The position numbers and the translations under genes are program-made. Positions 1 through 64,000 of a DNA stretch of 64,000 nucleotides are shown here, in pieces; the stretch's first letter is position 1; the number at the start of each line of letters is the position of its first letter. The stretch covers positions 15,163 to 79,162 of the forward strand of contig JAJVHZ010000001.1 of assembly GCA_022072255.1 (NCBI GenBank). The letters are read 5' to 3'. Below the pieces are notes generated by a model. That model was given only the letters and a program-made list of their open reading frames with translations. It was not told the DNA's origin and searched no databases. The DNA is from Gammaproteobacteria bacterium. Its GTDB lineage: Bacteria; Pseudomonadota; Gammaproteobacteria; JAJPIJ01.

Positions 1-128
1 GCCGCAGGCGTAGCGGGCGTAATGCCTACCGCGGCGGCGCCGTCACCGCCTCGTACGTGCGCGAGGTCCGCGCCCGCTACGAGAGCTATCTGCTGATGCG
101 GCCGGCTGCCGTTCTCGCCGCGCTGTAG
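1..128 (+). CDS. 3' end of an unrecognised protein gene (partial)
   Basis: A reading frame open from the left edge ends at a TAG at 126-128 and gives about 41 residues, ending in MRPAAVLAAL. It converges on queC, whose stop lies 48 bases away, so the gap has the size expected between two real convergent gene ends. The visible tail is rich in Arg, Ala and Tyr and shows no motif I recognise. It could be chance reading in GC-rich DNA. No function is proposed. Confidence 0.35.
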   Translation, partial: RRRSGRNAYRGGAVTASYVREVRARYESYLLMRPAAVLAAL

Positions 129-176
129 CCGGCCCCGCGACCGCAACGGCGCGCACCGACCCGGATTTCCGCTCTG

Positions 177-857
177 CTATCTGGACACGTAGCGGGTGGG
201 GTCGGGGATGCCGGCCTGTGCGAAGCCGGCGGCCCGGAGACGGCAGGAATCGCACACCCCGCACGCGCGCCCGTCGGCGTCCGCCTGGTAGCACGACACC
301 GTCGCGCCGAGGTCCACCCCCAGCCGCGTCCCCTCGGCAATGATCTGCGCCTTGCTCAACTCGATGAGCGGGGTGTGCACGTTGAACTCCGCACCCTCCA
401 CGCCGGCCCTGGTCGCCACGCGCGCCAGGCGCGCGAACGCATCGATGAAGGCCGGCCTGCAGTCCGGATATCCGGAGTAATCGACCGCGTTGACCCCGAT
501 GTAGATGTCGCGCGCCTCGAGCACCTCCGCCCAGGCGAGCGCGAGCGCCAGGAACACCGTGTTGCGGGCCGGCACGTAGGTGATCGGGATGCCCTCGGTG
601 GGCGCGGCGGGCACGGCGATGCGGTGATCGGTGAGCGCGGAGCCGCCGATGCCGGCGAGATCGATGCGGATGACCTTGTGCGCCGCTGCGCCGAGCGAGG
701 CGGCCACCCGGCGGGCCGCGGCCAGCTCGGCGCGGTGCCGCTGGCCGTAATCGAGGCTGAGCGCGTAGGTCTCGCAGCCCTGCTCGCGGGCGACGGCCAG
801 TGTCACGGCGGAGTCCAGGCCGCCAGAGACCAACACCACTGCGCGCCGGGCGCTCAC
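177..857 (-). CDS. queC: 7-cyano-7-deazaguanine synthase QueC
   Basis: QueC converts 7-carboxy-7-deazaguanine to preQ0 with ATP and ammonia in the cytoplasm, in queuosine biosynthesis. The N-terminus has the PP-loop ATP pyrophosphatase motif SGGLDSAV. The C-terminus has a zinc site: a Cys in TVSCYQ followed by [11 protein letters not shown] chose the GTG at 857, giving 226 residues, because it lies just after the queE stop at 862 and places the PP-loop about 10 residues from the start, as in the family. The longer upstream frame would read through queE. It is the last gene of the leftward tol-pal-cpoB-queE-queC run. Confidence 0.93.
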
Positions 858-861
858 GCGG

Positions 862-1548
862 TCAGCGGCCGGGGACGTCGCCCCAGAGGACCTTGTGCAG
901 CTGCAGCTGGAATCGCACCGGCAACCGGTCGGCCAGGATCCATTCCGCCAGGGTGGCGGGCGGAAGCGCTCCGCAGACCGGCGAGAACAGCACCTCGCAA
1001 CGATCGCCAAGGCGCCGTTCGGCGATCTGCGCGCGCGCCCACTCGTAATCGGCGCGATCGACGATCACGAACTTCACCTCGTCGCGCGCCGTGAGCAGCC
1101 GCAGGTTCTCGTAGCGGTTGCGCGCCACCTCCCCGGAGCCGGGTGTCTTGATGTCGAGTATCCGCGCCACGCGCGGATCGACCGGTGCTATATCGAGCGC
1201 GCCGCCGGTCTCCAGCGACACCTCATAGCCGTGATCGCACAGTTCTTTCAGCAACGCCAGGCAGCCCTTCTGCGCCAGCGGCTCGCCGCCGGTCACCGTC
1301 ACGTAGCGGGTGGCGTAGCTCGCGGCCGCATCGAGGATCTCGCCGACCGTTCGATGGCTGCCGCCCTCGAAGGCATAGGCCGTGTCGCAATACACGCAGC
1401 GCAGCGGGCAGCCGGTCAGCCGTATGAAAACCGTGGGCAGGCCGACGCGGGTGGTCTCGCCCTGCACGGAGTGGAAGATCTCGGTGATGCGCAGACGGGT
1501 GCGCAACGCGCCGCCGACGGCGTGGTCGCGGTGGGCTGCTTCGACCAT
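862..1548 (-). CDS. queE: 7-carboxy-7-deazaguanine synthase QueE (radical SAM)
   Basis: QueE is a radical SAM enzyme that contracts the ring of 6-carboxytetrahydropterin to 7-carboxy-7-deazaguanine, the step before QueC. The CxxxCxxC cluster motif is visible as CPLRCVYC near residue 50, preceded by SVQGE, which is typical of QueE. The glycine-rich VTGGEPLAQ segment that contacts SAM is near residue 90. The protein has 228 residues, normal for the family. It starts 19 bases after cpoB and its stop is 4 bases before the queC start, so the two are probably co-translated. Confidence 0.94.
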
Positions 1549-1567
1549 GGGATTCCCGGACCCGGCG

Positions 1568-2569
1568 TTACGGGGTCTGTTCGAGCCGCATGCGCTGCAG
1601 GCGATCCTCGGCCATGCGCGCCGAGGTGGTCCCCGGATAGCGCTGCAGGACCTCCTGCAGGGTCGCCCTGGCCTGTTCGGTCTGCCCCATCTCCTGCTGG
1701 CAGAACCCGATCTTCAGCATCGCCTGCGAGACCTTCTGGCTGCCCGGGTAGGCGGCGACCAGCTTCTGGTATTCGTTGATCGCCTGATCGAACTGCCGGT
1801 TCACGTAATAGGCCTCGCCGAGCCAGTACTGCGCACTGTCGGCGCGCGGGCTGTCCGGATAGGTGACCAGGAAGTTGTTGAACTGCGCGACCGCGTCCTG
1901 GTACTTGCCGGCCTTCAGCGAATTGAAGGCCGCGCCGTATGCCTGATCGGGATCGCCCGCGATCGACGGCGCGGCCGTCGCAGTCTGTGTCGGCGGGGCG
2001 GGCGCAGCCGGTGCTGCCGCGCCGGGCGCCGTGGCGGTCTGCATGCCGGCATCCACCGGCAACGGCGCATTCGCCGCGGTGCCGGCCGGCGGTGCGGTCA
2101 CGGGCGCCGTGGCGGTCTGCATGCCGGTATCCACCGGCAACGGTGCATTCGCCGCGGTGCCGGCCGGCGGCGCGGTCACGGGCGCCGGTTGCACCGCCGC
2201 TCCGGGCGCGGCCGGTGACGGCCAGCGCGGGTCGCCGCCGGTGGCCACGGCGGCCGGCGGCTGTTGTGCCGCGCGCCCCTGCAGCTGATCGATCACGTGC
2301 TGCTGCTGCTCGACCTGCCCGCGCAGTTGCCGCACCTGGCGCTGCAGGGCCTCCACCTGGTTGGCCAGGTCGAGCAGCCCCTGGCCCTGCAGCGATTGCT
2401 CGAGCTTCTGCAGCCGCGCCTCGACGTTCTCGCCGTAGCCGGCCTCGACCACGGGCACGTCCTGGGCGCCGGCGGCGGACGCGTGCAGCGTCGCGGCGAT
2501 GGCAGCGGCCAGTGCGAGGGAGCGGATGGCGCCCGGGCGGGCGCGCAGCGTCACGACCATGGAACGCAT
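1568..2569 (-). CDS. cpoB: Cell division coordinator CpoB (YbgF), with duplicated linker
   Basis: CpoB is a periplasmic protein that links the Tol-Pal machine to septal peptidoglycan synthesis. The 333 residues show a signal peptide ending near ASAAGAQ, an N-terminal coiled coil (EARLQKLEQSLQGQG, then Gln-rich heptads, about 45-90), a low-complexity Ala/Pro linker, and C-terminal TPR repeats (AYGAAFNSLKAGKYQDA, SAQYWLGEAYYVNRQFDQA). The linker contains a 26-residue block repeated twice. The start at 2569 lies 2 bases after the pal stop. A second in-frame ATG at 2560 is an alternative. An open frame upstream runs through pal and is not part of the gene. Confidence 0.92.
   Translation of the reverse strand: MRSMVVTLRARPGAIRSLALAAAIAATLHASAAGAQDVPVVEAGYGENVEARLQKLEQSLQGQGLLDLANQVEALQRQVRQLRGQVEQQQHVIDQLQGRAAQQPPAAVATGGDPRWPSPAAPGAAVQPAPVTAPPAGTAANAPLPVDTGMQTATAPVTAPPAGTAANAPLPVDAGMQTATAPGAAAPAAPAPPTQTATAAPSIAGDPDQAYGAAFNSLKAGKYQDAVAQFNNFLVTYPDSPRADSAQYWLGEAYYVNRQFDQAINEYQKLVAAYPGSQKVSQAMLKIGFCQQEMGQTEQARATLQEVLQRYPGTTSARMAEDRLQRMRLEQTP
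2024..2188 (-). repeat. 78-bp in-frame tandem duplication inside cpoB
   Basis: Two copies of a 78-base unit (2024-2101 and 2102-2179) differ at only about three positions and are followed by the first bases of a third copy. The unit is 26 codons, so it adds a second copy of a PVTAPPAGTAANAPL-type linker block between the coiled coil and the TPR domain of CpoB. The near identity suggests a recent slippage or recombination event. Confidence 0.9.
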
Positions 2570-2571
2570 GA

Positions 2572-3111
2572 TTAGTAGGCGACCTCCACGCGGCGGTTCT
2601 GGCCGTAGGCGGCCTCGTCGTGACCCGGATCCCGCGGCCGCTCCTCGCCGTAGCTCATGGTGCGGATCTGCGTGGCGGAGGCGCCGAGCAGCACCATCTG
2701 CCGCTGCACCGCCTGCGCGCGGCGCTCGCCGAGGGCCAGGTTGTATTCGCGCGAGCCACGCTCGTCGGTGTGGCCCTCGAGCGAGACCACGGCAGCGGGG
2801 TTGGCGCCCAGGTGGCTCACCGCCGCCGCGACGATGGGGCGGAACTCCTCGCGAACCTCGCTGCTGTCGTAGTCGAAATAGATGATGCGATCGGAACCGA
2901 CGGTGCCGGTGAGATCGGTGCCCATGCCCTCGTTCACCGCGCCGCCCTCGAGGCCCTGCGATTCGGCGGTGCCCTGGGTCTGCGCGGCCAGTTCCTCGGG
3001 GCTCAGTCCCTGCTCGGTCGAGGAGGCGTCCTCTTTCGTGTTCTTGGAGCAGCCATAGACGAGACTGCCGGCGACGACGAGAACCAATACCTGCAACACT
3101 CGTTTGTACAT
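2572..3111 (-). CDS. pal: Peptidoglycan-associated lipoprotein Pal
   Basis: Pal is an outer-membrane lipoprotein that binds peptidoglycan and TolB and helps constrict the outer membrane at division. It begins with a signal peptide and lipobox (LVYGC, Cys about residue 21). An acidic linker follows, then an OmpA-like domain from about residue 75 with YFDYDSSEV and LEGHTDERGSREYN, which carry the diaminopimelate-binding Asp and Arg. The length of 179 residues is usual. A strong ribosome site (CAGGAGAAGG) precedes the ATG. It lies 100 bases after tolB and 2 bases before cpoB. Confidence 0.97.
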   Translation of the reverse strand: MYKRVLQVLVLVVAGSLVYGCSKNTKEDASSTEQGLSPEELAAQTQGTAESQGLEGGAVNEGMGTDLTGTVGSDRIIYFDYDSSEVREEFRPIVAAAVSHLGANPAAVVSLEGHTDERGSREYNLALGERRAQAVQRQMVLLGASATQIRTMSYGEERPRDPGHDEAAYGQNRRVEVAY

Positions 3112-3211
3112 GGGCCTTCTCCTGTCTTGGGTTCACGGCTGCCGCGACTCGCGGCGGCAGCCTTCGATGTACACCTTCCCGTCATCGCGAGCCACCGGCG
3201 GCCCGCGCGGT

Positions 3212-4528
3212 CTACCTTCTGAACGGGCCCCACGCCGGTTCGCGCACCTGCGCTCCGCCGGGCAGATCGATGCGCTGGCGCACGCGGCCGTCGACCGACA
3301 CGGCGGCGAGTTCGGTTCCACCGCTGCCCGTCGTGGAGTACAGCAGCATGGTGCCGTTGGGCGCGAAGCTCGGTGACTCCGCCTGGCTGGAATCGCTGAC
3401 GATGCGGAACCCGCCGTCGCGCAGGTTGAGCACGCCGATGCGGTATCCGCCGCTGCCGCCGTTCACCATCGCCAGGTACTTGCCGTCCGCCGAGTATCGT
3501 GGCCTCGCATTATAAGGCCCCAGATTGAAAGTGATACGTTTCGCAGTGGGGTTGAACAGGCTCACCTCGTAGATCTGCGGCCCGCCGGCGCGGTCGGAGG
3601 TGAAGGCGATGCGCTGGCCATCCGGCGACCAGGTCGGCTCGGTGTCGATGGCCGGGTCGTTGGTCAGGCGCTGAAACAGGCCGCTGTCCAGGTACAGCAC
3701 ATAGATCTCGGGATTGCCGTCCACGGAACGGCGCAACGCGAGTTTGGTACCGTCGGGCGAAAAATCCGGCGCGCTGTTGATGCCCTGGCCCTTGGCGACG
3801 GCGCGGCGCTGGCCGGTGGCGATGTCCTGCACGTAAACCGCCGAGGTGCGGGCCTCGAGCGAGGCGTAGGCGATCTGCCGGCCGTCCGGGGACCAGGCCG
3901 GCGAGAAGATCTCCGCCGGCGACTCCAGCAGCGTGTGCGGGTTGTAGCCGTCGCTGTCGGAGACCTGCAGCGTGTAGACCTTGCGGCCGGCGCCGCTGCC
4001 GCGCACGGTGACGTAGGCGATGCGTGTGGCGAATGCGCCCTTCTCGCCGGTCAGCTGCTCATAGATGATGTCGGCGATCTGATGCGCCGTGTAGCGCAGG
4101 TTGGCCACGGAGGTGGCGCCGCGAAAGGCGTAGAGCTTCTGACCCTTGAAGACGTCGACCAGGGTGAACTCCACGTTGTAGCCGTTGGCCGACGGGGTGA
4201 CGGTGCCGACCACGACGTTCTCCATGCCGAGCGACTTCCACGCCGGGAAGTCGATCTCCTGCAGCGAGGCGGGCTGGCTCGGCATCCGATCGGTGGTCAT
4301 GGTGTCGAATCGGCCGCTGCGCCTGAGATCCGCGGAGATCACCGCCGCGACGTCCTCGGGCAGGGCGCCGGCGCTGCGGAAGGGCACCACCGCGATCGGC
4401 AGCGGGTTGTCGGCGCCCTGGGTGATATCGATCGAGATCTCCTCCTGGGCCCGGAGCGGCTGCGGTGTTCCCAGCAGCAGCGCCAGTCCACATAGCAACA
4501 GCGACATCACAGTGCGGTTGGGTTGCAT
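3212..4528 (-). CDS. tolB: Tol-Pal system periplasmic beta-propeller TolB
   Basis: TolB is the periplasmic partner of Pal and TolA. The 438 residues begin with a signal peptide cleaved near PLRAQEE. An N-terminal alpha/beta domain follows (IAVVPFRSAGALPEDVAAVI), then a six-bladed propeller marked by repeated WSPDGRQIAY, FSPDGTKLAL and WSPDGQRIAF blades. The mature N-terminus EEISIDITQG corresponds to the TolA-box region. It starts 6 bases after the tolA stop, inside the tolQRAB-pal-cpoB operon. Confidence 0.97.
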   Translation of the reverse strand: MQPNRTVMSLLLCGLALLLGTPQPLRAQEEISIDITQGADNPLPIAVVPFRSAGALPEDVAAVISADLRRSGRFDTMTTDRMPSQPASLQEIDFPAWKSLGMENVVVGTVTPSANGYNVEFTLVDVFKGQKLYAFRGATSVANLRYTAHQIADIIYEQLTGEKGAFATRIAYVTVRGSGAGRKVYTLQVSDSDGYNPHTLLESPAEIFSPAWSPDGRQIAYASLEARTSAVYVQDIATGQRRAVAKGQGINSAPDFSPDGTKLALRRSVDGNPEIYVLYLDSGLFQRLTNDPAIDTEPTWSPDGQRIAFTSDRAGGPQIYEVSLFNPTAKRITFNLGPYNARPRYSADGKYLAMVNGGSGGYRIGVLNLRDGGFRIVSDSSQAESPSFAPNGTMLLYSTTGSGGTELAAVSVDGRVRQRIDLPGGAQVREPAWGPFRR

Positions 4529-4534
4529 CGTGAC

Positions 4535-5704
4535 TTATCCCTCGGGTTTGAATGTGATGGAAAGTATCTTGCCGGCCAGGCCCTTCTGCACCTGCGGATC
4601 GGTCGGGACCGGCAGCGGCGAGGACTTCAGCACCGCCAGTTCCGCCTGGCGATCGAAGGCCGGATCGCCGCTCGATGGATCGACGCGCACGTCCGTCACC
4701 TCGCCATTGGGGGTCAGTTTCACCTTCAGGGTGCAGCGCAGGCCGCTGCCCGGGCGCGGGTTGGTGAAGTTCGACGTGATTCTGCTCTGCCATATCGCCG
4801 TGTACTCGCTGAGCGCGTCACGGATCAGGTTGTTCAGCCGCTGTGCCTCTTCTTCGGCCTGCATCGCGGCCTGGAGTTCCCTCTGGCGCCGCGCCTCCTC
4901 GGCCTCTTCGCGCGCCTTGCGCGCCTCTTCCTCCTGCCGCTGCTTCTCCTCCAGCGCCTTCTGTTTCTCCTCTTCGATGCGCTTTTTCTCCTCCTCGGCC
5001 TTCAGCCGCTCCGCTTCGGCCTTCTGCCGTTCTTCCTCGACCCGCTTCCTCTCCTCCTCGGCCTTCAGCCGCTCCACTTCGGCCTTCTGCCGTTCCTCCT
5101 CGACCTTCTTCTTTTCCTCTTCCCGCTGGCGCTTCTCCTCCTCGATGCGCTGCTTCTCCTCTTCGACGCGCTTTCTCTCCTCCTCGGCCTTCTGTTTCTC
5201 CTCCAGGGCGAGGCGCTTCTCGTTCTCGAGCTTCGTCTTCTCCTTCTCGGCCTTCTGCTTCTCCTCGATCGCCAGCCGCTTCTGCTCCTCTGCCTTGCGG
5301 CGCTCGTCCTCCTGCACCTGCTTCTCGAGCTCGGCGCGCTGGCGCGCCTCCTCGGTCTGCTTGCGGGTCTCCTCCGCGAGCTTCTGCTCATCCTGTACCT
5401 GCTTCAGGCGCTGCTCCTCGGCCTCGCGCTGCCTGCGCGCCTCCTCCGCCCTGGTCTCGAGCTCCTTCTGCCGCGCCTCCTCGGCCTCGCGCTTCTTGCG
5501 CTCGGCCTCGCGCAGCTTCTTCACCTCGGCCTCGATCTGCGTCTCGTCGACCGCCACCGCCTCCACGATGGGCGCGGTGGACGGCGGCGTGAGCGACGGC
5601 GGCTCGCTGAAGTCGATGCTGAACAGCAGCAGCAACACCGCCGCCACGTGGATTGCCACGGCGAACAGGAACGCCTGGAACTTCTGCGCGCGATTGAGTG
5701 ACAC
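4535..5704 (-). CDS. tolA: Tol-Pal inner-membrane coupler TolA
   Basis: TolA spans the periplasm and carries energy from TolQR to the outer membrane. One N-terminal membrane helix (FLFAVAIHVAAVLLLLF, about 12-28) is followed by a roughly 240-residue helical region built almost only of Glu, Lys, Arg, Gln and Ala. A C-terminal domain from about residue 295 (AIWQSRITSNF, LRCTLKVKLTPNGEV) matches TolA domain III. The start is a GTG at 5704; no in-frame ATG lies nearby. The helical region contains a 63-base in-frame duplication. It lies 33 bases after tolR. Confidence 0.95.
   Translation of the reverse strand: MSLNRAQKFQAFLFAVAIHVAAVLLLLFSIDFSEPPSLTPPSTAPIVEAVAVDETQIEAEVKKLREAERKKREAEEARQKELETRAEEARRQREAEEQRLKQVQDEQKLAEETRKQTEEARQRAELEKQVQEDERRKAEEQKRLAIEEKQKAEKEKTKLENEKRLALEEKQKAEEERKRVEEEKQRIEEEKRQREEEKKKVEEERQKAEVERLKAEEERKRVEEERQKAEAERLKAEEEKKRIEEEKQKALEEKQRQEEEARKAREEAEEARRQRELQAAMQAEEEAQRLNNLIRDALSEYTAIWQSRITSNFTNPRPGSGLRCTLKVKLTPNGEVTDVRVDPSSGDPAFDRQAELAVLKSSPLPVPTDPQVQKGLAGKILSITFKPEG
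4988..5113 (-). repeat. 63-bp tandem duplication in the tolA coiled coil
   Basis: Two adjacent 63-base units (about 4988-5050 and 5051-5113) are nearly identical and encode a repeated 21-residue block of the kind AEEERKRVEEERQKAE. The spacing is seen directly from the matching segment around ggccttcagcc at 4997 and 5060. It lengthens the periplasmic helix by three heptads and keeps the frame and heptad phase. Confidence 0.8.
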
Positions 5705-5737
5705 GATCAGTAGAACGCGGAGGATGGGTTCGTGGGG

Positions 5738-6172
5738 TCAACCCTCGGGTTCGGTGAGCAGTCCCACGCCGGTGACCCCCGCGGCGCTCAGGCTCGCCAG
5801 CAGGTGCACGATCTTCTCGTAGACCACGCCCTTGTCGCCCTTGATGAGCACGGGCTCGTCGGGATTCGTGCTGCGCACGGCGAGGATCTTGGCGGCCACG
5901 GTCTGCAGGTCGACGGGCTTCTCCCCGTCCTCGTCCCAGCTGATGAAGTACTCGCCGGCGACGTTGACGGTGATCACGTGCGGCTCGGAATCCGACTCCA
6001 CCGGCTCGGAAACCGCCTTCGGCAGCTCCACGCGCACGCCCTGCGTCACCAGCGGCGCGGTGGCCATGAAGATGATGAGCAGCACCAGCATCACGTCGAT
6101 GTACGGTACCACGTTCATCTCCGCCATCAGCTTCTTGCGCCGCCCGCGGCGGCCTGATTTCATCACCTCCAT
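5738..6172 (-). CDS. tolR: Tol-Pal proton-channel subunit TolR
   Basis: TolR forms the proton-driven motor with TolQ in the inner membrane. The 144-residue protein has a basic N-terminus (SGRRGRRKK), one membrane helix with the essential Asp (VPYIDVMLVLLIIFM) and a periplasmic domain ending in the GVGLLTEPEG tail. I chose the ATG at 6172 because GGGAGG lies about 8 bases upstream. An ATG at 6163 is a second option. The longer open frame to 6352 overlaps tolQ and is not used. Confidence 0.95.
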   Translation of the reverse strand: MEVMKSGRRGRRKKLMAEMNVVPYIDVMLVLLIIFMATAPLVTQGVRVELPKAVSEPVESDSEPHVITVNVAGEYFISWDEDGEKPVDLQTVAAKILAVRSTNPDEPVLIKGDKGVVYEKIVHLLASLSAAGVTGVGLLTEPEG

Positions 6173-6227
6173 GCTCGCTGCCTCCCGGCCGGCGGATAGG
6201 GTCCGGTCACGCTCGGTACGGCGTTCA

Positions 6228-6902
6228 TCAGCTGTGCGCCTGCCGTTGCAGGATGGAGGAGAACTCCTCCAGGAAGATGTCGTAGCGGTTGTAGAGACGA
6301 TCGATGTCGCTGGAGTAGCGGTTGTAGGCGACGAACGCCGGGATGGCGGCAAACAGGCCCATCGCCGTGGCGATCAGTGCCTCGGAGATGCCGGGGGCCA
6401 CCATCGCCAGCGTCGCCTGGTGGACGTTCTGCAGCGCCTGGAAGGAATTCATGATGCCCCAGACGGTGCCGAACAGACCTATATAAGGACTCACGGAGCC
6501 GACGGTCGCGAGGAACGGCAGGCTCGCCTCCAGGTCCTCGATCTCGCGGCTGATGGCCACGCGCATGGCGCGCTGCGCGCCCTCGAGCACCGCCATGGGC
6601 TCTATGCCCTCGCGCTTGCGAAGGCGCGCGAACTCCTTGAAGCCGGCCTCGAAGATCTTCTCCATGCCGCGCGCCTCGCGGCCGCCGGAGTTCAGGCGCG
6701 AGTACAGCGTGGCCAGGTCCTCGGAGTTCCAGAAGCGGTTTTCGAAGTCCTCCGCGCCCCGCCGCGCGCGCTTCATCATGCTGCGCTTGGAGAAAATGAT
6801 CGTCCAGGAGGCGAGCGACGCCACCACCAGCACCAGCATGACGAACTTCACCAGCCAGCTGGCGTGCAGGATCAGACTTGCAACCGATAAATCAGTCTGC
6901 AT
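6228..6902 (-). CDS. tolQ: Tol-Pal proton-channel subunit TolQ
   Basis: TolQ is the multi-spanning partner of TolR, related to ExbB and MotA. The 224 residues show a first membrane helix (LVKFVMLVLVVASLASW), a cytoplasmic loop, and two further helices around TVGSVSPYIGLFGTVWG and ATAMGLFAAIPAFVAYN, which carry the conserved Pro, Gly and Thr residues. The start at 6902 overlaps the end of ybgC by 11 bases, indicating translational coupling. tolR follows 55 bases later. Confidence 0.96.
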   Translation of the reverse strand: MQTDLSVASLILHASWLVKFVMLVLVVASLASWTIIFSKRSMMKRARRGAEDFENRFWNSEDLATLYSRLNSGGREARGMEKIFEAGFKEFARLRKREGIEPMAVLEGAQRAMRVAISREIEDLEASLPFLATVGSVSPYIGLFGTVWGIMNSFQALQNVHQATLAMVAPGISEALIATAMGLFAAIPAFVAYNRYSSDIDRLYNRYDIFLEEFSSILQRQAHS

Positions 6903-7338
6903 GTTCTCGGAACCTCTTGATTGCGTCGTGTATCGGGTCTGGAATGGCGCGCGGCCGGAATGCATCGGCGTCGATGCAGGCCACGACGATGACGCCGCGG
7001 CACAGCAGGTCGCCGTCAGCGCGCACGATGTCCTGTTCAAACTCAATGCTCGCTGAACCGAGTTTCCCCACGCGCGAGCGCACATTCAATTCGTCATTAA
7101 ACCGTGCCGGCTTCAGATAGTCGACCGCGAGGTGCCGCACGGCGAACACCACGCGCTCCTCCGCGAGCAGTCGGTCCTGCTGCCAGCCGAGGGACCGCAG
7201 CCACTCCGTTCGGCCTCTTTCCAGGAATTTCAGGTAGTTGGCGTGGTAGACCACGCCGCCGGCATCGGTGTCCTCGTAATACACGCGCACCGGCCAGACG
7301 AACTCCGCCGCGGCCTCCGCCCCCTGCCTGCGACTCAT
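6892..7338 (-). CDS. ybgC: Acyl-CoA thioesterase YbgC (hot-dog fold)
   Basis: YbgC hydrolyses short acyl-CoA or acyl-ACP thioesters and heads the tol-pal operon in Gammaproteobacteria. The motif VYYEDTDAGGVVYHANYL near residues 18-36 contains the catalytic Asp and the following His of the 4-hydroxybenzoyl-CoA thioesterase group. The 148-residue length is usual. The ATG at 7338 overlaps the stop of the upstream repeat-containing frame as ATGA, and the gene end overlaps tolQ by 11 bases. Confidence 0.94.
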   Translation of the reverse strand: MSRRQGAEAAAEFVWPVRVYYEDTDAGGVVYHANYLKFLERGRTEWLRSLGWQQDRLLAEERVVFAVRHLAVDYLKPARFNDELNVRSRVGKLGSASIEFEQDIVRADGDLLCRGVIVVACIDADAFRPRAIPDPIHDAIKRFREHAD

Positions 7339-8122
7339 GCGACGCTCCAATAGCGGCCACGTGGTCCGAGGGGCCTGCGAAGTGCTGCGACACGCCGTAG
7401 ATACGTCCCTGTAGGCTCCGCGGCCGCATCCCTGCGGCCGAGGGTCGCCGCCCTCCGCAGGCCCCTCGGCCCGAGACTGTCGAAACCGGATGGCGATCGT
7501 CTCCGTGCGCTCTGAGCATTTGCGGTGTCCCCGCCGAAGACGAATGTCGCGCATCCGACGCAGGCCCGCTCGAAGCGATCGAGGACGTTCGGGCAGGGGG
7601 CCGTGATGCGCGCCACGACCCTCGGCCGCAGGGACGCGGCCGCGGAGCGTACATGGATGTATTCACAGCGTGTCGTGGCGGGCGTCACGGCCCCCCGCGT
7701 GGCACGTGAGCCTCCGATCGCCGCGCCGCCGCGGCCCCTTGGGCGAACAGCGTCGAAACCGGCAAGGGCTCGCATCAGTGCTCTCTGAACAGACGAGGTG
7801 TCCCGTCCGCACACGATCGTCGCAGCCTTGTCGCAGGCCCGCTCAACGCGATCGAGGACGTTCGGGCAGGGGGTCGTGATGCGCGCCGCGACCCTCGGCT
7901 GCAGGAATGCGGCCGCGGAGCGTAAATGGATGTAGTCACAGCGTGTCGTGGCCGGCGTCACGGCCTCCTGCGCAGCGCGACCAAGACAAGTGCTTTCCGC
8001 GGAGCGTACAGGGAGGTATGCGCAGCGTGTTGTGGCCCCCTGCTTGGCAATGGCCAGCTCAGTGAGACGAACCGCCTCCATGACCCGTACCCCGGCATGT
8101 TCTGCATCAGCGCGTCCTGCCA

Positions 8123-8123
<1 letters not shown>
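7335..8123 (-). CDS. Repeat-built hypothetical ORF between ruvB and ybgC
   Basis: A 262-codon frame fills the whole space between ruvB and ybgC. Its ATG overlaps the ruvB stop as TGATG at 8121-8125, and its TGA overlaps the ybgC start as ATGA at 7335-7338. Inside are repeated peptide blocks such as TRCDYIHLRSAAAF / TRCEYIHVRSAAAS and PCPNVLDRVERAC / PCPNVLDRFERAC, produced by DNA repeats whose 273-base period is 91 codons. I recognise no domain. The two copies differ at many residues, so a conserved protein function is doubtful. It may be non-functional reading kept open so that translation is not interrupted within the operon. Confidence 0.4.
7366..7469. repeat. Intergenic repeat element, inverted copy with terminal inverted repeats
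   Basis: The element is bounded by a perfect 14-base inverted repeat (CCGAGGGGCCTGCG at 7366-7379 and its complement at 7456-7469). It encloses a perfect 8-base hairpin with a 4-base loop (CGGCCGCA-TCCC-TGCGGCCG, 7421-7440). Between them is the reverse complement of the unit found in direct orientation at 7621 and 7893, with the recurring segments CGCGGAGCCTACAGGGACGT and CGGCGTGTCG. Confidence 0.85.
7621..7692. repeat. Intergenic repeat element, direct copy 1
   Basis: This copy contains the GC hairpin CGGCCGC-AGGGAC-GCGGCCG followed by CGGAGCGTACATGGATGTAT, CACAGCGTGTCGTGGC and GGCGTCACGGCC. It matches the copy at 7893-7964 with only scattered differences and is the reverse complement of the element at 7366-7469. 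Confidence 0.85.
7893..7964. repeat. Intergenic repeat element, direct copy 2
   Basis: This copy reads CTCGGCTGCAGGAATGCGGC, then CGGAGCGTAAATGGATGTAG and CACAGCGTGTCGTGGC. One arm of the GC hairpin has a base change compared with copy 1, so the stem is weaker. It lies 272 bases after copy 1. Confidence 0.85.
7998..8039. repeat. Intergenic repeat element, truncated copy 3
   Basis: Only the distal half of the unit is present: GCGGAGCGTACAGGGAGGTA followed by GCGCAGCGTGTTGTGGCCCC. The GC hairpin is missing. It sits 34 bases after the end of copy 2 and is the most degraded of the four. Confidence 0.75.
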
Positions 8124-9166
<1,043 letters not shown>

Positions 9167-9182
9167 GTGTTCTCGTCGATGT

Positions 9183-9794
9183 CTAGCTGCCGGCGCGCGC
9201 GACATTGCGCAGCGCCTCGCGGATGATCGCCTCGCTGCTCATGCCCGCCGCGGCTACGCCGTGGACGTGGCGGCTGGCCTCGTTGGGCTTGTAGCCGAGC
9301 GCGATGAGCGCGCTGACCGCGTCGGCGACCGGGTCGCCCGCCGCCGCGGGGGGCTGTCCCGGCGCCGCGGCGACGGCGGGTTGCGGTTGCCAGTCGTGCA
9401 GGCGATCGCGCATCTCGACGATCAGGCGCTCGGCGGTCTTCTTGCCGATGCCGGGCAGGCGCGTCAGCCGTGCCACGTCGCCCTGCTGCACACAGGCGGT
9501 GAACTGCTCGGTCTCGATGCCGGAGAGGATCGCGAGCGCGACCTTCGGTCCGATCCCGCTCACCCTGAGCAGGTCGCGGAACAGCCGGCGCTCCCCCTCG
9601 GTCCCGAAGCCGAAGAGCAGTTGCGCATCCTCGCGTACGACCAGGTGAGTGTGCAGCACGGTCTCGTGATTGATCTCCGGCAGCCGGTAGAACGTGGTCA
9701 TCGGCGCCTCGACCTCGTAGCCCACGCCGTGCACGTCGATGAGCAGGAACGGCGGGCGCTTCTCGACGATCACCCCGCGCAACCTTCCGATCAT
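9183..9794 (-). CDS. ruvA: Holliday junction DNA-binding protein RuvA
   Basis: RuvA binds four-way junctions as a tetramer and recruits RuvB. The 203 residues show the N-terminal OB fold ([20 protein letters not shown]), two helix-hairpin-helix motifs ([14 protein letters not shown] and [17 protein letters not shown]) and a C-terminal RuvB-binding domain ([20 protein letters not shown]). The start ATG overlaps the last 4 bases of ruvC. Confidence 0.97.
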
Positions 9795-10336
9795 CGGCGC
9801 AGACCCCCGGCGCGGCGGCGTCCCGTGCGCATGCCTGCGAGCAACTCCGCCGGCGCGGTCATCCGCTGCACGGCCTCGCGGGTATGCCCGTGGCAGATCG
9901 CCACGGCGAGCGCATCGGCGGCATCGGTCCCGGCGCACTCCGCGAGCTTCAGCAGCACCTTGATCATGTGCTGCACCTGCGCCTTCTCGGCGCGGCCCTG
10001 GCCGACGATCGCCTGCTTGACCTCCGCGGGCGAGAACTCGAAGACGCGCAGGCCGTGGCTGGCGCCGGCGACGATCGCCGCGCCGCGGGCCTGCCCGAGC
10101 TTCAGCGCCGAGTCGGCGTTGCGGTTCACGAACACCTTCTCGATGGCCATCTCGCGCGGCTGGTAGGCGGCGATCACCGCGCGCACGCCCTCGTAGATCG
10201 CGCGCAGGCGCTCGGCCATCTCGCCCTCGGGCGTGCGGATGCAGCCGTTGGCAACGTGGCGCGCCTGCCCGCGCTCCAGGCTGATGACGCCGTAGCCGGT
10301 GATCCGTGAACCAGGGTCTATGCCCAGTATGCGCAT
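9791..10336 (-). CDS. ruvC: Crossover junction endonuclease RuvC
   Basis: RuvC is the dimeric resolvase that nicks Holliday junctions symmetrically. The RNase H-like fold is marked by the first catalytic Asp in [16 protein letters not shown], the Glu in [20 protein letters not shown] and the Asp pair in [15 protein letters not shown]. The 181-residue length includes a basic C-terminal tail. It starts 25 bases after yebC and overlaps ruvA by 4 bases. Confidence 0.97.
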
Positions 10337-10361
10337 GCGGTGGACGGGCGGTATCGCATCG

Positions 10362-11108
10362 TCAGGCGAGCTTCGCCAGCGCCTCGTCGCCGATCTCGGC
10401 GTTGGAGTACACCTTCTGCACGTCGTCGAGGTCCTCCAGCACGTCGAGCAGCTTCAGCATCTTCTCGGCGTTCTCGCCGTCGATGACGACGTTGCTGGCG
10501 GCACGCATCGTCAGCTCCGCTGCTTCCGCTTTCAGGCCGGCCGCCTCCAGCGCGTCCTGCACCGCGCCAAAATCCTCCGGCGTGGTCAGGACATCGAAGC
10601 TGCCGTCGTCATTGGTGACCACGTCCTGCGCCCCGGCATCCAGCGCCACCTCCAGGATGCGATCCTCGGAGGCGCCGGCGGGGTAGCTGATGACGCCGTT
10701 CTTGCTGAACATGAATGCGACCGAACCGTCGCTGCCGAGATTGCCTCCGTGCTTGCTGAAGGCATGGCGCACCTCGCCGACGGTACGGTTGCGGTTGTCG
10801 GTCATGCAGTCGACCATCACCGCCACCCCGCCGGGCCCGTAGCCCTCGTAGCGCACTTCCTCGTAGTGCTCCGCGTCCGTCTCGCCGGCACCGCGCCTGA
10901 GCGCGCGCTCGACGGTGTCCTTGGTCATGTTGGCGGACAGGGCCGCATCGATCGCCGCGCGCAGGCGCGGGTTGGAGCCGGCATCGCCGCCGCCCAGGCG
11001 CGCGGACACGGTGATCTCGCGGATGAGCCTGGTGAACAGCTTGCCGCGCCTGGCGTCCTGCGCGTTCTTGCGGTGCTGGATGTTGGCCCATTTGCTGTGG
11101 CCGGCCAT
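10362..11108 (-). CDS. yebC: YebC/PmpR-family protein
   Basis: Members of this family act as transcriptional regulators or, as more recently shown for some, as ribosome-associated factors that help translate proline-rich stretches. The 248-residue protein starts with the family signature [19 protein letters not shown] and contains [15 protein letters not shown] used the ATG at 11108; the frame upstream to 11162 lacks family sequence. It is the first gene of the yebC-ruvCAB run. Confidence 0.95.
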
Positions 11109-11168
11109 GTCTGAATACCCTTGTGCAGCCGTCGGTCCCGGTGCGGCGAAGTGTACCATCACGCCTGT

Positions 11169-11810
11169 TCACGGTTCATGCCGGAAGCGGCCGTGGCGCA
11201 GGAAGTGCACGGTCTGAGAAGCGGCCGCCGGCGCGAACATCAGGGCCAGGTGCGAGAACGGCAGGCAGATGTGATCGCTCATGCCGTCCATGCGCGTCTC
11301 CTCGACCGCCACCGTTCCGTCGTTGGGCACGGCGAGTCCGCCGACGACCCTTCCGAGGCCGACCGACAGCGTCCCCGCGATCGAACCGAGCTCGTGTGTC
11401 CCGTTCCAGGGCGGCACGCCGCCGAGCAGCCCGTGCTCGAGGCTCTTGTTCAGGACCCGGCGCCCCAGCTCGAAGCGGGCGAGCACGCGGGCGGCCTGGC
11501 TGTAGCGATGCGGTGTGCCGAGCGTCACCACGCGGCCGGGGCGCTGTTGCGGAAAGGACGCGAAGAAATGACGCAGTACCAGTCCGCCGAGACTGTGGCC
11601 GACGAAATGCACGACGGCGGCATCGATGTCGTCGGCCAGGCGTTTCAAGGCGTAGGCGTTGTCGCGCGGCGACTGCTCCAGGGTGGGATAGGAGAAGGTC
11701 CGTGTCGCGAACCCGGCGTAGCGAAGCTGTGCCGCCATCGGCAGCATCGCCGCACCGTGCATGAACAGTCCGTGGACCAGCACGACGGATTCCCGGAGTC
11801 CGGGAGTCAT
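11169..11810 (-). CDS. Alpha/beta hydrolase, lipase-like
   Basis: The 213-residue protein has the alpha/beta hydrolase core with an oxyanion-type VVLVHGLFMHGA near residue 10 and the nucleophile elbow HFVGHSLGGLVLRHF near 70. A C-terminal SDHICLPFSHLAL probably supplies the catalytic His. It resembles PGAP1-like or triacylglycerol-lipase-like esterases without a signal peptide, so it is probably cytoplasmic. The start at 11810 has GGAGAGATCG directly upstream. It lies 60 bases before yebC. The substrate is unknown. Confidence 0.85.
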   Translation of the reverse strand: MTPGLRESVVLVHGLFMHGAAMLPMAAQLRYAGFATRTFSYPTLEQSPRDNAYALKRLADDIDAAVVHFVGHSLGGLVLRHFFASFPQQRPGRVVTLGTPHRYSQAARVLARFELGRRVLNKSLEHGLLGGVPPWNGTHELGSIAGTLSVGLGRVVGGLAVPNDGTVAVEETRMDGMSDHICLPFSHLALMFAPAAASQTVHFLRHGRFRHEP

Positions 11811-11924
11811 CGATCTCTCCTGCCGGTCTTCCCGGCGCCAACCGGTGGGCAGGGAGCGTGCGCCGGGGCTACACTCAGACAACCAGGTCCCGCAGTCGGT
11901 CGATCCGGACGCCGTTCCCACCCC

Positions 11925-12458
11925 ATGGACATGCCCGCCATTATAGATGTCGAAGCCTCCGGCCTCGGCCCCGGCAGCTACCCGATCGAGGTCGGCTTCG
12001 TGCTTCCGTGCGGGACGCCGTTCTGCTCGCTGATCCATCCGGAGCCGGAATGGCATCGCTGGGACACGGATGCCGAGCGCGCGCACGGGATACGTCGCGA
12101 GGCGCTCTACATGTACGGCCGCAAACCCGCGGAGGTCGCGCGTCAGCTCAACGACATCCTGCGCGGGCGGACCGTCTACTGCGACGCCTGGAGCGAGGAG
12201 GGCGGCTGGCTCGCGCTGCTGTTCGACAGCGCGCGCTCGAAGAAGCGCTTTCGCGTGCAACCCCTGAGGGCGCTGCTCTCCGAGGACCAGGCCGCGATCT
12301 GGGATCCGGTGAAGGAGAGGGTGGGCAAGGAACTGGCCTGCGCGCGGCACCGCGCCAGCCTCGATGCGCGGGTGCTGCAGATGACCTACGTGCGCACGCT
12401 GGAGATCACGCGCTCGCCGCTGAGCGGCGCGGCGATCACGCCGCCGCGGCTTTCCTGA
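11925..12458 (+). CDS. DEDDh 3'-5' exonuclease-like protein
   Basis: The 177-residue protein resembles DnaQ or RNase T-type exonucleases. Exo I is IIDVEASGLG (Asp and Glu metal ligands near residues 6-8), an Exo II Asp is in TVYCDAWSEEGGW, and Exo III has His-x4-Asp spacing in ARHRASLDARVL. All four acidic residues and the His are present, so activity is plausible on RNA or DNA. It could start at either ATG, 11925 or 11931. It is divergent from the hydrolase (11810) and converges on nadA with 21 bases between the stops. Confidence 0.8.
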   Translation: MDMPAIIDVEASGLGPGSYPIEVGFVLPCGTPFCSLIHPEPEWHRWDTDAERAHGIRREALYMYGRKPAEVARQLNDILRGRTVYCDAWSEEGGWLALLFDSARSKKRFRVQPLRALLSEDQAAIWDPVKERVGKELACARHRASLDARVLQMTYVRTLEITRSPLSGAAITPPRLS

Positions 12459-12479
12459 AGAGTACTGACCCCGGGGGGC

Positions 12480-13553
12480 TCAGGCGTCGCTCGCGCCGAG
12501 CACCTGCTTCTTGCGGGTCGTCGCGAACTCGAGCATGCGCTGTATCGGCACCACGGCCTGCACGCGGATGTCCTCCTCGACCAGGACCTCGCCGCTGCCG
12601 GCGGCGAGCGCATGCTCGAGATTGCGCAGGCCATTCATCGCCATCCACGGGCAGTGCGCGCAGGAGCGGCAGGTCGCGCTGCGGCCCGCGGTCGGCGCCT
12701 CGATGAACTCCTTGCCGGGCGCCGACATCCGCATCTTGTGGAAGATGCCGTTGTCAGTGGCGACGATGAATCGCCGGGCATCCAGCGATTTCGCCGCCCT
12801 GATGAGCTGGGTCGTCGACCCGACCACGTCGGCCTGGCGGATCACCGCCTCGGGCGACTCCGGATGCACCAGGACCTTCGCATTCGGGTACCGCCGGCGC
12901 ATGTCCTCGAGTTCCAGGCCCTTGAACTCCTCGTGCACGATGCACGAGCCGTTCCAGAGGATCATGTCGGCGCCGCTCTGGCGCCGGATGTAGTCGCCGA
13001 GGTACTTGTCGGGCGCCCACAGGATCTTCTCGCCGCGCTCGTGCAGGTGTCTCACGATGTCGACGGCCACGCTGGAGGTCACCACCCAGTCCGCGCGCGC
13101 CTTCACCGCCGCGCTGGTGTTGGCGTAGACCACGACGGTGCGATCGGGGTGCCGGTCGCAGAACTCCGCGAACTCCTTCGGCGGGCAGCCCAGATCCAGC
13201 GAGCACTCGGCCTGCAGCTCCGGCATCAGCACGCGCTTCTCCGGGTTGAGGATCTTGGCCGTCTCGCCCATGAATCGCACGCCGGCGACCACCAGCGTCG
13301 TGGCCTCGTGCTCGTGGCCGAAGCGTGCCATGTCCAGCGAATCCGAGACATGGCCGCCGGTCTCCTCGGCCAGCACCTGGATGTCTGGGTCGGTGTAGTA
13401 GTGCGCGATGAGCACCGCATCCTTCTCGCGCAGCAGCTCCTTGATGCGGGCGCGCAGCCGCTCGCGCTCCTGCGGCTCCAGCGACTCGGGTACGGTCGGC
13501 GGCACCTCGAACCTCGGCGTCCTGGGGATGATGATCTTCGGGATGCTGCTCAT
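12480..13553 (-). CDS. nadA: Quinolinate synthase NadA
   Basis: NadA condenses iminoaspartate with dihydroxyacetone phosphate to quinolinate, the precursor of NAD, using a [4Fe-4S] cluster. The 357 residues contain the substrate motif [10 protein letters not shown], the cluster cysteines in [22 protein letters not shown] and [10 protein letters not shown], and the family segment [10 protein letters not shown]. It is preceded in the same direction by an NrtR-like Nudix protein, suggesting local control of NAD synthesis. No nadB or nadC is in the window. Confidence 0.96.
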
Positions 13554-13610
13554 GGTCGACCTTCGCGGTTTGGTGGATTCCTCTGGCCTGGCATTGGCGT
13601 GCGGGGGATC

Positions 13611-14306
13611 TCAGTCGCGTCGCGGCCGGCGCGCCGCCCGGCGCGTTGTCCGCCGTGCGGTGCTGCTCCTTGCGGATTGGAACATCTGCTCGCGAGCGCG
13701 TCCCTCGCGCGCATATTCGCCGGTCGGCTGCAGCCAGTCCAGCGCCCGGATCACGCGGCGGAACTCATCGCGCTCGATGCGCTTGTTCAATACGGCCTCG
13801 TAGACGCCCTGAAGTTCCGCCAGCGTGAAGCGTGCCGGCAGGAACCGGAGCGCGGTATCCGAGTGCATGATCCGCGCGGTGAGGTGGCGGACCGCCAGCG
13901 GCAGCAGGTCGGCGTGATCGAAGGCGAGCGGCGGCGGCCGGCGGGCGTCGAACCAGCCGACGTCGCCGGCATCGTCGGCGGCGAGCGGCGCCACCTCGTC
14001 GGGACGCACCAGTCCCATGTGCAGGACGGAGATGTTGCGCTCGCGCGGGTCGCGCCCCGGCGTGCCGGCGGCGTGGAACTGCTCGAGCTCGACACCGCTC
14101 ACCCCGGTCTCCTCCTCGAGTTCGCGCAGCGCGCAGTCCGCCAGGTCCTCCTCGTAGTCGAGGAAACCGCCGGGGAACGCCCAGTGCCCCGCGTAGGGCT
14201 CGTGCCGGCGCTGGACGAGGAGGACCTCGAGCCGGCCGGCGCGGACGGTGAACAGCACCGCGTCGGTGGTGACCGCCGGGTGCGGGTATTCGTAGACGTA
14301 GGGCAT
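13611..14306 (-). CDS. Nudix domain protein with C-terminal winged helix, NrtR-like regulator
   Basis: The 231 residues begin with a Nudix domain whose box is complete: G-x5-E-x7-REL-x-EE-x-GV within GGFLDYEEDLADCALRELEE. A C-terminal part from about residue 150 (FTLAELQGVYEAVL, FRRVIRALDWLQPTGE) matches the winged-helix domain of NrtR, the ADP-ribose-sensing repressor of NAD genes. A basic tail (RRTTRRAARRPRR) follows. The start at 14306 gives MPYVYEYPHP. It lies 57 bases upstream of nadA on the same strand, which fits NAD control. It may alternatively be an ADP-ribose pyrophosphatase; a complete Nudix box does not by itself show hydrolysis. Confidence 0.85.
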   Translation of the reverse strand: MPYVYEYPHPAVTTDAVLFTVRAGRLEVLLVQRRHEPYAGHWAFPGGFLDYEEDLADCALRELEEETGVSGVELEQFHAAGTPGRDPRERNISVLHMGLVRPDEVAPLAADDAGDVGWFDARRPPPLAFDHADLLPLAVRHLTARIMHSDTALRFLPARFTLAELQGVYEAVLNKRIERDEFRRVIRALDWLQPTGEYAREGRAREQMFQSARSSTARRTTRRAARRPRRD

Positions 14307-14361
14307 GGCCCGATTATATGGACCCGAGCGGCCGATCGGCACGGGCTGATCGCAGTGGCGT

Positions 14362-14554
14362 TCAGAGGAGCACGTGCGTGCCCAGCCCGACGACTTGGTT
14401 CGCAGGCAGCCGGAAGCAGTTCGCGGCGCCTCGGTACCAGTCCGGCGTCGGAGCCAAGCCAGCCGCCATGCAGGAACCTGGTCAGGTGCGATCCGAAAGA
14501 CAGCACCTCCGAGGTGACGAAGACGAGCAGGCCCGGGAGCAGCACGACACGCAT
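14362..14554 (-). pseudogene. Possible remnant of a short gene between aspS and the Nudix gene
   Basis: From 14554 a frame opens as MRVVLLPGLLVFVTSEVLSF and looks protein-like for about 30 residues. A different frame from 14469 to 14362 then gives a protein-like ending (PDWYRGAANCFRLPANQVVG) with a proper stop. One frameshift near 14465 would join them into a single protein of about 65 residues. I do not recognise the product. This may equally be chance reading in GC-rich spacer. Confidence 0.25.
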
Positions 14555-14588
14555 ACGCCCGCCGTCGTGCCGGGCGCGATGCAGGCGA

Positions 14589-16376
<1,788 letters not shown>

Positions 16377-16666
16377 AGGGACCTCAATGGTTCGAATTCG
16401 GTTTGCCCGCCCCGGCCGGTGGGGCGGGGCGCTGGAGAGGACACTGCTCGGCGCACGGCGGGATCGTGGTCCGATCTCCCTTCCACCCGCCCCTGCGACG
16501 CACGGGGCCGGGGCTACGCCGCGGCGCGGATGCCGACCGGGTCGAAAGCCCGGGAATGGTACGGGCAGCGCTGCGGCAACGCAACGCGGCGGCGTTCCGG
16601 AGGGGATGGAGCCCGGTGCCAGCGTCCGGGGCGCGCAGGCGCCGGCCGTCGAAAGGCGCGCGCCGC
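16377..16666. other. 290-bp spacer between fmdB and aspS
   Basis: No convincing gene, RNA or terminator was seen. The ORFs here are GC-driven shadows. Related genomes often have a short membrane-protein gene (DUF502) between fmdB and aspS; nothing like it is visible here. Confidence 0.6.
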
Positions 16667-17020
16667 TCAGGCGCCGTCGCCCGCGGCCTTCTTTTTCTTC
16701 TTCTTTTCGGCCTTCCCGGCCCTCTCGGCAGGCTCGCTGGCCGCCTCCGGTTTTGAACTCGCCTCAGTGGCCGCCGCGGGCTTCTCGGCGGTGGCCCCTT
16801 CCTCGCCTTCCTTATTCTTCCCGGCCGCGGGCTTGCCCTTGTCGCGGAAATCGGTGACGTACCAGCCGGTGCCCTTGAGCTGGAAACCCGCCGCCGAGAT
16901 CAGCTTCTGCAACTTGCTCTTCCTGCACTTCGGGCACTGCCTCAGCGGTGGATCCTTGATCGACTGCATCACCTCGAGATGATGACCGCAGCCCGTGCAG
17001 GCGTACTCGTAAATCGGCAT
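16667..17020 (-). CDS. FmdB-family zinc-ribbon protein
   Basis: This small protein (117 residues) has the FmdB zinc ribbon at the N-terminus: [19 protein letters not shown] with the second Cys pair in [21 protein letters not shown] long low-complexity Ala/Lys/Glu tail ends in a run of seven lysines. FmdB proteins are proposed regulators, but the function is not established. It is the first gene of the leftward fmdB-aspS-Nudix-nadA run. Confidence 0.88.
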
Positions 17021-17134
17021 TCGTGTCTCCCGTTGCTCCTGCCAGCGCCATGTAGCAGTCCAGGTACGGGCAAAATAGGGCCTGACGCAAAAAAATCAAG
17101 GTCATGCCGGTGGTGAGGTCGCGGTGTCGCGCGC

Positions 17135-17163
17135 TTCCCAGCGCCCCGGCGCCGCGGTATCAT
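17135..17163 (+). promoter_or_regulatory. Putative sigma-70 promoter of tRNA-Lys
   Basis: A -35-like TTCCCA (17135-17140) and a -10 TATCAT (17158-17163) are separated by exactly 17 bases. They sit about 37 bases upstream of the mature tRNA-Lys 5' end, with a GC-rich discriminator after the -10 as expected for a stable-RNA gene. Confidence 0.5.
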
Positions 17164-17199
17164 CGCGCCCCTTTGCGGCGTCGCCCCCGCCCCGTCACC

Positions 17200-17275
17200 G
17201 GGCCGTTAGCTCAGCCGGTAGAGCAGCGGACTTTTAATCCGTTGGTCGCAGGTTCGACTCCTGCACGGCCCACCA
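17200..17275 (+). tRNA. tRNA-Lys (anticodon UUU)
   Basis: A full cloverleaf can be drawn. The acceptor stem GGGCCGT pairs with ACGGCCC, the D arm contains AGCTCAGCCGGTAGAGC, the anticodon stem GCGGA/TCCGT carries loop CTTTTAA with anticodon TTT, the T arm is GCAGGTTCGACTCCTGC, and CCA is encoded at 17273-17275. It stands alone between fmdB and the convergent EAL-protein gene. Confidence 0.98.
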
Positions 17276-17324
17276 CCACCCGTCCGGTTCATCGTGGCGC
17301 GGCGGCGCCAGCGGTGATTCAAGG

Positions 17325-20300
17325 TCACGGGCGCGCGCGGCACCGTTCGAGTATCGTCGCCGACGGCACCGGCCTGCCGAAGAGATACCCCTGCATCTCG
17401 TCGCACTTCAGCAGCGTGAGAAACTTCGCCTGCTCCTCCGTCTCGACCCCCTCGGCGATCACCTTCAGATTCAGGGAATGCGCCAGGCTGATCACCGATG
17501 AGACGATCGTCATGCTTTCCCGGTGCGCCGTCATGTTCATGACGAAGGAGCGGTCGATCTTCAGCGCGTCGACGGGCAGCTTCGATATGTAGCTCAGGGA
17601 CGAGTAGCCCGTGCCGAAGTCATCGATCGCCACGCCGATACCGGCCGCGCGCAGCTCGCCGAGCTTGGCGATGTTCTGCTCGATGTCCACCATGATCATC
17701 GACTCGGTGATCTCCAGATCGAGCGGCACCGGATCCCCGCTGCGCCGTATCGCGTTCATCACGTTCTCCGCGAATTCGCGCTGCTGAAGCTGCAGCGCGG
17801 AGACGTTCACCGCGATCCGCGGCGCCGCGCCGAGCTCCTTGCGCCAGGCCCGGTAGTCGCGGGCGGCCTGGTCCAGAGCCCACAGGCCCACCTCCAGGAT
17901 GAGGCCGGTTTCCTCGAGTATGGGGATGAACCGCCCCGGCGGCACGAGCCCAATGTCGGGATCCTGCCATCGGATCAACGCCTCCACCCCCGTGATGCGT
18001 TGCTTGATCGCGTCGATCTTGGGCTGGTAATGCAGGATGAACTGCTCGTTGGCCAGTGCCGTCCGCAGCCTGCGTTCGAGCTGCAGGTTCTCGGCGATCC
18101 TCGCCGTCATCTCGGGCCGATAGAACAGGTACCGCTCGCCGCCGGCCTTGGCCTTCTTGAGCGCCGCCTCGGCGTTCCGGTACAGGGTATCCGCATCCTC
18201 GCCGTCCGTGGGGAAGACGGCGATACCGCCATGGAAGCCGACCCGCACCTCCTCCCCGCCCAGCGGGATCGGTTCCCACAGCGCCGGGAACAGCGAGTTT
18301 GCGAACATGTAGCCGATGCCGGTCGCGTCGCGGACGTCATGCAGGATCATCGCGAAGTAATCGCCGGTGATGCGTCCGAGGTTCACGGGATCGCCGGACA
18401 GATGGCGCAGCCTTTCGGCCGTCCTCTTGAGGATCAGGTCGCCGGCCTCCTCGCCGTATACGTTGTTTACATGGCGGAAGTTCTTCGGGTCGCAGACCAG
18501 CAGCGCGACCTGCTTGCGCGACTGACGGGCCCTGTCCAGCACGGCGTTCAGGTGGGCGTTGAAGAGAGTCCGGTTCGCGAGCCCCGTGAGCGGATCGTAG
18601 GACGACAGGTATTCGAGCTGTTCGGATCTGCCGATGTTCTCCAGCCCGAAGGCGATATCCCCGGCCAGCTCGGTGAGCAGCCGCAGTTCCTCGGCATCGA
18701 AGACGTCCGTCTCCGATGCGTAGAGCGAGAGCACCCCGGCGACCTCGCGACCGACGCGCAGCGGCAGGGCGGCGGCGGCGAAGAAGCCCCGCGACAGCGC
18801 CGCCCCGCGCCATGGAGCCCCGGCGCTGCCGGCCGTCGCGAGGTCATTGAGGATCGCGGGCTCGCCGGTTCGCGCCGCCCGGACGCACACGCAGTCCCGC
18901 TCCGGCATCTCGCCGTCCAGCGCGAGGTGGACGTGCTCCAGATAGCCCTCCACCTGCCCCGCCCAGGACCGCGGCGCGATGGTCCGCTCGCCCTCCGGCA
19001 CGGTCCCGATCCAGGCCATGCGGAAGCCGCCGTCCTCCACCGCGATGCGGCAGGCCTCCCGCAGCAGCTCCTCGCGGTCGCGGACATGCACGATGAGGCC
19101 GTTGATCGCGCTCAGCATCCGGTAAACGCGATTCAGCCTGAGGATCCTCTTGCGCGCCTCCTCGCGCTCGGTGACATCGACCTTGACGGCGACGAAATGC
19201 GTGATCTCGCCCCGCTCGTTCCTTACCGGGGTGATGGTCTGGTCCTCGGTGTAGAGGCTGCCGTCCTTGCGCCGATTGACGATCTCGTCGTGCCAGACGT
19301 CGCCGGCGAGTATCGTGCCCCACAGCCGCCGGTAATAGCCCTCTTCCTGTCGCCCCGACTTGACCAGCTCGCGGGGATTGCGGCCGATGACCTCGCCCAT
19401 CTCGTAGCCGGTGAGCACGCAGTACGCGTGGTTCACCCACAGGATCGTGCCGTCGGTGTCAGTGATCATGATGGCGTTGGCCGATGCGGCCAGGGCGGTG
19501 CTCTGCAGCTGCGACTGCTGCTCCGCCTGCTTGCGGGTGGTGATCTCCATCACCGTGCCGCGCAGCCGCCCGGGCTGCCCGGGTTCCCCGTCAGTGGCTT
19601 CTCCCTGTCCCAGTACCCAGTGCACGCTGCCGTCCGGCCACACGACGCGGAACTCCCGCCTGAAGGGATCCTTCGTGGCCGTGCAGCGGGCGAACTCCGC
19701 TTCGAGGCCGGCCAGGTCCTCCGGATGGATCCGCTGCGTGAAGGCGGCGTACGTCCCGTCGAACTCCCCGGGCGCGTAGCCCCAGAGTTCCTCGTGCCGC
19801 GGTGACCAGGTCACCCGGGTCCCACGCGCGTCCCACTCGAAGGTACCCATGCGCGCGGCGTCCAACGCCAGTCGCAGTCGCGTCTCGCTCTCGCGCAGCG
19901 CGTCCTCCGCCAGCCGGCGGCTGGCCTCGCGCTGCAGCGTGTCGAGCGCGAAGGACACGTCCTCCGCCATCTCTTCGAGCAGATGCTGCTGGTCGGCATC
20001 GGCGAGGAGGTCCGGGTCGTCGGTGTACAGGTTCAGAACGCCGATGACCTCGCCGTTCAGGCGGATTGGCACCGAGGCGGTTGCCTGGAAGTCCGCGGGC
20101 GCGGCCGGCCCCTCCCAGGAATGCATGACAGGGTCCGACTGCATGTCACGGTCGTAGGTCACACGGCCCGAGGCGATGGCCAGGGCCATGGGGCCTGCGC
20201 CGGGGGCCGGGCCCGCGACATCGAATCCCCGGCGTGACAGCCGATCGTGTCCCGCGCCGTATGCGCAGACCGGCCTCAGCACACCGGCGGCGCGATCGAG

Positions 20301-21986
20301 CAGGCCCATCCATGCCAGCGCCATGCCCCCGCGCTCCACCGCGACGCGGCAGATGCCCGCGAACAGGGCATCCCGATCCTGCACACGCACGATGAGCTGG
20401 TTCACATCGGTCAGTGCGGCGTAAAGGCGCGAGAGGTGCTGCACGCGCGACTCGGCCAGCTTGCGCTCGATGAGCAGGCCTATCTGCGCGGCGACGGCCG
20501 CGACCACATGCATCATCCGCCGCTCCTCCGCGCCCGTCTCGAGGAGAAAGAAGCCCATCACCAGCACGACCTGTTCGCGCGCGAGCACCGGCAGGCCCAC
20601 CGCTGCCTTGAGCCCTGCCGCCGCCGCGGCCTGCAGGCGCCTGAACGGGGACCATATCCGCACATCGTCGACCCATTCCGGCCGCGTGCTACTCCATACC
20701 CGGCCGGGCAGGCCCTCGCCGGGCGCGAAGGTGACGCTGCGGCTCACCTGCCGGAACTGCTCCAGCCCCGGCGCCCGGCTGTGCCACACCGGGTGGCATT
20801 CCAGCCGCGTGCGGTCGCGGGTCGGCAGCCACACCTCGCCCATGGCCCATCCGGTCTCATCGCAGACCTTCCGCAGCACGTACGCCAGCGCGTCGTTGAG
20901 GTCCGCCGCCTCGCCGATGCCGCGGGCTATGGCCTGCAGCAGGCGCGATTCGGCCTCCGCGCGATTGCGCTCGGTCAGGTCGATGCCCACGCCCGCCAGG
21001 TGCGGCCGCCCGTCGAGGTCGAGCCGCACGCCGGTGAAATAGAACGGCGTGCGAGTCCCGTCGCGCGCGGTGAAGTGCGCCTCGGCGTCCGCCCTGCCCT
21101 CGGTGAAGACCCGCCCGATGCGTTGGCGGATCAGCGCCTGCTCCGCGCCGGTGAAGAAATCCAGCGGCTGGCGCTGCCGGAACTCCTCCTCCGTGTAGCC
21201 GCTCAGGCGCACGAGATTCTGGTTCCAGTGCGCGAAGCGGCCCTGCTCGTCGAACAGGTAGAAGATGCCGGGGAGGCTCCTGAGGATCGAGTCGGAGAGC
21301 AGCCGCTCGTTCTGGATCTCCGCCGCGGAGCGCAGCCGCTCGGTGATGTCCCGGGCGATGCCGAAGAGCCCGATGATGCGGCCATCGGCGTCGCGCACCG
21401 GGCCCTTGGTGGTGAGAAATGTCCGTGCCTTGCCGCCGAGGGTGATGGTCTCCTCGAAGGTCTCCGTGCTGCCGGAGGCCATGATGTGCCGGTCCTTCGC
21501 CATGACCTCCCGGGCCTCCTGCGGCAGCAGCAGCGCCGTGTCGTCCCGGCCGAGCACCTCCGCGCGCGGGCGGCCGAGGATGTCGCAGGCGCCGGCGTTG
21601 AACAGCAGGTAGCGGCCGTCGATGTCTTTCACGTAGACGGCATCGGGCGTCCCCTCGCTCACGTGCGCGAGCAGCGTCTCGTAACGCCGTGTCTCCTCGC
21701 GGCTGTCCCGCAGGGCGGCCCCGGCGCGTTCCCGCAGGCGCAGTTCGCCCCTCAGTACGACCGCCAGCAGCACGCCGGTGATGACGACGAAGGCCCAGCC
21801 CTTGTAGATCGACCATTGTGCATACGTGGAACCATCCCGGACCAGCGCCTCCAGCACCCTGTCGGAGACCAGGATCCACAGGCTGGCAAACCCGGCATAG
21901 TAGGAGACGACGCGAAGGATGCCCCTGGCGTGATTCGTCATCGCGTCGCGCCGGCCGCTAGGCTGAGCGCCCGGCCGGATTTCCAT
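17325..21986 (-). CDS. Multi-sensor PAS/GAF protein with degenerate GGDEF and intact EAL domain
   Basis: The 1,553 residues have two N-terminal membrane helices (about 25-45 and 65-85), two PAS domains (about 100-345), two GAF domains (about 350-705), two PAS domains (about 725-975), a third GAF domain (about 985-1125), GGDEF (about 1135-1295) and EAL (about 1300-1550). The GGDEF site reads TGDYF, so cyclase activity is probably lost. The EAL domain keeps GVEALIRW, ITESMIM, DDFGTGYSSL and EGVET, so it is probably a c-di-GMP phosphodiesterase with a regulatory GGDEF domain. An alternative start is the ATG at 21941. The ligands of the sensor domains are unknown. It lies 74 bases after the next GGDEF gene. 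Confidence 0.93.
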   Translation of the reverse strand: MEIRPGAQPSGRRDAMTNHARGILRVVSYYAGFASLWILVSDRVLEALVRDGSTYAQWSIYKGWAFVVITGVLLAVVLRGELRLRERAGAALRDSREETRRYETLLAHVSEGTPDAVYVKDIDGRYLLFNAGACDILGRPRAEVLGRDDTALLLPQEAREVMAKDRHIMASGSTETFEETITLGGKARTFLTTKGPVRDADGRIIGLFGIARDITERLRSAAEIQNERLLSDSILRSLPGIFYLFDEQGRFAHWNQNLVRLSGYTEEEFRQRQPLDFFTGAEQALIRQRIGRVFTEGRADAEAHFTARDGTRTPFYFTGVRLDLDGRPHLAGVGIDLTERNRAEAESRLLQAIARGIGEAADLNDALAYVLRKVCDETGWAMGEVWLPTRDRTRLECHPVWHSRAPGLEQFRQVSRSVTFAPGEGLPGRVWSSTRPEWVDDVRIWSPFRRLQAAAAAGLKAAVGLPVLAREQVVLVMGFFLLETGAEERRMMHVVAAVAAQIGLLIERKLAESRVQHLSRLYAALTDVNQLIVRVQDRDALFAGICRVAVERGGMALAWMGLLDRAAGVLRPVCAYGAGHDRLSRRGFDVAGPAPGAGPMALAIASGRVTYDRDMQSDPVMHSWEGPAAPADFQATASVPIRLNGEVIGVLNLYTDDPDLLADADQQHLLEEMAEDVSFALDTLQREASRRLAEDALRESETRLRLALDAARMGTFEWDARGTRVTWSPRHEELWGYAPGEFDGTYAAFTQRIHPEDLAGLEAEFARCTATKDPFRREFRVVWPDGSVHWVLGQGEATDGEPGQPGRLRGTVMEITTRKQAEQQSQLQSTALAASANAIMITDTDGTILWVNHAYCVLTGYEMGEVIGRNPRELVKSGRQEEGYYRRLWGTILAGDVWHDEIVNRRKDGSLYTEDQTITPVRNERGEITHFVAVKVDVTEREEARKRILRLNRVYRMLSAINGLIVHVRDREELLREACRIAVEDGGFRMAWIGTVPEGERTIAPRSWAGQVEGYLEHVHLALDGEMPERDCVCVRAARTGEPAILNDLATAGSAGAPWRGAALSRGFFAAAALPLRVGREVAGVLSLYASETDVFDAEELRLLTELAGDIAFGLENIGRSEQLEYLSSYDPLTGLANRTLFNAHLNAVLDRARQSRKQVALLVCDPKNFRHVNNVYGEEAGDLILKRTAERLRHLSGDPVNLGRITGDYFAMILHDVRDATGIGYMFANSLFPALWEPIPLGGEEVRVGFHGGIAVFPTDGEDADTLYRNAEAALKKAKAGGERYLFYRPEMTARIAENLQLERRLRTALANEQFILHYQPKIDAIKQRITGVEALIRWQDPDIGLVPPGRFIPILEETGLILEVGLWALDQAARDYRAWRKELGAAPRIAVNVSALQLQQREFAENVMNAIRRSGDPVPLDLEITESMIMVDIEQNIAKLGELRAAGIGVAIDDFGTGYSSLSYISKLPVDALKIDRSFVMNMTAHRESMTIVSSVISLAHSLNLKVIAEGVETEEQAKFLTLLKCDEMQGYLFGRPVPSATILERCRARP

Positions 21987-22060
21987 GCCGCTCGGTCATG
22001 CGGACAGGATAGCCGAGCCGTCGGCACCGGGCACAGTGGCAGGCGGAACGGCCATCCGAC

Positions 22061-23251
22061 TCAGGCGTGCGGCTGCCGGCCGCCTTCGGAGAGCTGGCAG
22101 CCGAACAGGCGGTCGCGGCCCGCGCGTTTGGCCTGGTACATGCGCTGGTCGGCGAGCTCCACCAGTCTCGCGGCGTCGGCCCGCCCGTCGGCGAGGCGTT
22201 CCGCCACACCGATGCTGGCGGTCTGTCGCTGCCCGTCCGGGCGCACGCCGAAACCCCGCGCGCGCAACCGCTCCAGGCCCACCATGGCCTGCATGCAGTC
22301 GGTGTCCGGCATGAGCACCATGAACTCCTCTCCCCCCCAGCGCAGCAGCGCGTCGGTGGTACGCAGGCTGCCGGCGATGCTGGCGGCCGCGGCCGCCAGC
22401 ACGCGATCGCCGGCATCGTGCCCGTGGCGATCGTTCACGTCCTTGAATCGGTCGAGGTCGATGAAGGCGACGGCGAAAGGCTGGTCGGCGCGCTGCGCGA
22501 TCGTCATCTCCAGCGCGAGCAGCTCCTCGCCGCTGGCGCGCGAGAAGGCGCCGGTCAGCGGATCGCGGATCGACTGGCGCAGCAGCGCGATGAGCAGGGC
22601 GAGCTGGCTGCCCGCCGCCAGCCCGCCCGCGGCCGCCACGAGCAGCAGGAACCAGAGCGCACCCAGCACCGCATACACCTCGCCGGGCGCGAGCACCTGC
22701 CAGACGATCCAGCCGCGGGCGAGAAAGATGGGCAGCGACAGCGCCAGCGATTCCGCGAGCGTGAGCGGAAACAGGCCCAGGCCCGCCACGAGCAGCAGGG
22801 GGAAGAAGGTGTGCGTGGCGATCACGGCCTGCGCCATCCCGGCGCCGCTGCCGGCGCCCAGGATCTGCATGGTCCAGACATAGAAGATGGCCGGCACGGC
22901 GAACAGGCCGAAGAGCGCGATGACCGTGACGCCGCGGTGCCGATCGCCGGCGCGCAACGCCCAGAGCATCGCGAGGAAGGGGACGATGATCACCAGCCGT
23001 GCGGTGCCCACGGCCAGCCACAGGCTGCGCGGCAGGGTGAGGAATTCCACGAGCATCCACACCGGCGTCAGCGCGAGGAACAACCCGGCCAGCAGCCGCG
23101 CGCGCGCGGCCACCATGCCCGCGCGTCTGGCGCGCAGCAGGGGATTGTGGCCGTGGGCGCTGAGGAGCCAGCGCTGTTCCTCGCGCGTGAGGCGGGCCCG
23201 CGGCAGGCTGGGCAGGTCGCTGCCGAAGATGCGGACGATGGTCTCGAACAT
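22061..23251 (-). CDS. Membrane-bound diguanylate cyclase (GGDEF)
   Basis: The 396 residues have about six hydrophobic segments in the first 220 residues (for example LLAGLFLALTPVWMLVEFL and LVIIVPFLAMLWAL) followed by a complete GGDEF domain. The active site is RWGGEEFMVL, and an RTTD sequence five residues before it fits the inhibitory I-site for c-di-GMP. The start at 23251 gives MFETIVRIFGSD. It is upstream of, and co-directional with, the EAL protein, so the pair may make and break c-di-GMP in response to different signals. Confidence 0.9.
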   Translation of the reverse strand: MFETIVRIFGSDLPSLPRARLTREEQRWLLSAHGHNPLLRARRAGMVAARARLLAGLFLALTPVWMLVEFLTLPRSLWLAVGTARLVIIVPFLAMLWALRAGDRHRGVTVIALFGLFAVPAIFYVWTMQILGAGSGAGMAQAVIATHTFFPLLLVAGLGLFPLTLAESLALSLPIFLARGWIVWQVLAPGEVYAVLGALWFLLLVAAAGGLAAGSQLALLIALLRQSIRDPLTGAFSRASGEELLALEMTIAQRADQPFAVAFIDLDRFKDVNDRHGHDAGDRVLAAAAASIAGSLRTTDALLRWGGEEFMVLMPDTDCMQAMVGLERLRARGFGVRPDGQRQTASIGVAERLADGRADAARLVELADQRMYQAKRAGRDRLFGCQLSEGGRQPHA

Positions 23252-23484
23252 GGCGAATCGTTGGCGATCCGGGGGCGACAGCGACGGTTGCAGGTTACCC
23301 CACGGCGCCGGCGGCCGGATGATCTCGAGCAAGGAATCCCCGCGAGGCGGCGCGCACCGCGCTCCGGGTCAGCCCGGCGCCGCCGCCGCGGCAGGCCCAC
23401 GAGCGGCCCGCGGCGCGAACCGCCGCAGCGATGAGCGCGCGGCCCGGGCGCGGCGGCCGGATGCGCCGCGCTACCCGCCCCGGC

Positions 23485-23808
23485 TCATTCGATGGTCACA
23501 TGCGTGACGTCGGTGGCGCCGCGGTTGTCGACCCAGCGCAGCGTCAGGATGTCGCCGGCGCGCGCGCCCCTGAACCTGAAGGACAGCAGCGGATTGCGCG
23601 CGATACCCGTGCCCCAGGCGCAGGACATCACCACGCGGCCGTTGTGCTCGCAGGTCACCTCGGTGATGTGGTGCGCGGGGATGAGAGCGCCGGTCTGCCT
23701 GTCCTTGCGGCTGCCGGTCTCCATGACGTGGCGCATCATCGCGCGCACGGTGCAGATCCCCTCCGCGATGCTCGTGCGCACTCTGGTGGTGGAGGGCGTG
23801 TCGGCCAT
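23485..23808 (-). CDS. soxZ: Sulfur-carrier partner protein SoxZ
   Basis: SoxZ pairs with SoxY as the periplasmic carrier of sulfur intermediates during thiosulfate oxidation. The 107 residues contain family features: RAMMRHVMETGSRKD near the N-terminus, the HHITEVTCEHNG strand and the C-terminal GDILTLRWVDNRG. There is no signal peptide, as expected, because SoxZ is exported with SoxY. It lies 6 bases after soxY. No soxB, soxXA or soxCD is in the window. Confidence 0.93.
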   Translation of the reverse strand: MADTPSTTRVRTSIAEGICTVRAMMRHVMETGSRKDRQTGALIPAHHITEVTCEHNGRVVMSCAWGTGIARNPLLSFRFRGARAGDILTLRWVDNRGATDVTHVTIE

Positions 23809-23814
23809 GAGCTC

Positions 23815-24297
23815 TCAGGTGCACCCGCCGATCAGCACTTCCACGTAGCGCCTGGCGGAGTAGAGGCGTTCGGCGGTCTGCACGACGACGATGACGTGCT
23901 CGGATTCCGCGAGCTTGATGCGCGTGGCCAGCGTGTCGGTGAGTGCGCCGTCGCCGAAATCGAAGCGCGCGATGAGCGGCACCGGGTTCTTCTCGGACAC
24001 CACGACGATCGACTGCACCCTCTCGAGATCGGTCCGGACCGTGAGCGGCACCACGGCGCCGTCCTCGGCGACGTCAGGCAGGGTGATGAGGATGCGATCG
24101 CTCGGATCGATCGCGGCACCTCCGTAGAGCTCGCGCAGCGCACCCTCGGCGGTCCTGGCCGCGAACGCCGCCCGCGGCCACGCCGCGTACACGGGGCGCG
24201 AGAACAGCCAGCTCGCGACGGGCAGCGCGGCCACGCCGCTCACCGAGGCGGCGAGCAGGCGGCGCCGCGAACGGTTGACGGGAAGGCGCTTGGTCAT
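23815..24297 (-). CDS. soxY: Thiosulfate-oxidation carrier protein SoxY, with altered C-terminal arm
   Basis: SoxY holds sulfur intermediates on a C-terminal Cys in a swinging arm, normally ending GGCGG or close to it. This 160-residue protein has a twin-arginine-type signal (RSRRRLLAASVSGVAALPV), the family core (AVVPLTVRTDLERVQSIVVV, NPVPLIARFDF) and the carrier Cys at the very end, in EVLIGGCT. The final glycines are replaced by one Thr. It starts 19 bases after bepA and is followed by soxZ, so the three probably form an operon. Confidence 0.92.
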   Translation of the reverse strand: MTKRLPVNRSRRRLLAASVSGVAALPVASWLFSRPVYAAWPRAAFAARTAEGALRELYGGAAIDPSDRILITLPDVAEDGAVVPLTVRTDLERVQSIVVVSEKNPVPLIARFDFGDGALTDTLATRIKLAESEHVIVVVQTAERLYSARRYVEVLIGGCT

Positions 24298-24316
24298 GGC
24301 GATCGATGCCCGCGGA

Positions 24317-25786
24317 TCAGAACTTGTCCTTGTCCTTTTTCTCTTCGTCGAATTCCTTCTGGAACTGATCCAGGCGCGCCTGCACCCGCTCGCTCTGATA
24401 ATAGGTGATGCCGGGCGCGCCGCTGGCGACCTTCAGCTGCTCGATGGCCAGGCCCAGCTCGCCGCTGCCGTAGTAGTACTCGGCCTGGGCGATATGCGAC
24501 TCGATCTTCGACCCCGTCATGCCCTCGGCCTCCGCCAGCAGCTGATAAGTCCGTGGCTCCGAGCCGTACAGCGTCATGTAGTCGCGCAGCACGGTGCGCG
24601 CGGTCCTGCCGTCACGGGCGGCGAGCAGTGTCTCCACCTTGCCCAGCACCGCCGGCCGGTAGTCCGGGTAGTCCTGCAGTATGCCGTCATAGATGGCGAG
24701 CGCGGACTTGTAGGCGTGTTGCGCGACCTGCAGCCGCGCCGAGGCCAGCCGGAAATGCACGTTCCCGGGCTCCGCCTCGAGCAGCCGGTCGGTCTGCAGG
24801 CGGGCCTTGCCGTAGTCGCCGGCGGCCGTCAGCGCCAGCGCGTAACCGTAGCGGGCGACCAGCTCGTTCTTGAACTGGCCCGTGCGCAGGGATTCGGCGT
24901 AGTAGTTGACCGCGTCGCGTGGCTCCTTGGTGTCGACCACGATCACCTTGGCGCGCATGAGGAGGAAATCGGGGTTTTCCTCGTAATGGCTCGGTTTCAT
25001 CGCATCGGCGCGCCCGCGCGACTCGGCGATACGGTTGGTGGTGACCGGGTGCGTGCGCAGGAACTCCGGCACGCTTGCCGGATCGTTGTAGCGGTTCGCC
25101 GTCTGCATGCGCTCGAAGAAATCCGGCATGCCCTGGGGATTGAAGCCGGAGCGCGCCATGACCTGGATGCCGATGCGGTCGGCCTCCTGCTCGTTGGCGC
25201 GGGTGAAATTCAGCGCGTATTGCTGCTGGCCCGCCGCCACGGCGGCCATCGCTGCCTGACCGGCCTGGGGGGAGACGACGCCCAGCAGTATGGCCCCGAG
25301 CATGCCGACGGCCGAGGGGATGCTGAGCCGGCTCGCCGCCTCGAACATGCGCGCGGCGTGGCGCTGGGTGACGTGCGAGATTTCGTGCGCCAGCACGCCG
25401 GCCAGCTCGCTCTCGGATTGCGTCTCGCGGATCAATCCGGTGTGCACGCCGATGAAGCCGCCCGGCACCGCGAAGGCGTTCAGCACCGGGCTCTGCACGA
25501 TGAAGAAATCGAAAGGATTCCCCTGCGTATCGGCCTGGCTGGCGAGCCGCGAGCCCAGTCCCTGCAGGTAGACCTCGAGCTCCGGGTCGTCGAGGATCAC
25601 GCCCTTGCTGCGCAGCTCGCGCACGAAGGCCCGTCCGATCCTGTATTCCTGGTCCGGCGAGATGAACGCGCCCGCGGAGTCGCCGAAGTCCGGAAGTTCG
25701 TCCACGGAGTGGGCCGCCCCGGCGATCAACGCCAGGCCAACCGGCAGGATGCTGAACAGGCGACGCACGGGGGATCTACGGCGCAT
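24317..25786 (-). CDS. bepA: M48 metalloprotease BepA-like (YfgC), outer-membrane quality control
   Basis: BepA is a periplasmic zinc protease and chaperone that helps assemble or degrade LptD and other outer-membrane proteins. The 489 residues carry a signal peptide, the zinc motif HEISHVTQRH near residue 135 with the third ligand Glu in NEQEADRIG, and a C-terminal TPR region (ARYGYALALTAAGDYGKARL, ALAIYDGILQDYPDYRPAV). The layout matches BepA. It heads a probable bepA-soxY-soxZ transcription unit, which is an unexpected partnership. Confidence 0.92.
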   Translation of the reverse strand: MRRRSPVRRLFSILPVGLALIAGAAHSVDELPDFGDSAGAFISPDQEYRIGRAFVRELRSKGVILDDPELEVYLQGLGSRLASQADTQGNPFDFFIVQSPVLNAFAVPGGFIGVHTGLIRETQSESELAGVLAHEISHVTQRHAARMFEAASRLSIPSAVGMLGAILLGVVSPQAGQAAMAAVAAGQQQYALNFTRANEQEADRIGIQVMARSGFNPQGMPDFFERMQTANRYNDPASVPEFLRTHPVTTNRIAESRGRADAMKPSHYEENPDFLLMRAKVIVVDTKEPRDAVNYYAESLRTGQFKNELVARYGYALALTAAGDYGKARLQTDRLLEAEPGNVHFRLASARLQVAQHAYKSALAIYDGILQDYPDYRPAVLGKVETLLAARDGRTARTVLRDYMTLYGSEPRTYQLLAEAEGMTGSKIESHIAQAEYYYGSGELGLAIEQLKVASGAPGITYYQSERVQARLDQFQKEFDEEKKDKDKF

Positions 25787-25967
25787 GGGGCATGGAAGGT
25801 ATGTGGGTGGACCGGCCGGGGACGGGGGAGTTCCAATCGGGCGTGACGGGGTCGTCCCGCTGGTGTCTGCTCGCTTCTCGACGGCCGGTTCGCCGGGCTA
25901 ACATCACCGCACCTCGTCACTCGCCGTTCAATACGACCATCACCAGTACGGAGCATTATAGATCACC

Positions 25968-27245
25968 ATGGCCAAGCTCAGCGGAACACGAAACGCCTTT
26001 TACGCCCAGTCCGGAGGCGTCACCGCCGTCATCAACGCCAGCGCCGCCGGCGTCATCGAGACCGCGCGCAGGCACCGCCACCGGATCGGCAAGGTCTATG
26101 CGGGCCGCGACGGCATCATCGGCGCGCTCACCGAGGATCTCATCGACACCAGCAAGGAATCGAAGTCCGCGCTCAAGGCCCTGCGCCACACGCCCTCCGG
26201 CGCCTTCGGCTCCTGCCGCTACAAGCTCAAGGGCCTGGATCAGAACCGCGCCGAGTACGAGCGGCTGATCGAGGTCTTCCGGGCCCACGACATCGGCTAT
26301 TTCTTCTACAACGGCGGCGGCGACTCGGCCGATACCTGCCTGAAGGTCTCGCAGCTCTCCGAGACCATGGGCTATCCCATCACCTGCGTGCACGTGCCGA
26401 AGACGGTCGACAACGATCTGCCGGTCACCGACTGCTGCCCGGGCTTCGGATCGGTGGCCAAGTACGTGGCCGTGTCCACGCGCGAGGCCTCGCTCGACGT
26501 CGCCAGCATGTGCAAGACCTCCACCAAGGTGTTCGTGCTGGAGGTCATGGGCCGCCATGCCGGCTGGATCGCCGCGGCCGGGGGACTGGCCTCCGACAGG
26601 GATCTCGAGCTGCCGATCCTCATCCTTTTCCCCGAGATCACCTTCGACCAGGAGCGCTTCCTGGCCAGGGTCGAGGCCAACGTCGCCCGCTACGGGTACT
26701 GCTCGGTGGTCGTCTCCGAGGGGGTGCGCGGGCCGGATGGCAAGTTCCTCTCCGACCAGGGGCTGCGCGACGCCTTCGGCCATGCGCAGCTCGGCGGCGT
26801 GGCGCCGGTCATCGCCAGTCTCGTGCGCGAGAAGCTGAAGGTGAAATATCACTGGGCCGTGGCCGACTACCTGCAGCGCGCCGCCCGTCACATCGCCTCG
26901 AAGACCGACGTCGAGCAGGCCTACGCGCTGGGCAGGGCCGCGGTGGAGCTGGCGGTGAAGGGCCGCAACTCGGTGATGCCGACCATCGTGCGCAAGTCCT
27001 CCAGACCGTACAAATGGGCCGTCGGCGTGGCCGAGCTCAAGGACGTGGCCAACCGCGAGAAGATGATGCCGCGGGACTTCATCACCGCGGACGGCCTGGG
27101 CATCACCCCGAAATGCCGCAATTACCTGGCCCCCCTCATCCAGGGGGAGGACTACCCGCCCTACCGCAACGGCATGCCGCAGTACGTGCGGCTGAAGAAC
27201 GCGCCGGTGAAGAAAAAGCTCAAGACCGGTTTTGCTCTGAAGTGA
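25968..27245 (+). CDS. pfp: Pyrophosphate-dependent 6-phosphofructokinase
   Basis: This enzyme phosphorylates fructose 6-phosphate reversibly with PPi instead of ATP. The 425 residues show the N-terminal SGGVTAVINASAAGV, the phosphate-binding YNGGGDSADT, and the catalytic loop PKTVDNDLP, where Lys before TVDND marks the PPi-using group (ATP enzymes have Gly). VMGRHAGW supplies substrate contacts. It is followed after 227 bases by a membrane H+-pyrophosphatase on the same strand, so both PPi enzymes are linked. Purified relatives can also use sedoheptulose 7-phosphate. Confidence 0.93.
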   Translation: MAKLSGTRNAFYAQSGGVTAVINASAAGVIETARRHRHRIGKVYAGRDGIIGALTEDLIDTSKESKSALKALRHTPSGAFGSCRYKLKGLDQNRAEYERLIEVFRAHDIGYFFYNGGGDSADTCLKVSQLSETMGYPITCVHVPKTVDNDLPVTDCCPGFGSVAKYVAVSTREASLDVASMCKTSTKVFVLEVMGRHAGWIAAAGGLASDRDLELPILILFPEITFDQERFLARVEANVARYGYCSVVVSEGVRGPDGKFLSDQGLRDAFGHAQLGGVAPVIASLVREKLKVKYHWAVADYLQRAARHIASKTDVEQAYALGRAAVELAVKGRNSVMPTIVRKSSRPYKWAVGVAELKDVANREKMMPRDFITADGLGITPKCRNYLAPLIQGEDYPPYRNGMPQYVRLKNAPVKKKLKTGFALK

Positions 27246-27258
27246 TGCAGGGTAGAAT
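27231..27258 (+). promoter_or_regulatory. Weak putative promoter between the PFK gene and the H+-PPase gene
   Basis: TTTGCT (27231-27236) and TAGAAT (27253-27258) are 16 bases apart, at the end of the phosphofructokinase gene and about 215 bases before the H+-PPase start. The -35 box is poor, so the two genes may instead share one transcript. Confidence 0.3.
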
Positions 27259-27472
27259 CGCGGCGCACTCGGTCGGCCCTGGACCGTCGCTGCGGCGGCC
27301 CCGGGCCGGCGGATCCGTGGTCGGACCGTCTCGTCGGTAAGAAAGCACAGTCCTCGGGAAGCGGCCCTGGCCGGTAGCGGCCGGAGTGCCGTTGCCTGTC
27401 GCCGGCGCGCGCTCTTCGCCGCCCGCGATCGCATCGCTACGAACAACACTCACTGAAGGGGGATTTTTCTCA

Positions 27473-29512
27473 ATGTCTGGAGCACTCGTGTTTGCGCTGG
27501 CCTGCGGCGTGCTGGCGATCCTTTACGGCGCGTGGTCGGTGAAGTGGATCCTCGCCCAGGCGCAGGGCAACGAACGCATGCGCGAGATCGCCGCGGCCGT
27601 GCAGCAGGGCGCCTCGGCCTACCTCAACCGGCAGTACACCACCATCGCGATCGCAGGCGTGGTGCTGTTCTTCCTCATCGGCTTCGTCCTGCACTGGCCG
27701 ACCGCGATCGGCTTCCTGATCGGCGCCGTACTCTCCGGCGCCGCCGGCTACATCGGCATGAACATCTCCGTGCGTTCGAACCTGCGCACCGCGGAGGCGG
27801 CCAGGCAGGGGCTGAACGCGGCGCTGCAGGTCGCCTTCCGCGGCGGTTCGATCACCGGCCTGCTGGTGGTGGGCCTGGGCCTGCTCGGCGTCGCCGGCTA
27901 TTACGCCTACCTGGTGAGCGCGACGCCGGCCGGGCAGGCGGTCGACCTGCATCCGCTGGTCGGTCTGGCCTTCGGCTCCTCGCTCATCTCCATCTTCGCG
28001 CGACTGGGCGGCGGCATCTTCACCAAGGGCGCCGACGTCGGCGCCGACCTCGTCGGCAAGGTCGAGGCCGGCATCCCGGAGGACGACCCGCGCAACCCGG
28101 CGGTGATCGCCGACAACGTCGGTGACAACGTCGGCGACTGCGCCGGCATGGCGGCCGACCTGTTCGAGACCTACGCGGTGACGGTGATCGCCACCATGCT
28201 GCTCGGCGGCCTGCTGCTGAAGGCCGACGGCGCGGTGCTGTATCCGCTGGTGATCGGCGGCGTCTCCATCGTCGCCTCGGTGATCGGCTCCTACTTCGTC
28301 AAGGCCCGCGACGGCGGCAAGATCATGAACGCGCTGTACCGCGGCCTCATCGTCGCCGGCGTGCTGGCGGCGATCGCCTTCTACCCGGTCACGCAGAAGT
28401 TCATGGCCGGCATCGGCGAGCACGGCGTCAACGCCTATTACGGCTGCGCGCTCATCGGCCTGGCGCTGACCGCGGCGTTGGTATGGATCACCGAGTACTA
28501 CACCGGCACGGAGTTCAAGCCCGTCCGTTACGTCGCGCAGGCCTCGACCACCGGGCACGCGACCAACATCATCGCCGGCATCGCGGTGTCGATGAAGTCC
28601 ACGGCCTGGCCGGTCATCTTCGTGTGCATCGCGATCTGGGCCTCCTACACGCTCGCCGGCCTCTACGGCATCGCGATCGCGGCGACCTCGATGCTGTCGA
28701 TGGCCGGCATCATCGTGGCGCTGGACGCCTACGGTCCCATCACCGACAACGCCGGCGGCATCGCCGAGATGGCCGAGCTGGGTCCGGACATCCGCAACAT
28801 CACCGATCCGCTCGATGCGGTGGGCAACACCACCAAGGCGGTCACCAAGGGTTACGCGATCGGCTCCGCGGGGCTGGCCGCGCTGGTGCTGTTCGCGGAC
28901 TTCACCCACAGCCTGGAGTCGGCGGGCAAGCTCGTGGACTTCAATCTGGACACCCCGGCGGTCATCATCGGTCTGTTCGTCGGCGGCCTCATTCCCTACC
29001 TCTTCGGTGCCATGGCAATGGAAGCGGTCGGCCGTGCGGCCGGCTCCGTGGTGGTCGAGGTGCGCCGCCAGTTCCGCGAGATCAAGGGCATCATGGAGGG
29101 CACGGCCAAGCCGGAGTACGGACGCGCCGTGGACCTGCTGACGAAGGCGGCGATCAAGGAGATGGTCATCCCGTCGTTGCTGCCGGTATTGACCCCAATC
29201 GTGCTCGCGCTCATCATCCGTGTCGCGATGGGCGAGCACGCCGCCCGCATGGCGGTGGGCGGACTGCTGATGGGCACCATCGTCACCGGCATCTTCGTCG
29301 CCATCTCCATGTGCACCGGCGGCGGCGCCTGGGACAACGCCAAGAAATACATCGAGGAGGGGAATCACGGCGGCAAGGGTTCGGATGCCCACAAGGCCGC
29401 GGTGACGGGTGACACGGTCGGCGATCCGTACAAGGATACGGCAGGTCCGGCGGTGAACCCGCTCATCAAGATCATCAACATCGTCGCGTTGCTGATCGTT
29501 CCTTTGCTGTAG
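27473..29512 (+). CDS. hppA: Membrane H+-translocating pyrophosphatase, K+-independent type
   Basis: This inner-membrane pump couples PPi hydrolysis to proton export. The 679 residues contain about 16 hydrophobic helices and the PPi/Mg site segments [35 protein letters not shown] and [20 protein letters not shown]. The K+-sensitivity position is Lys in [15 protein letters not shown], with Thr three residues later, the pair seen in K+-independent enzymes; K+-dependent ones have Ala at the first position. The start at 27473 follows GAAGGGGG. A strong terminator lies 100 bases after the stop. Confidence 0.96.
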
Positions 29513-29612
29513 ATCTGACGTCGAATAGATCGGCCGTTGTCCGTCGTCACTACAACAACAAGCGGCGGAAGAGCAGCGGTTCGAACAACAAACACGACGT
29601 TCATGAGGGGTG

Positions 29613-29647
29613 GGGCAGACAGGAACACCTGTCTGCCCTTTGTTTTT
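29613..29647 (+). terminator. Rho-independent terminator after hppA
   Basis: A perfect 11-base stem (GGGCAGACAGG at 29613-29623, CCTGTCTGCCC at 29628-29638) with an AACA loop is followed by TTTGTTTTT. It ends the plus-strand pyrophosphate pair. Confidence 0.93.
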
Positions 29648-29850
29648 GCGCCTTGGCGCCGTCCCGGGCGCGCATGCCCTCGGGCTCCGCCCGCATGCGA
29701 TGCACCCGCCTTGCGCGGCGGTCACCTGCGTCACGCTTTCATTTTCGTCCACCTCCGCCCCGCGATCCGCCGCCAGCGGGCGGCGTCCGGATGCCTGGCG
29801 GCGGCATGCCGGCTACCATATCGCTACTGAAGCGGCAGGGGAGACGAGCG

Positions 29851-30606
29851 ATGGAGGAGACCGCGGCCACGGCCGCCGTGCTGCTGATCGGCGACGAACT
29901 GCTCTCCGGAAGGACGCAGGACTGCAACCTCGCCTACCTCGGACAGAGGCTGGCCGCGCGCGGCATACGGCTGGCCGAGGCCCGCGTCGTGAGCGACGAG
30001 GAGGAGGAGATCGTCGCCGCGGTGCGCGCGCTCAGCGGGCGTTACACCTATGTATTCACCACCGGCGGCATCGGTCCCACGCACGACGACATCACCGCGG
30101 CCGCCATCGCGCGCGCCTTCGGGCGCAGACTCCTGGCCGATCCCGTCGCCGAGGAGAGGCTGAAGAAATACTACGGCGCGGACGCGCTGTCGGCGCCGCG
30201 CCTGAAGATGGCGACGGTGCCCGAGGGCAGCGCGCTCATCGACAACCGCGTCAGCAGCGCGCCCGGGTTCAGGCTGGGCAACGTGTTCGTGCTGGCCGGC
30301 GTGCCGGTGATCATGCAGGCGATGTTCGAGTCGCTGCAGGATCAGTTGCAGGACGGGGCGCCGATCCGCTCGCGCAGCGTCACCGCGCCGCTCGGGGAGA
30401 GCCGCCTGGCCGAGGGCCTCGCGGACATCCAGCGCCGGTATCCGGACGTCGGCATCGGCAGTTATCCGTTCGTGCGCGCGAGCCGGGTCGCCGTCAGCAT
30501 CGTGCTGCGCGGCACCGACGAGGCGCGGCTGGACGGCGCGGCCACGGAGGTCGCCGCACTGATGCAGACACTGGGCATCGCCGAGGCAGACATCGAGCGC
30601 AACTGA
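29851..30606 (+). CDS. CinA-like MoCF-domain protein
   Basis: The 251-residue protein is the N-terminal MoeA/MogA-like (MoCF) domain of the CinA family (COG1058 type) without the C-terminal nicotinamide nucleotide amidase domain. Visible features are AAVLLIGDELLSGRTQDCNL near the start and the nucleotide-binding FTTGGIGPTHDD near residue 70. Similar stand-alone proteins have proposed roles in nucleotide or cofactor clean-up. The start at 29851 has GGGGAGA about 7 bases upstream. It follows the hppA terminator and is convergent with the next lipoprotein gene. Confidence 0.85.
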   Translation: MEETAATAAVLLIGDELLSGRTQDCNLAYLGQRLAARGIRLAEARVVSDEEEEIVAAVRALSGRYTYVFTTGGIGPTHDDITAAAIARAFGRRLLADPVAEERLKKYYGADALSAPRLKMATVPEGSALIDNRVSSAPGFRLGNVFVLAGVPVIMQAMFESLQDQLQDGAPIRSRSVTAPLGESRLAEGLADIQRRYPDVGIGSYPFVRASRVAVSIVLRGTDEARLDGAATEVAALMQTLGIAEADIERN

Positions 30607-30631
30607 GCTGCGCGCGCGTCGATCCAACCGG

Positions 30632-31216
30632 TCAGGGGGCGCTCGCCCCCGGCGCCTGCTCGCGGGGCGTGAAGGCAACCGACTTCGGGAACAGCGCCGC
30701 GTCGTGGCTCGCGAGGAAGGCCAGCAGCTTCCCGGGCGTGGCCTCGATGGTCGCGTCACTGAACTCGGAGCTGGCGTCGACCATGCCCTCGATCTCCCCG
30801 GCGCGTATGGCCCGCTTCACCTCGTCCTCGTCGATGAGCGCGAGCGCGAGTCCGCCGGGCGTGGCGTCGTACTTCACGATCATGAACCCGATCTCCCGCC
30901 TGCCTGGCCTCATGTCCATGACGCTCAGGTAGCGGCGCTCGCCCGCGACCGTCGTCTGCGCCTTGTACTGCGCGATGTTGCGCCCGCCGTCGGGCTTCAA
31001 CGTCGTCAGCGCAATCAGCACCAGATGCTCGCCGGAGCGGGTGATGTCGAGCTCGACGTGATCGCCCTCGACGTCGGAGTTCTGCCATGCGCCGAGCAAT
31101 GCCTCGTCGATGGTTGCGGTGGCGGTGTCCGAAAGCGGTTGCCTCGTCCACACGACACAGCCGGCCAGCAGCAGCACGGCGGCTGCCGATACCAGGTTGC
31201 GAATCAGGGCGGTCAT
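30632..31216 (-). CDS. Hypothetical lipoprotein
   Basis: The 194-residue protein begins with a lipoprotein signal (SAAAVLLLAGC, lipid Cys about residue 18). The mature part alternates short strands and acidic patches (HVELDITRSGEHLVLIAL, RYLSVMDMRPGRREIGFMIV) and may form a small beta domain that measures or binds a ligand. I recognise no named family. A good ribosome site (GGAGAGGA) precedes the ATG at 31216. It is convergent with the CinA-like gene and divergent from the secreted protein at 31744. Confidence 0.75.
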   Translation of the reverse strand: MTALIRNLVSAAAVLLLAGCVVWTRQPLSDTATATIDEALLGAWQNSDVEGDHVELDITRSGEHLVLIALTTLKPDGGRNIAQYKAQTTVAGERRYLSVMDMRPGRREIGFMIVKYDATPGGLALALIDEDEVKRAIRAGEIEGMVDASSEFSDATIEATPGKLLAFLASHDAALFPKSVAFTPREQAPGASAP

Positions 31217-31743
31217 TGCGTCCTCTCCATGCGGGTCGTGCGCCAGTGCCGGGCAGTGCGGCCTGAGATCATTCGTCGATCCCGAACGTTGCGAGGCAAG
31301 CTTCCTGCCAACCCGCCGGAAAGCGTGCCCCATGATCGCCGAACCGGGGAATCCCGGGCAACGACGAGCCCGCGTCACCCGAACGGCGGTCTGGGCATGT
31401 CGCTCGCGGTCGCGGGGCCGATCATCGCGAACCACGCTGCGGAGGCCTGCCCGCTCAACCCGCTCATCTGCGGGCGTCACCTGAAGCTCAACCCGGTGTT
31501 CACGCTCATCATCCTTTATCGTCGCGCACCATATCGCCGGATACTGGGGTTTGATCGTTGCAGTACCGATGGCCCGTCATCTCGTCACCGATATGTCCGG
31601 GATCGGCGCGGCGCAGCCGGCGCGGGCCCGGGCAGCCACCTGATCGCGACCGGCTTGGCGGAACGGCGCTGGCGATTGGAACGCCGCCGCCGGCTTGACT
31701 ACGATCGAGGCTGCATCCCCTCCCTGCGACGGAAAGGCCCGCG
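31217..31743. other. 527-bp divergent spacer without a recognised gene
   Basis: The spacer separates two divergent genes for a lipoprotein and a secreted protein, so promoters for both should lie here, but I see no convincing -35/-10 pair. Open frames are present but look like GC-driven shadows. No tRNA, hairpin terminator or repeat was found. Confidence 0.6.
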
Positions 31744-32691
31744 ATGATCACGCCCGCAATCTCCCGTGTCCGCCACCTGCTGCTCATCACCTGCCTGCTC
31801 GCCGCGGCACACTATTCCCCGGCGCCGATGGCCGCGTCCGCCGGATCGGGCAGCTACGTCACCGGGGATGCCAAGGCGAGCTTCAGCCATCTCTACGCCT
31901 ATCGCGTCGCGGACGAGGACGACCCCGGGGTCCAGTACACCGAGCTGGTGTTCGGCGAACAGCCGCTCGACACCGCCGCGATCGCCGCCGGCATGCACGC
32001 CCGCGGCGAGGACTCCACCACCTCGGTGCTGTGGGCGAAGGTCGAGGGCGCGTTCGCCAAGCTCAGGCTGCACGAGGACGGCAACACCGAGCTCTACGTC
32101 TACGTGCCGCCGGGCTACAACTTCAACTACGGCGGGACCAGTGCCGAGCTGACCGCCAATACGCCGGAGCGCGTCGAGGGCAGCTTCCGGCTCGACGACA
32201 CCGACATGGACGGCAAGCCGCGCACGGTCGAATTGACCTTCGCCGCCGACGTGGCACCGCTGGGCGCGGCGCCGGCCGGCGCCCCGGATGCGCAGCCCGG
32301 GGACGGGCATGAAAGTCCGGCCGCGGAGCAGGCGGCAGGCGATCCGCTCCCGCCGGACGGCGGCGAGCCGGGCAGCGTGTTTCTCCAGGCCATGAAGGCG
32401 CAGCGGGAGGGCGATTTCGACGCGATGCTGAACGTCAGCAGCAAGGCGCAGCGCGAGCAGATGCAGGCGGACCACCACAAGCCGGAATTCCCGGCCATGC
32501 TGGAGATGATGAAGAGCATGGCGGCGCAGTCCGTGGAGATAGGCGGCGGCCGGGTCAACGGCGAGACGGCGACGATCGACTTCACCGGACACTACGCCAA
32601 TGGCAGCACCTCGAAGGGCACGGCGACGCTGTTGCGCGAAGACGGCCGGTGGGTGGTGCAGAACATCAGCGAGACGCTCGGCGGGGAGTAG
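31744..32691 (+). CDS. Hypothetical secreted protein with C-terminal NTF2-like region
   Basis: The 315-residue protein has a probable signal peptide (LLLITCLLAAAHYS). A first domain (about 35-180) follows, with FSHLYAYRVADEDDPGVQYTE and ELYVYVPPGYNFNYG. After a Pro/Ala/Gly linker, a C-terminal part (about 215-315, AMKAQREGDFDAMLNVSSKAQ and TATLLREDGRWVVQNI) resembles small NTF2-like or DUF4878-like domains. No catalytic motif is visible. GGAAAGG lies upstream of the ATG. It is convergent with the GMC oxidoreductase gene. Confidence 0.75.
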   Translation: MITPAISRVRHLLLITCLLAAAHYSPAPMAASAGSGSYVTGDAKASFSHLYAYRVADEDDPGVQYTELVFGEQPLDTAAIAAGMHARGEDSTTSVLWAKVEGAFAKLRLHEDGNTELYVYVPPGYNFNYGGTSAELTANTPERVEGSFRLDDTDMDGKPRTVELTFAADVAPLGAAPAGAPDAQPGDGHESPAAEQAAGDPLPPDGGEPGSVFLQAMKAQREGDFDAMLNVSSKAQREQMQADHHKPEFPAMLEMMKSMAAQSVEIGGGRVNGETATIDFTGHYANGSTSKGTATLLREDGRWVVQNISETLGGE

Positions 32692-32727
32692 CCGCGGCGA
32701 GACCCGAGCCGCGTACCGCACCCCCGA

Positions 32728-34410
32728 TCAAAGGCTGGCGATCAACCTGTCGGCCACGCGAAACGCGTTGGCGTAGATGGTCCAGGTGAACGGCACGCTG
32801 CCCCCGGTGGGCATGAAACTGCCGTCGCTGACGTAGACGTTCTCGCAGTCGTGCACGCGGCAGTCCGCGTCGAGCACCGAGGTCGCCGGATCGGTGCCGA
32901 AGCGGCAGCCGCCGGCCTGCAGGTTCGGCGTCGGCGCGCCGTTGACATTGGCGATGACGTTGCGGAATCCCATCCGCTCCATCACCGGGCGGGCGCGCTC
33001 GACGAGATACTGCGACACCCTGTCGTCGTGCGGATGGTGGCCGATGCGCACGCGCGAGACCGGCAGCCCCCACTTGTCCTTCACATCGGCATCGAGTGCC
33101 ACGTGGCAGTCGTCGTTCGGCAGCCAGTCGCAGAAGACCTCGAATCGCAGGACCCGGTTGTTCCAGAAGACGGATTCCAGGCGGCGCTTGAACTCCCGGC
33201 CCCAGACCAGCTCGCCGTTCCCGTCGCGCCGCTCGGGCATGGCGCGATGGATGAAGCTCGGGGAGTTGCCGACGAAGTCGATGGTGCCGCCCTTGGCACG
33301 GCCGCCGAGCGCAGGGTCATCGACATGGTAGAAGTCCTGCAGGCCGCGGTTGACGAACGGCCCGAGGAGCTTTATCCGTCCTGCCGTCTCCTCGTCGTAG
33401 TCCTTCAGCAGCACGTGACCGGCGCCGGTCGCGCCGGCGGAGAAGATGAGATTGCGGCCTACCTGCCCGTGACTGTTGCCGAGGCCGTTGGGGTGCCTCG
33501 GTCCGCTCGACAGCAGCAGCAGCCTTGAACTCTCGATGGCCTGGCAGGCGACCACGAACACCCTGGCGTCGACCCGCTGCGCCTGCCCGTCCTCGTCGTA
33601 GTACCGCACGCCGGTGGCGCGGCCGTCGGCGCCGGTCTCGATCCTGTAGACGTGCGAGCGCGGACGGACCTCGCAGTTGCCGGTGGCGACGGCGCGGTTG
33701 AGCAGCGCCACGCGCGAGCTGCCCTTGGCGCCGCTCGCGCAGCCAAAGCTGCCGCAGAAGCCGGAGTACTCGCACGGGCGACGCTCGTCCCTGGGCCTGG
33801 TGAGGATGGCGCGCGCAACGGTGAGCGGCGTGTAGCCCATCTCCGCCGCGGCCTTGTCCACCCACTGCGCGAACAGATGTTCCGTGGTCGGCGTGTAGGG
33901 AAAATCCGGCGTCGAGCGGGGTTCGAGAAACCTGTGCGGCACCACGCGGCCGGAGATGCCGACCTCCGTCTCCACCTTGGCGTAGTAGGGCTCGAGATCC
34001 TCGTAGCCGATCGGCCAGTCGGCGATATTGGCGCCGGCGATCGGACCGAAGGTGCTGAGCAGGCGGAGGTCATCGGGCTTCATACGGAAGAAGTGCCCGC
34101 TCATGAAGTTGGACGAGCCGCCCACGCAGTTGCCGTTCCAGTAGTCGTGCCCGGAATTCGGATCCGAGGTGGGCAGGGCCGACCACTGCCCGTCCGCGCC
34201 CGGCTCCTCGATCACCTGCGGTTCGGTCTTGTAGTCGGAGCGGAACACCCGGCGGTGATTGCACGTGATCTCGTCCTTGTAGAAATCACGCTCGTCGAAC
34301 CACGGCCCCTTCTCCAGGACGACGACCGACCGTCCGGCGCGCGCGGCCTCCCAGGCGACCGGACCGCCACCGGCGCCGCTGCCGATGACGCACACGTCGA
34401 AGTCCTTCAT
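32728..34410 (-). CDS. GMC-family oxidoreductase (gluconate-2-dehydrogenase flavoprotein-like)
   Basis: The 560-residue FAD enzyme starts with the Rossmann motif VCVIGSGAGGGPVAWEAARA and keeps the GMC signature NCVGGSSNFMSGHFFRM near residue 105. The C-terminus has a His-containing GGCRFGTDPATSVLDADCR and the FAD-binding end VSDGSFMPTGGSVPFTWTIY. It oxidises an alcohol or sugar substrate that cannot be named from sequence. Its ATG overlaps the stop of the upstream small-subunit gene (ATGA at 34407-34410). The third, cytochrome c subunit of classical gluconate dehydrogenases is not adjacent. Confidence 0.9.
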   Translation of the reverse strand: MKDFDVCVIGSGAGGGPVAWEAARAGRSVVVLEKGPWFDERDFYKDEITCNHRRVFRSDYKTEPQVIEEPGADGQWSALPTSDPNSGHDYWNGNCVGGSSNFMSGHFFRMKPDDLRLLSTFGPIAGANIADWPIGYEDLEPYYAKVETEVGISGRVVPHRFLEPRSTPDFPYTPTTEHLFAQWVDKAAAEMGYTPLTVARAILTRPRDERRPCEYSGFCGSFGCASGAKGSSRVALLNRAVATGNCEVRPRSHVYRIETGADGRATGVRYYDEDGQAQRVDARVFVVACQAIESSRLLLLSSGPRHPNGLGNSHGQVGRNLIFSAGATGAGHVLLKDYDEETAGRIKLLGPFVNRGLQDFYHVDDPALGGRAKGGTIDFVGNSPSFIHRAMPERRDGNGELVWGREFKRRLESVFWNNRVLRFEVFCDWLPNDDCHVALDADVKDKWGLPVSRVRIGHHPHDDRVSQYLVERARPVMERMGFRNVIANVNGAPTPNLQAGGCRFGTDPATSVLDADCRVHDCENVYVSDGSFMPTGGSVPFTWTIYANAFRVADRLIASL

Positions 34411-35027
34411 GCCGGCTTGATCTCGAAATAGCGCTTGCCGACGGGCGGCCGCGGAAACCCGGCCGTGTATCCCAGCCATTTCCAGCCGACCTCGCCGGTG
34501 TTGCCGCCGTAGACCGGATCGGCCAGCAGGGCCTCCAGCAGGTAATACATCACCAGCGAGATCCAGTTGGCGCCGTCGCGGCTCCCGGCCATCTTGCGCA
34601 GCGCCGCCTCGCGCTCCTCCTCACCGAGCTCCTCGAAGACGCGGCCGCCGTGGTCGAGCGCGATCCGCTTGCGCAGGAAGACGGCGCCGGCGGTGATGAA
34701 CTTCCGATCCTCGATCGCGTCGCCCTCGTCGCGGCCGAGCACGTCCTGCAGATAGGCGAGCGCGTTCACCTGCGCCGCGCCGGGGCTGTCGGCCTCGGTG
34801 GGCAGCAGGTGCGACTGCACGCCCTCCAGCAGCGGCCATGGCGCCTCCTCGAGCACACTGGCAAGCGGCGACGGCAGGCCGCCGCCCGGTGCCATGGGCA
34901 GGACATCTGCGACCACCCGCCCGCTCGCCACGGCCCCGGCGCCCGCGAGCAGCGAGAGCAGGAACTGGCGGCGGCGCCACAGCAGCCGGTCGCTGCGCAG
35001 ATGCGTGTAGAGGAACTGCTCTGCCAT
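34407..35027 (-). CDS. Gluconate 2-dehydrogenase subunit 3-like protein
   Basis: The 206-residue small subunit carries a twin-arginine-type signal (LWRRRQFLLSLLAGAGAVASG) that probably exports it together with the GMC flavoprotein, which lacks its own signal. The rest (VQSHLLPTEADSPGAAQVNA, DPVYGGNTGEVGWKWLGYTA) matches gluconate 2-dehydrogenase subunit 3 proteins. The start at 35027 follows GGAGAAGG. It overlaps the GMC gene by 4 bases. The pair is divergent from the giant kinase gene. Confidence 0.9.
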   Translation of the reverse strand: MAEQFLYTHLRSDRLLWRRRQFLLSLLAGAGAVASGRVVADVLPMAPGGGLPSPLASVLEEAPWPLLEGVQSHLLPTEADSPGAAQVNALAYLQDVLGRDEGDAIEDRKFITAGAVFLRKRIALDHGGRVFEELGEEEREAALRKMAGSRDGANWISLVMYYLLEALLADPVYGGNTGEVGWKWLGYTAGFPRPPVGKRYFEIKPA

Positions 35028-35369
35028 ATCGCCTTCTCCGCCGGGCGGGCACATGGTTGCTGCGCGATTGGACCATATTCCCGCGCCGGAATTCTATGGG
35101 CCGGCGACGCGGGTTCGCGCCGGCGGCCGAAAGGCCGCCGGGCGGACGGTCGAGCCGCCTCCTGGCCACCCATCGCCTGGTGGCGTCGGATGGGTGGATT
35201 CGGCCCCCATTTTGCAAGAAGGCACTGTCGGCCTGGCATCGGGCGCTACACTTGCACGGGACAGGGTTCGACAGGGCGCATGGGCGCACGCGGTGCCAGA
35301 ATGACGGTGCGCGCGGCCGCCGTCGTCGGCCACGGGCACCGCCGCCGTGGCGACGGGACGAGAAAATTC
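35028..35369. other. 342-bp divergent promoter region between the GMC pair and the hybrid kinase
   Basis: No gene is apparent. A weak candidate promoter on the plus strand is CTGTCG (35225-35230) and TACACT (35247-35252), 16 bases apart. It would give a leader of about 110 bases before the kinase. No clear inverted repeat or terminator was seen. Confidence 0.4.
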
Positions 35370-38300
35370 ATGCGGCTCCAACCAACGATGGCATCGATCG
35401 GCATGAACAACACGACAGGGATCCCCGCAGGCAGCCGTCGGGAGAGGGCGGCGTTCGTCGTCATCCTGCTGGCGACGCTGGCGCTTTTCGGCCATTTCAT
35501 CTGGTCCGCCTACCGCGACTCGAATCGCGCGGCGGAGACCACCGTGGAGAACCTGGCGCGCGTCATCGAGCATGACCTGCACGTCACCCTGGCGCGCGCC
35601 GACCGTGACCTGACCGCGGCGGCCGCGATGATTGCCGAGGATCGGACCCGCGAGCGGTCGGATTGGCCCTCCGTGCTGAGGAGCATCGACCTTCGAAGGC
35701 TTGCCTTGACGGAGACCGACCTCGGACGCCTTGCCGTCGTCGGCCCCGCTCGCACCGGCTGGATCCTCGTGGACCCTGCCAACGGCGAGATCGAGCCCGC
35801 CGGAGCGGCGATCACGCAGACGATCGATTTTGGGGCGGGCGGCGATCTCATGGTCGCGGTCCCGGCGTCGCCGGCAGGCGGTGCGGCGTCGTGGCTGCTC
35901 TACCGCCTCGTGAGGGATACGGCGGGCACGGTCACGGGCGCGGTCGCCCTGATCGTCGACACCAGGCAGATCGAGCGATTGATCAAGGACATCGAGCTCG
36001 GCGCGGAGGGCCTCGTCGTGGTGCGCCACGTGGATGACAATGCCCTGCTGCTGCGGCGGCCGGCGCTCCGGAACTCCGCAGCGGCGGCGCGCAGCACGCC
36101 GGCGTACGAACGCATCGCGCGGGGCGAGCAGTCCGGGGTGGGGCGCATCGTCTCGCCGTTCGACGGTGTGGAGAGGGTCCTTGGATTCCGGCGCGTCGCC
36201 GGCTACCCGTTGTTCGTCATCGTCGGGTATCCCACGCGCGAGTATCTGTCGCCGTGGATGCAGCGCTCGCTGGGGTCGGGGACCGCCGCGGCCGTGTTGC
36301 TCGCCGCGCTGGCGTGGATGATGCGAAGGCGCCTGCGCAGCGAGATCAGCCTGCGGGAGAGCACCGCGGCCCTGCAGGAGGCCGAATCCGTGGGCGGCCT
36401 CGGACACTGGGAGGCGGAGGCGGCCTCGGGCGCCGTGCGCTGGTCGCCGAACATGTACCGTCTGCTCGGCATCGATCCGTCCACGCCCGCATCACGCGAG
36501 GCATTCGACGCCATCGTGCACTCCGAGGACCGCGTCCGGGTCCACGCGGCCTGGCGGCAGGCGGCGCAGGAAGGCACCTTCGACATCGAACACCGCATCA
36601 TCGTCGGCGGACAGGTCCGATGGGTGCGCGCCCGCGCCCGCACGATGAAGGACGCCAGGGGCGTGCCGGCGCGCGCCGTCGGTACCGTGCTCGACATCAC
36701 CGCCAGGAAGACCGCGGCGAACGCGCTCGCCGCCGAGCGCAATCTGCTGCGGACGATCCTCAACGCCATACCCGATTTCGTGTTCCTGAAGGACGAGACG
36801 GGCGTGTATCAACTGTGCAATCCGGCCGTCGAGCGGTACTTCGGCAGACCCGAGCAGGAGATCATCGGGCGCACCGACTTCGAGCTGGTCGACGCCGGCA
36901 CCGCCGCCGGGTTCCGGCGCGACGACATGGCCGCGATGGCAAGGCCCGAATCGTCACGCAAGGAGGAGAAGCTCAGGAACCGCGACGGCAGCCGCCTGTA
37001 CACGGAGACGATCAAGCTGCCCGTGCACGGCCCGGATGGCGGCCTGCTCGGCCTGCTCGGCGTCGCCCGCGACGTCACCGTCCGCAGGCTCGCGGAACTG
37101 TCGCTGATCGAGAGCGAGGCGCGGTTCCGCTCGCTGGCCGACTCCACCGCGGTGATGATCTGGATGGCCGGCGTCGACGGACGGGGCACGTATTTCAACC
37201 GCGCGTGGCTGGAGTTCTCCGGACGCACGTTCGAGGAGGAGGTCGCCGCGGACTGGTGGCGCGACGTGCATCCGGACGATCTCGACGCGACCCTCGCGGC
37301 CTATCGCGAGGGATTCCACTCGCGCGCGGATTTCATCGTGGAATACCGGCGGCGGCGCCACGATGGCGCCTGGCGATGGGTGCTGGATACCGGCCGGCCG
37401 CGGCGTACCGCCGAGGGAGTCCTCTGCGGTTTCATCGGCTCGTGCCTGGACATCTCGGAGCGCAAGCGGCTGCAGATATGGGACAGCTCGCGCGCGACGA
37501 TCCTCGAGATGCTGGCCCGCGGCGCATCGCTGACGGCGGTGCTGGAGCGTATCGCCACCAGCGCCGAGGAAGAAGACAGGGAGGTGCGCTGTTCAATCCT
37601 GCTGCTGGATGCTACCGGGCGCCGCCTGCTCACCGGCGCCGCCCCGAGCCTGCCGGCCTTTTACTCCGCGGCAGTCAACGGCATGGAGATCGGCCCGGAG
37701 GCAGGCAGTTGCGGGTCCGCCGCCTATCGCCGCGAGCTGGTGGTCGTCGAGGATGTCCAGACCCACCCGCGTTGGGCGCAATTCAGGGAGCTCGCCGCGC
37801 GCGCCGGCCTGCGGGCCTGCTGGTCGGTACCGATCTTCGCCAGTGACGGGGCGGTGTTGGGCACATTCGCCGTGTATTACGCCACGCCGCGCCGTCCCGG
37901 CGATACCGAGCTGGCGACGATCGAGTTCAAGGCCCGGCTGGCGGGGATCGCCATCGAGCGCGTGCGGACCGAGCGCGCACTGGCGGAGAGCGAACTGAAG
38001 TACCGTACCCTGCTCGATGCGATGGCCGATGGCGTATACGTCGTGCAGGATTACCGTCTCGTGTATGCGAACGCTGCACTGGCGCTGCTGCTCGGCTACG
38101 GGCACGAGCACGAGGGACTGATCGGATTGCCGCTGGCCGAGGCGGTCGCACCGGATTTTCGCGATCTGGTCGTCCGGCGCTACGAGCAGCGGGTCGGAGG
38201 CGGCGAGCAGCCGCCGCGGCGCTACGAGGTCAGGATGTTGCGGCGCGACGGGTGCGAGGTGTGGGCCGAGCTCATCGCTTCGTACATGACGTTCAACGGA

Positions 38301-40223
38301 CGCCCCGCGGCCCTGGTCATCGTGCGCGACAACACCGAGCGCCGGCATGCCGAGCAGTTTCTGCGCGACGTCATCGAGTCGACCTCCGACGGCATACTGG
38401 TGGAGGACAGGAGCGGCCGCGCGCTGATCACGAATCACTGCTTCCAGGAGATGTGGAACGTCCCCTCCGCGCCCCTGCAGTCCGGCGAGGAGCACGCCCA
38501 CGGCTACGTGCAGGCGCAGCTCGCCGACGACGCGGACCTGCCGGCGCAGACCGCGGATCTGAGTTCGCAGGACCAGTGGCGGGACTATCACCTGTTGCAG
38601 GTCCGCGACGGGCGGCTGATCGCACGCCATTCCAGTCCGCTCATGCGTGACGGTGCGGTGGCCGGCCGCGTATGGTCGTTCCGCGACGTCACCGAGCGCC
38701 GCAAGACCGAGATCCTCTATCGCAGCGTCGTCGAGTCCTCCCCGGATGCCTTCGTCGCCGCCGACGAGGACGGCCGCATCGTCGACTGGAGCCCGCGCGC
38801 CGAGCAGATCTTCGGATGGCCGGCCGGGGCGGTCATGGGCCGGTCCCTGCACGAGACCATCATTCCGCCGGCGTATCGCGACCTGCACGTGGAGGGCCTG
38901 CGCCGCTTCCTGCGCGGCGGCGAGGCGCGCACCATCGGGCGCGTGATGCGCGTGACCGCGTTGCACAGTGGCGGGCAGGAGTTCCCGGTGGAGCTGCAGG
39001 TGAGCGCGGTGCGCATCGGCAGCCGCTGGCGCTTCACCAGCTTCATCCGCGACATCACCAGCCGCGTGCTCGCCGAGCAGCAACTGGCGCAGGCGCAGCG
39101 CATGGAGGCCATCGGCCAGCTCACCGGCGGGCTGGCGCACGACTTCAACAACATGCTCGGCATCATCATCGGCAGTCTCGACCTGCTGTCGCTGGAGCAG
39201 ACCGACGCCGAGGCGCGCGAGCTCATCGGCACCGCGATGTCGGCGGCCCATCGCGGGGTCGAGGTGACCAAGTCGCTGCTGGCGGTGGCGCGGCGCCAGC
39301 CGCTGGCGCCGAAGATCGTGGAGGTCGACGCGGCCCTGACCGAGATGGGACCGCTGCTGCGGCAGACCGCCGGCAAGCGAATCGAGGTTCGCCTGGAGCC
39401 AGGCGTTCCGGGCGCGCGCGCCTACCTCGACCCGGGCAGCTTCAACAACGCCGTACTGAACACGGTGATCAACGCGCGCGACGCCATGCCCGCCGGCGGC
39501 GAGCTGCGCATCGGCACCGCCCTGATCAATGCCGCCGACACCCACCTCGCCACGGACCTCGGCCCGGGGACCTACATCGAGGTGAGGGTCGAGGATACCG
39601 GCTGCGGCATGCCCCCGGAGGTGGTCGAGCGCGCATTCGATCCGTTCTTCACCAGCAAGGAGCGCGGCAAGGGCACCGGCCTCGGTCTGGCGATGGTCTA
39701 CGGGTTCGCGCGGCAGTCCGGCGGCACCGCGACCATAGGCAGCACGGTGGGGGTGGGGACCTGCGTGACGCTCGTGCTGCCGGTGGCGGCGACATCGGTT
39801 CGACAGGACGAGGCGGCGACGGTGCCGGGCGACCGACAGGCGGCGCGGGCGGGAGAGTCGGTGCTGGTGGTCGACGACGAGTCCGACCTGCGCCAGATCA
39901 TCCGGGAATGGCTGGTCGCGGCCGGCTACCGGGTGGCGTTGGCAGATACGCCCGCGGAGGCGTTGAAGCGGGTGCAGGCCGAGCACTTCGACCTGATGCT
40001 GACCGACGTCGTCATGCCAGGCCCGATGGACGGCGCGGCGCTCGCGCGCGCGATCATGCAACACCATCCCGGTACGCGCGTGCTGCTGATGAGCGGCTAT
40101 GCCGACGACGCGCTCGATGGCGCCAGGCAGCAGTGGAGGGTGCTGGAGAAGCCGTTCCGGCGGGACGAGCTCGCGCACGCCGTGCGCCGCGAGCTCGATC
40201 AGCGCGACGCCCTGCCGGCATGA
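35370..40223 (+). CDS. Giant hybrid sensor histidine kinase (six PAS, one GAF, REC)
   Basis: The 1,617 residues contain a membrane helix (about 28-46), a periplasmic Cache-like sensor (about 50-300), a second helix (about 303-320), PAS domains (about 330-450, 463-577, 579-700), a GAF domain (about 711-868) and PAS domains (about 874-992, 994-1110, 1112-1235). Next are HisKA with His about 1257 in [10 protein letters not shown], an ATPase domain with [12 protein letters not shown] and [13 protein letters not shown], and a C-terminal receiver with [14 protein letters not shown] (Asp about 1546) and EKPF. All catalytic residues are present. The start at 35370 is the first ATG before the first helix; ATGs at 35388 and 35403 are options. 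Two response-regulator genes follow. Confidence 0.93.
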
Positions 40224-40338
40224 GGGTTGCATTTGAAGCGATGCGAGCATCCCGGGATCCGGGCCCCGGCGCGGCGGCCCCGCGCGCTGGAAACTGCCGT
40301 CGGCCCACGCGCCGGGCGGCAGAAGGTGAATATCCGCA

Positions 40339-41559
40339 ATGTCCGGATTCGCGGCGTTGAACATGCAAGAGCAAGGTACGGCAGCACGCCCGCGACTGCT
40401 GGTCATCGATGACGAGGCCGGCATACGGACGCTGGTGCGGCGCGTCGGCCGGCAGGCGGGCTTCGAGGTGCAGGAGGCGGGCGCGGCGGTGGAACTGCGC
40501 GCCAGCCTGCAGCAGGCGCAGGATGTGATCGCGCTGGATCTGGCGATGCCGGACATAGACGGCATCGAGGTGATACGCGAGCTGGCGCACGCCGGCTGCA
40601 AGGCCAGGCTCATCCTCATCAGCGGCTTCGATCGGCGCGTGCTCGACACGGCCGCGCGTCTTGCCGCGGGCCTGGGATTGAACCTCAGGGGCGCGCTGCC
40701 CAAGCCATTCAGCGTTACCGACCTGCTCGCTCTCCTGCGGGCCGAGCAGCAGGCCCCGGGGGGCAGCATCGCCCGGCTGGAGGTCACCGCCGGTGAACTG
40801 CGGCGGGCGCTCGATGCCGGCGAGCTGGTGGTGCATTTCCAGCCGCAGGTCGAATTCGCGGACGGAAGCTGGCGCGGCGTGGAGGCACTGGTGCGGTGGC
40901 AGCATCCGCGCCACGGACTCATCCAGCCCGCGGCGTTCATCCCACTGGCGCAGACCGAGGAATTCGCCATTCCGGTCACCCAACGCGTGCTGGAGCTCGC
41001 GCTGGCCGGCTACTCCGATCTGCTCGACACCGCCGGCTTCGACGGCGCGCTCGCCATCAACATACCGGGCAGCGCCCTGTCCGACGTGCACTTCCCCGAG
41101 CACGTCGTGGAGCGCATCGCCGCGCGCGGGATCGCGCACCGTCACATGGTGTTCGAGGTCACCGAGACCTCGTTGGCCAACCAGCCCACCGTGGCCGCCG
41201 ACATCCTGGCGCGGCTGCGCATCAAGGGATTCAATCTTTCCATCGACGATTTCGGCACCGGCTACTCCTCGCTGGAGTCGCTGCACCGTCTGCCGTTCAC
41301 GGAATTGAAGATCGACATGCAGTTCGTGCAGGCGGCCGAGACCGATGGGGTGGCGCGCGCCATCGTCGAGAATTCCATCGAACTGGCGAAACAGCTCGGG
41401 ATGAAGGTGATCGCCGAGGGCGTGCAGACCGCCGGACAGTGGCGCTGGCTGAAGGCGCGCGGATGCCACCTGGCGCAGGGATATCTCGTCAGCCGCCCAT
41501 TGCCGGCCGCGGACCTTCGCGCCTGGGGCGGCGCCTGGCGGCCGCCGGCGAACGAGTAG
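40339..41559 (+). CDS. Response regulator with EAL output domain (c-di-GMP phosphodiesterase)
   Basis: The 406 residues have an N-terminal receiver (about 19-135: VIDDEAG, phosphoacceptor in ALDLAMPDIDG, LISG, LPKPF) and a C-terminal EAL domain (about 150-395) with GVEALVRW, VFEVTET, IDDFGTGYSS, KIDMQFV and IAEGVQT. The metal and catalytic residues appear intact, so it should degrade c-di-GMP under phosphorylation control. It lies 115 bases after the hybrid kinase and 3 bases before the next regulator, so it is probably its target. Confidence 0.93.
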   Translation: MSGFAALNMQEQGTAARPRLLVIDDEAGIRTLVRRVGRQAGFEVQEAGAAVELRASLQQAQDVIALDLAMPDIDGIEVIRELAHAGCKARLILISGFDRRVLDTAARLAAGLGLNLRGALPKPFSVTDLLALLRAEQQAPGGSIARLEVTAGELRRALDAGELVVHFQPQVEFADGSWRGVEALVRWQHPRHGLIQPAAFIPLAQTEEFAIPVTQRVLELALAGYSDLLDTAGFDGALAINIPGSALSDVHFPEHVVERIAARGIAHRHMVFEVTETSLANQPTVAADILARLRIKGFNLSIDDFGTGYSSLESLHRLPFTELKIDMQFVQAAETDGVARAIVENSIELAKQLGMKVIAEGVQTAGQWRWLKARGCHLAQGYLVSRPLPAADLRAWGGAWRPPANE

Positions 41560-41562
41560 CGC

Positions 41563-42516
41563 ATGGCCCTGGACGGCATCGACGGTGGCGGTGGCTGCAT
41601 GAGCCTGTCGGCGACGACGGCCAGCCCGGCCCGCGTGCTCGCGGTCGACGACGAAGGCTTTTATCTGAAGCTCATCGAGAAGTACCTCGCGCCGGCGGGG
41701 TTCGAGGTGATCGTGGCCGACAGCAGCGGGCGCGCGTGGGAGCTGCTGGAGCAGCAGCCTCAGGGGGCATTCGATGCCGTGCTGCTGGACCGGAACATGC
41801 CGGGCGAGGACGGCATACAGTTTCTCGGCCGGATCAAATCCGCCCCGGCCCTGCGCGACGTGCCCGTCATCATCCAGACCGGTCTGGCCGAACCGCGGCA
41901 GGTGGCCGAGGGGATCGCCAGGGGCGCCTACTACTACCTCGCCAAGCCGTTTGCCAGCGACGTGCTGCGTTCGATCGTCTCCGCGGCGGTCCGCGATTAC
42001 AGGAATCAAAGCGACCTGCAGGCGCGCCTCAGCCGCCAGGCGCATGGCAACGCGATGCTGCAGCTTGCAGAGTTCAGGTGTCGCACGCTCGAGGAGGTGA
42101 GCACGCTCGCCGCGCACCTGGCGCTGTTCTTTCCGGACCCGCAGCGCGTGGTGACGGGCATCTCGGAGTTCCTGCTCAATGCCGTCGAGCACGGCAATCT
42201 CGAGCTGAGCTACGCGGACAAGTCCGCGCTGCTGCGCGAGGGCGCCTGGCACGCGGAGATCGAGCGGCGCCTGTCGCTGCCGCAGTTCGCCGGGCGCCAG
42301 GTGCGCGTCATCCTGGAGAATCGCCCGGACCGCGTGACACTGACCGTCATCGACGGTGGCGCGGGTTTCGACTGGCAGGCCTATCTCGATTTCAATCCCG
42401 CGCGCGCCTTCGACCTGCATGGCCGCGGCATCGCCATGAGCCGCCTGATGTGCTTCGACGACGTGGAGTACCGCGGCGGCGGCAACGAGGTGCTGCTGAC
42501 CGTGATGCGCCAGTGA
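41563..42516 (+). CDS. Response regulator with RsbW-like HATPase output domain
   Basis: The 317 residues join a receiver (about 24-145: VDDEGFYLKL, LLDRNMPGEDG, QTG, LAKPF) to a GHKL ATPase domain of the anti-sigma type (about 165-315), with N-box ISEFLLNAVEHGNLEL, D-box VIDGGAGFDW and the late motif GRGIAMSRLMCFDD plus GGGNEVLL. Such domains usually bind a sigma factor or phosphorylate an STAS antagonist, but no PP2C or STAS partner gene is adjacent. A second start at 41599 is possible. It lies 3 bases after the REC-EAL gene. Confidence 0.92.
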   Translation: MALDGIDGGGGCMSLSATTASPARVLAVDDEGFYLKLIEKYLAPAGFEVIVADSSGRAWELLEQQPQGAFDAVLLDRNMPGEDGIQFLGRIKSAPALRDVPVIIQTGLAEPRQVAEGIARGAYYYLAKPFASDVLRSIVSAAVRDYRNQSDLQARLSRQAHGNAMLQLAEFRCRTLEEVSTLAAHLALFFPDPQRVVTGISEFLLNAVEHGNLELSYADKSALLREGAWHAEIERRLSLPQFAGRQVRVILENRPDRVTLTVIDGGAGFDWQAYLDFNPARAFDLHGRGIAMSRLMCFDDVEYRGGGNEVLLTVMRQ

Positions 42517-42558
42517 CGGCGTGGCGTCATCGCGCTGTGGAGGCTTCGCACTGCCTTG

Positions 42559-43023
42559 TCATTGCTGAGCATTGAGGACTCGCAGTAGGCAACTACGCGC
42601 AGCATCGTAGATGCCTGGCTGTTTCGCCTCGCGAGGACCGGCAACGTTAAGCGTACGGACCTTCAGAGCACGCAGCCAGGAGGAGATCTGGTGGTGTGCC
42701 GTTGGGTCGTCCAGATCGACGACAAGACACGGCCTGGAAAGTCGGTTCGCAATGGCGACGGTGTGAGCAGTGCCGCCCTCCGTTTGCCCGCGCTTCAGCA
42801 CCAGTGTGGCATCGGCGTCCACGACATTCCGCTTGGTACGTTGCTCGTAGCGGTTGCTCTCTGTCTCGAGCAGGGGGTACCGCTCCGGAATGGCACCGTC
42901 CTCAGCGCGACGGCCTTTGGGGCACCAGCCGCCGCAGGCAATGCCCATTTCCAGTGCGGCGTCCAGCGCCGCACGGTCGACGCCCGTTTGTCCTCCCGAG
43001 ACGATCTTCGTCGGGGTTGTCAT
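42559..43023 (-). CDS. Putative molybdenum carrier / nucleotide-binding protein
   Basis: The 154-residue protein matches the family annotated as putative molybdenum (Moco) carrier, with KIVSGGQTGVDRAALDAAL at the N-terminus, GGWCPKGRRAEDG, and the nucleotide-binding TEGGTAHTVAIAN. The Moco role is by family name only; the fold is Rossmann-like (LOG/SLOG-type). The start at 43023 follows CCAGGAGTG. It lies 50 bases from the 3' end of tRNA-Leu, and its codon choice is less GC-biased than its neighbours, which suggests it was acquired. Confidence 0.85.
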   Translation of the reverse strand: MTTPTKIVSGGQTGVDRAALDAALEMGIACGGWCPKGRRAEDGAIPERYPLLETESNRYEQRTKRNVVDADATLVLKRGQTEGGTAHTVAIANRLSRPCLVVDLDDPTAHHQISSWLRALKVRTLNVAGPREAKQPGIYDAARSCLLRVLNAQQ

Positions 43024-43073
43024 TTCACTCCTGGCGGCGAGCTGCGATTGAACAGAGGGACTGGAAGGAGAGG

Positions 43074-43161
43074 TGGTGCCGAGAGAGGGAGTCGAACCCT
43101 CACGGGGGGTTACCCCGGCGGATTTTGAGTCCGCTGCGTCTGCCGGTTCCGCCATCTCGGC
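43074..43161 (-). tRNA. tRNA-Leu (anticodon CAA)
   Basis: The minus-strand transcript begins GCCGAGATGGCGGAA and has anticodon stem GCGGA/TCCGC with loop CTCAAAA (anticodon CAA). A long variable arm of the class II type (CGGGGTAACCCCCCG) precedes the T arm AGGGTTCGACTCCCT, and CCA is encoded at 43074-43076. A long variable arm and this D arm are diagnostic for tRNA-Leu. Confidence 0.97.
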
Positions 43162-43181
43162 GCGGTGTCGTGAGGGCGGCC

Positions 43182-43210
43182 AGTATAGAGGAAGGCACCA
43201 CGCGGCAGAA
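43182..43210 (-). promoter_or_regulatory. Putative promoter of tRNA-Leu
   Basis: On the minus strand TATACT (43182-43187) is a near-consensus -10 box about 20 bases upstream of the mature tRNA 5' end. At a 17-base spacing the -35 position is TTCTGC (43205-43210), which is a poor match, so this rests on the -10 box. Confidence 0.4.
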
Positions 43211-43294
43211 CCACCGGGTTTTTCTCTCGCCGGATGCCGGGGTTCCCGGCATCACGGCCAGAGACCGCGGCTCGCGTGAATTTGGCGGGGACTC

Positions 43295-43954
43295 CTACTT
43301 CGGCTGCGAAACGATGCGCAGGTAAGGCTTCGGTGCGCGCCAGCCGCCCGGGAACATCGTCCTGGCCTCCTCGTCCTTCACCGATCCGGCGATGATGACG
43401 TCCTCGCCCTGCTTCCAGTTCACCGGTGTGGCGACCTTGTGCCTGGCGGTGAGTTGTATCGAGTCGAGCAGGCGCAGCACCTCGTCGAAGTTGCGGCCCG
43501 AGGTCATCGGGTAGACGAGCATCGCCCTGATCTTCTTGTCCGGACCGACGATGAAGACCGAACGCACCGTCGCGTTGTCGGCGGGAGTGCGGCCCTGCGA
43601 GCTTCCCGGCGTCTCGGCGGGCAGCATGTCGTAGAGCTTCGCGACCTTCAGTTCCGGGTCGCCGATCAGCGGATAGTTCACCGCGTGGCCCTGGGTCTCC
43701 TGGATGTCGCCGACCCAGCGCTTGTGGTCGCTGACCGGGTCGACGCTCAGGCCGATGATCTTGCAGTTGCGACTCTCGAAATCGGGCTGCAGCCGCGCCA
43801 TGTAGCCGAGCTCGGTCGTGCACACCGGCGTGAAATCCTTCGGATGCGAGAACAGGATGGCCCACCCGTTCCCGATCCAGTCATGAAAGCGTACCGATCC
43901 TTCGGTGGTCTCCGCCGTGAAGTCCGGCGCCTCGTCGCCTATGCGTAATGCCAT
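43295..43954 (-). CDS. 1-Cys peroxiredoxin (Prx6 type)
   Basis: The 219-residue thiol peroxidase reduces H2O2 and organic peroxides. The peroxidatic Cys lies in HPKDFTPVCTTELGYM near residue 45, and the C-terminal extension (TPVNWKQGEDVIIAGSVKDE, FPGGWRAPKPYLR) places it in the Prx6 or 1-Cys group. A second Cys is in RNCKIIGLSV but not at a resolving position. The start at 43954 follows AGGAGGTGG. It is monocistronic upstream of tRNA-Leu on the same strand. Confidence 0.94.
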   Translation of the reverse strand: MALRIGDEAPDFTAETTEGSVRFHDWIGNGWAILFSHPKDFTPVCTTELGYMARLQPDFESRNCKIIGLSVDPVSDHKRWVGDIQETQGHAVNYPLIGDPELKVAKLYDMLPAETPGSSQGRTPADNATVRSVFIVGPDKKIRAMLVYPMTSGRNFDEVLRLLDSIQLTARHKVATPVNWKQGEDVIIAGSVKDEEARTMFPGGWRAPKPYLRIVSQPK

Positions 43955-44421
43955 GGTCCACCTCCTGTTCTCGATTTGTTCGGAAACTTCGAGTGATGCC
44001 TCAGACCGCCCGCCTGCTCCTGCTTGCGCGCCGTCCAATCACGTAACCAATTATAGGGCGCCCAGCCGGCCATCCGGTCAGTCGCATGGTTCATGCTGGT
44101 GGTCACCTCCGGTCCCTCATCCAGCGCTCCGTGGCGAATCCGCGCGACGGCGCGCAATGCCCGTTGCAGCGGGTCCTCAGGATTCGCGCCGTGGCGGCGG
44201 CGTTCGTGATGATCCGGTCATGCGTGCCGTCCTTGTCCGATGGAGTGCGGATGTGCGGCAGATGTGATCACGGTTGCGTACGCCCTGAAATATAGTCGGG
44301 CCTATTTATTCTGTGAAAGAATAAATATGCATGTACTTATACATTGCGGTTTAGGGTCGGCGGTGGCTGGCCGTTCTGCCGGAACGAGGCCCCGGCCGTC
44401 CTCTGTTAACATTCGCGCCCC
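43955..44421. other. 467-bp divergent spacer between peroxiredoxin and queA
   Basis: No gene is seen. The distal part near 44290-44345 is markedly AT-rich for this genome and contains the palindrome described separately. An extended -10-like TGTTAACAT (44404-44412) lies only about 10 bases before the queA ATG and lacks a -35 match. Confidence 0.55.
44304..44326. promoter_or_regulatory. AT-rich 8-bp inverted repeat upstream of queA, candidate operator
   Basis: ATTTATTC (44304-44311) and its exact complement GAATAAAT (44319-44326) are separated by 7 bases. The element lies about 100 bases before queA in an AT-rich patch inside otherwise GC-rich DNA. A regulator site or a promoter-region hairpin are both possible; no T-tract follows, so it is not a typical terminator. 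Confidence 0.45.
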
Positions 44422-46570
<2,149 letters not shown>

Positions 46571-46646
46571 TGCGGCGCCTTTTTTCCGGCTACCGCCGAC
46601 TGGATGCCGGCCCCAAGACCGGCCACACGAGTCCCGAGAGGAAACC

Positions 46647-46991
46647 ATGAATCCGCTAGATCTCTTTGTCACCGCCGCACACGCCCAGGCTGCACCGGCC
46701 GCCAGCCCCGGTGGCGCGGGAATCTTCGATTTTGCCCTGCCGCTCATCTTCTTCGTCGCCATCTACTTCATTCTGCTCCGCCCGCAGATGCGGCGTCAGA
46801 AGGAGCACAAGACCATGGTCGCAGCGCTCGCCAAGGGCGATGAGATCGTCACCAACGGCGGCATCGCCGGGAAGATCCTCGAGATCGGCGATACCTTTCT
46901 CACGGTGGAGATCGCCAAGGGCACCGAGGTCAAGGTGCAGAGGCAGGCCGTCGGCATGGTGCTTCCCAAGGGAACCCTGAAGTCCGCCTGA
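46647..46991 (+). CDS. yajC: Sec translocon accessory protein YajC
   Basis: YajC is a small single-pass membrane partner of SecDF. The 114-residue protein has an N-terminal Ala-rich segment, one helix (FALPLIFFVAIYFILLRPQ, about 29-47) followed by RRQKEHKTM, and a small domain (ALAKGDEIVTNGGIAGKILE) typical of the family. The start at 46647 follows CGAGAGGAA. It lies 76 bases after tgt and 43 bases before secD. Confidence 0.96.
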   Translation: MNPLDLFVTAAHAQAAPAASPGGAGIFDFALPLIFFVAIYFILLRPQMRRQKEHKTMVAALAKGDEIVTNGGIAGKILEIGDTFLTVEIAKGTEVKVQRQAVGMVLPKGTLKSA

Positions 46992-47034
46992 GGCGCCCGC
47001 CGCTCCCACACAATCCGCTGTCAGGTCGTTGCTC

Positions 47035-48891
47035 ATGAACCGTACCCCGCTGTGGAAGGTCATCTTCATAATCGTCGTCGTGCTCGGTGCTCTGGTCTAT
47101 GCGGCGCCGAATGTCTTTCGCGAGGATCCCTCGGTGCAGATCTCCCCGAGCCGCAACGAGCTCGTGGACGCGGTGCTCGAGCAGGAGGTCGTCGACGCGC
47201 TGAAGAAGCAGGGCGTCACGCCCAGGGGTGTCGAGCGCGCCGAGCGCAGCATGCTGGTGCGGCTCGCAGACGAGGAAACACAGCTCAAGGCCAAGGACAT
47301 CATCGCCGCAACGGTCGGCGACAAGTACACCGTGGCGCTGAACCTCGCGTCGACGACCCCGGCGTGGCTGGAGGCGGTGGGCGGCAAGCCCATGTACCTG
47401 GGCCTGGACCTGCGCGGCGGCGTGCACTTCCTGCTGGCGATCGACTCCAAGGCGGCCGTCGCCCAGGCCGAGGAGCGGTTCGTCGCGGATCTGCGCGCGA
47501 ATTTCCGCGACGAGAAGATCCGTTACCGGACCATCGCCCGCAAGGAAGGCGGCGGGCTGACGGTGACCTTCAACGACCAGGAGAACCTGGACGCGGGGCT
47601 GAAGCTGCTGGCGCGGCAGTATCCGGAGCTGCAGGTGCAGTCCGCCGCAGGCGCAGAGCCCTACACCACCGATCTCAGGATGACGGACAAGTACATCCTC
47701 GATACGAAGCGGTTCGCCGTCGAGCAGAACCTCACCACCCTGCGCAATCGGGTCAATGAGCTGGGGGTTGCCGAACCGGTGATCCAGCAGCAGGGCGAGG
47801 ACCAGATCGTCGTGCAGTTGCCCGGCGTGCAGGACACCGCACAGGCCAAGGACATACTCGGCGCCACCGCGACGCTTGAGTTCCGCATGGTGGACACCGA
47901 GCACGATCTCGCCTCTGCCGAGCAGGGCCGCGTGCCGCCCGGGTCGAAGCTCTATACCATGCGCGAGGGCGGCAAGGTCCTGCTGCAGAAGCAGGTGATG
48001 CTGACCGGCGAATACATCATCGACGCCAAGGCGGGCTTCGACCCGACCGACAACCGGCCCAACGTGTCGATCCGGCTCGACGGCAAGGGCGGCGCCCTGT
48101 TCGAGCGGGCGACCAGGGACAACGTCGGCAAGCCCATGGCGGTGGTCTTCATCGAGAACAAGTCGCGGACGGTCACCAGTAACGGCGAGACCCGCAAGGT
48201 GCGCGAGCGCGTCGAGGAGGTGATCAACGTCGCCACGATCCGCGAACAGCTCGGCCGCAGTTTCCAGATCACGGGACTGGACAGCGCACGCGAGGCCACG
48301 AATCTCGCGCTGCTGCTGCGGGCCGGCGCGCTGGCCGCACCGATGGAGATCGTCGAGGAACGCACGGTGGGCCCCAGCCTCGGCAAGGACAACATCGAGA
48401 AGGGCATGATCTCCGTGGGCATCGCGCTCGCCCTCGTGCTGCTGTTCATCGCCTGGTATTACCGCGTGTTCGGGATCGCCGCGGACATCGCGTTGCTGCT
48501 GAACCTCGTCTTCCTGGTGGCGATCATGTCGTTGCTGCAGGCGACGCTCACCCTTCCGGGCATCGCCGGCATCGTGCTGACGCTGGGCATGGCCGTGGAT
48601 GCCAACGTGCTCATCAACGAGCGCATCCTCGAGGAGCTGCGCAACGGGACCACGCCGCAGGCGGCGATCCACGCCGGCTACGAACGCGCGTGGGCCACCA
48701 TTCTCGACTCCAACATCACCACCCTGATAGCAGGGATCCTGTTGTTCGCGGTCGGTACCGGTCCCATCAAGGGCTTCGCCGTGACGCTGTGCATCGGAAT
48801 CCTGACGTCCATGTTCACCGCGGTGACGATCTCGCGTGCCGTGATCAACTTCATATACGGCGGTCGCCGCGTCGCCAGGCTGTCCATCTAG
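47035..48891 (+). CDS. secD: Protein translocase subunit SecD
   Basis: SecD is an RND-like membrane protein that uses the proton motive force to help proteins leave the Sec channel. The 618 residues have one N-terminal helix (WKVIFIIVVVLGALVYAAPN), a large periplasmic P1 region with YLGLDLRGGVHFLL near residue 120, and a C-terminal membrane domain of five helices with GMAVDANVLINERILEEL (conserved Asp). The ATG at 47035 is chosen over a TTG two codons earlier. secF follows after 25 bases. Confidence 0.97.
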   Translation: MNRTPLWKVIFIIVVVLGALVYAAPNVFREDPSVQISPSRNELVDAVLEQEVVDALKKQGVTPRGVERAERSMLVRLADEETQLKAKDIIAATVGDKYTVALNLASTTPAWLEAVGGKPMYLGLDLRGGVHFLLAIDSKAAVAQAEERFVADLRANFRDEKIRYRTIARKEGGGLTVTFNDQENLDAGLKLLARQYPELQVQSAAGAEPYTTDLRMTDKYILDTKRFAVEQNLTTLRNRVNELGVAEPVIQQQGEDQIVVQLPGVQDTAQAKDILGATATLEFRMVDTEHDLASAEQGRVPPGSKLYTMREGGKVLLQKQVMLTGEYIIDAKAGFDPTDNRPNVSIRLDGKGGALFERATRDNVGKPMAVVFIENKSRTVTSNGETRKVRERVEEVINVATIREQLGRSFQITGLDSAREATNLALLLRAGALAAPMEIVEERTVGPSLGKDNIEKGMISVGIALALVLLFIAWYYRVFGIAADIALLLNLVFLVAIMSLLQATLTLPGIAGIVLTLGMAVDANVLINERILEELRNGTTPQAAIHAGYERAWATILDSNITTLIAGILLFAVGTGPIKGFAVTLCIGILTSMFTAVTISRAVINFIYGGRRVARLSI

Positions 48892-48916
48892 CCGGCCCGA
48901 TCCAGGAGGACATGCA

Positions 48917-49852
48917 ATGAAGTTCTTCAGCAAGATCTACAAGTTCGACTTCATGCGCCTGCGGCGCTTCTGGCTGATGTTCTCGGCCGTGACGACCGCG
49001 GCCGCCGTGATCGCCATCGCCGTGTCCATGTACACGGGCAGGTTTCCGTGGGGCATCGACTTCAGCAAGGGCACGCTGATCGAACTGGGATACGCGGAGC
49101 CCGTGGAGACCGATGCGATCAAGCAGGTACTGGATGCGGCCGGCTACAGCAATCCCGTCGTGCAGCATTTCGGCACCAGCAAGGAGGTGCTGGTCCGCTT
49201 CGCCACGCAGTTCGACAGCGAAACCAGCAACAAGGTGATTCAGGCGCTGAAGTCCGCCGGCCATGACGTGCAGGTGCGGCGCGTGGAATTCGTCGGTCCG
49301 CAGGTGAGCGAGCAGCTTCTGGAGAACGGCGCGCTGGCGCTGATCGGGGCCCTGGTCGGCATCCTCGTCTACGTGGTGCTGCGTTTCGAGCCGAAGCTCG
49401 CCGTTGCCTCGGTGATCGCGACGATGCACGACACCGTGCTGACGGCCGGATTCTTCCTGCTCACGCCATGGGATTTCGATCTGACCGTGCTGGCCGCGTT
49501 GCTCACGGTCATCGGCTATTCGATCAACGACACGATCGTCGTCTTCGATCGCATACGCGAGAACTTCAGAAAATTGCGGAACGCCGACGCGCTGACGGTC
49601 GTGAACACCTCCATCAACGAAACGCTCTCGCGAACGCTGATGACCGGCGTCACGACCGCCATGGTGCTCGTCGCGTTGCTGGTGTTCGGCGGCGAGCTCA
49701 ATCGCCCGTTCGCCATCACCGTGCTGCTGGGCCTGGTCATCGGAACCTACTCCTCGATTTACATCGCCAGCCCTGTCGCCATTGCCCTGGGCGTGGATCG
49801 CAAGGCCCTGATGCCGGTGCAGAAGGAAGGCATCGGGGCCGAGCGGCCGTAG
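48917..49852 (+). CDS. secF: Protein translocase subunit SecF
   Basis: SecF pairs with SecD in the inner membrane. The 311 residues show a first helix, the periplasmic segment GIDFSKGTLIELGYAE near residue 46, and five helices in the second half, including the conserved GYSINDTIVVFDRIREN motif near 205. AGGAGG lies upstream of the ATG. It ends the queA-tgt-yajC-secDF unit. Confidence 0.97.
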   Translation: MKFFSKIYKFDFMRLRRFWLMFSAVTTAAAVIAIAVSMYTGRFPWGIDFSKGTLIELGYAEPVETDAIKQVLDAAGYSNPVVQHFGTSKEVLVRFATQFDSETSNKVIQALKSAGHDVQVRRVEFVGPQVSEQLLENGALALIGALVGILVYVVLRFEPKLAVASVIATMHDTVLTAGFFLLTPWDFDLTVLAALLTVIGYSINDTIVVFDRIRENFRKLRNADALTVVNTSINETLSRTLMTGVTTAMVLVALLVFGGELNRPFAITVLLGLVIGTYSSIYIASPVAIALGVDRKALMPVQKEGIGAERP

Positions 49853-49883
49853 CCACTCCCAGCGCGAGCCGGCGGTCCTGACG

Positions 49884-50270
49884 ATGTCATCCTATCTCAT
49901 CGTCAAGTCGGTGCATGTGCTGTGCGCGGCCCTGACGTTCGTTTCGTTCACCACGCGCGGGGTCTGGATGTGGCGGGGATCTCCGTGGCTGCAGCGGCGC
50001 TGGGTGCGCGTCCTGCCGCACATCGTCGACAGCCTGCTGCTGGGCAGCGCCGCGGCGCTGGTGGTGATCACGCACCAGTACCCGGGGCCGGCGGCGTGGA
50101 TCAACGCCAAGATCGCCGCCCTGATCATATATATCGCCCTGGGAATGGTCGCGCTGCGGCGCGGGCGATCGATGCGGGTGCGGCGCGCCGCGTTCGTGGC
50201 GGCCCTGTGCGTGTTCGCCTACATCCTCCTGGTGGCGCGGACCCGCCAGCCCCTGCCGTTCCTGGGATAG
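49884..50270 (+). CDS. SirB2-family membrane protein
   Basis: The 128-residue protein has four hydrophobic segments (LIVKSVHVLCAALTFVSF, HIVDSLLLGSAAALVVI, KIAALIIYIALGMVAL, AAFVAALCVFAYILLVA) and the family features IKSVHV-like start and HIVD. SirB2 proteins are inner-membrane proteins of unclear function. It lies 31 bases after secF and 5 bases before pdxB, so it probably shares their transcript. Confidence 0.9.
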   Translation: MSSYLIVKSVHVLCAALTFVSFTTRGVWMWRGSPWLQRRWVRVLPHIVDSLLLGSAAALVVITHQYPGPAAWINAKIAALIIYIALGMVALRRGRSMRVRRAAFVAALCVFAYILLVARTRQPLPFLG

Positions 50271-50275
50271 CATTC

Positions 50276-51415
50276 ATGCGCATCGTCGCCGATCAGAACA
50301 TCGCCGAGGTCGAGGCGGCGTTCGGCGGCCTCGGCGAGGTGATCCGCGTGCCCGGGCGCATGCTGGCGCGCGAGCACCTGCGCGATGCCGGCATGTTGCT
50401 CGTGCGGTCGGTGACGCGCGTGGACGCGGAACTGCTGGACGACACGCCGGTGCGTTTCGTGGCCACGGCCACCAGCGGCGTCGACCACGTCGATCTGGAC
50501 TATCTGCGCGCGCGCGCGATCGCGTTCGCCGACGCGCCGGGCAGCAATGCCGAGTCGGTGGCGGAGTATGTCGTCTGCACCGTGCTCGTGCGGCTCGCGG
50601 CCGAGGAACGATCGGCCGAGGGGCTCACTGTCGGTATCGTCGGCTGCGGTCATGTCGGTTCGCGCGTGGCGCAGAAGTGCGAGGCGCTGGGCATGCGCTG
50701 CATCCTGAACGACCCGCCGCTGCGGGATGCCACCGGCAACCCGCGCTACCAGGACATCGAGACCGCGCTGCAGGCCGATGTGGTCACCCTGCACGTGCCG
50801 CTGACGGATCACGGTGCCTATCCCACGCACCACCTCATCGACGCGGGGCGGTTGCAGCGCATGCGTCCGGACGCTCTCATCATCAACACGGCGCGCGGCG
50901 GCGTAATCGACGAGACGGCGCTGGTGCGCCACCTGTACGCGAGATCCGGCACGAACGCGGTCATCGATTGCTGGGAGAATGAGCCCGCGGTCAGCCGCAG
51001 GCTTCTTTCCCGCGCCGTGCTGGCGACAGCGCACATCGCCGGATACAGCTACGACGCCAAGCTGCGCGCCACGGAGATGATCTACCAGGGCGCCTGCCGG
51101 TACCTCGGTGTCGAGCCGGCGTGGAAGGCCGCCCTCGATCCGATCGCCGGCGGCTACATGGTCGACACGCATGTCGACCAGGAAGCTCTCAGGCGGGCGG
51201 TCATCGCCTGCTATGATGTACGCGCCGACGACGCGCTGTTGCGCTTTGCCCTGACCATGGCTCCGCAGCGCATGCCCCCGTACTTCGACGGCCTGCGGCG
51301 CGACTATCGCAGGCGGCGCGAATTCGCGGCACTGAAGGTCACCTGTCACCGGCGCCGCGAGAGGCTGGCCGCCATGCTCGCGGGACTGGGATTCGCGGTG
51401 CGGCTGGTCCCGTAG
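50276..51415 (+). CDS. pdxB: 4-phosphoerythronate dehydrogenase PdxB
   Basis: PdxB oxidises 4-phosphoerythronate in the DXP-dependent vitamin B6 pathway. The 379 residues begin MRIVADQNI, typical of the family, and contain the NAD motif [13 protein letters not shown] near residue 120, the catalytic Arg in NTARGGVID, the Glu-Pro in WENEP, the catalytic His in ATAHIAGYS, and a C-terminal PdxB dimerisation domain. The stop of the SirB2-like gene is 5 bases upstream, and purT follows 34 bases after it. Confidence 0.95.
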
Positions 51416-51449
51416 CGGGCCGAACACCCTGCCTGGAGCACATCGGACG

Positions 51450-52631
51450 ATGACGACGATCGGAACACCGCACACGGCCGGCGCCACGCGCATGCTGCTG
51501 CTGGGGTCCGGCGAACTGGGCAAGGAGGTCGCGATCGAGGCGCAGGGGCTGGGTGTGGAGGTCATCGCCGTTGACCGCTACGCCAACGCCCCGGCCATGC
51601 AGCTCGCGCATCGCTGCCACGTCATCGACATGCTCGATGGCGCGGCGCTGCGGCGCGTGATCGAGCGGGAAAGGCCCGACTATATCGTCCCGGAGATCGA
51701 GGCCATCGCCACCGATGAGCTGGTTGCCCTCGAGGGCGAAGGCTACAGGGTGGTGCCGACCTCCTGCGCCGCGCGGCTGACCATGAACCGCGAGGGCATA
51801 CGCCGGCTGGCGGCAGAGCAGCTCGGGCTGCCGACCTCGGCCTACCGTTTCGCCGACACGTTGGCGGAGTGCGCGGCGGCGGTGAAGGCCATAGGCCTGC
51901 CCTGCGTCATCAAGCCCGTGTTGAGTTCCCCGGGCAAGGGCCAGTCGCTGGTGCGCGCCGCGTCCGACGTGGACAAGGCGTGGAACTATGCCCAGAGCGG
52001 CAGCCGGGCCGGCCGGGGGCGCGTCATCGTCGATGGCTTCCTCGACTTCGAGTACGAGATTACGCTCCTCACGGTGCGCCACGGAGCCGGCATCTCGTTC
52101 TGCGATCCGATCGGCCATCTGCGGGCCGACGGCGAGTACCGCGAGTCATGGCAGTCGCAGCCGATGACCCCGGCAGCGCTGGCGGCGAGCCAGCGCATGG
52201 CGCGCACCGTCACCGACGCGCTGGAGGGACACGGGGTGTTCGCTGTGGAGCTGTTCGTGCGCGGCGACGACGTGTGGTTCAGCGAGGTCTCGCCGCGTCC
52301 TCACGACACCGGCCTGGTCACGCTCGTCTCCCAGGACCTCTCGCAGTTCGCCCTGCACGTGCGTGCGATACTCGGACTGCCCATGCCGGTGATCAGGCAG
52401 CGCGGAGCGGCCGCCGCCTGCGCCCTGCTGGTCGAGGGCGAGTCGCGATCCGTCAGGTTCTCGGGCGTCGATCAGGCGCTCGGCGAGGCCGACACCGCCC
52501 TGCGCCTGTTCGGCAAGCCGGAGGTGCGCGGCAAGCGGCGCATGGGTGTGGGTCTTGCGCTGGGAGCGAGCCTGGAGGAGGCGCGCGCGAAGGCGCGCCG
52601 CGTCGTCGAGGCCGTACAGGTCCATCTGTGA
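51450..52631 (+). CDS. purT: Formate-dependent GAR transformylase PurT
   Basis: PurT makes N-formylglycinamide ribonucleotide from formate and ATP in purine synthesis. The 393-residue ATP-grasp protein has [32 protein letters not shown], the ATP-grasp lid ([14 protein letters not shown]) and the metal-binding [14 protein letters not shown] near residue 280. Gene order and spacing suggest cotranscription with pdxB and gloA. Confidence 0.96.
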
Positions 52632-52666
52632 ACCGACAGTCGAACCAAAGGGAGGCATAGGACGGT

Positions 52667-53056
52667 ATGAGGATACTTCACACCATGCTGCGGGTGGCCG
52701 ATCTCGATCGCTCGCTCGATTTCTATACCAACGTGCTCGGCATGCGGGTGCTGCGCAGGAAGGATTACCCGGACGGCAAGTTCACGCTTGCCTTCGTCGG
52801 CTACCAGGATGAGGCCGACGGGGCGGTGCTCGAGCTGACCCACAACTGGGATACCGACCACTACGAGCTCGGCAGTGCCTACGGTCACGTCGCCCTCGAG
52901 GTCGACGACGCCTACGCCGCCTGCGAGCGGGTGAAGGCCAGGGGCGGGCAGGTGGTGCGCGAGGCCGGGCCGATGAAGCACGGCACGAGCGTCATCGCCT
53001 TCGTCCAGGACCCCGACGGCTACAAGATCGAGTTCGTTCAGAAGGGCACCTGGTAG
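52667..53056 (+). CDS. gloA: Lactoylglutathione lyase (glyoxalase I)
   Basis: GloA isomerises the hemithioacetal of methylglyoxal and glutathione. The 129-residue protein has all four metal ligands of the family: His in [10 protein letters not shown], Glu in VLELTHNW, His in [10 protein letters not shown] and Glu in YKIEFVQKG. The length is usual. GGGAGGCA lies upstream. It ends the pdxB-purT-gloA series and converges with the DUF4399 gene. Confidence 0.96.
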
Positions 53057-53130
53057 TCGGGCCGGCATGCCGGCCGGGACGGTGGCGTGCCCGCCTCGCC
53101 GCCCGCGGACGGGAGGCGGCGCAACCCGTC

Positions 53131-53544
53131 TTATTTCACGGTGATCGTGATGCGATCGGAGACCACCGGCGGGTCGTGTGGCACGTGCAGGTGGTCGCCC
53201 ATCAGCAACTGCAGCGTGTGCTTGCCCGGCGGCAGGTCGAGCGTCACCTCGGTCTGACCGCCGCCGAAGTGGATGTGCTTGTCGTCCTTCGGCACCGGCT
53301 GGTCCAGCGGCGGCAGATCACTGTCGATGATGAGGTGGTGGTGGCCGGTGTTGGGCACCGCGGTCCCCGCCGGCGCGACCCCCATCCCGACGAGGCCGAA
53401 CCGTACGGTCACGGGGCTGCTGACCTCGGCACCGTCGGCAGGTGCGATGATGTAGACCTTCGCACCCTCGGGCGCGGGCGTGGGCTCGGCGCCGGCCGCG
53501 ACGGCGATGCCGGCCATGGCGAGCAGTGCCAGTAATTTTTTCAT
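53131..53544 (-). CDS. Periplasmic DUF4399 protein
   Basis: The 137-residue protein has a signal peptide (MKKLLALLAMAGIAVAAGA) and the DUF4399 core with VYIIAPADGAEVSSPVTVRF, NTGHHHLIIDSDLPP, KHIHFGGGQTEVTLDLPPG and LLMGDHLHVPHDPPV. The many His residues suggest metal binding, but no function is established. The start at 53544 follows GGAGGG. It is the only minus-strand gene between queA and the degS-like gene. Confidence 0.9.
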   Translation of the reverse strand: MKKLLALLAMAGIAVAAGAEPTPAPEGAKVYIIAPADGAEVSSPVTVRFGLVGMGVAPAGTAVPNTGHHHLIIDSDLPPLDQPVPKDDKHIHFGGGQTEVTLDLPPGKHTLQLLMGDHLHVPHDPPVVSDRITITVK

Positions 53545-53655
53545 GAAAACCCTCCACTTGACTCGTCCGTCCGCGCGCATGTTAGCACGCCGACGGTTGA
53601 CGCCATCGGTCAGGTCACACAGAATTCGCCGCGTTCACTTGCGCCTCCCCCGCGG

Positions 53656-54474
<819 letters not shown>

Positions 54475-54486
54475 GGGCGGCCGGCG

Positions 54487-55266
54487 ATGCTCGAGCTGCT
54501 GCAAGGACTCGGTCACTGGACGCTGAGCGGGCTCAGGCGACTGGGACGCGCCAATATCTTCATGCTCTACGTGCTCGGCGGGATCCCGCTGTGCGTGCGG
54601 CGATTCCGTCTGGTGATCACCCAGCTGTTCGCGGTCGGCGTCCTCTCGATACTCATCATCTTCGTCTCGGGCCTGTTCGTCGGCATGGTCCTTGGCCTGC
54701 AGGGCTATAATACGCTGGTGGATTTCGGTGCCGAGGAATCGCTCGGCGTGCTGGTGGCGTTGTCGTTGGTGCGTGAGCTCGGGCCCGTGGTCTCGGCGCT
54801 GCTTTTCGCGGGCCGCGCGGGGTCGGCGCTGACCGCCGAGATCGGCCTGATGAAGGCCACCGAACAGCTCTCGGCGATGGAGATGATGGCGGTGGATCCG
54901 CTGCATCGCGTCATCGCGCCCCGGCTGCTGGCGGGAATCATCGCCATGCCGTTGCTGGCCGCGATCTTCAGCGCCGTCGGTGTGTTTGGCGGCTACCTCG
55001 TCGGCGTTGGAATGCTGGGGGTCGACGACGGCGCCTTCTGGTCGCAGATGCAGTCGTCGGTGGAATTCCGCGAGGATATCCTGAACGGCGTCATCAAGAG
55101 CCTGGTGTTCGGCGTGACGGTCACCTGGATTGCGGTCTTCGAGGGTTACGACACGTTGCCCACCTCCGAGGGCATCGGCCGGGCGACGACGCGCACGGTG
55201 GTGAACTCGAGCCTGGCGGTGCTGGCGTTCGATTTCATCCTGACGGCGCTGATGTTCAACAAGTGA
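54487..55266 (+). CDS. mlaE: Phospholipid transport permease MlaE
   Basis: MlaE is the inner-membrane permease of the Mla system. The 259-residue protein has an N-terminal amphipathic helix and about five membrane helices, with the MlaE motifs [27 protein letters not shown] region split around residues 95-125 and [19 protein letters not shown] before it. Its stop overlaps a possible GTG start of mlaD. The gene lies between mlaF and mlaD. Confidence 0.95.
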
Positions 55267-55277
55267 GGTCTGCGAAG

Positions 55278-55757
55278 ATGGTCGAATACCGAAAAATCGA
55301 GATCCTGGTGGGCGCCTTCGTGTTCGCGGGCCTGCTTGCGCTGACGATACTGGCGATGAAGGTCAGCAACCTCACCGACTTCGGTGGCGGCGACGGCTAC
55401 GAGGTGAAGGCGAAATTCGATAACATTGGTGGCCTGAAGGTGAGGGCGCCGGTGAAGATGGCGGGCGTCCAGATCGGGCGGGTCGCCGAGATCGGTTTCG
55501 ACAACAAGACCTTCCAGGCCGTGGCGGTCATGAAAATCGACAGGAAGTTCAATGCCATACCGAAGGATACCGCGGCGAAGATCTATACGGCCGGGCTGCT
55601 GGGCGAGCAGTACATCGCGCTGGAACCGGGTGGCGATGAGGAGTCGCTGAAGGACGGCGACTCCATCGTCCTGACCTCCAATGCCGTGGTGCTGGAGCAG
55701 GTGATCAGCCAGTTTCTGTACAGCAAGGCCGCCGGCGACGACAAGAGCGGCTCCTGA
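55278..55757 (+). CDS. mlaD: Mla substrate-binding MCE protein MlaD
   Basis: MlaD is a single-pass membrane protein whose MCE domains form a hexameric ring that carries lipids. One N-terminal helix (ILVGAFVFAGLLALTILAM) precedes the MCE domain with YEVKAKFDNIGGLKVRAPVK and AAKIYTAGLLGEQYIALEPG. A GTG at 55263 overlapping the mlaE stop would add five residues; the ATG at 55278 is preferred because it gives the usual MVEYRKIE-like start. The 159-residue length is usual. Confidence 0.94.
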   Translation: MVEYRKIEILVGAFVFAGLLALTILAMKVSNLTDFGGGDGYEVKAKFDNIGGLKVRAPVKMAGVQIGRVAEIGFDNKTFQAVAVMKIDRKFNAIPKDTAAKIYTAGLLGEQYIALEPGGDEESLKDGDSIVLTSNAVVLEQVISQFLYSKAAGDDKSGS

Positions 55758-55843
55758 GAGCGGCGATGAGGCGGCGAGTCCGGCCACGAACGGTGTCGGG
55801 CGCCGGAGGATGCGATGCGTGGCGGGGATAAGAGGGGAAGTCC

Positions 55844-56446
55844 ATGAGTCAGTTCTTGCGTCTGTTGGCTGTGGCAGCGGGCATGACGTTCCTTACCGGG
55901 GCCTCGGCGTCGACCTCGCCCGAGGAGGTCGTGAAGATCACCACCGAGCGGGTGCTCGAACGGGTGCGCGCCGAGCACGACGCGCTGAAGGCGGATACCG
56001 GCAGGCTGTACGGCCTGGTCAACGAGCTCATCATCCCGCATTTTGACTTCGAGGCCGCATCGCGGCTGGTGCTCGGCAGGCACTGGCGTACTGCCAGCGA
56101 CGAGCAGCGCGCGCGATTCACCGAGGCGTTCAAACAGCTGCTCGTGCGGACCTACGCGAACGCGCTGTTCCAGTACGCGGACGAGACGATCGTGTTCAAG
56201 CCCTCACAGACGGACGGTGAGCACGTGGTGGTGAAGACCGAGGTGACTCAGCAGGGCGCGCATCCGATCCCGGTCAACTACCGCATGCATCAGAAGAACG
56301 GCGAGTGGAAGGCCTACGACGTGTTCGTCGACGGCATCAGCCTGGTCGTGACCTACCGCGGCGATTTCGGTTCGCGCGTGAATCAGAGCGGAATCGACGG
56401 GCTCATCAGCGACCTCGAGGCGAAGAACAAGGGATTGAACCGGTGA
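55844..56446 (+). CDS. mlaC: Mla periplasmic shuttle protein MlaC
   Basis: MlaC carries phospholipids across the periplasm between MlaA and MlaD. The 200 residues have a signal peptide ending near TGASAS, then family segments IPHFDFEAASRLVLGRHWR and FKQLLVRTYANAL, with the late YDVFVDGISLVVTYRGDF. Its stop overlaps the GTG start of mlaB. It lies 86 bases after mlaD. Confidence 0.95.
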   Translation: MSQFLRLLAVAAGMTFLTGASASTSPEEVVKITTERVLERVRAEHDALKADTGRLYGLVNELIIPHFDFEAASRLVLGRHWRTASDEQRARFTEAFKQLLVRTYANALFQYADETIVFKPSQTDGEHVVVKTEVTQQGAHPIPVNYRMHQKNGEWKAYDVFVDGISLVVTYRGDFGSRVNQSGIDGLISDLEAKNKGLNR

Positions 56447-56757
56447 ACACCGCCCGGCTCGTGAAGGGCGACGGGCAGACTTTTTTCCTCGACGGCGATG
56501 TCGCGCTGGCCACGGTGCCGTCCCTGCTCGCCCAGTCCAGGGAGCTGTGGGCGGGCGATGGCGATCAGGTCATCGACATGTCCAGGGTGCGGCGCATCGA
56601 CAGCAGCAGCCTGGCGCTCATGCTCGAATGGGCGCGCGCCGCCAGGGCCGGCGGTGGTTCCGTGCGCTTTCGCAGCGTCCCCGGCCAGGTGCTGGCGGTC
56701 GCCCGGCTCTGTGGCGTCGAGACGCTGCTTCCGGTCGATTCGGCTGGCGGCCCGTAG
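56443..56757 (+). CDS. mlaB: STAS-domain protein MlaB
   Basis: MlaB is the cytoplasmic STAS subunit that stabilises MlaF. The 104-residue protein has the STAS core: GDVALATVPSLLAQ, the VIDMSRVRRIDSSSLALMLE strand-helix around residue 45 with the conserved Ser-Ser, and a C-terminal VARLCGVETLLPV. It starts with GTG at 56443, overlapping the mlaC stop by 4 bases. An ATG start is not available. Although STAS proteins can pair with RsbW-like ATPases, its place in mlaFEDCB argues for a Mla role. Confidence 0.9.
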   Translation: MNTARLVKGDGQTFFLDGDVALATVPSLLAQSRELWAGDGDQVIDMSRVRRIDSSSLALMLEWARAARAGGGSVRFRSVPGQVLAVARLCGVETLLPVDSAGGP

Positions 56758-56766
56758 GCCCGCTCC

Positions 56767-57015
56767 ATGCTCCCCGAGCAGATACGCAGCCTGATCGAGG
56801 CCGGCATTCCCGGCGCCCGGGCACTGGTGCGCGGCGAGGACGGCGTGCACTTCGAGGCCGTGGTGGCCGCCGAGAGCTTTCGCGGCATGAGCACGCTGAA
56901 GCAGCATCAGCTCGTCTACGGGACGCTCGGCGCGCGCATGGGCACGGAGATCCATGCACTGGCCCTGCGGACCTGTACCCCCGAGGAGTGGCAGCATCTG
57001 GCGGCCGGGCCCTGA
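56767..57015 (+). CDS. ibaG: BolA-family protein IbaG
   Basis: IbaG is a small BolA protein linked to iron-sulfur metabolism and acid stress, and in this position it always accompanies mla and murA. The 82-residue protein shows the BolA motif FRGMSTLKQHQLVYGTLG, containing the conserved His, and the HALALRTCTPEEW end. It lies 9 bases after mlaB and 34 bases before murA. Confidence 0.93.
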   Translation: MLPEQIRSLIEAGIPGARALVRGEDGVHFEAVVAAESFRGMSTLKQHQLVYGTLGARMGTEIHALALRTCTPEEWQHLAAGP

Positions 57016-57034
57016 TCCTCCCCCATTGCAGTAA

Positions 57035-58309
<1,275 letters not shown>

Positions 58310-58422
58310 GCGGATCGCCGACCGCGAGCCGGCACTCGTGTAAACTGCCGACCCAGCCATTCCGCGCCGGGGCGCATGCGCCAGCCGCGCGCTTTGCGTT
58401 ACGGCCCATACCAGCAAGAGCC

Positions 58423-59082
58423 ATGAAGGACTCATCACCGAACGCCGAGGAGCAGGGCGGACTGACCATCGCGCTCTCCAAGGGCCGGATCCTCCAGGAT
58501 GCGCTGCCGCTGCTCGCACGCGTAGGCATCAGGCCGGCGGAGGACCCGTCGCGGTCCCGCAAGCTCGTCCTCACCACCAATCGGCCGGACCTCCGCCTGC
58601 TCATCATTCGCGCGCAGGACGTGCCGACCTACGTCGAGTACGGCGCCGCGGACATCGGCATCGCCGGCAAGGACGTGATGATGGAGTATCGCGGCGACGG
58701 TCTGTACGAGCCGCTGGATCTGAACATCGCCTGCTGCCGTCTGGTCGTGGCGGGCCGGCCCGGAACGCCGCTCGGGAACCGGCGTCTGCGCGTGGCGACC
58801 AAGTACCTCCACACGACCCGCCAGTACTTCGCCGCACAGGGCATCCAGGCGGAGGTGATCAAGCTGTACGGTTCGATGGAGCTGGCGCCACTCATGGGGC
58901 TCGCGGACGTCATCGTCGATCTGGTCGATACCGGCAATACGCTGCGCGCCAACGGCCTGGTGGCGCTCGCGCACGTCGCCGACATCAGCTCGCAGCTGGT
59001 CGTGAACAAGGCGGCCATGAAGATGAAGCACGCTCGCATCAGGAAGCTGACCGCGGCGCTGGCGCGCGCGGTGCAGGATTGA
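58423..59082 (+). CDS. hisG: ATP phosphoribosyltransferase HisG, short form
   Basis: HisG catalyses the first step of histidine synthesis. The 219-residue protein is the short form, lacking the regulatory domain, and therefore needs HisZ, which is not in the window. Features are [33 protein letters not shown], and the PRPP-binding [14 protein letters not shown]. The start at 58423 gives [11 protein letters not shown]. hisD and hisC follow. Confidence 0.96.
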
Positions 59083-59122
59083 GTGCCGTGTCGCGTCCGT
59101 GGCGCTGGGGAACTGAGAAAGC

Positions 59123-60433
59123 ATGAACGTTGCGATACGAAGGCTCTCGACGGCGGCGCCGGATTTTTCCGACCGGCTCGACGCGCTGCTCGCCTACGAG
59201 TCGGAGGTGGATGGGGCGGTACAGCAGCAGGTGCGTGCGATCATCGACGACATCCGGGCGCGCGGCGATGCCGCTCTGCTCGAATACACCAACCGGTTCG
59301 ATCGACGCAGCGTGGCCGCCGGCGCGCAACTCGAGATCGGGCAGGCGGAACTGCGGCGGGCGCGCGAGGCGCTGACCGACGACCTCCGCCGCGCCCTGGA
59401 GGCGGCCGCCGCGCGCATACGCGCGTATCACGAGCGGCAGCGCCAGGAGACCTGGACGTACACCGAGGCCGACGGCACCGTGCTCGGGCAGAAGATCACG
59501 CCGCTGGCGCGCGCCGGGGTGTACGTGCCCGGCGGCCGTGCTGCCTACCCGTCCTCGGTCCTCATGAACATCATCCCGGCGCGCGTGGCCGGCGTCGGCG
59601 AGATCGTCATGGCCGTGCCGGCGCCGGACGGTCAGCTCGAGCCCGTGGTGCTCGCCGCCGCCGACATCGCCGGCGTCGATCGCGTGTTCACCATCGGCGG
59701 GGCGCAGGCGGTCGCGGCGCTGGCATACGGCACGGAGACGATCCCGCGGGTGGACAAGATCGTCGGGCCCGGCAACATCTACGTGGCCACCGCCAAGGCA
59801 ATGGTGTTCGGCGCCGTCGGCATCGACATGATCGCCGGGCCCTCGGAGATATTGGTGGTGTGCGACGGCGGTACCGATCCGGACTGGATCGCGATGGACA
59901 TGTTCTCACAGGCGGAGCACGACGAGCAGGCGCAGGCGATCCTCATCTCGCCCGATCCCGCGTACCTGGACCGTGTGGCCGAATCGATCGGCAGACTGCT
60001 GCCATCGCAGCCGCGCGCCGGGATCATCCGCAGATCACTGAGCGATCGCGGCGCGCTCATCGCGGTGCGGGATCTGGACGAGGCCGCGCGCATCGCCAAC
60101 CGTATCGCGCCGGAGCACCTGGAACTGTCGGTGGCCGATCCGCAGGCCCTGGCAGCGAAGATCGATCACGCCGGCGCCATCTTCATGGGACGGCATACCG
60201 CCGAGGCGCTGGGCGACTACTGTGCCGGCCCGAATCACGTGCTGCCGACGGCGCAGACCGCGCGCTTCTCCTCGCCCCTGGGGGTGTACGACTTTCAGAA
60301 GCGCTCCTCGATCATCATGTGCTCGCCGGCGGGCGCGGCGTCGCTCGGGCGGCTGGCGGCCACGCTGGCCCGATCCGAGGGGCTGACGGCCCACGCCGGT
60401 TCCGCGGAATATCGCGTTACCGACGCCGGGTGA
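59123..60433 (+). CDS. hisD: Histidinol dehydrogenase HisD
   Basis: HisD oxidises histidinol to histidine in two NAD-dependent steps and binds zinc. The 436 residues show [20 protein letters not shown], the family signature [12 protein letters not shown], the zinc region [14 protein letters not shown] and the late HILPTA-like [20 protein letters not shown]. The stop overlaps the hisC ATG (TGATG at 60431-60435). Confidence 0.97.
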
Positions 60434-61518
60434 TGAACCGCGGGCTCGTCGAGCGCTGGGTGAGCGCGCCGGTGCGCCGGCTCGAGGCCTACCACGTCGC
60501 CGATGCGGGCGGTCTGGTCAAGCTCGACGCGATGGAGAATCCGTACACCTGGCCCGCGCCGCTGGTGGGCGAGTGGTTCGAGCGGCTGCGTCATGTCTCG
60601 ATCAATCGCTATCCCTCGCCCGGGGCCGAGGAGCTGAAGAGGGGGCTGCGCCGGTACGCGGGCATGGCCGAGGAGGCGCCCGTCCTGCTCGGCAACGGCT
60701 CCGATGAGCTCATACAGATCGTCGCCATGGCGGTCAGCGGGCCGGGCCGAACGATCCTCGCCCCGGAGCCGACGTTCGTCATGTACCGCATGGTCGCCGA
60801 GGTGCTGGGGTTCCGCTTCGTGGGCGTGCCGTTGCGCGCGGAGGACTTCTCGATCGATGCCGATGCGGTCTGCGGCGCCATCGCGGAGCATCAGCCTGCC
60901 GTGGTATTCCTCGCCTGTCCGAACAACCCGACCGGCAACCTGTTCGATCGCCCCGCCGTGGAGCGGATCCTCGCGGCGGCGCCGGGACTGGTCGTGATCG
61001 ACGAGGCCTACTATCCATTCGCCGGCGAGACCTGGCTGCACGACCTGTACCGGCACGAGAACATGGTCGTGATGCAGACGCTCTCCAAGGCCGGCCTGGC
61101 CGGGCTGCGCGTCGGCATGCTGTTCGGTCCGGCGGAGTGGCTGGAGGAATTCGACAAGGTCAGGCTGCCCTACAACATAAACGTCCTCTCCCAGGCGAGC
61201 GTGAGCTTCATCCTCGAGCACGCCGATCTGCTGCGCGAGCAGACAGCGCAGATCCGCGCCGACCGCGAGGCGCTGTACCAGCGGCTGCGGGAATTGCCGG
61301 GGACAGAGGCCTGGCCGAGCCGCGCGAACTTCCTGCTGTTCCGCACCGCAAGGCGCGCGCGCTCCGTGTTCGACGGCCTGCGGGAGCAGGGAGTGTTGAT
61401 CAAGCTGCTCGACGGCGCGCATCCGCTCCTTCGCGAGTGCCTGCGGGTGACGGTCGGCACGCCCGGCGAGAATGACCGGTTCATCTCCGCCCTGCGGCGC
61501 GTCCTCGATACCCTCTGA
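60433..61518 (+). CDS. hisC: Histidinol-phosphate aminotransferase HisC
   Basis: HisC is the PLP-dependent transaminase of the pathway. The 361-residue protein has a substrate-binding NRYPSP, the PLP-contacting CPNNPTGNLFD, VVIDEAYYPF with the pyridine Asp, and the Schiff-base Lys in TLSKAGLAGLRVG near residue 220. A further Arg lies in LRVTVGTPGEN. It starts inside the hisD stop, so coupling is likely. It converges with the degS-like gene. Confidence 0.96.
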   Translation: MNRGLVERWVSAPVRRLEAYHVADAGGLVKLDAMENPYTWPAPLVGEWFERLRHVSINRYPSPGAEELKRGLRRYAGMAEEAPVLLGNGSDELIQIVAMAVSGPGRTILAPEPTFVMYRMVAEVLGFRFVGVPLRAEDFSIDADAVCGAIAEHQPAVVFLACPNNPTGNLFDRPAVERILAAAPGLVVIDEAYYPFAGETWLHDLYRHENMVVMQTLSKAGLAGLRVGMLFGPAEWLEEFDKVRLPYNINVLSQASVSFILEHADLLREQTAQIRADREALYQRLRELPGTEAWPSRANFLLFRTARRARSVFDGLREQGVLIKLLDGAHPLLRECLRVTVGTPGENDRFISALRRVLDTL

Positions 61519-61548
61519 GCACGCCTCCCGGAACGTGCCGGCGAGCGA

Positions 61549-62694
61549 CTATCCGGTAGTGAAGCTCTGCCGGGGCCGCTGCATCACCATCACCTGCAGG
61601 TCGATCGTGCGGCCCCGCCGCACGATCGTCAGCCGCGCGGCCGTCCCGGGTTGCAGGCGTGAGACGAGACTCAGCTCGTGGCTGGCGCTCTGCACGGCCT
61701 CGCCATTGACGTGGGTGATGACGTCGTAGGGCTGCACGCCTGCGTCGTCCGCCGGGCCGTTCATCACCACGCCCTTGACGATGGCGCCGCCGCTGCCGGG
61801 GATCCCGAGGGCCGCGCGCGCCTCCGGCGTGAGGTCGTAGGACTCCACACCGAGCCAGCCGCGCACGACCTTGCCGTTGCGGATGATGCTGTCCATGACC
61901 TCGCGCGCCATGTTGACGGGGACGGCGAATCCGATGCCCTGGGATCCGCCGGTGCGGGACATGATCGCCGTATTTATCCCCACCAGCTCGCCGCGCACGT
62001 TCACCAGCGCGCCGCCGGAATTCCCCGGATTGATGGCCGCATCGGTCTGTATGAAATTCTCGAAGGTATTGATGCCGACACGGTTGCGTCCGGTGGCGCT
62101 GACGATTCCCTGGGTCACCGTCTGGCCGACCCCGAAGGGGTTGCCGATGGCCAGCACGATGTCACCGACCCTCAGGGCGTCGGAATCGCTGACGCTCACG
62201 GTGGGCAGGCCGGAAATCTCGGTGCGGATCACGGCCAGATCCGTATCGGGATCCGAGCCGACCAGCCTCCCGCGCGCCGAACGGCCATCGTGCAGCGCAA
62301 CCTCGATGGCATCTGCGCCGGCCACCACGTGGTGATTGGTGAGGACGTATCCGGCGGCGTCGACGACCACCCCGGAGCCGAGGCTCGTCTCGCGGCGCAG
62401 CGTCGGATTATCGGGCAGGTACTCGCCGAAGAAGCGCCTGAACAACGGGTCGTTGAACAGGGGATTCTGCTCGCGATTGACGTACCGGCTCGTATAGATG
62501 TTGACCACCCCCGGGGCCGCGGCGGCAACCGCCACGGAGTAGGTGCCGCGCGGAGGCTGCCCGCCGCCGGCCGGGTCGGCGCCCTGGACCAGTCCGGCCA
62601 TCCACTGCGGCCGGACGAGCAGTATCAGGAATGCCGCCGCCAGCCCGGCGGTGACCGATTGCAGCAAAAACTTGATCCAGCTCGGCACGCTCAT
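61549..62694 (-). CDS. degS: DegS/AlgW-like membrane-anchored serine protease
   Basis: DegS-type proteases sense misfolded outer-membrane proteins through a PDZ domain and start sigma-E release. The 381-residue protein has one N-terminal helix (LLQSVTAGLAAAFLILLV), a trypsin-like domain with the triad His in VLTNHHVVAGAD, Asp in DPDTDLAVIRT and Ser in INPGNSGGALVNVRG, and a single C-terminal PDZ domain (AIVKGVVMNGPADDAGVQPY). A single PDZ domain and the membrane anchor favour DegS over DegP. It is divergent from petA. Confidence 0.93.
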   Translation of the reverse strand: MSVPSWIKFLLQSVTAGLAAAFLILLVRPQWMAGLVQGADPAGGGQPPRGTYSVAVAAAAPGVVNIYTSRYVNREQNPLFNDPLFRRFFGEYLPDNPTLRRETSLGSGVVVDAAGYVLTNHHVVAGADAIEVALHDGRSARGRLVGSDPDTDLAVIRTEISGLPTVSVSDSDALRVGDIVLAIGNPFGVGQTVTQGIVSATGRNRVGINTFENFIQTDAAINPGNSGGALVNVRGELVGINTAIMSRTGGSQGIGFAVPVNMAREVMDSIIRNGKVVRGWLGVESYDLTPEARAALGIPGSGGAIVKGVVMNGPADDAGVQPYDVITHVNGEAVQSASHELSLVSRLQPGTAARLTIVRRGRTIDLQVMVMQRPRQSFTTG

Positions 62695-62732
62695 GTTCGA
62701 ATTCGCTAGATTTCAAGGACGACTTGACGCCG

Positions 62733-62759
62733 TTGGATTGGCGAGGATTTTGTTATACT
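62733..62759 (+). promoter_or_regulatory. Putative promoter of the petABC operon
   Basis: TATACT (62754-62759) is preceded by TG one base before it, giving an extended -10 (TGTTATACT). A -35-like TTGGAT is at 62733-62738, 15 bases away. A better TTGACG at 62724 is too far. It lies about 72 bases before the petA start. Confidence 0.5.
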
Positions 62760-62831
62760 TGCGGCAAATGATGCAATGCCGGATCCGGTTCCACCCGGGG
62801 TCGCCGCATTATCCGTTCAGGGGGAAACAGC

Positions 62832-63425
62832 ATGAGTGACGATGTGGATAAGGACCGCCGTCGGTTCTTGACCGTGACTGCCAGTGCGGTGGGCGGCGCG
62901 GGGGTGGTGGCGGCAGCGGTGCCGTTCGTGGCGTATCTCGAGCCCAGTGCCCGGACGAAGGCGATTGGCGGCCCGGTCGAGGTCGATATCAGCAAGCTGC
63001 AGCCCGGCGAGAAGATGATCGCCAAGTGGCGCGGGAAGCCGGTGTGGATACTGCGTCGCACCGAGGAGATGGTCGAGGCTGTCAAGGAGCTGGACGACCG
63101 GGTGGTCGATCCGAACTCCGACAACTCCGAACAGCCCGCGTACGCCAAGAACGAGCTGCGGTCGCGCAAGCCGGAATACCTGGTCGTCGAGGGTCTGTGC
63201 ACACACCTCGGGTGCTCACCGAACCTCGTCCCGGCGGGCGCGCCGGATGCCCCTGAGGCGGGCTGGAAGGGCGGTTTTCTCTGTCCGTGTCACGGCTCGA
63301 AGTTCGATCTGGCCGCGCGCGTGTATGTCGGCATGCCGGCCCCGACCAACCTGCCCATTCCCCGGCATCAGTACCTCAGCGACACGCGCCTGCTCATCGG
63401 CGCCGATGAGGAGAACCCGGCATGA
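62832..63425 (+). CDS. petA: Ubiquinol-cytochrome c reductase Rieske iron-sulfur subunit
   Basis: This is the [2Fe-2S] subunit of cytochrome bc1, which takes electrons from ubiquinol. The 197-residue protein has a twin-arginine-type signal/anchor (DKDRRRFLTVTASAVGG), and the cluster-binding CTHLGCSPNL and CPCHGSKFD, each with Cys and His ligands. AGGGGGAA lies upstream. Its stop overlaps the petB start (ATGA at 63422-63425). Confidence 0.97.
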   Translation: MSDDVDKDRRRFLTVTASAVGGAGVVAAAVPFVAYLEPSARTKAIGGPVEVDISKLQPGEKMIAKWRGKPVWILRRTEEMVEAVKELDDRVVDPNSDNSEQPAYAKNELRSRKPEYLVVEGLCTHLGCSPNLVPAGAPDAPEAGWKGGFLCPCHGSKFDLAARVYVGMPAPTNLPIPRHQYLSDTRLLIGADEENPA

Positions 63426-64000
63426 AGGCCCTGAGCAAACCCTGGTACGTGGCGACCCTGGAGTGGGTCGATGCCCGCTTCCCGCTCACCAAGATGTGGG
63501 ACGAGCACCTGGCCAAGTACTACGCGCCCAAGAATTTCAATTTCTGGTACTACTTCGGTTCGCTGGCGCTGCTGGTGCTGGTGATCCAGATCGGCACCGG
63601 CATCTGGCTGACGATGAATTACAAGCCCGATGCCGAACGCGCCTTCGAGTCCGTCGAGTACATCATGCGCGACGTCGAATGGGGCTGGTTCATCCGCTAC
63701 ATGCACTCCACCGGCGCCTCGGCGTTCTTCGTGGTGGTCTATCTCCACATGTTCAGGGGGATGATGTACGGCTCCTACCGGACTCCGCGGGAGCTCATCT
63801 GGCTCATCGGCATCCTCATCTACCTGACGCTGATGGGTGAGGCGTTCTTCGGCTATCTGCTTCCGTGGGGGCAGATGTCCTTCTGGGGCGCCAAGGTCAT
63901 CGTCAGCCTCTTCGGCGCCATTCCGGTGATCGGCGAGTGGCTCTCGACGCTGGTTCGCGGCGACTTCGGCATCAGCGACGTGACGCTGAATCGCTTCTTC
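63422..64000 (+). CDS. petB: Cytochrome b subunit of bc1 complex (5' part, runs off the window)
   Basis: Cytochrome b holds two hemes and the quinone sites in the membrane. The visible 193 residues include the first helices and a heme-ligand His pair (RYMHSTGASAFFVVVYLHMF), and the conserved GYLLPWGQMSFWGAKV near residue 145. The gene is cut by the right edge; petC (cytochrome c1) is expected beyond it. It starts in the 4-base overlap with petA. Confidence 0.96.
   Translation, partial: MKALSKPWYVATLEWVDARFPLTKMWDEHLAKYYAPKNFNFWYYFGSLALLVLVIQIGTGIWLTMNYKPDAERAFESVEYIMRDVEWGWFIRYMHSTGASAFFVVVYLHMFRGMMYGSYRTPRELIWLIGILIYLTLMGEAFFGYLLPWGQMSFWGAKVIVSLFGAIPVIGEWLSTLVRGDFGISDVTLNRFF

What the first reader, a model, noticed from the sequence alone, without database searches (positions are those of the whole stretch)
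35370..42516. Signalling cluster: giant hybrid kinase, REC-EAL and REC-anti-sigma-like ATPase
Three plus-strand genes are consecutive. A 1,617-residue kinase with six PAS, a GAF and its own receiver precedes a receiver-phosphodiesterase and, 3 bases later, a receiver fused to an RsbW-like ATPase. All phosphotransfer residues and EAL catalytic residues are present. The last protein has the ATPase boxes but no neighbouring PP2C, STAS or sigma gene. One phosphorelay may therefore control both c-di-GMP level and an unknown partner-switch output.
Basis: partly seen in the sequence, partly recalled or inferred. Interest (0 to 1): 0.6.

Follow-up and report, generated by a model that had tools for sequence, protein, structure and literature searches.

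The report
Kinase operon pairing c-di-GMP and anti-sigma regulators
A bacterial gene trio in which one membrane sensor kinase sits beside two response regulators, one that should destroy the messenger c-di-GMP and one that resembles a switchable anti-sigma protein; the same pairing recurs in unrelated bacteria with a different c-di-GMP-degrading enzyme, so the two outputs are probably controlled together.

Summary
In detail: three plus-strand genes encode a 1,617-aa hybrid histidine kinase (plus an unreported dCache sensor domain), a RocR-like REC-EAL and a REC-Bergerat (HATPase_c_2) protein, with catalytic residues intact. The third gene's start is probably 41599, not 41563.

The last protein is of the type of Leptospira LvrC (PDB 9QIH; PMC13269768, 2026), a Rec-regulated putative anti-sigma factor whose sigma partner is unknown. 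The orthologous trio occurs only in one sister genome. As an architecture it recurs: kinase > REC-phosphodiesterase > REC-Bergerat appears in six other loci, with HD-GYP instead of EAL. A REC-phosphodiesterase lies within two genes of 13 of 92 LvrC-type genes, against 0 of 40 other response regulators (p=0.007; loci partly related). Six LvrC-type loci lie in clusters with both REC-PP2C and STAS genes.

The kinase has no Hpt domain, and the sister genome with the trio shows no RsbV-type stand-alone STAS, so the partner in this genus is open. New variant of a known kind.

The parts
35370..40223 (+). Hybrid histidine kinase, 1617 aa: TM, dCache-type sensor, TM, three PAS, GAF, three PAS, HisKA, HATPase_c, REC; no Hpt
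   Evidence: 78% identical ortholog in sister genome
   Evidence: PF22588, 34.5 bits, cut-off 27; hydrophobic segments read from the translation
37524..37958 (+). GAF domain of the kinase
39114..39788 (+). HisKA and HATPase_c core, H-box HDFNN (H1257), N box, G1, GTGLGL
39861..40187 (+). C-terminal receiver of the kinase, acceptor D1546
40339..41559 (+). REC-EAL response regulator, RocR/PvrR-like c-di-GMP phosphodiesterase, acceptor D67, EAL E182
   Evidence: PDB RocR 3SY8 full-length match E 1.6e-49; 88% identical in sister genome
41563..42516 (+). REC-HATPase_c_2 (Bergerat) response regulator of LvrC type; start more probably 41599 (305 aa)
41635..41979 (+). Receiver domain of the LvrC-type protein, acceptor D76
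42100..42501 (+). Bergerat ATPase domain with E202/N206 N box, family insert (Y217, K220), G1 D264-G266-G268, G2 G287-R288-G289

Best explanation
The trio is a branched two-component system. A membrane-anchored hybrid kinase with a dCache sensor, six PAS and a GAF domain senses a signal and phosphorylates two response regulators encoded just downstream. One is a RocR-like REC-EAL phosphodiesterase, whose activity toward c-di-GMP is set by its receiver. The other is an LvrC-type protein, in which a receiver gates a Bergerat ATPase that works like RsbW/SpoIIAB: it either phosphorylates a STAS antagonist or sequesters a sigma factor. The cell would so couple a fall of c-di-GMP to a change in gene expression. 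Shown here: the domains, catalytic residues, conservation of the trio in the sister genome, membership of the third protein in a family with LvrC, and recurrence of the pairing with phosphodiesterase regulators and with REC-PP2C/STAS genes. Inferred: phosphotransfer from this kinase to both regulators, the direction of each effect, and the identity of the Bergerat domain's partner.
For: Domains and residues. Third protein matches LvrC (PDB 9QIH) over its whole length by sequence (E 1.9e-13) and LvrC is the top structural hit; LvrC is phosphorylated by LvrB in vitro (PMC13269768). Alignment of 76 family members: N206, G211, K220, G266, G268, G287, G289 invariant, E202 in 75, D76 in 75. Same gene order kinase > REC-HD-GYP > REC-Bergerat in six loci (L116, L120, L123, L147, L210, L212), the closest being L210 in the same class with a 1524-aa PAS/GAF hybrid kinase. 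REC-phosphodiesterase within two genes: 13/92 against 0/40 control regulators, Fisher p=0.007. On the tree the phosphodiesterase-neighbour state changes 9 times and the PP2C/STAS state 6 times, so the links arose or were lost repeatedly. REC-PP2C and STAS both within three genes in six loci of six families (L103, L107, L150, L151, L201, L208); L107 also has REC-HD-GYP, L201 also a GGDEF protein.
Against: Orthologous trio in one sister genome only. STAS adjacency alone is not above the control (7/92 against 4/40). Loci are partly related, and the control regulators were picked by receiver similarity. No Hpt in this kinase. No RsbV-type stand-alone STAS above cut-off in the sister genome that keeps the trio. 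That one kinase feeds both regulators rests on adjacency. The full-length structure model is only moderate (pLDDT 74, pTM 0.49, shallow alignment). Most members of the family (79 of 92) have no phosphodiesterase regulator within two genes.
Confidence: 0.6

Rival explanations
1. The Bergerat domain is a direct anti-sigma factor, as proposed for LvrC, and has no STAS partner in this genus; phosphorylation of the receiver releases or captures a sigma factor such as RpoS.
For: LvrC is interpreted in this way (PMC13269768); the third domains of CrsR and HsbR bind RpoS (PMC6482189); the sister genome keeps the trio without an RsbV-type stand-alone STAS.
Against: No sigma gene seen among neighbours (no sigma-70 family in the listed Pfam tallies of 158 neighbours, though families matched once were partly cut off; rough motif scan empty); six other family members lie with STAS and REC-PP2C genes; catalytic Glu and Asn are kept, as for a kinase.
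Confidence: 0.3
2. The two regulators are neighbours only because two-component genes cluster; they answer to different kinases and have unrelated roles.
For: These genomes hold many two-component genes, kinases are as common next to control regulators, and most LvrC-type genes have other neighbours or none.
Against: REC-phosphodiesterase neighbours 13/92 against 0/40, with EAL (window) and HD-GYP (elsewhere) in the same position and never REC-GGDEF within two genes, although REC-GGDEF was the commonest type among the control regulators; trio and spacer lengths kept in the sister genome.
Confidence: 0.2
3. The third protein is a pseudo-enzyme or scaffold: the receiver-controlled ATP-binding domain binds ATP but does not phosphorylate, and its partner is the REC-EAL protein or the kinase itself.
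For: No substrate known; a conserved insert of about 30 residues between N box and G1 sets the family apart.
Against: All ATP-site residues including the putative general base are conserved in 75-76 of 76 members; LvrC crystallised with ADP-Mg (PMC13269768).
Confidence: 0.1

Closest known systems
LvrC (LIC11110) of Leptospira interrogans, with LvrA/LvrB; PDB 9QIH, PMC13269768
   Same: REC followed by Bergerat anti-sigma-like domain; full-length sequence and top structure match; fed by a kinase cascade that includes a hybrid kinase; family-specific insert (EHG...Y..K) shared
   Different: About 22% identical over the structural alignment; LvrC is phosphorylated by a REC-headed kinase LvrB not found here; no phosphodiesterase regulator is described in the Lvr papers read
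RocS1/RocR/RocA1 and PvrS/PvrR/RcsB of Pseudomonas aeruginosa
   Same: Hybrid kinase with a REC-EAL phosphodiesterase and a second response regulator (arrangement from general knowledge); REC-EAL matches RocR and PvrR
   Different: There the second regulator is a DNA-binding protein; here it is REC-Bergerat
HsbR/HsbA/HsbD of P. aeruginosa and CrsR/CrsA of Shewanella (PMC6482189, PMC5085249)
   Same: Receiver-controlled kinase/anti-sigma domain; joint control of a partner switch and of c-di-GMP
   Different: HsbR is one REC-PP2C-ATPase protein with a STAS partner; here PP2C and STAS are missing beside the trio and c-di-GMP breakdown, not synthesis, is attached. Locus L201 looks like a split version: STAS, REC-PP2C, REC-Bergerat, GGDEF
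RsbW/SpoIIAB anti-sigma kinases of Bacillus
   Same: Bergerat fold, N box E..N, G1, G2
   Different: No receiver; encoded with RsbV and sigma factor (general knowledge)

Membership tests
LvrC-type REC-Bergerat response regulators | N-terminal receiver with acceptor Asp, acidic pair, Thr/Ser and Lys | tested here: met
   D29, D30, D76, T106, K128
LvrC-type REC-Bergerat response regulators | C-terminal Bergerat domain with ATP-site residues, alignable over full length to LvrC | tested here: met
LvrC-type REC-Bergerat response regulators | Phosphorylated by its kinase; acts on a sigma factor or STAS protein | not testable with these tools
   needs biochemistry; the sigma step is unproven for LvrC too
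RocR/PvrR-type REC-EAL phosphodiesterases | REC plus catalytically complete EAL domain | tested here: met
RocR/PvrR-type REC-EAL phosphodiesterases | PvrR equivalog score (580 bits) | tested here: not met
   239 bits: same type, not a PvrR ortholog
HsbR/CrsR partner switch | REC-PP2C-ATPase in one protein with STAS antagonist | tested here: not met
   no PP2C domain in the protein and no STAS beside the trio
RsbW-RsbV-sigma partner switch | Adjacent RsbV-type STAS and sigma factor | tested here: not met
   none adjacent; only one RsbV-type STAS found in the genome, in a separate cluster, and none in the sister genome
Multi-step phosphorelay | Hpt domain between hybrid-kinase receiver and regulators | tested here: inconclusive
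   no Hpt in the kinase; stand-alone Hpt candidates of 146 and 105 aa elsewhere

The most novel reading that the evidence does not exclude
LvrC-type regulators and c-di-GMP phosphodiesterase regulators form a widespread two-output module under one kinase, in which a drop in c-di-GMP and a STAS/sigma partner switch are triggered together; the partner of LvrC-type proteins, unknown so far, is generally a STAS protein countered by a REC-PP2C phosphatase.
Probability: 0.35. Interest if true: 0.7.

Novelty: new variant of a known kind. Interest (0 to 1): 0.5.

Why it matters
The partner of LvrC-type anti-sigma-like regulators is unknown. The gene neighbourhoods found here name testable partners (STAS and REC-PP2C proteins) and a second output (c-di-GMP breakdown), and point to compact environmental genomes (such as the 1.9 Mb G116 and the 2.4 Mb G446) in which the test is simple.

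Tried and rejected
SiaC-type STAS (PF09345) in the genome: no hit, but the control genomes did not ring either, so absence is not shown. STAS adjacency as a stand-alone statistic: not above the control. The matched-genome comparison (11/30 against 0/40) is biased because control genomes were partly chosen for having the association; the 13/92 figure is used instead. The 144-aa frame downstream of the trio in the sister genome has no Pfam match and looks spurious. 'SenB', the molecule name of PDB 9QIH, led nowhere in the paper library until the fold search gave the entry title LvrC. Plasmid search found only two Azospirillum relatives, with a kinase upstream and a diguanylate cyclase beside them. 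Sigma genes near the family: none found, but the tallies list only the first 25 families.

Full report
What is there. The three genes are real and as described. The REC-EAL protein has all EAL catalytic motifs and matches P. aeruginosa RocR over its full length. The last protein has an intact receiver and an intact Bergerat ATP site. Its start is probably 41599: between the window and the sister genome the DNA is identical for about 27 bases from just before that ATG but divergent upstream, and the sister has GGAGG in front of it. No sigma-70-type promoter was found in the region, and the terminator-like sites are no more than chance, so operon structure rests on spacing and conservation: the kinase to REC-EAL spacer has the same length in both genomes.

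Conservation of the trio. The window lies in a 4.27 Mb assembly of 128 contigs. No other genome surveyed has REC-EAL next to a REC-Bergerat gene.

What the third protein is. Its only full-length relative of known structure is PDB 9QIH, which the structure search names as LvrC of Leptospira. The paper (PMC13269768) reports that LvrB phosphorylates LvrC, that LvrC is a receiver joined to an RsbW-like Bergerat domain, and that its sigma partner is unknown. The family is widespread: E <= 1e-25 matches in 45 of 398 genomes of the phylum, 25 of 369 of the class, and relatives in several Nitrospira and on two Azospirillum plasmids. Among 76 aligned members the ATP-site residues and a lysine in a family-specific insert are essentially invariant. 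In two members (L150, L151) the receiver is degenerate while the ATP site is intact.

Neighbourhoods. I called genes and assigned domains in 92 loci outside the window's genus and outside the Nitrospira set. Three patterns stand out. First, a REC-phosphodiesterase lies within two genes in 13 loci, in every case REC-HD-GYP; 12 of the 13 HD-GYP proteins keep both the HDxGK and the HHExxDGxGYP-type motif, L107 is partly degenerate. Six loci have the order kinase > REC-HD-GYP > REC-Bergerat on one strand; L210 has a 1524-aa PAS/GAF hybrid kinase with Hpt, very like the window's kinase in layout. Forty other response regulators from the same group of genomes gave 0 (Fisher p=0.007). Non-homologous EAL and HD-GYP domains filling the same slot points to selection for the activity rather than common descent. 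Second, six loci in six families have both REC-PP2C and STAS within three genes (L103, L107, L150, L151, L201, L208). In a set of twelve genomes picked before STAS was looked at, three had a STAS gene adjacent or nearly so although they hold only 2 to 7 STAS genes each. STAS adjacency alone, however, does not exceed the control, which came from STAS-rich genomes. Third, some loci combine outputs: L107 has REC-PP2C, STAS, REC-HD-GYP and REC-Bergerat in a row; L201 has STAS, REC-PP2C, REC-Bergerat and a GGDEF protein, a split version of P. aeruginosa HsbR/HsbA/HsbD (PMC6482189; PMC5085249). A tree of the family shows 9 changes of the phosphodiesterase-neighbour state and 6 of the PP2C/STAS state (quick tree, weakly resolved backbone).

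Caveats. Loci within genera are not independent, control regulators were chosen by receiver similarity, domain models were built here from few seeds (checked with Pfam for 20 neighbours), and gene calls are simple. The p value is indicative only.

Mechanism. The best reading is a branched two-component system with two outputs, c-di-GMP breakdown and a Bergerat-domain switch. Shown: anatomy, family, recurrence. Inferred: phosphotransfer and partners. The kinase lacks Hpt; the genome has stand-alone Hpt candidates, or the kinase histidine may serve the regulators directly. The genome has one canonical GAF-PP2C, RsbW, STAS cluster on contig C7, but the sister genome, which keeps the trio, has over the cut-off only an MlaB-like match and matches in long proteins of about 500-600 residues. 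So in this genus the partner could be a sigma factor directly, as the CrsR and HsbR domains bind RpoS (PMC6482189).

Verdict. A real, functional-looking module, a new variant of a recently described kind, with a modest but genuine comparative case for joint control. Interest 0.5.

Noticed in passing
L201 (G638:C61:96400-109300), 4288-8572: STAS, REC-PP2C, REC-Bergerat and GGDEF genes in a row on one strand, preceded by CheB: looks like P. aeruginosa HsbA/HsbR/HsbD with HsbR split into two regulators.
   Followed up: partly
L150 and L151 (G446, G355): LvrC-type proteins with degenerate receivers (acidic pair, switch Thr and Lys lost; in L151 also the acceptor Asp) but intact ATP sites, next to REC-PP2C and STAS genes: receiver control seems to have been lost or moved to the phosphatase.
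   Followed up: partly
G000:C7:98993-101000 (L060): GAF-PP2C, RsbW and STAS genes in one cluster, followed by an MlaE-like permease gene; the sister genome G001 has no such RsbV-type STAS above cut-off.
   Followed up: partly
window 17325-21986, minus strand: Very large frame (1553 aa) with multiple PAS and GAF domains, GGDEF and EAL.
   Followed up: no
window 42559-43017, minus strand: Circularly permuted YpsA (SLOG, PF12694) gene between the trio and a tRNA-Leu (43074-43161); the longer frame to 43155 overlaps the tRNA.
   Followed up: no
window 56482-56736, plus strand: STAS domain directly after MlaD/MlaC-like genes and before a murA-like gene: MlaB-like, not an anti-sigma antagonist.
   Followed up: partly
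L039 3105-7447, minus strand: In the sister genome the trio is followed, two small frames later, by a sensor protein and an 814-aa EAL protein with a receiver-like N-terminus on the same strand, absent at this place in the window.
   Followed up: no
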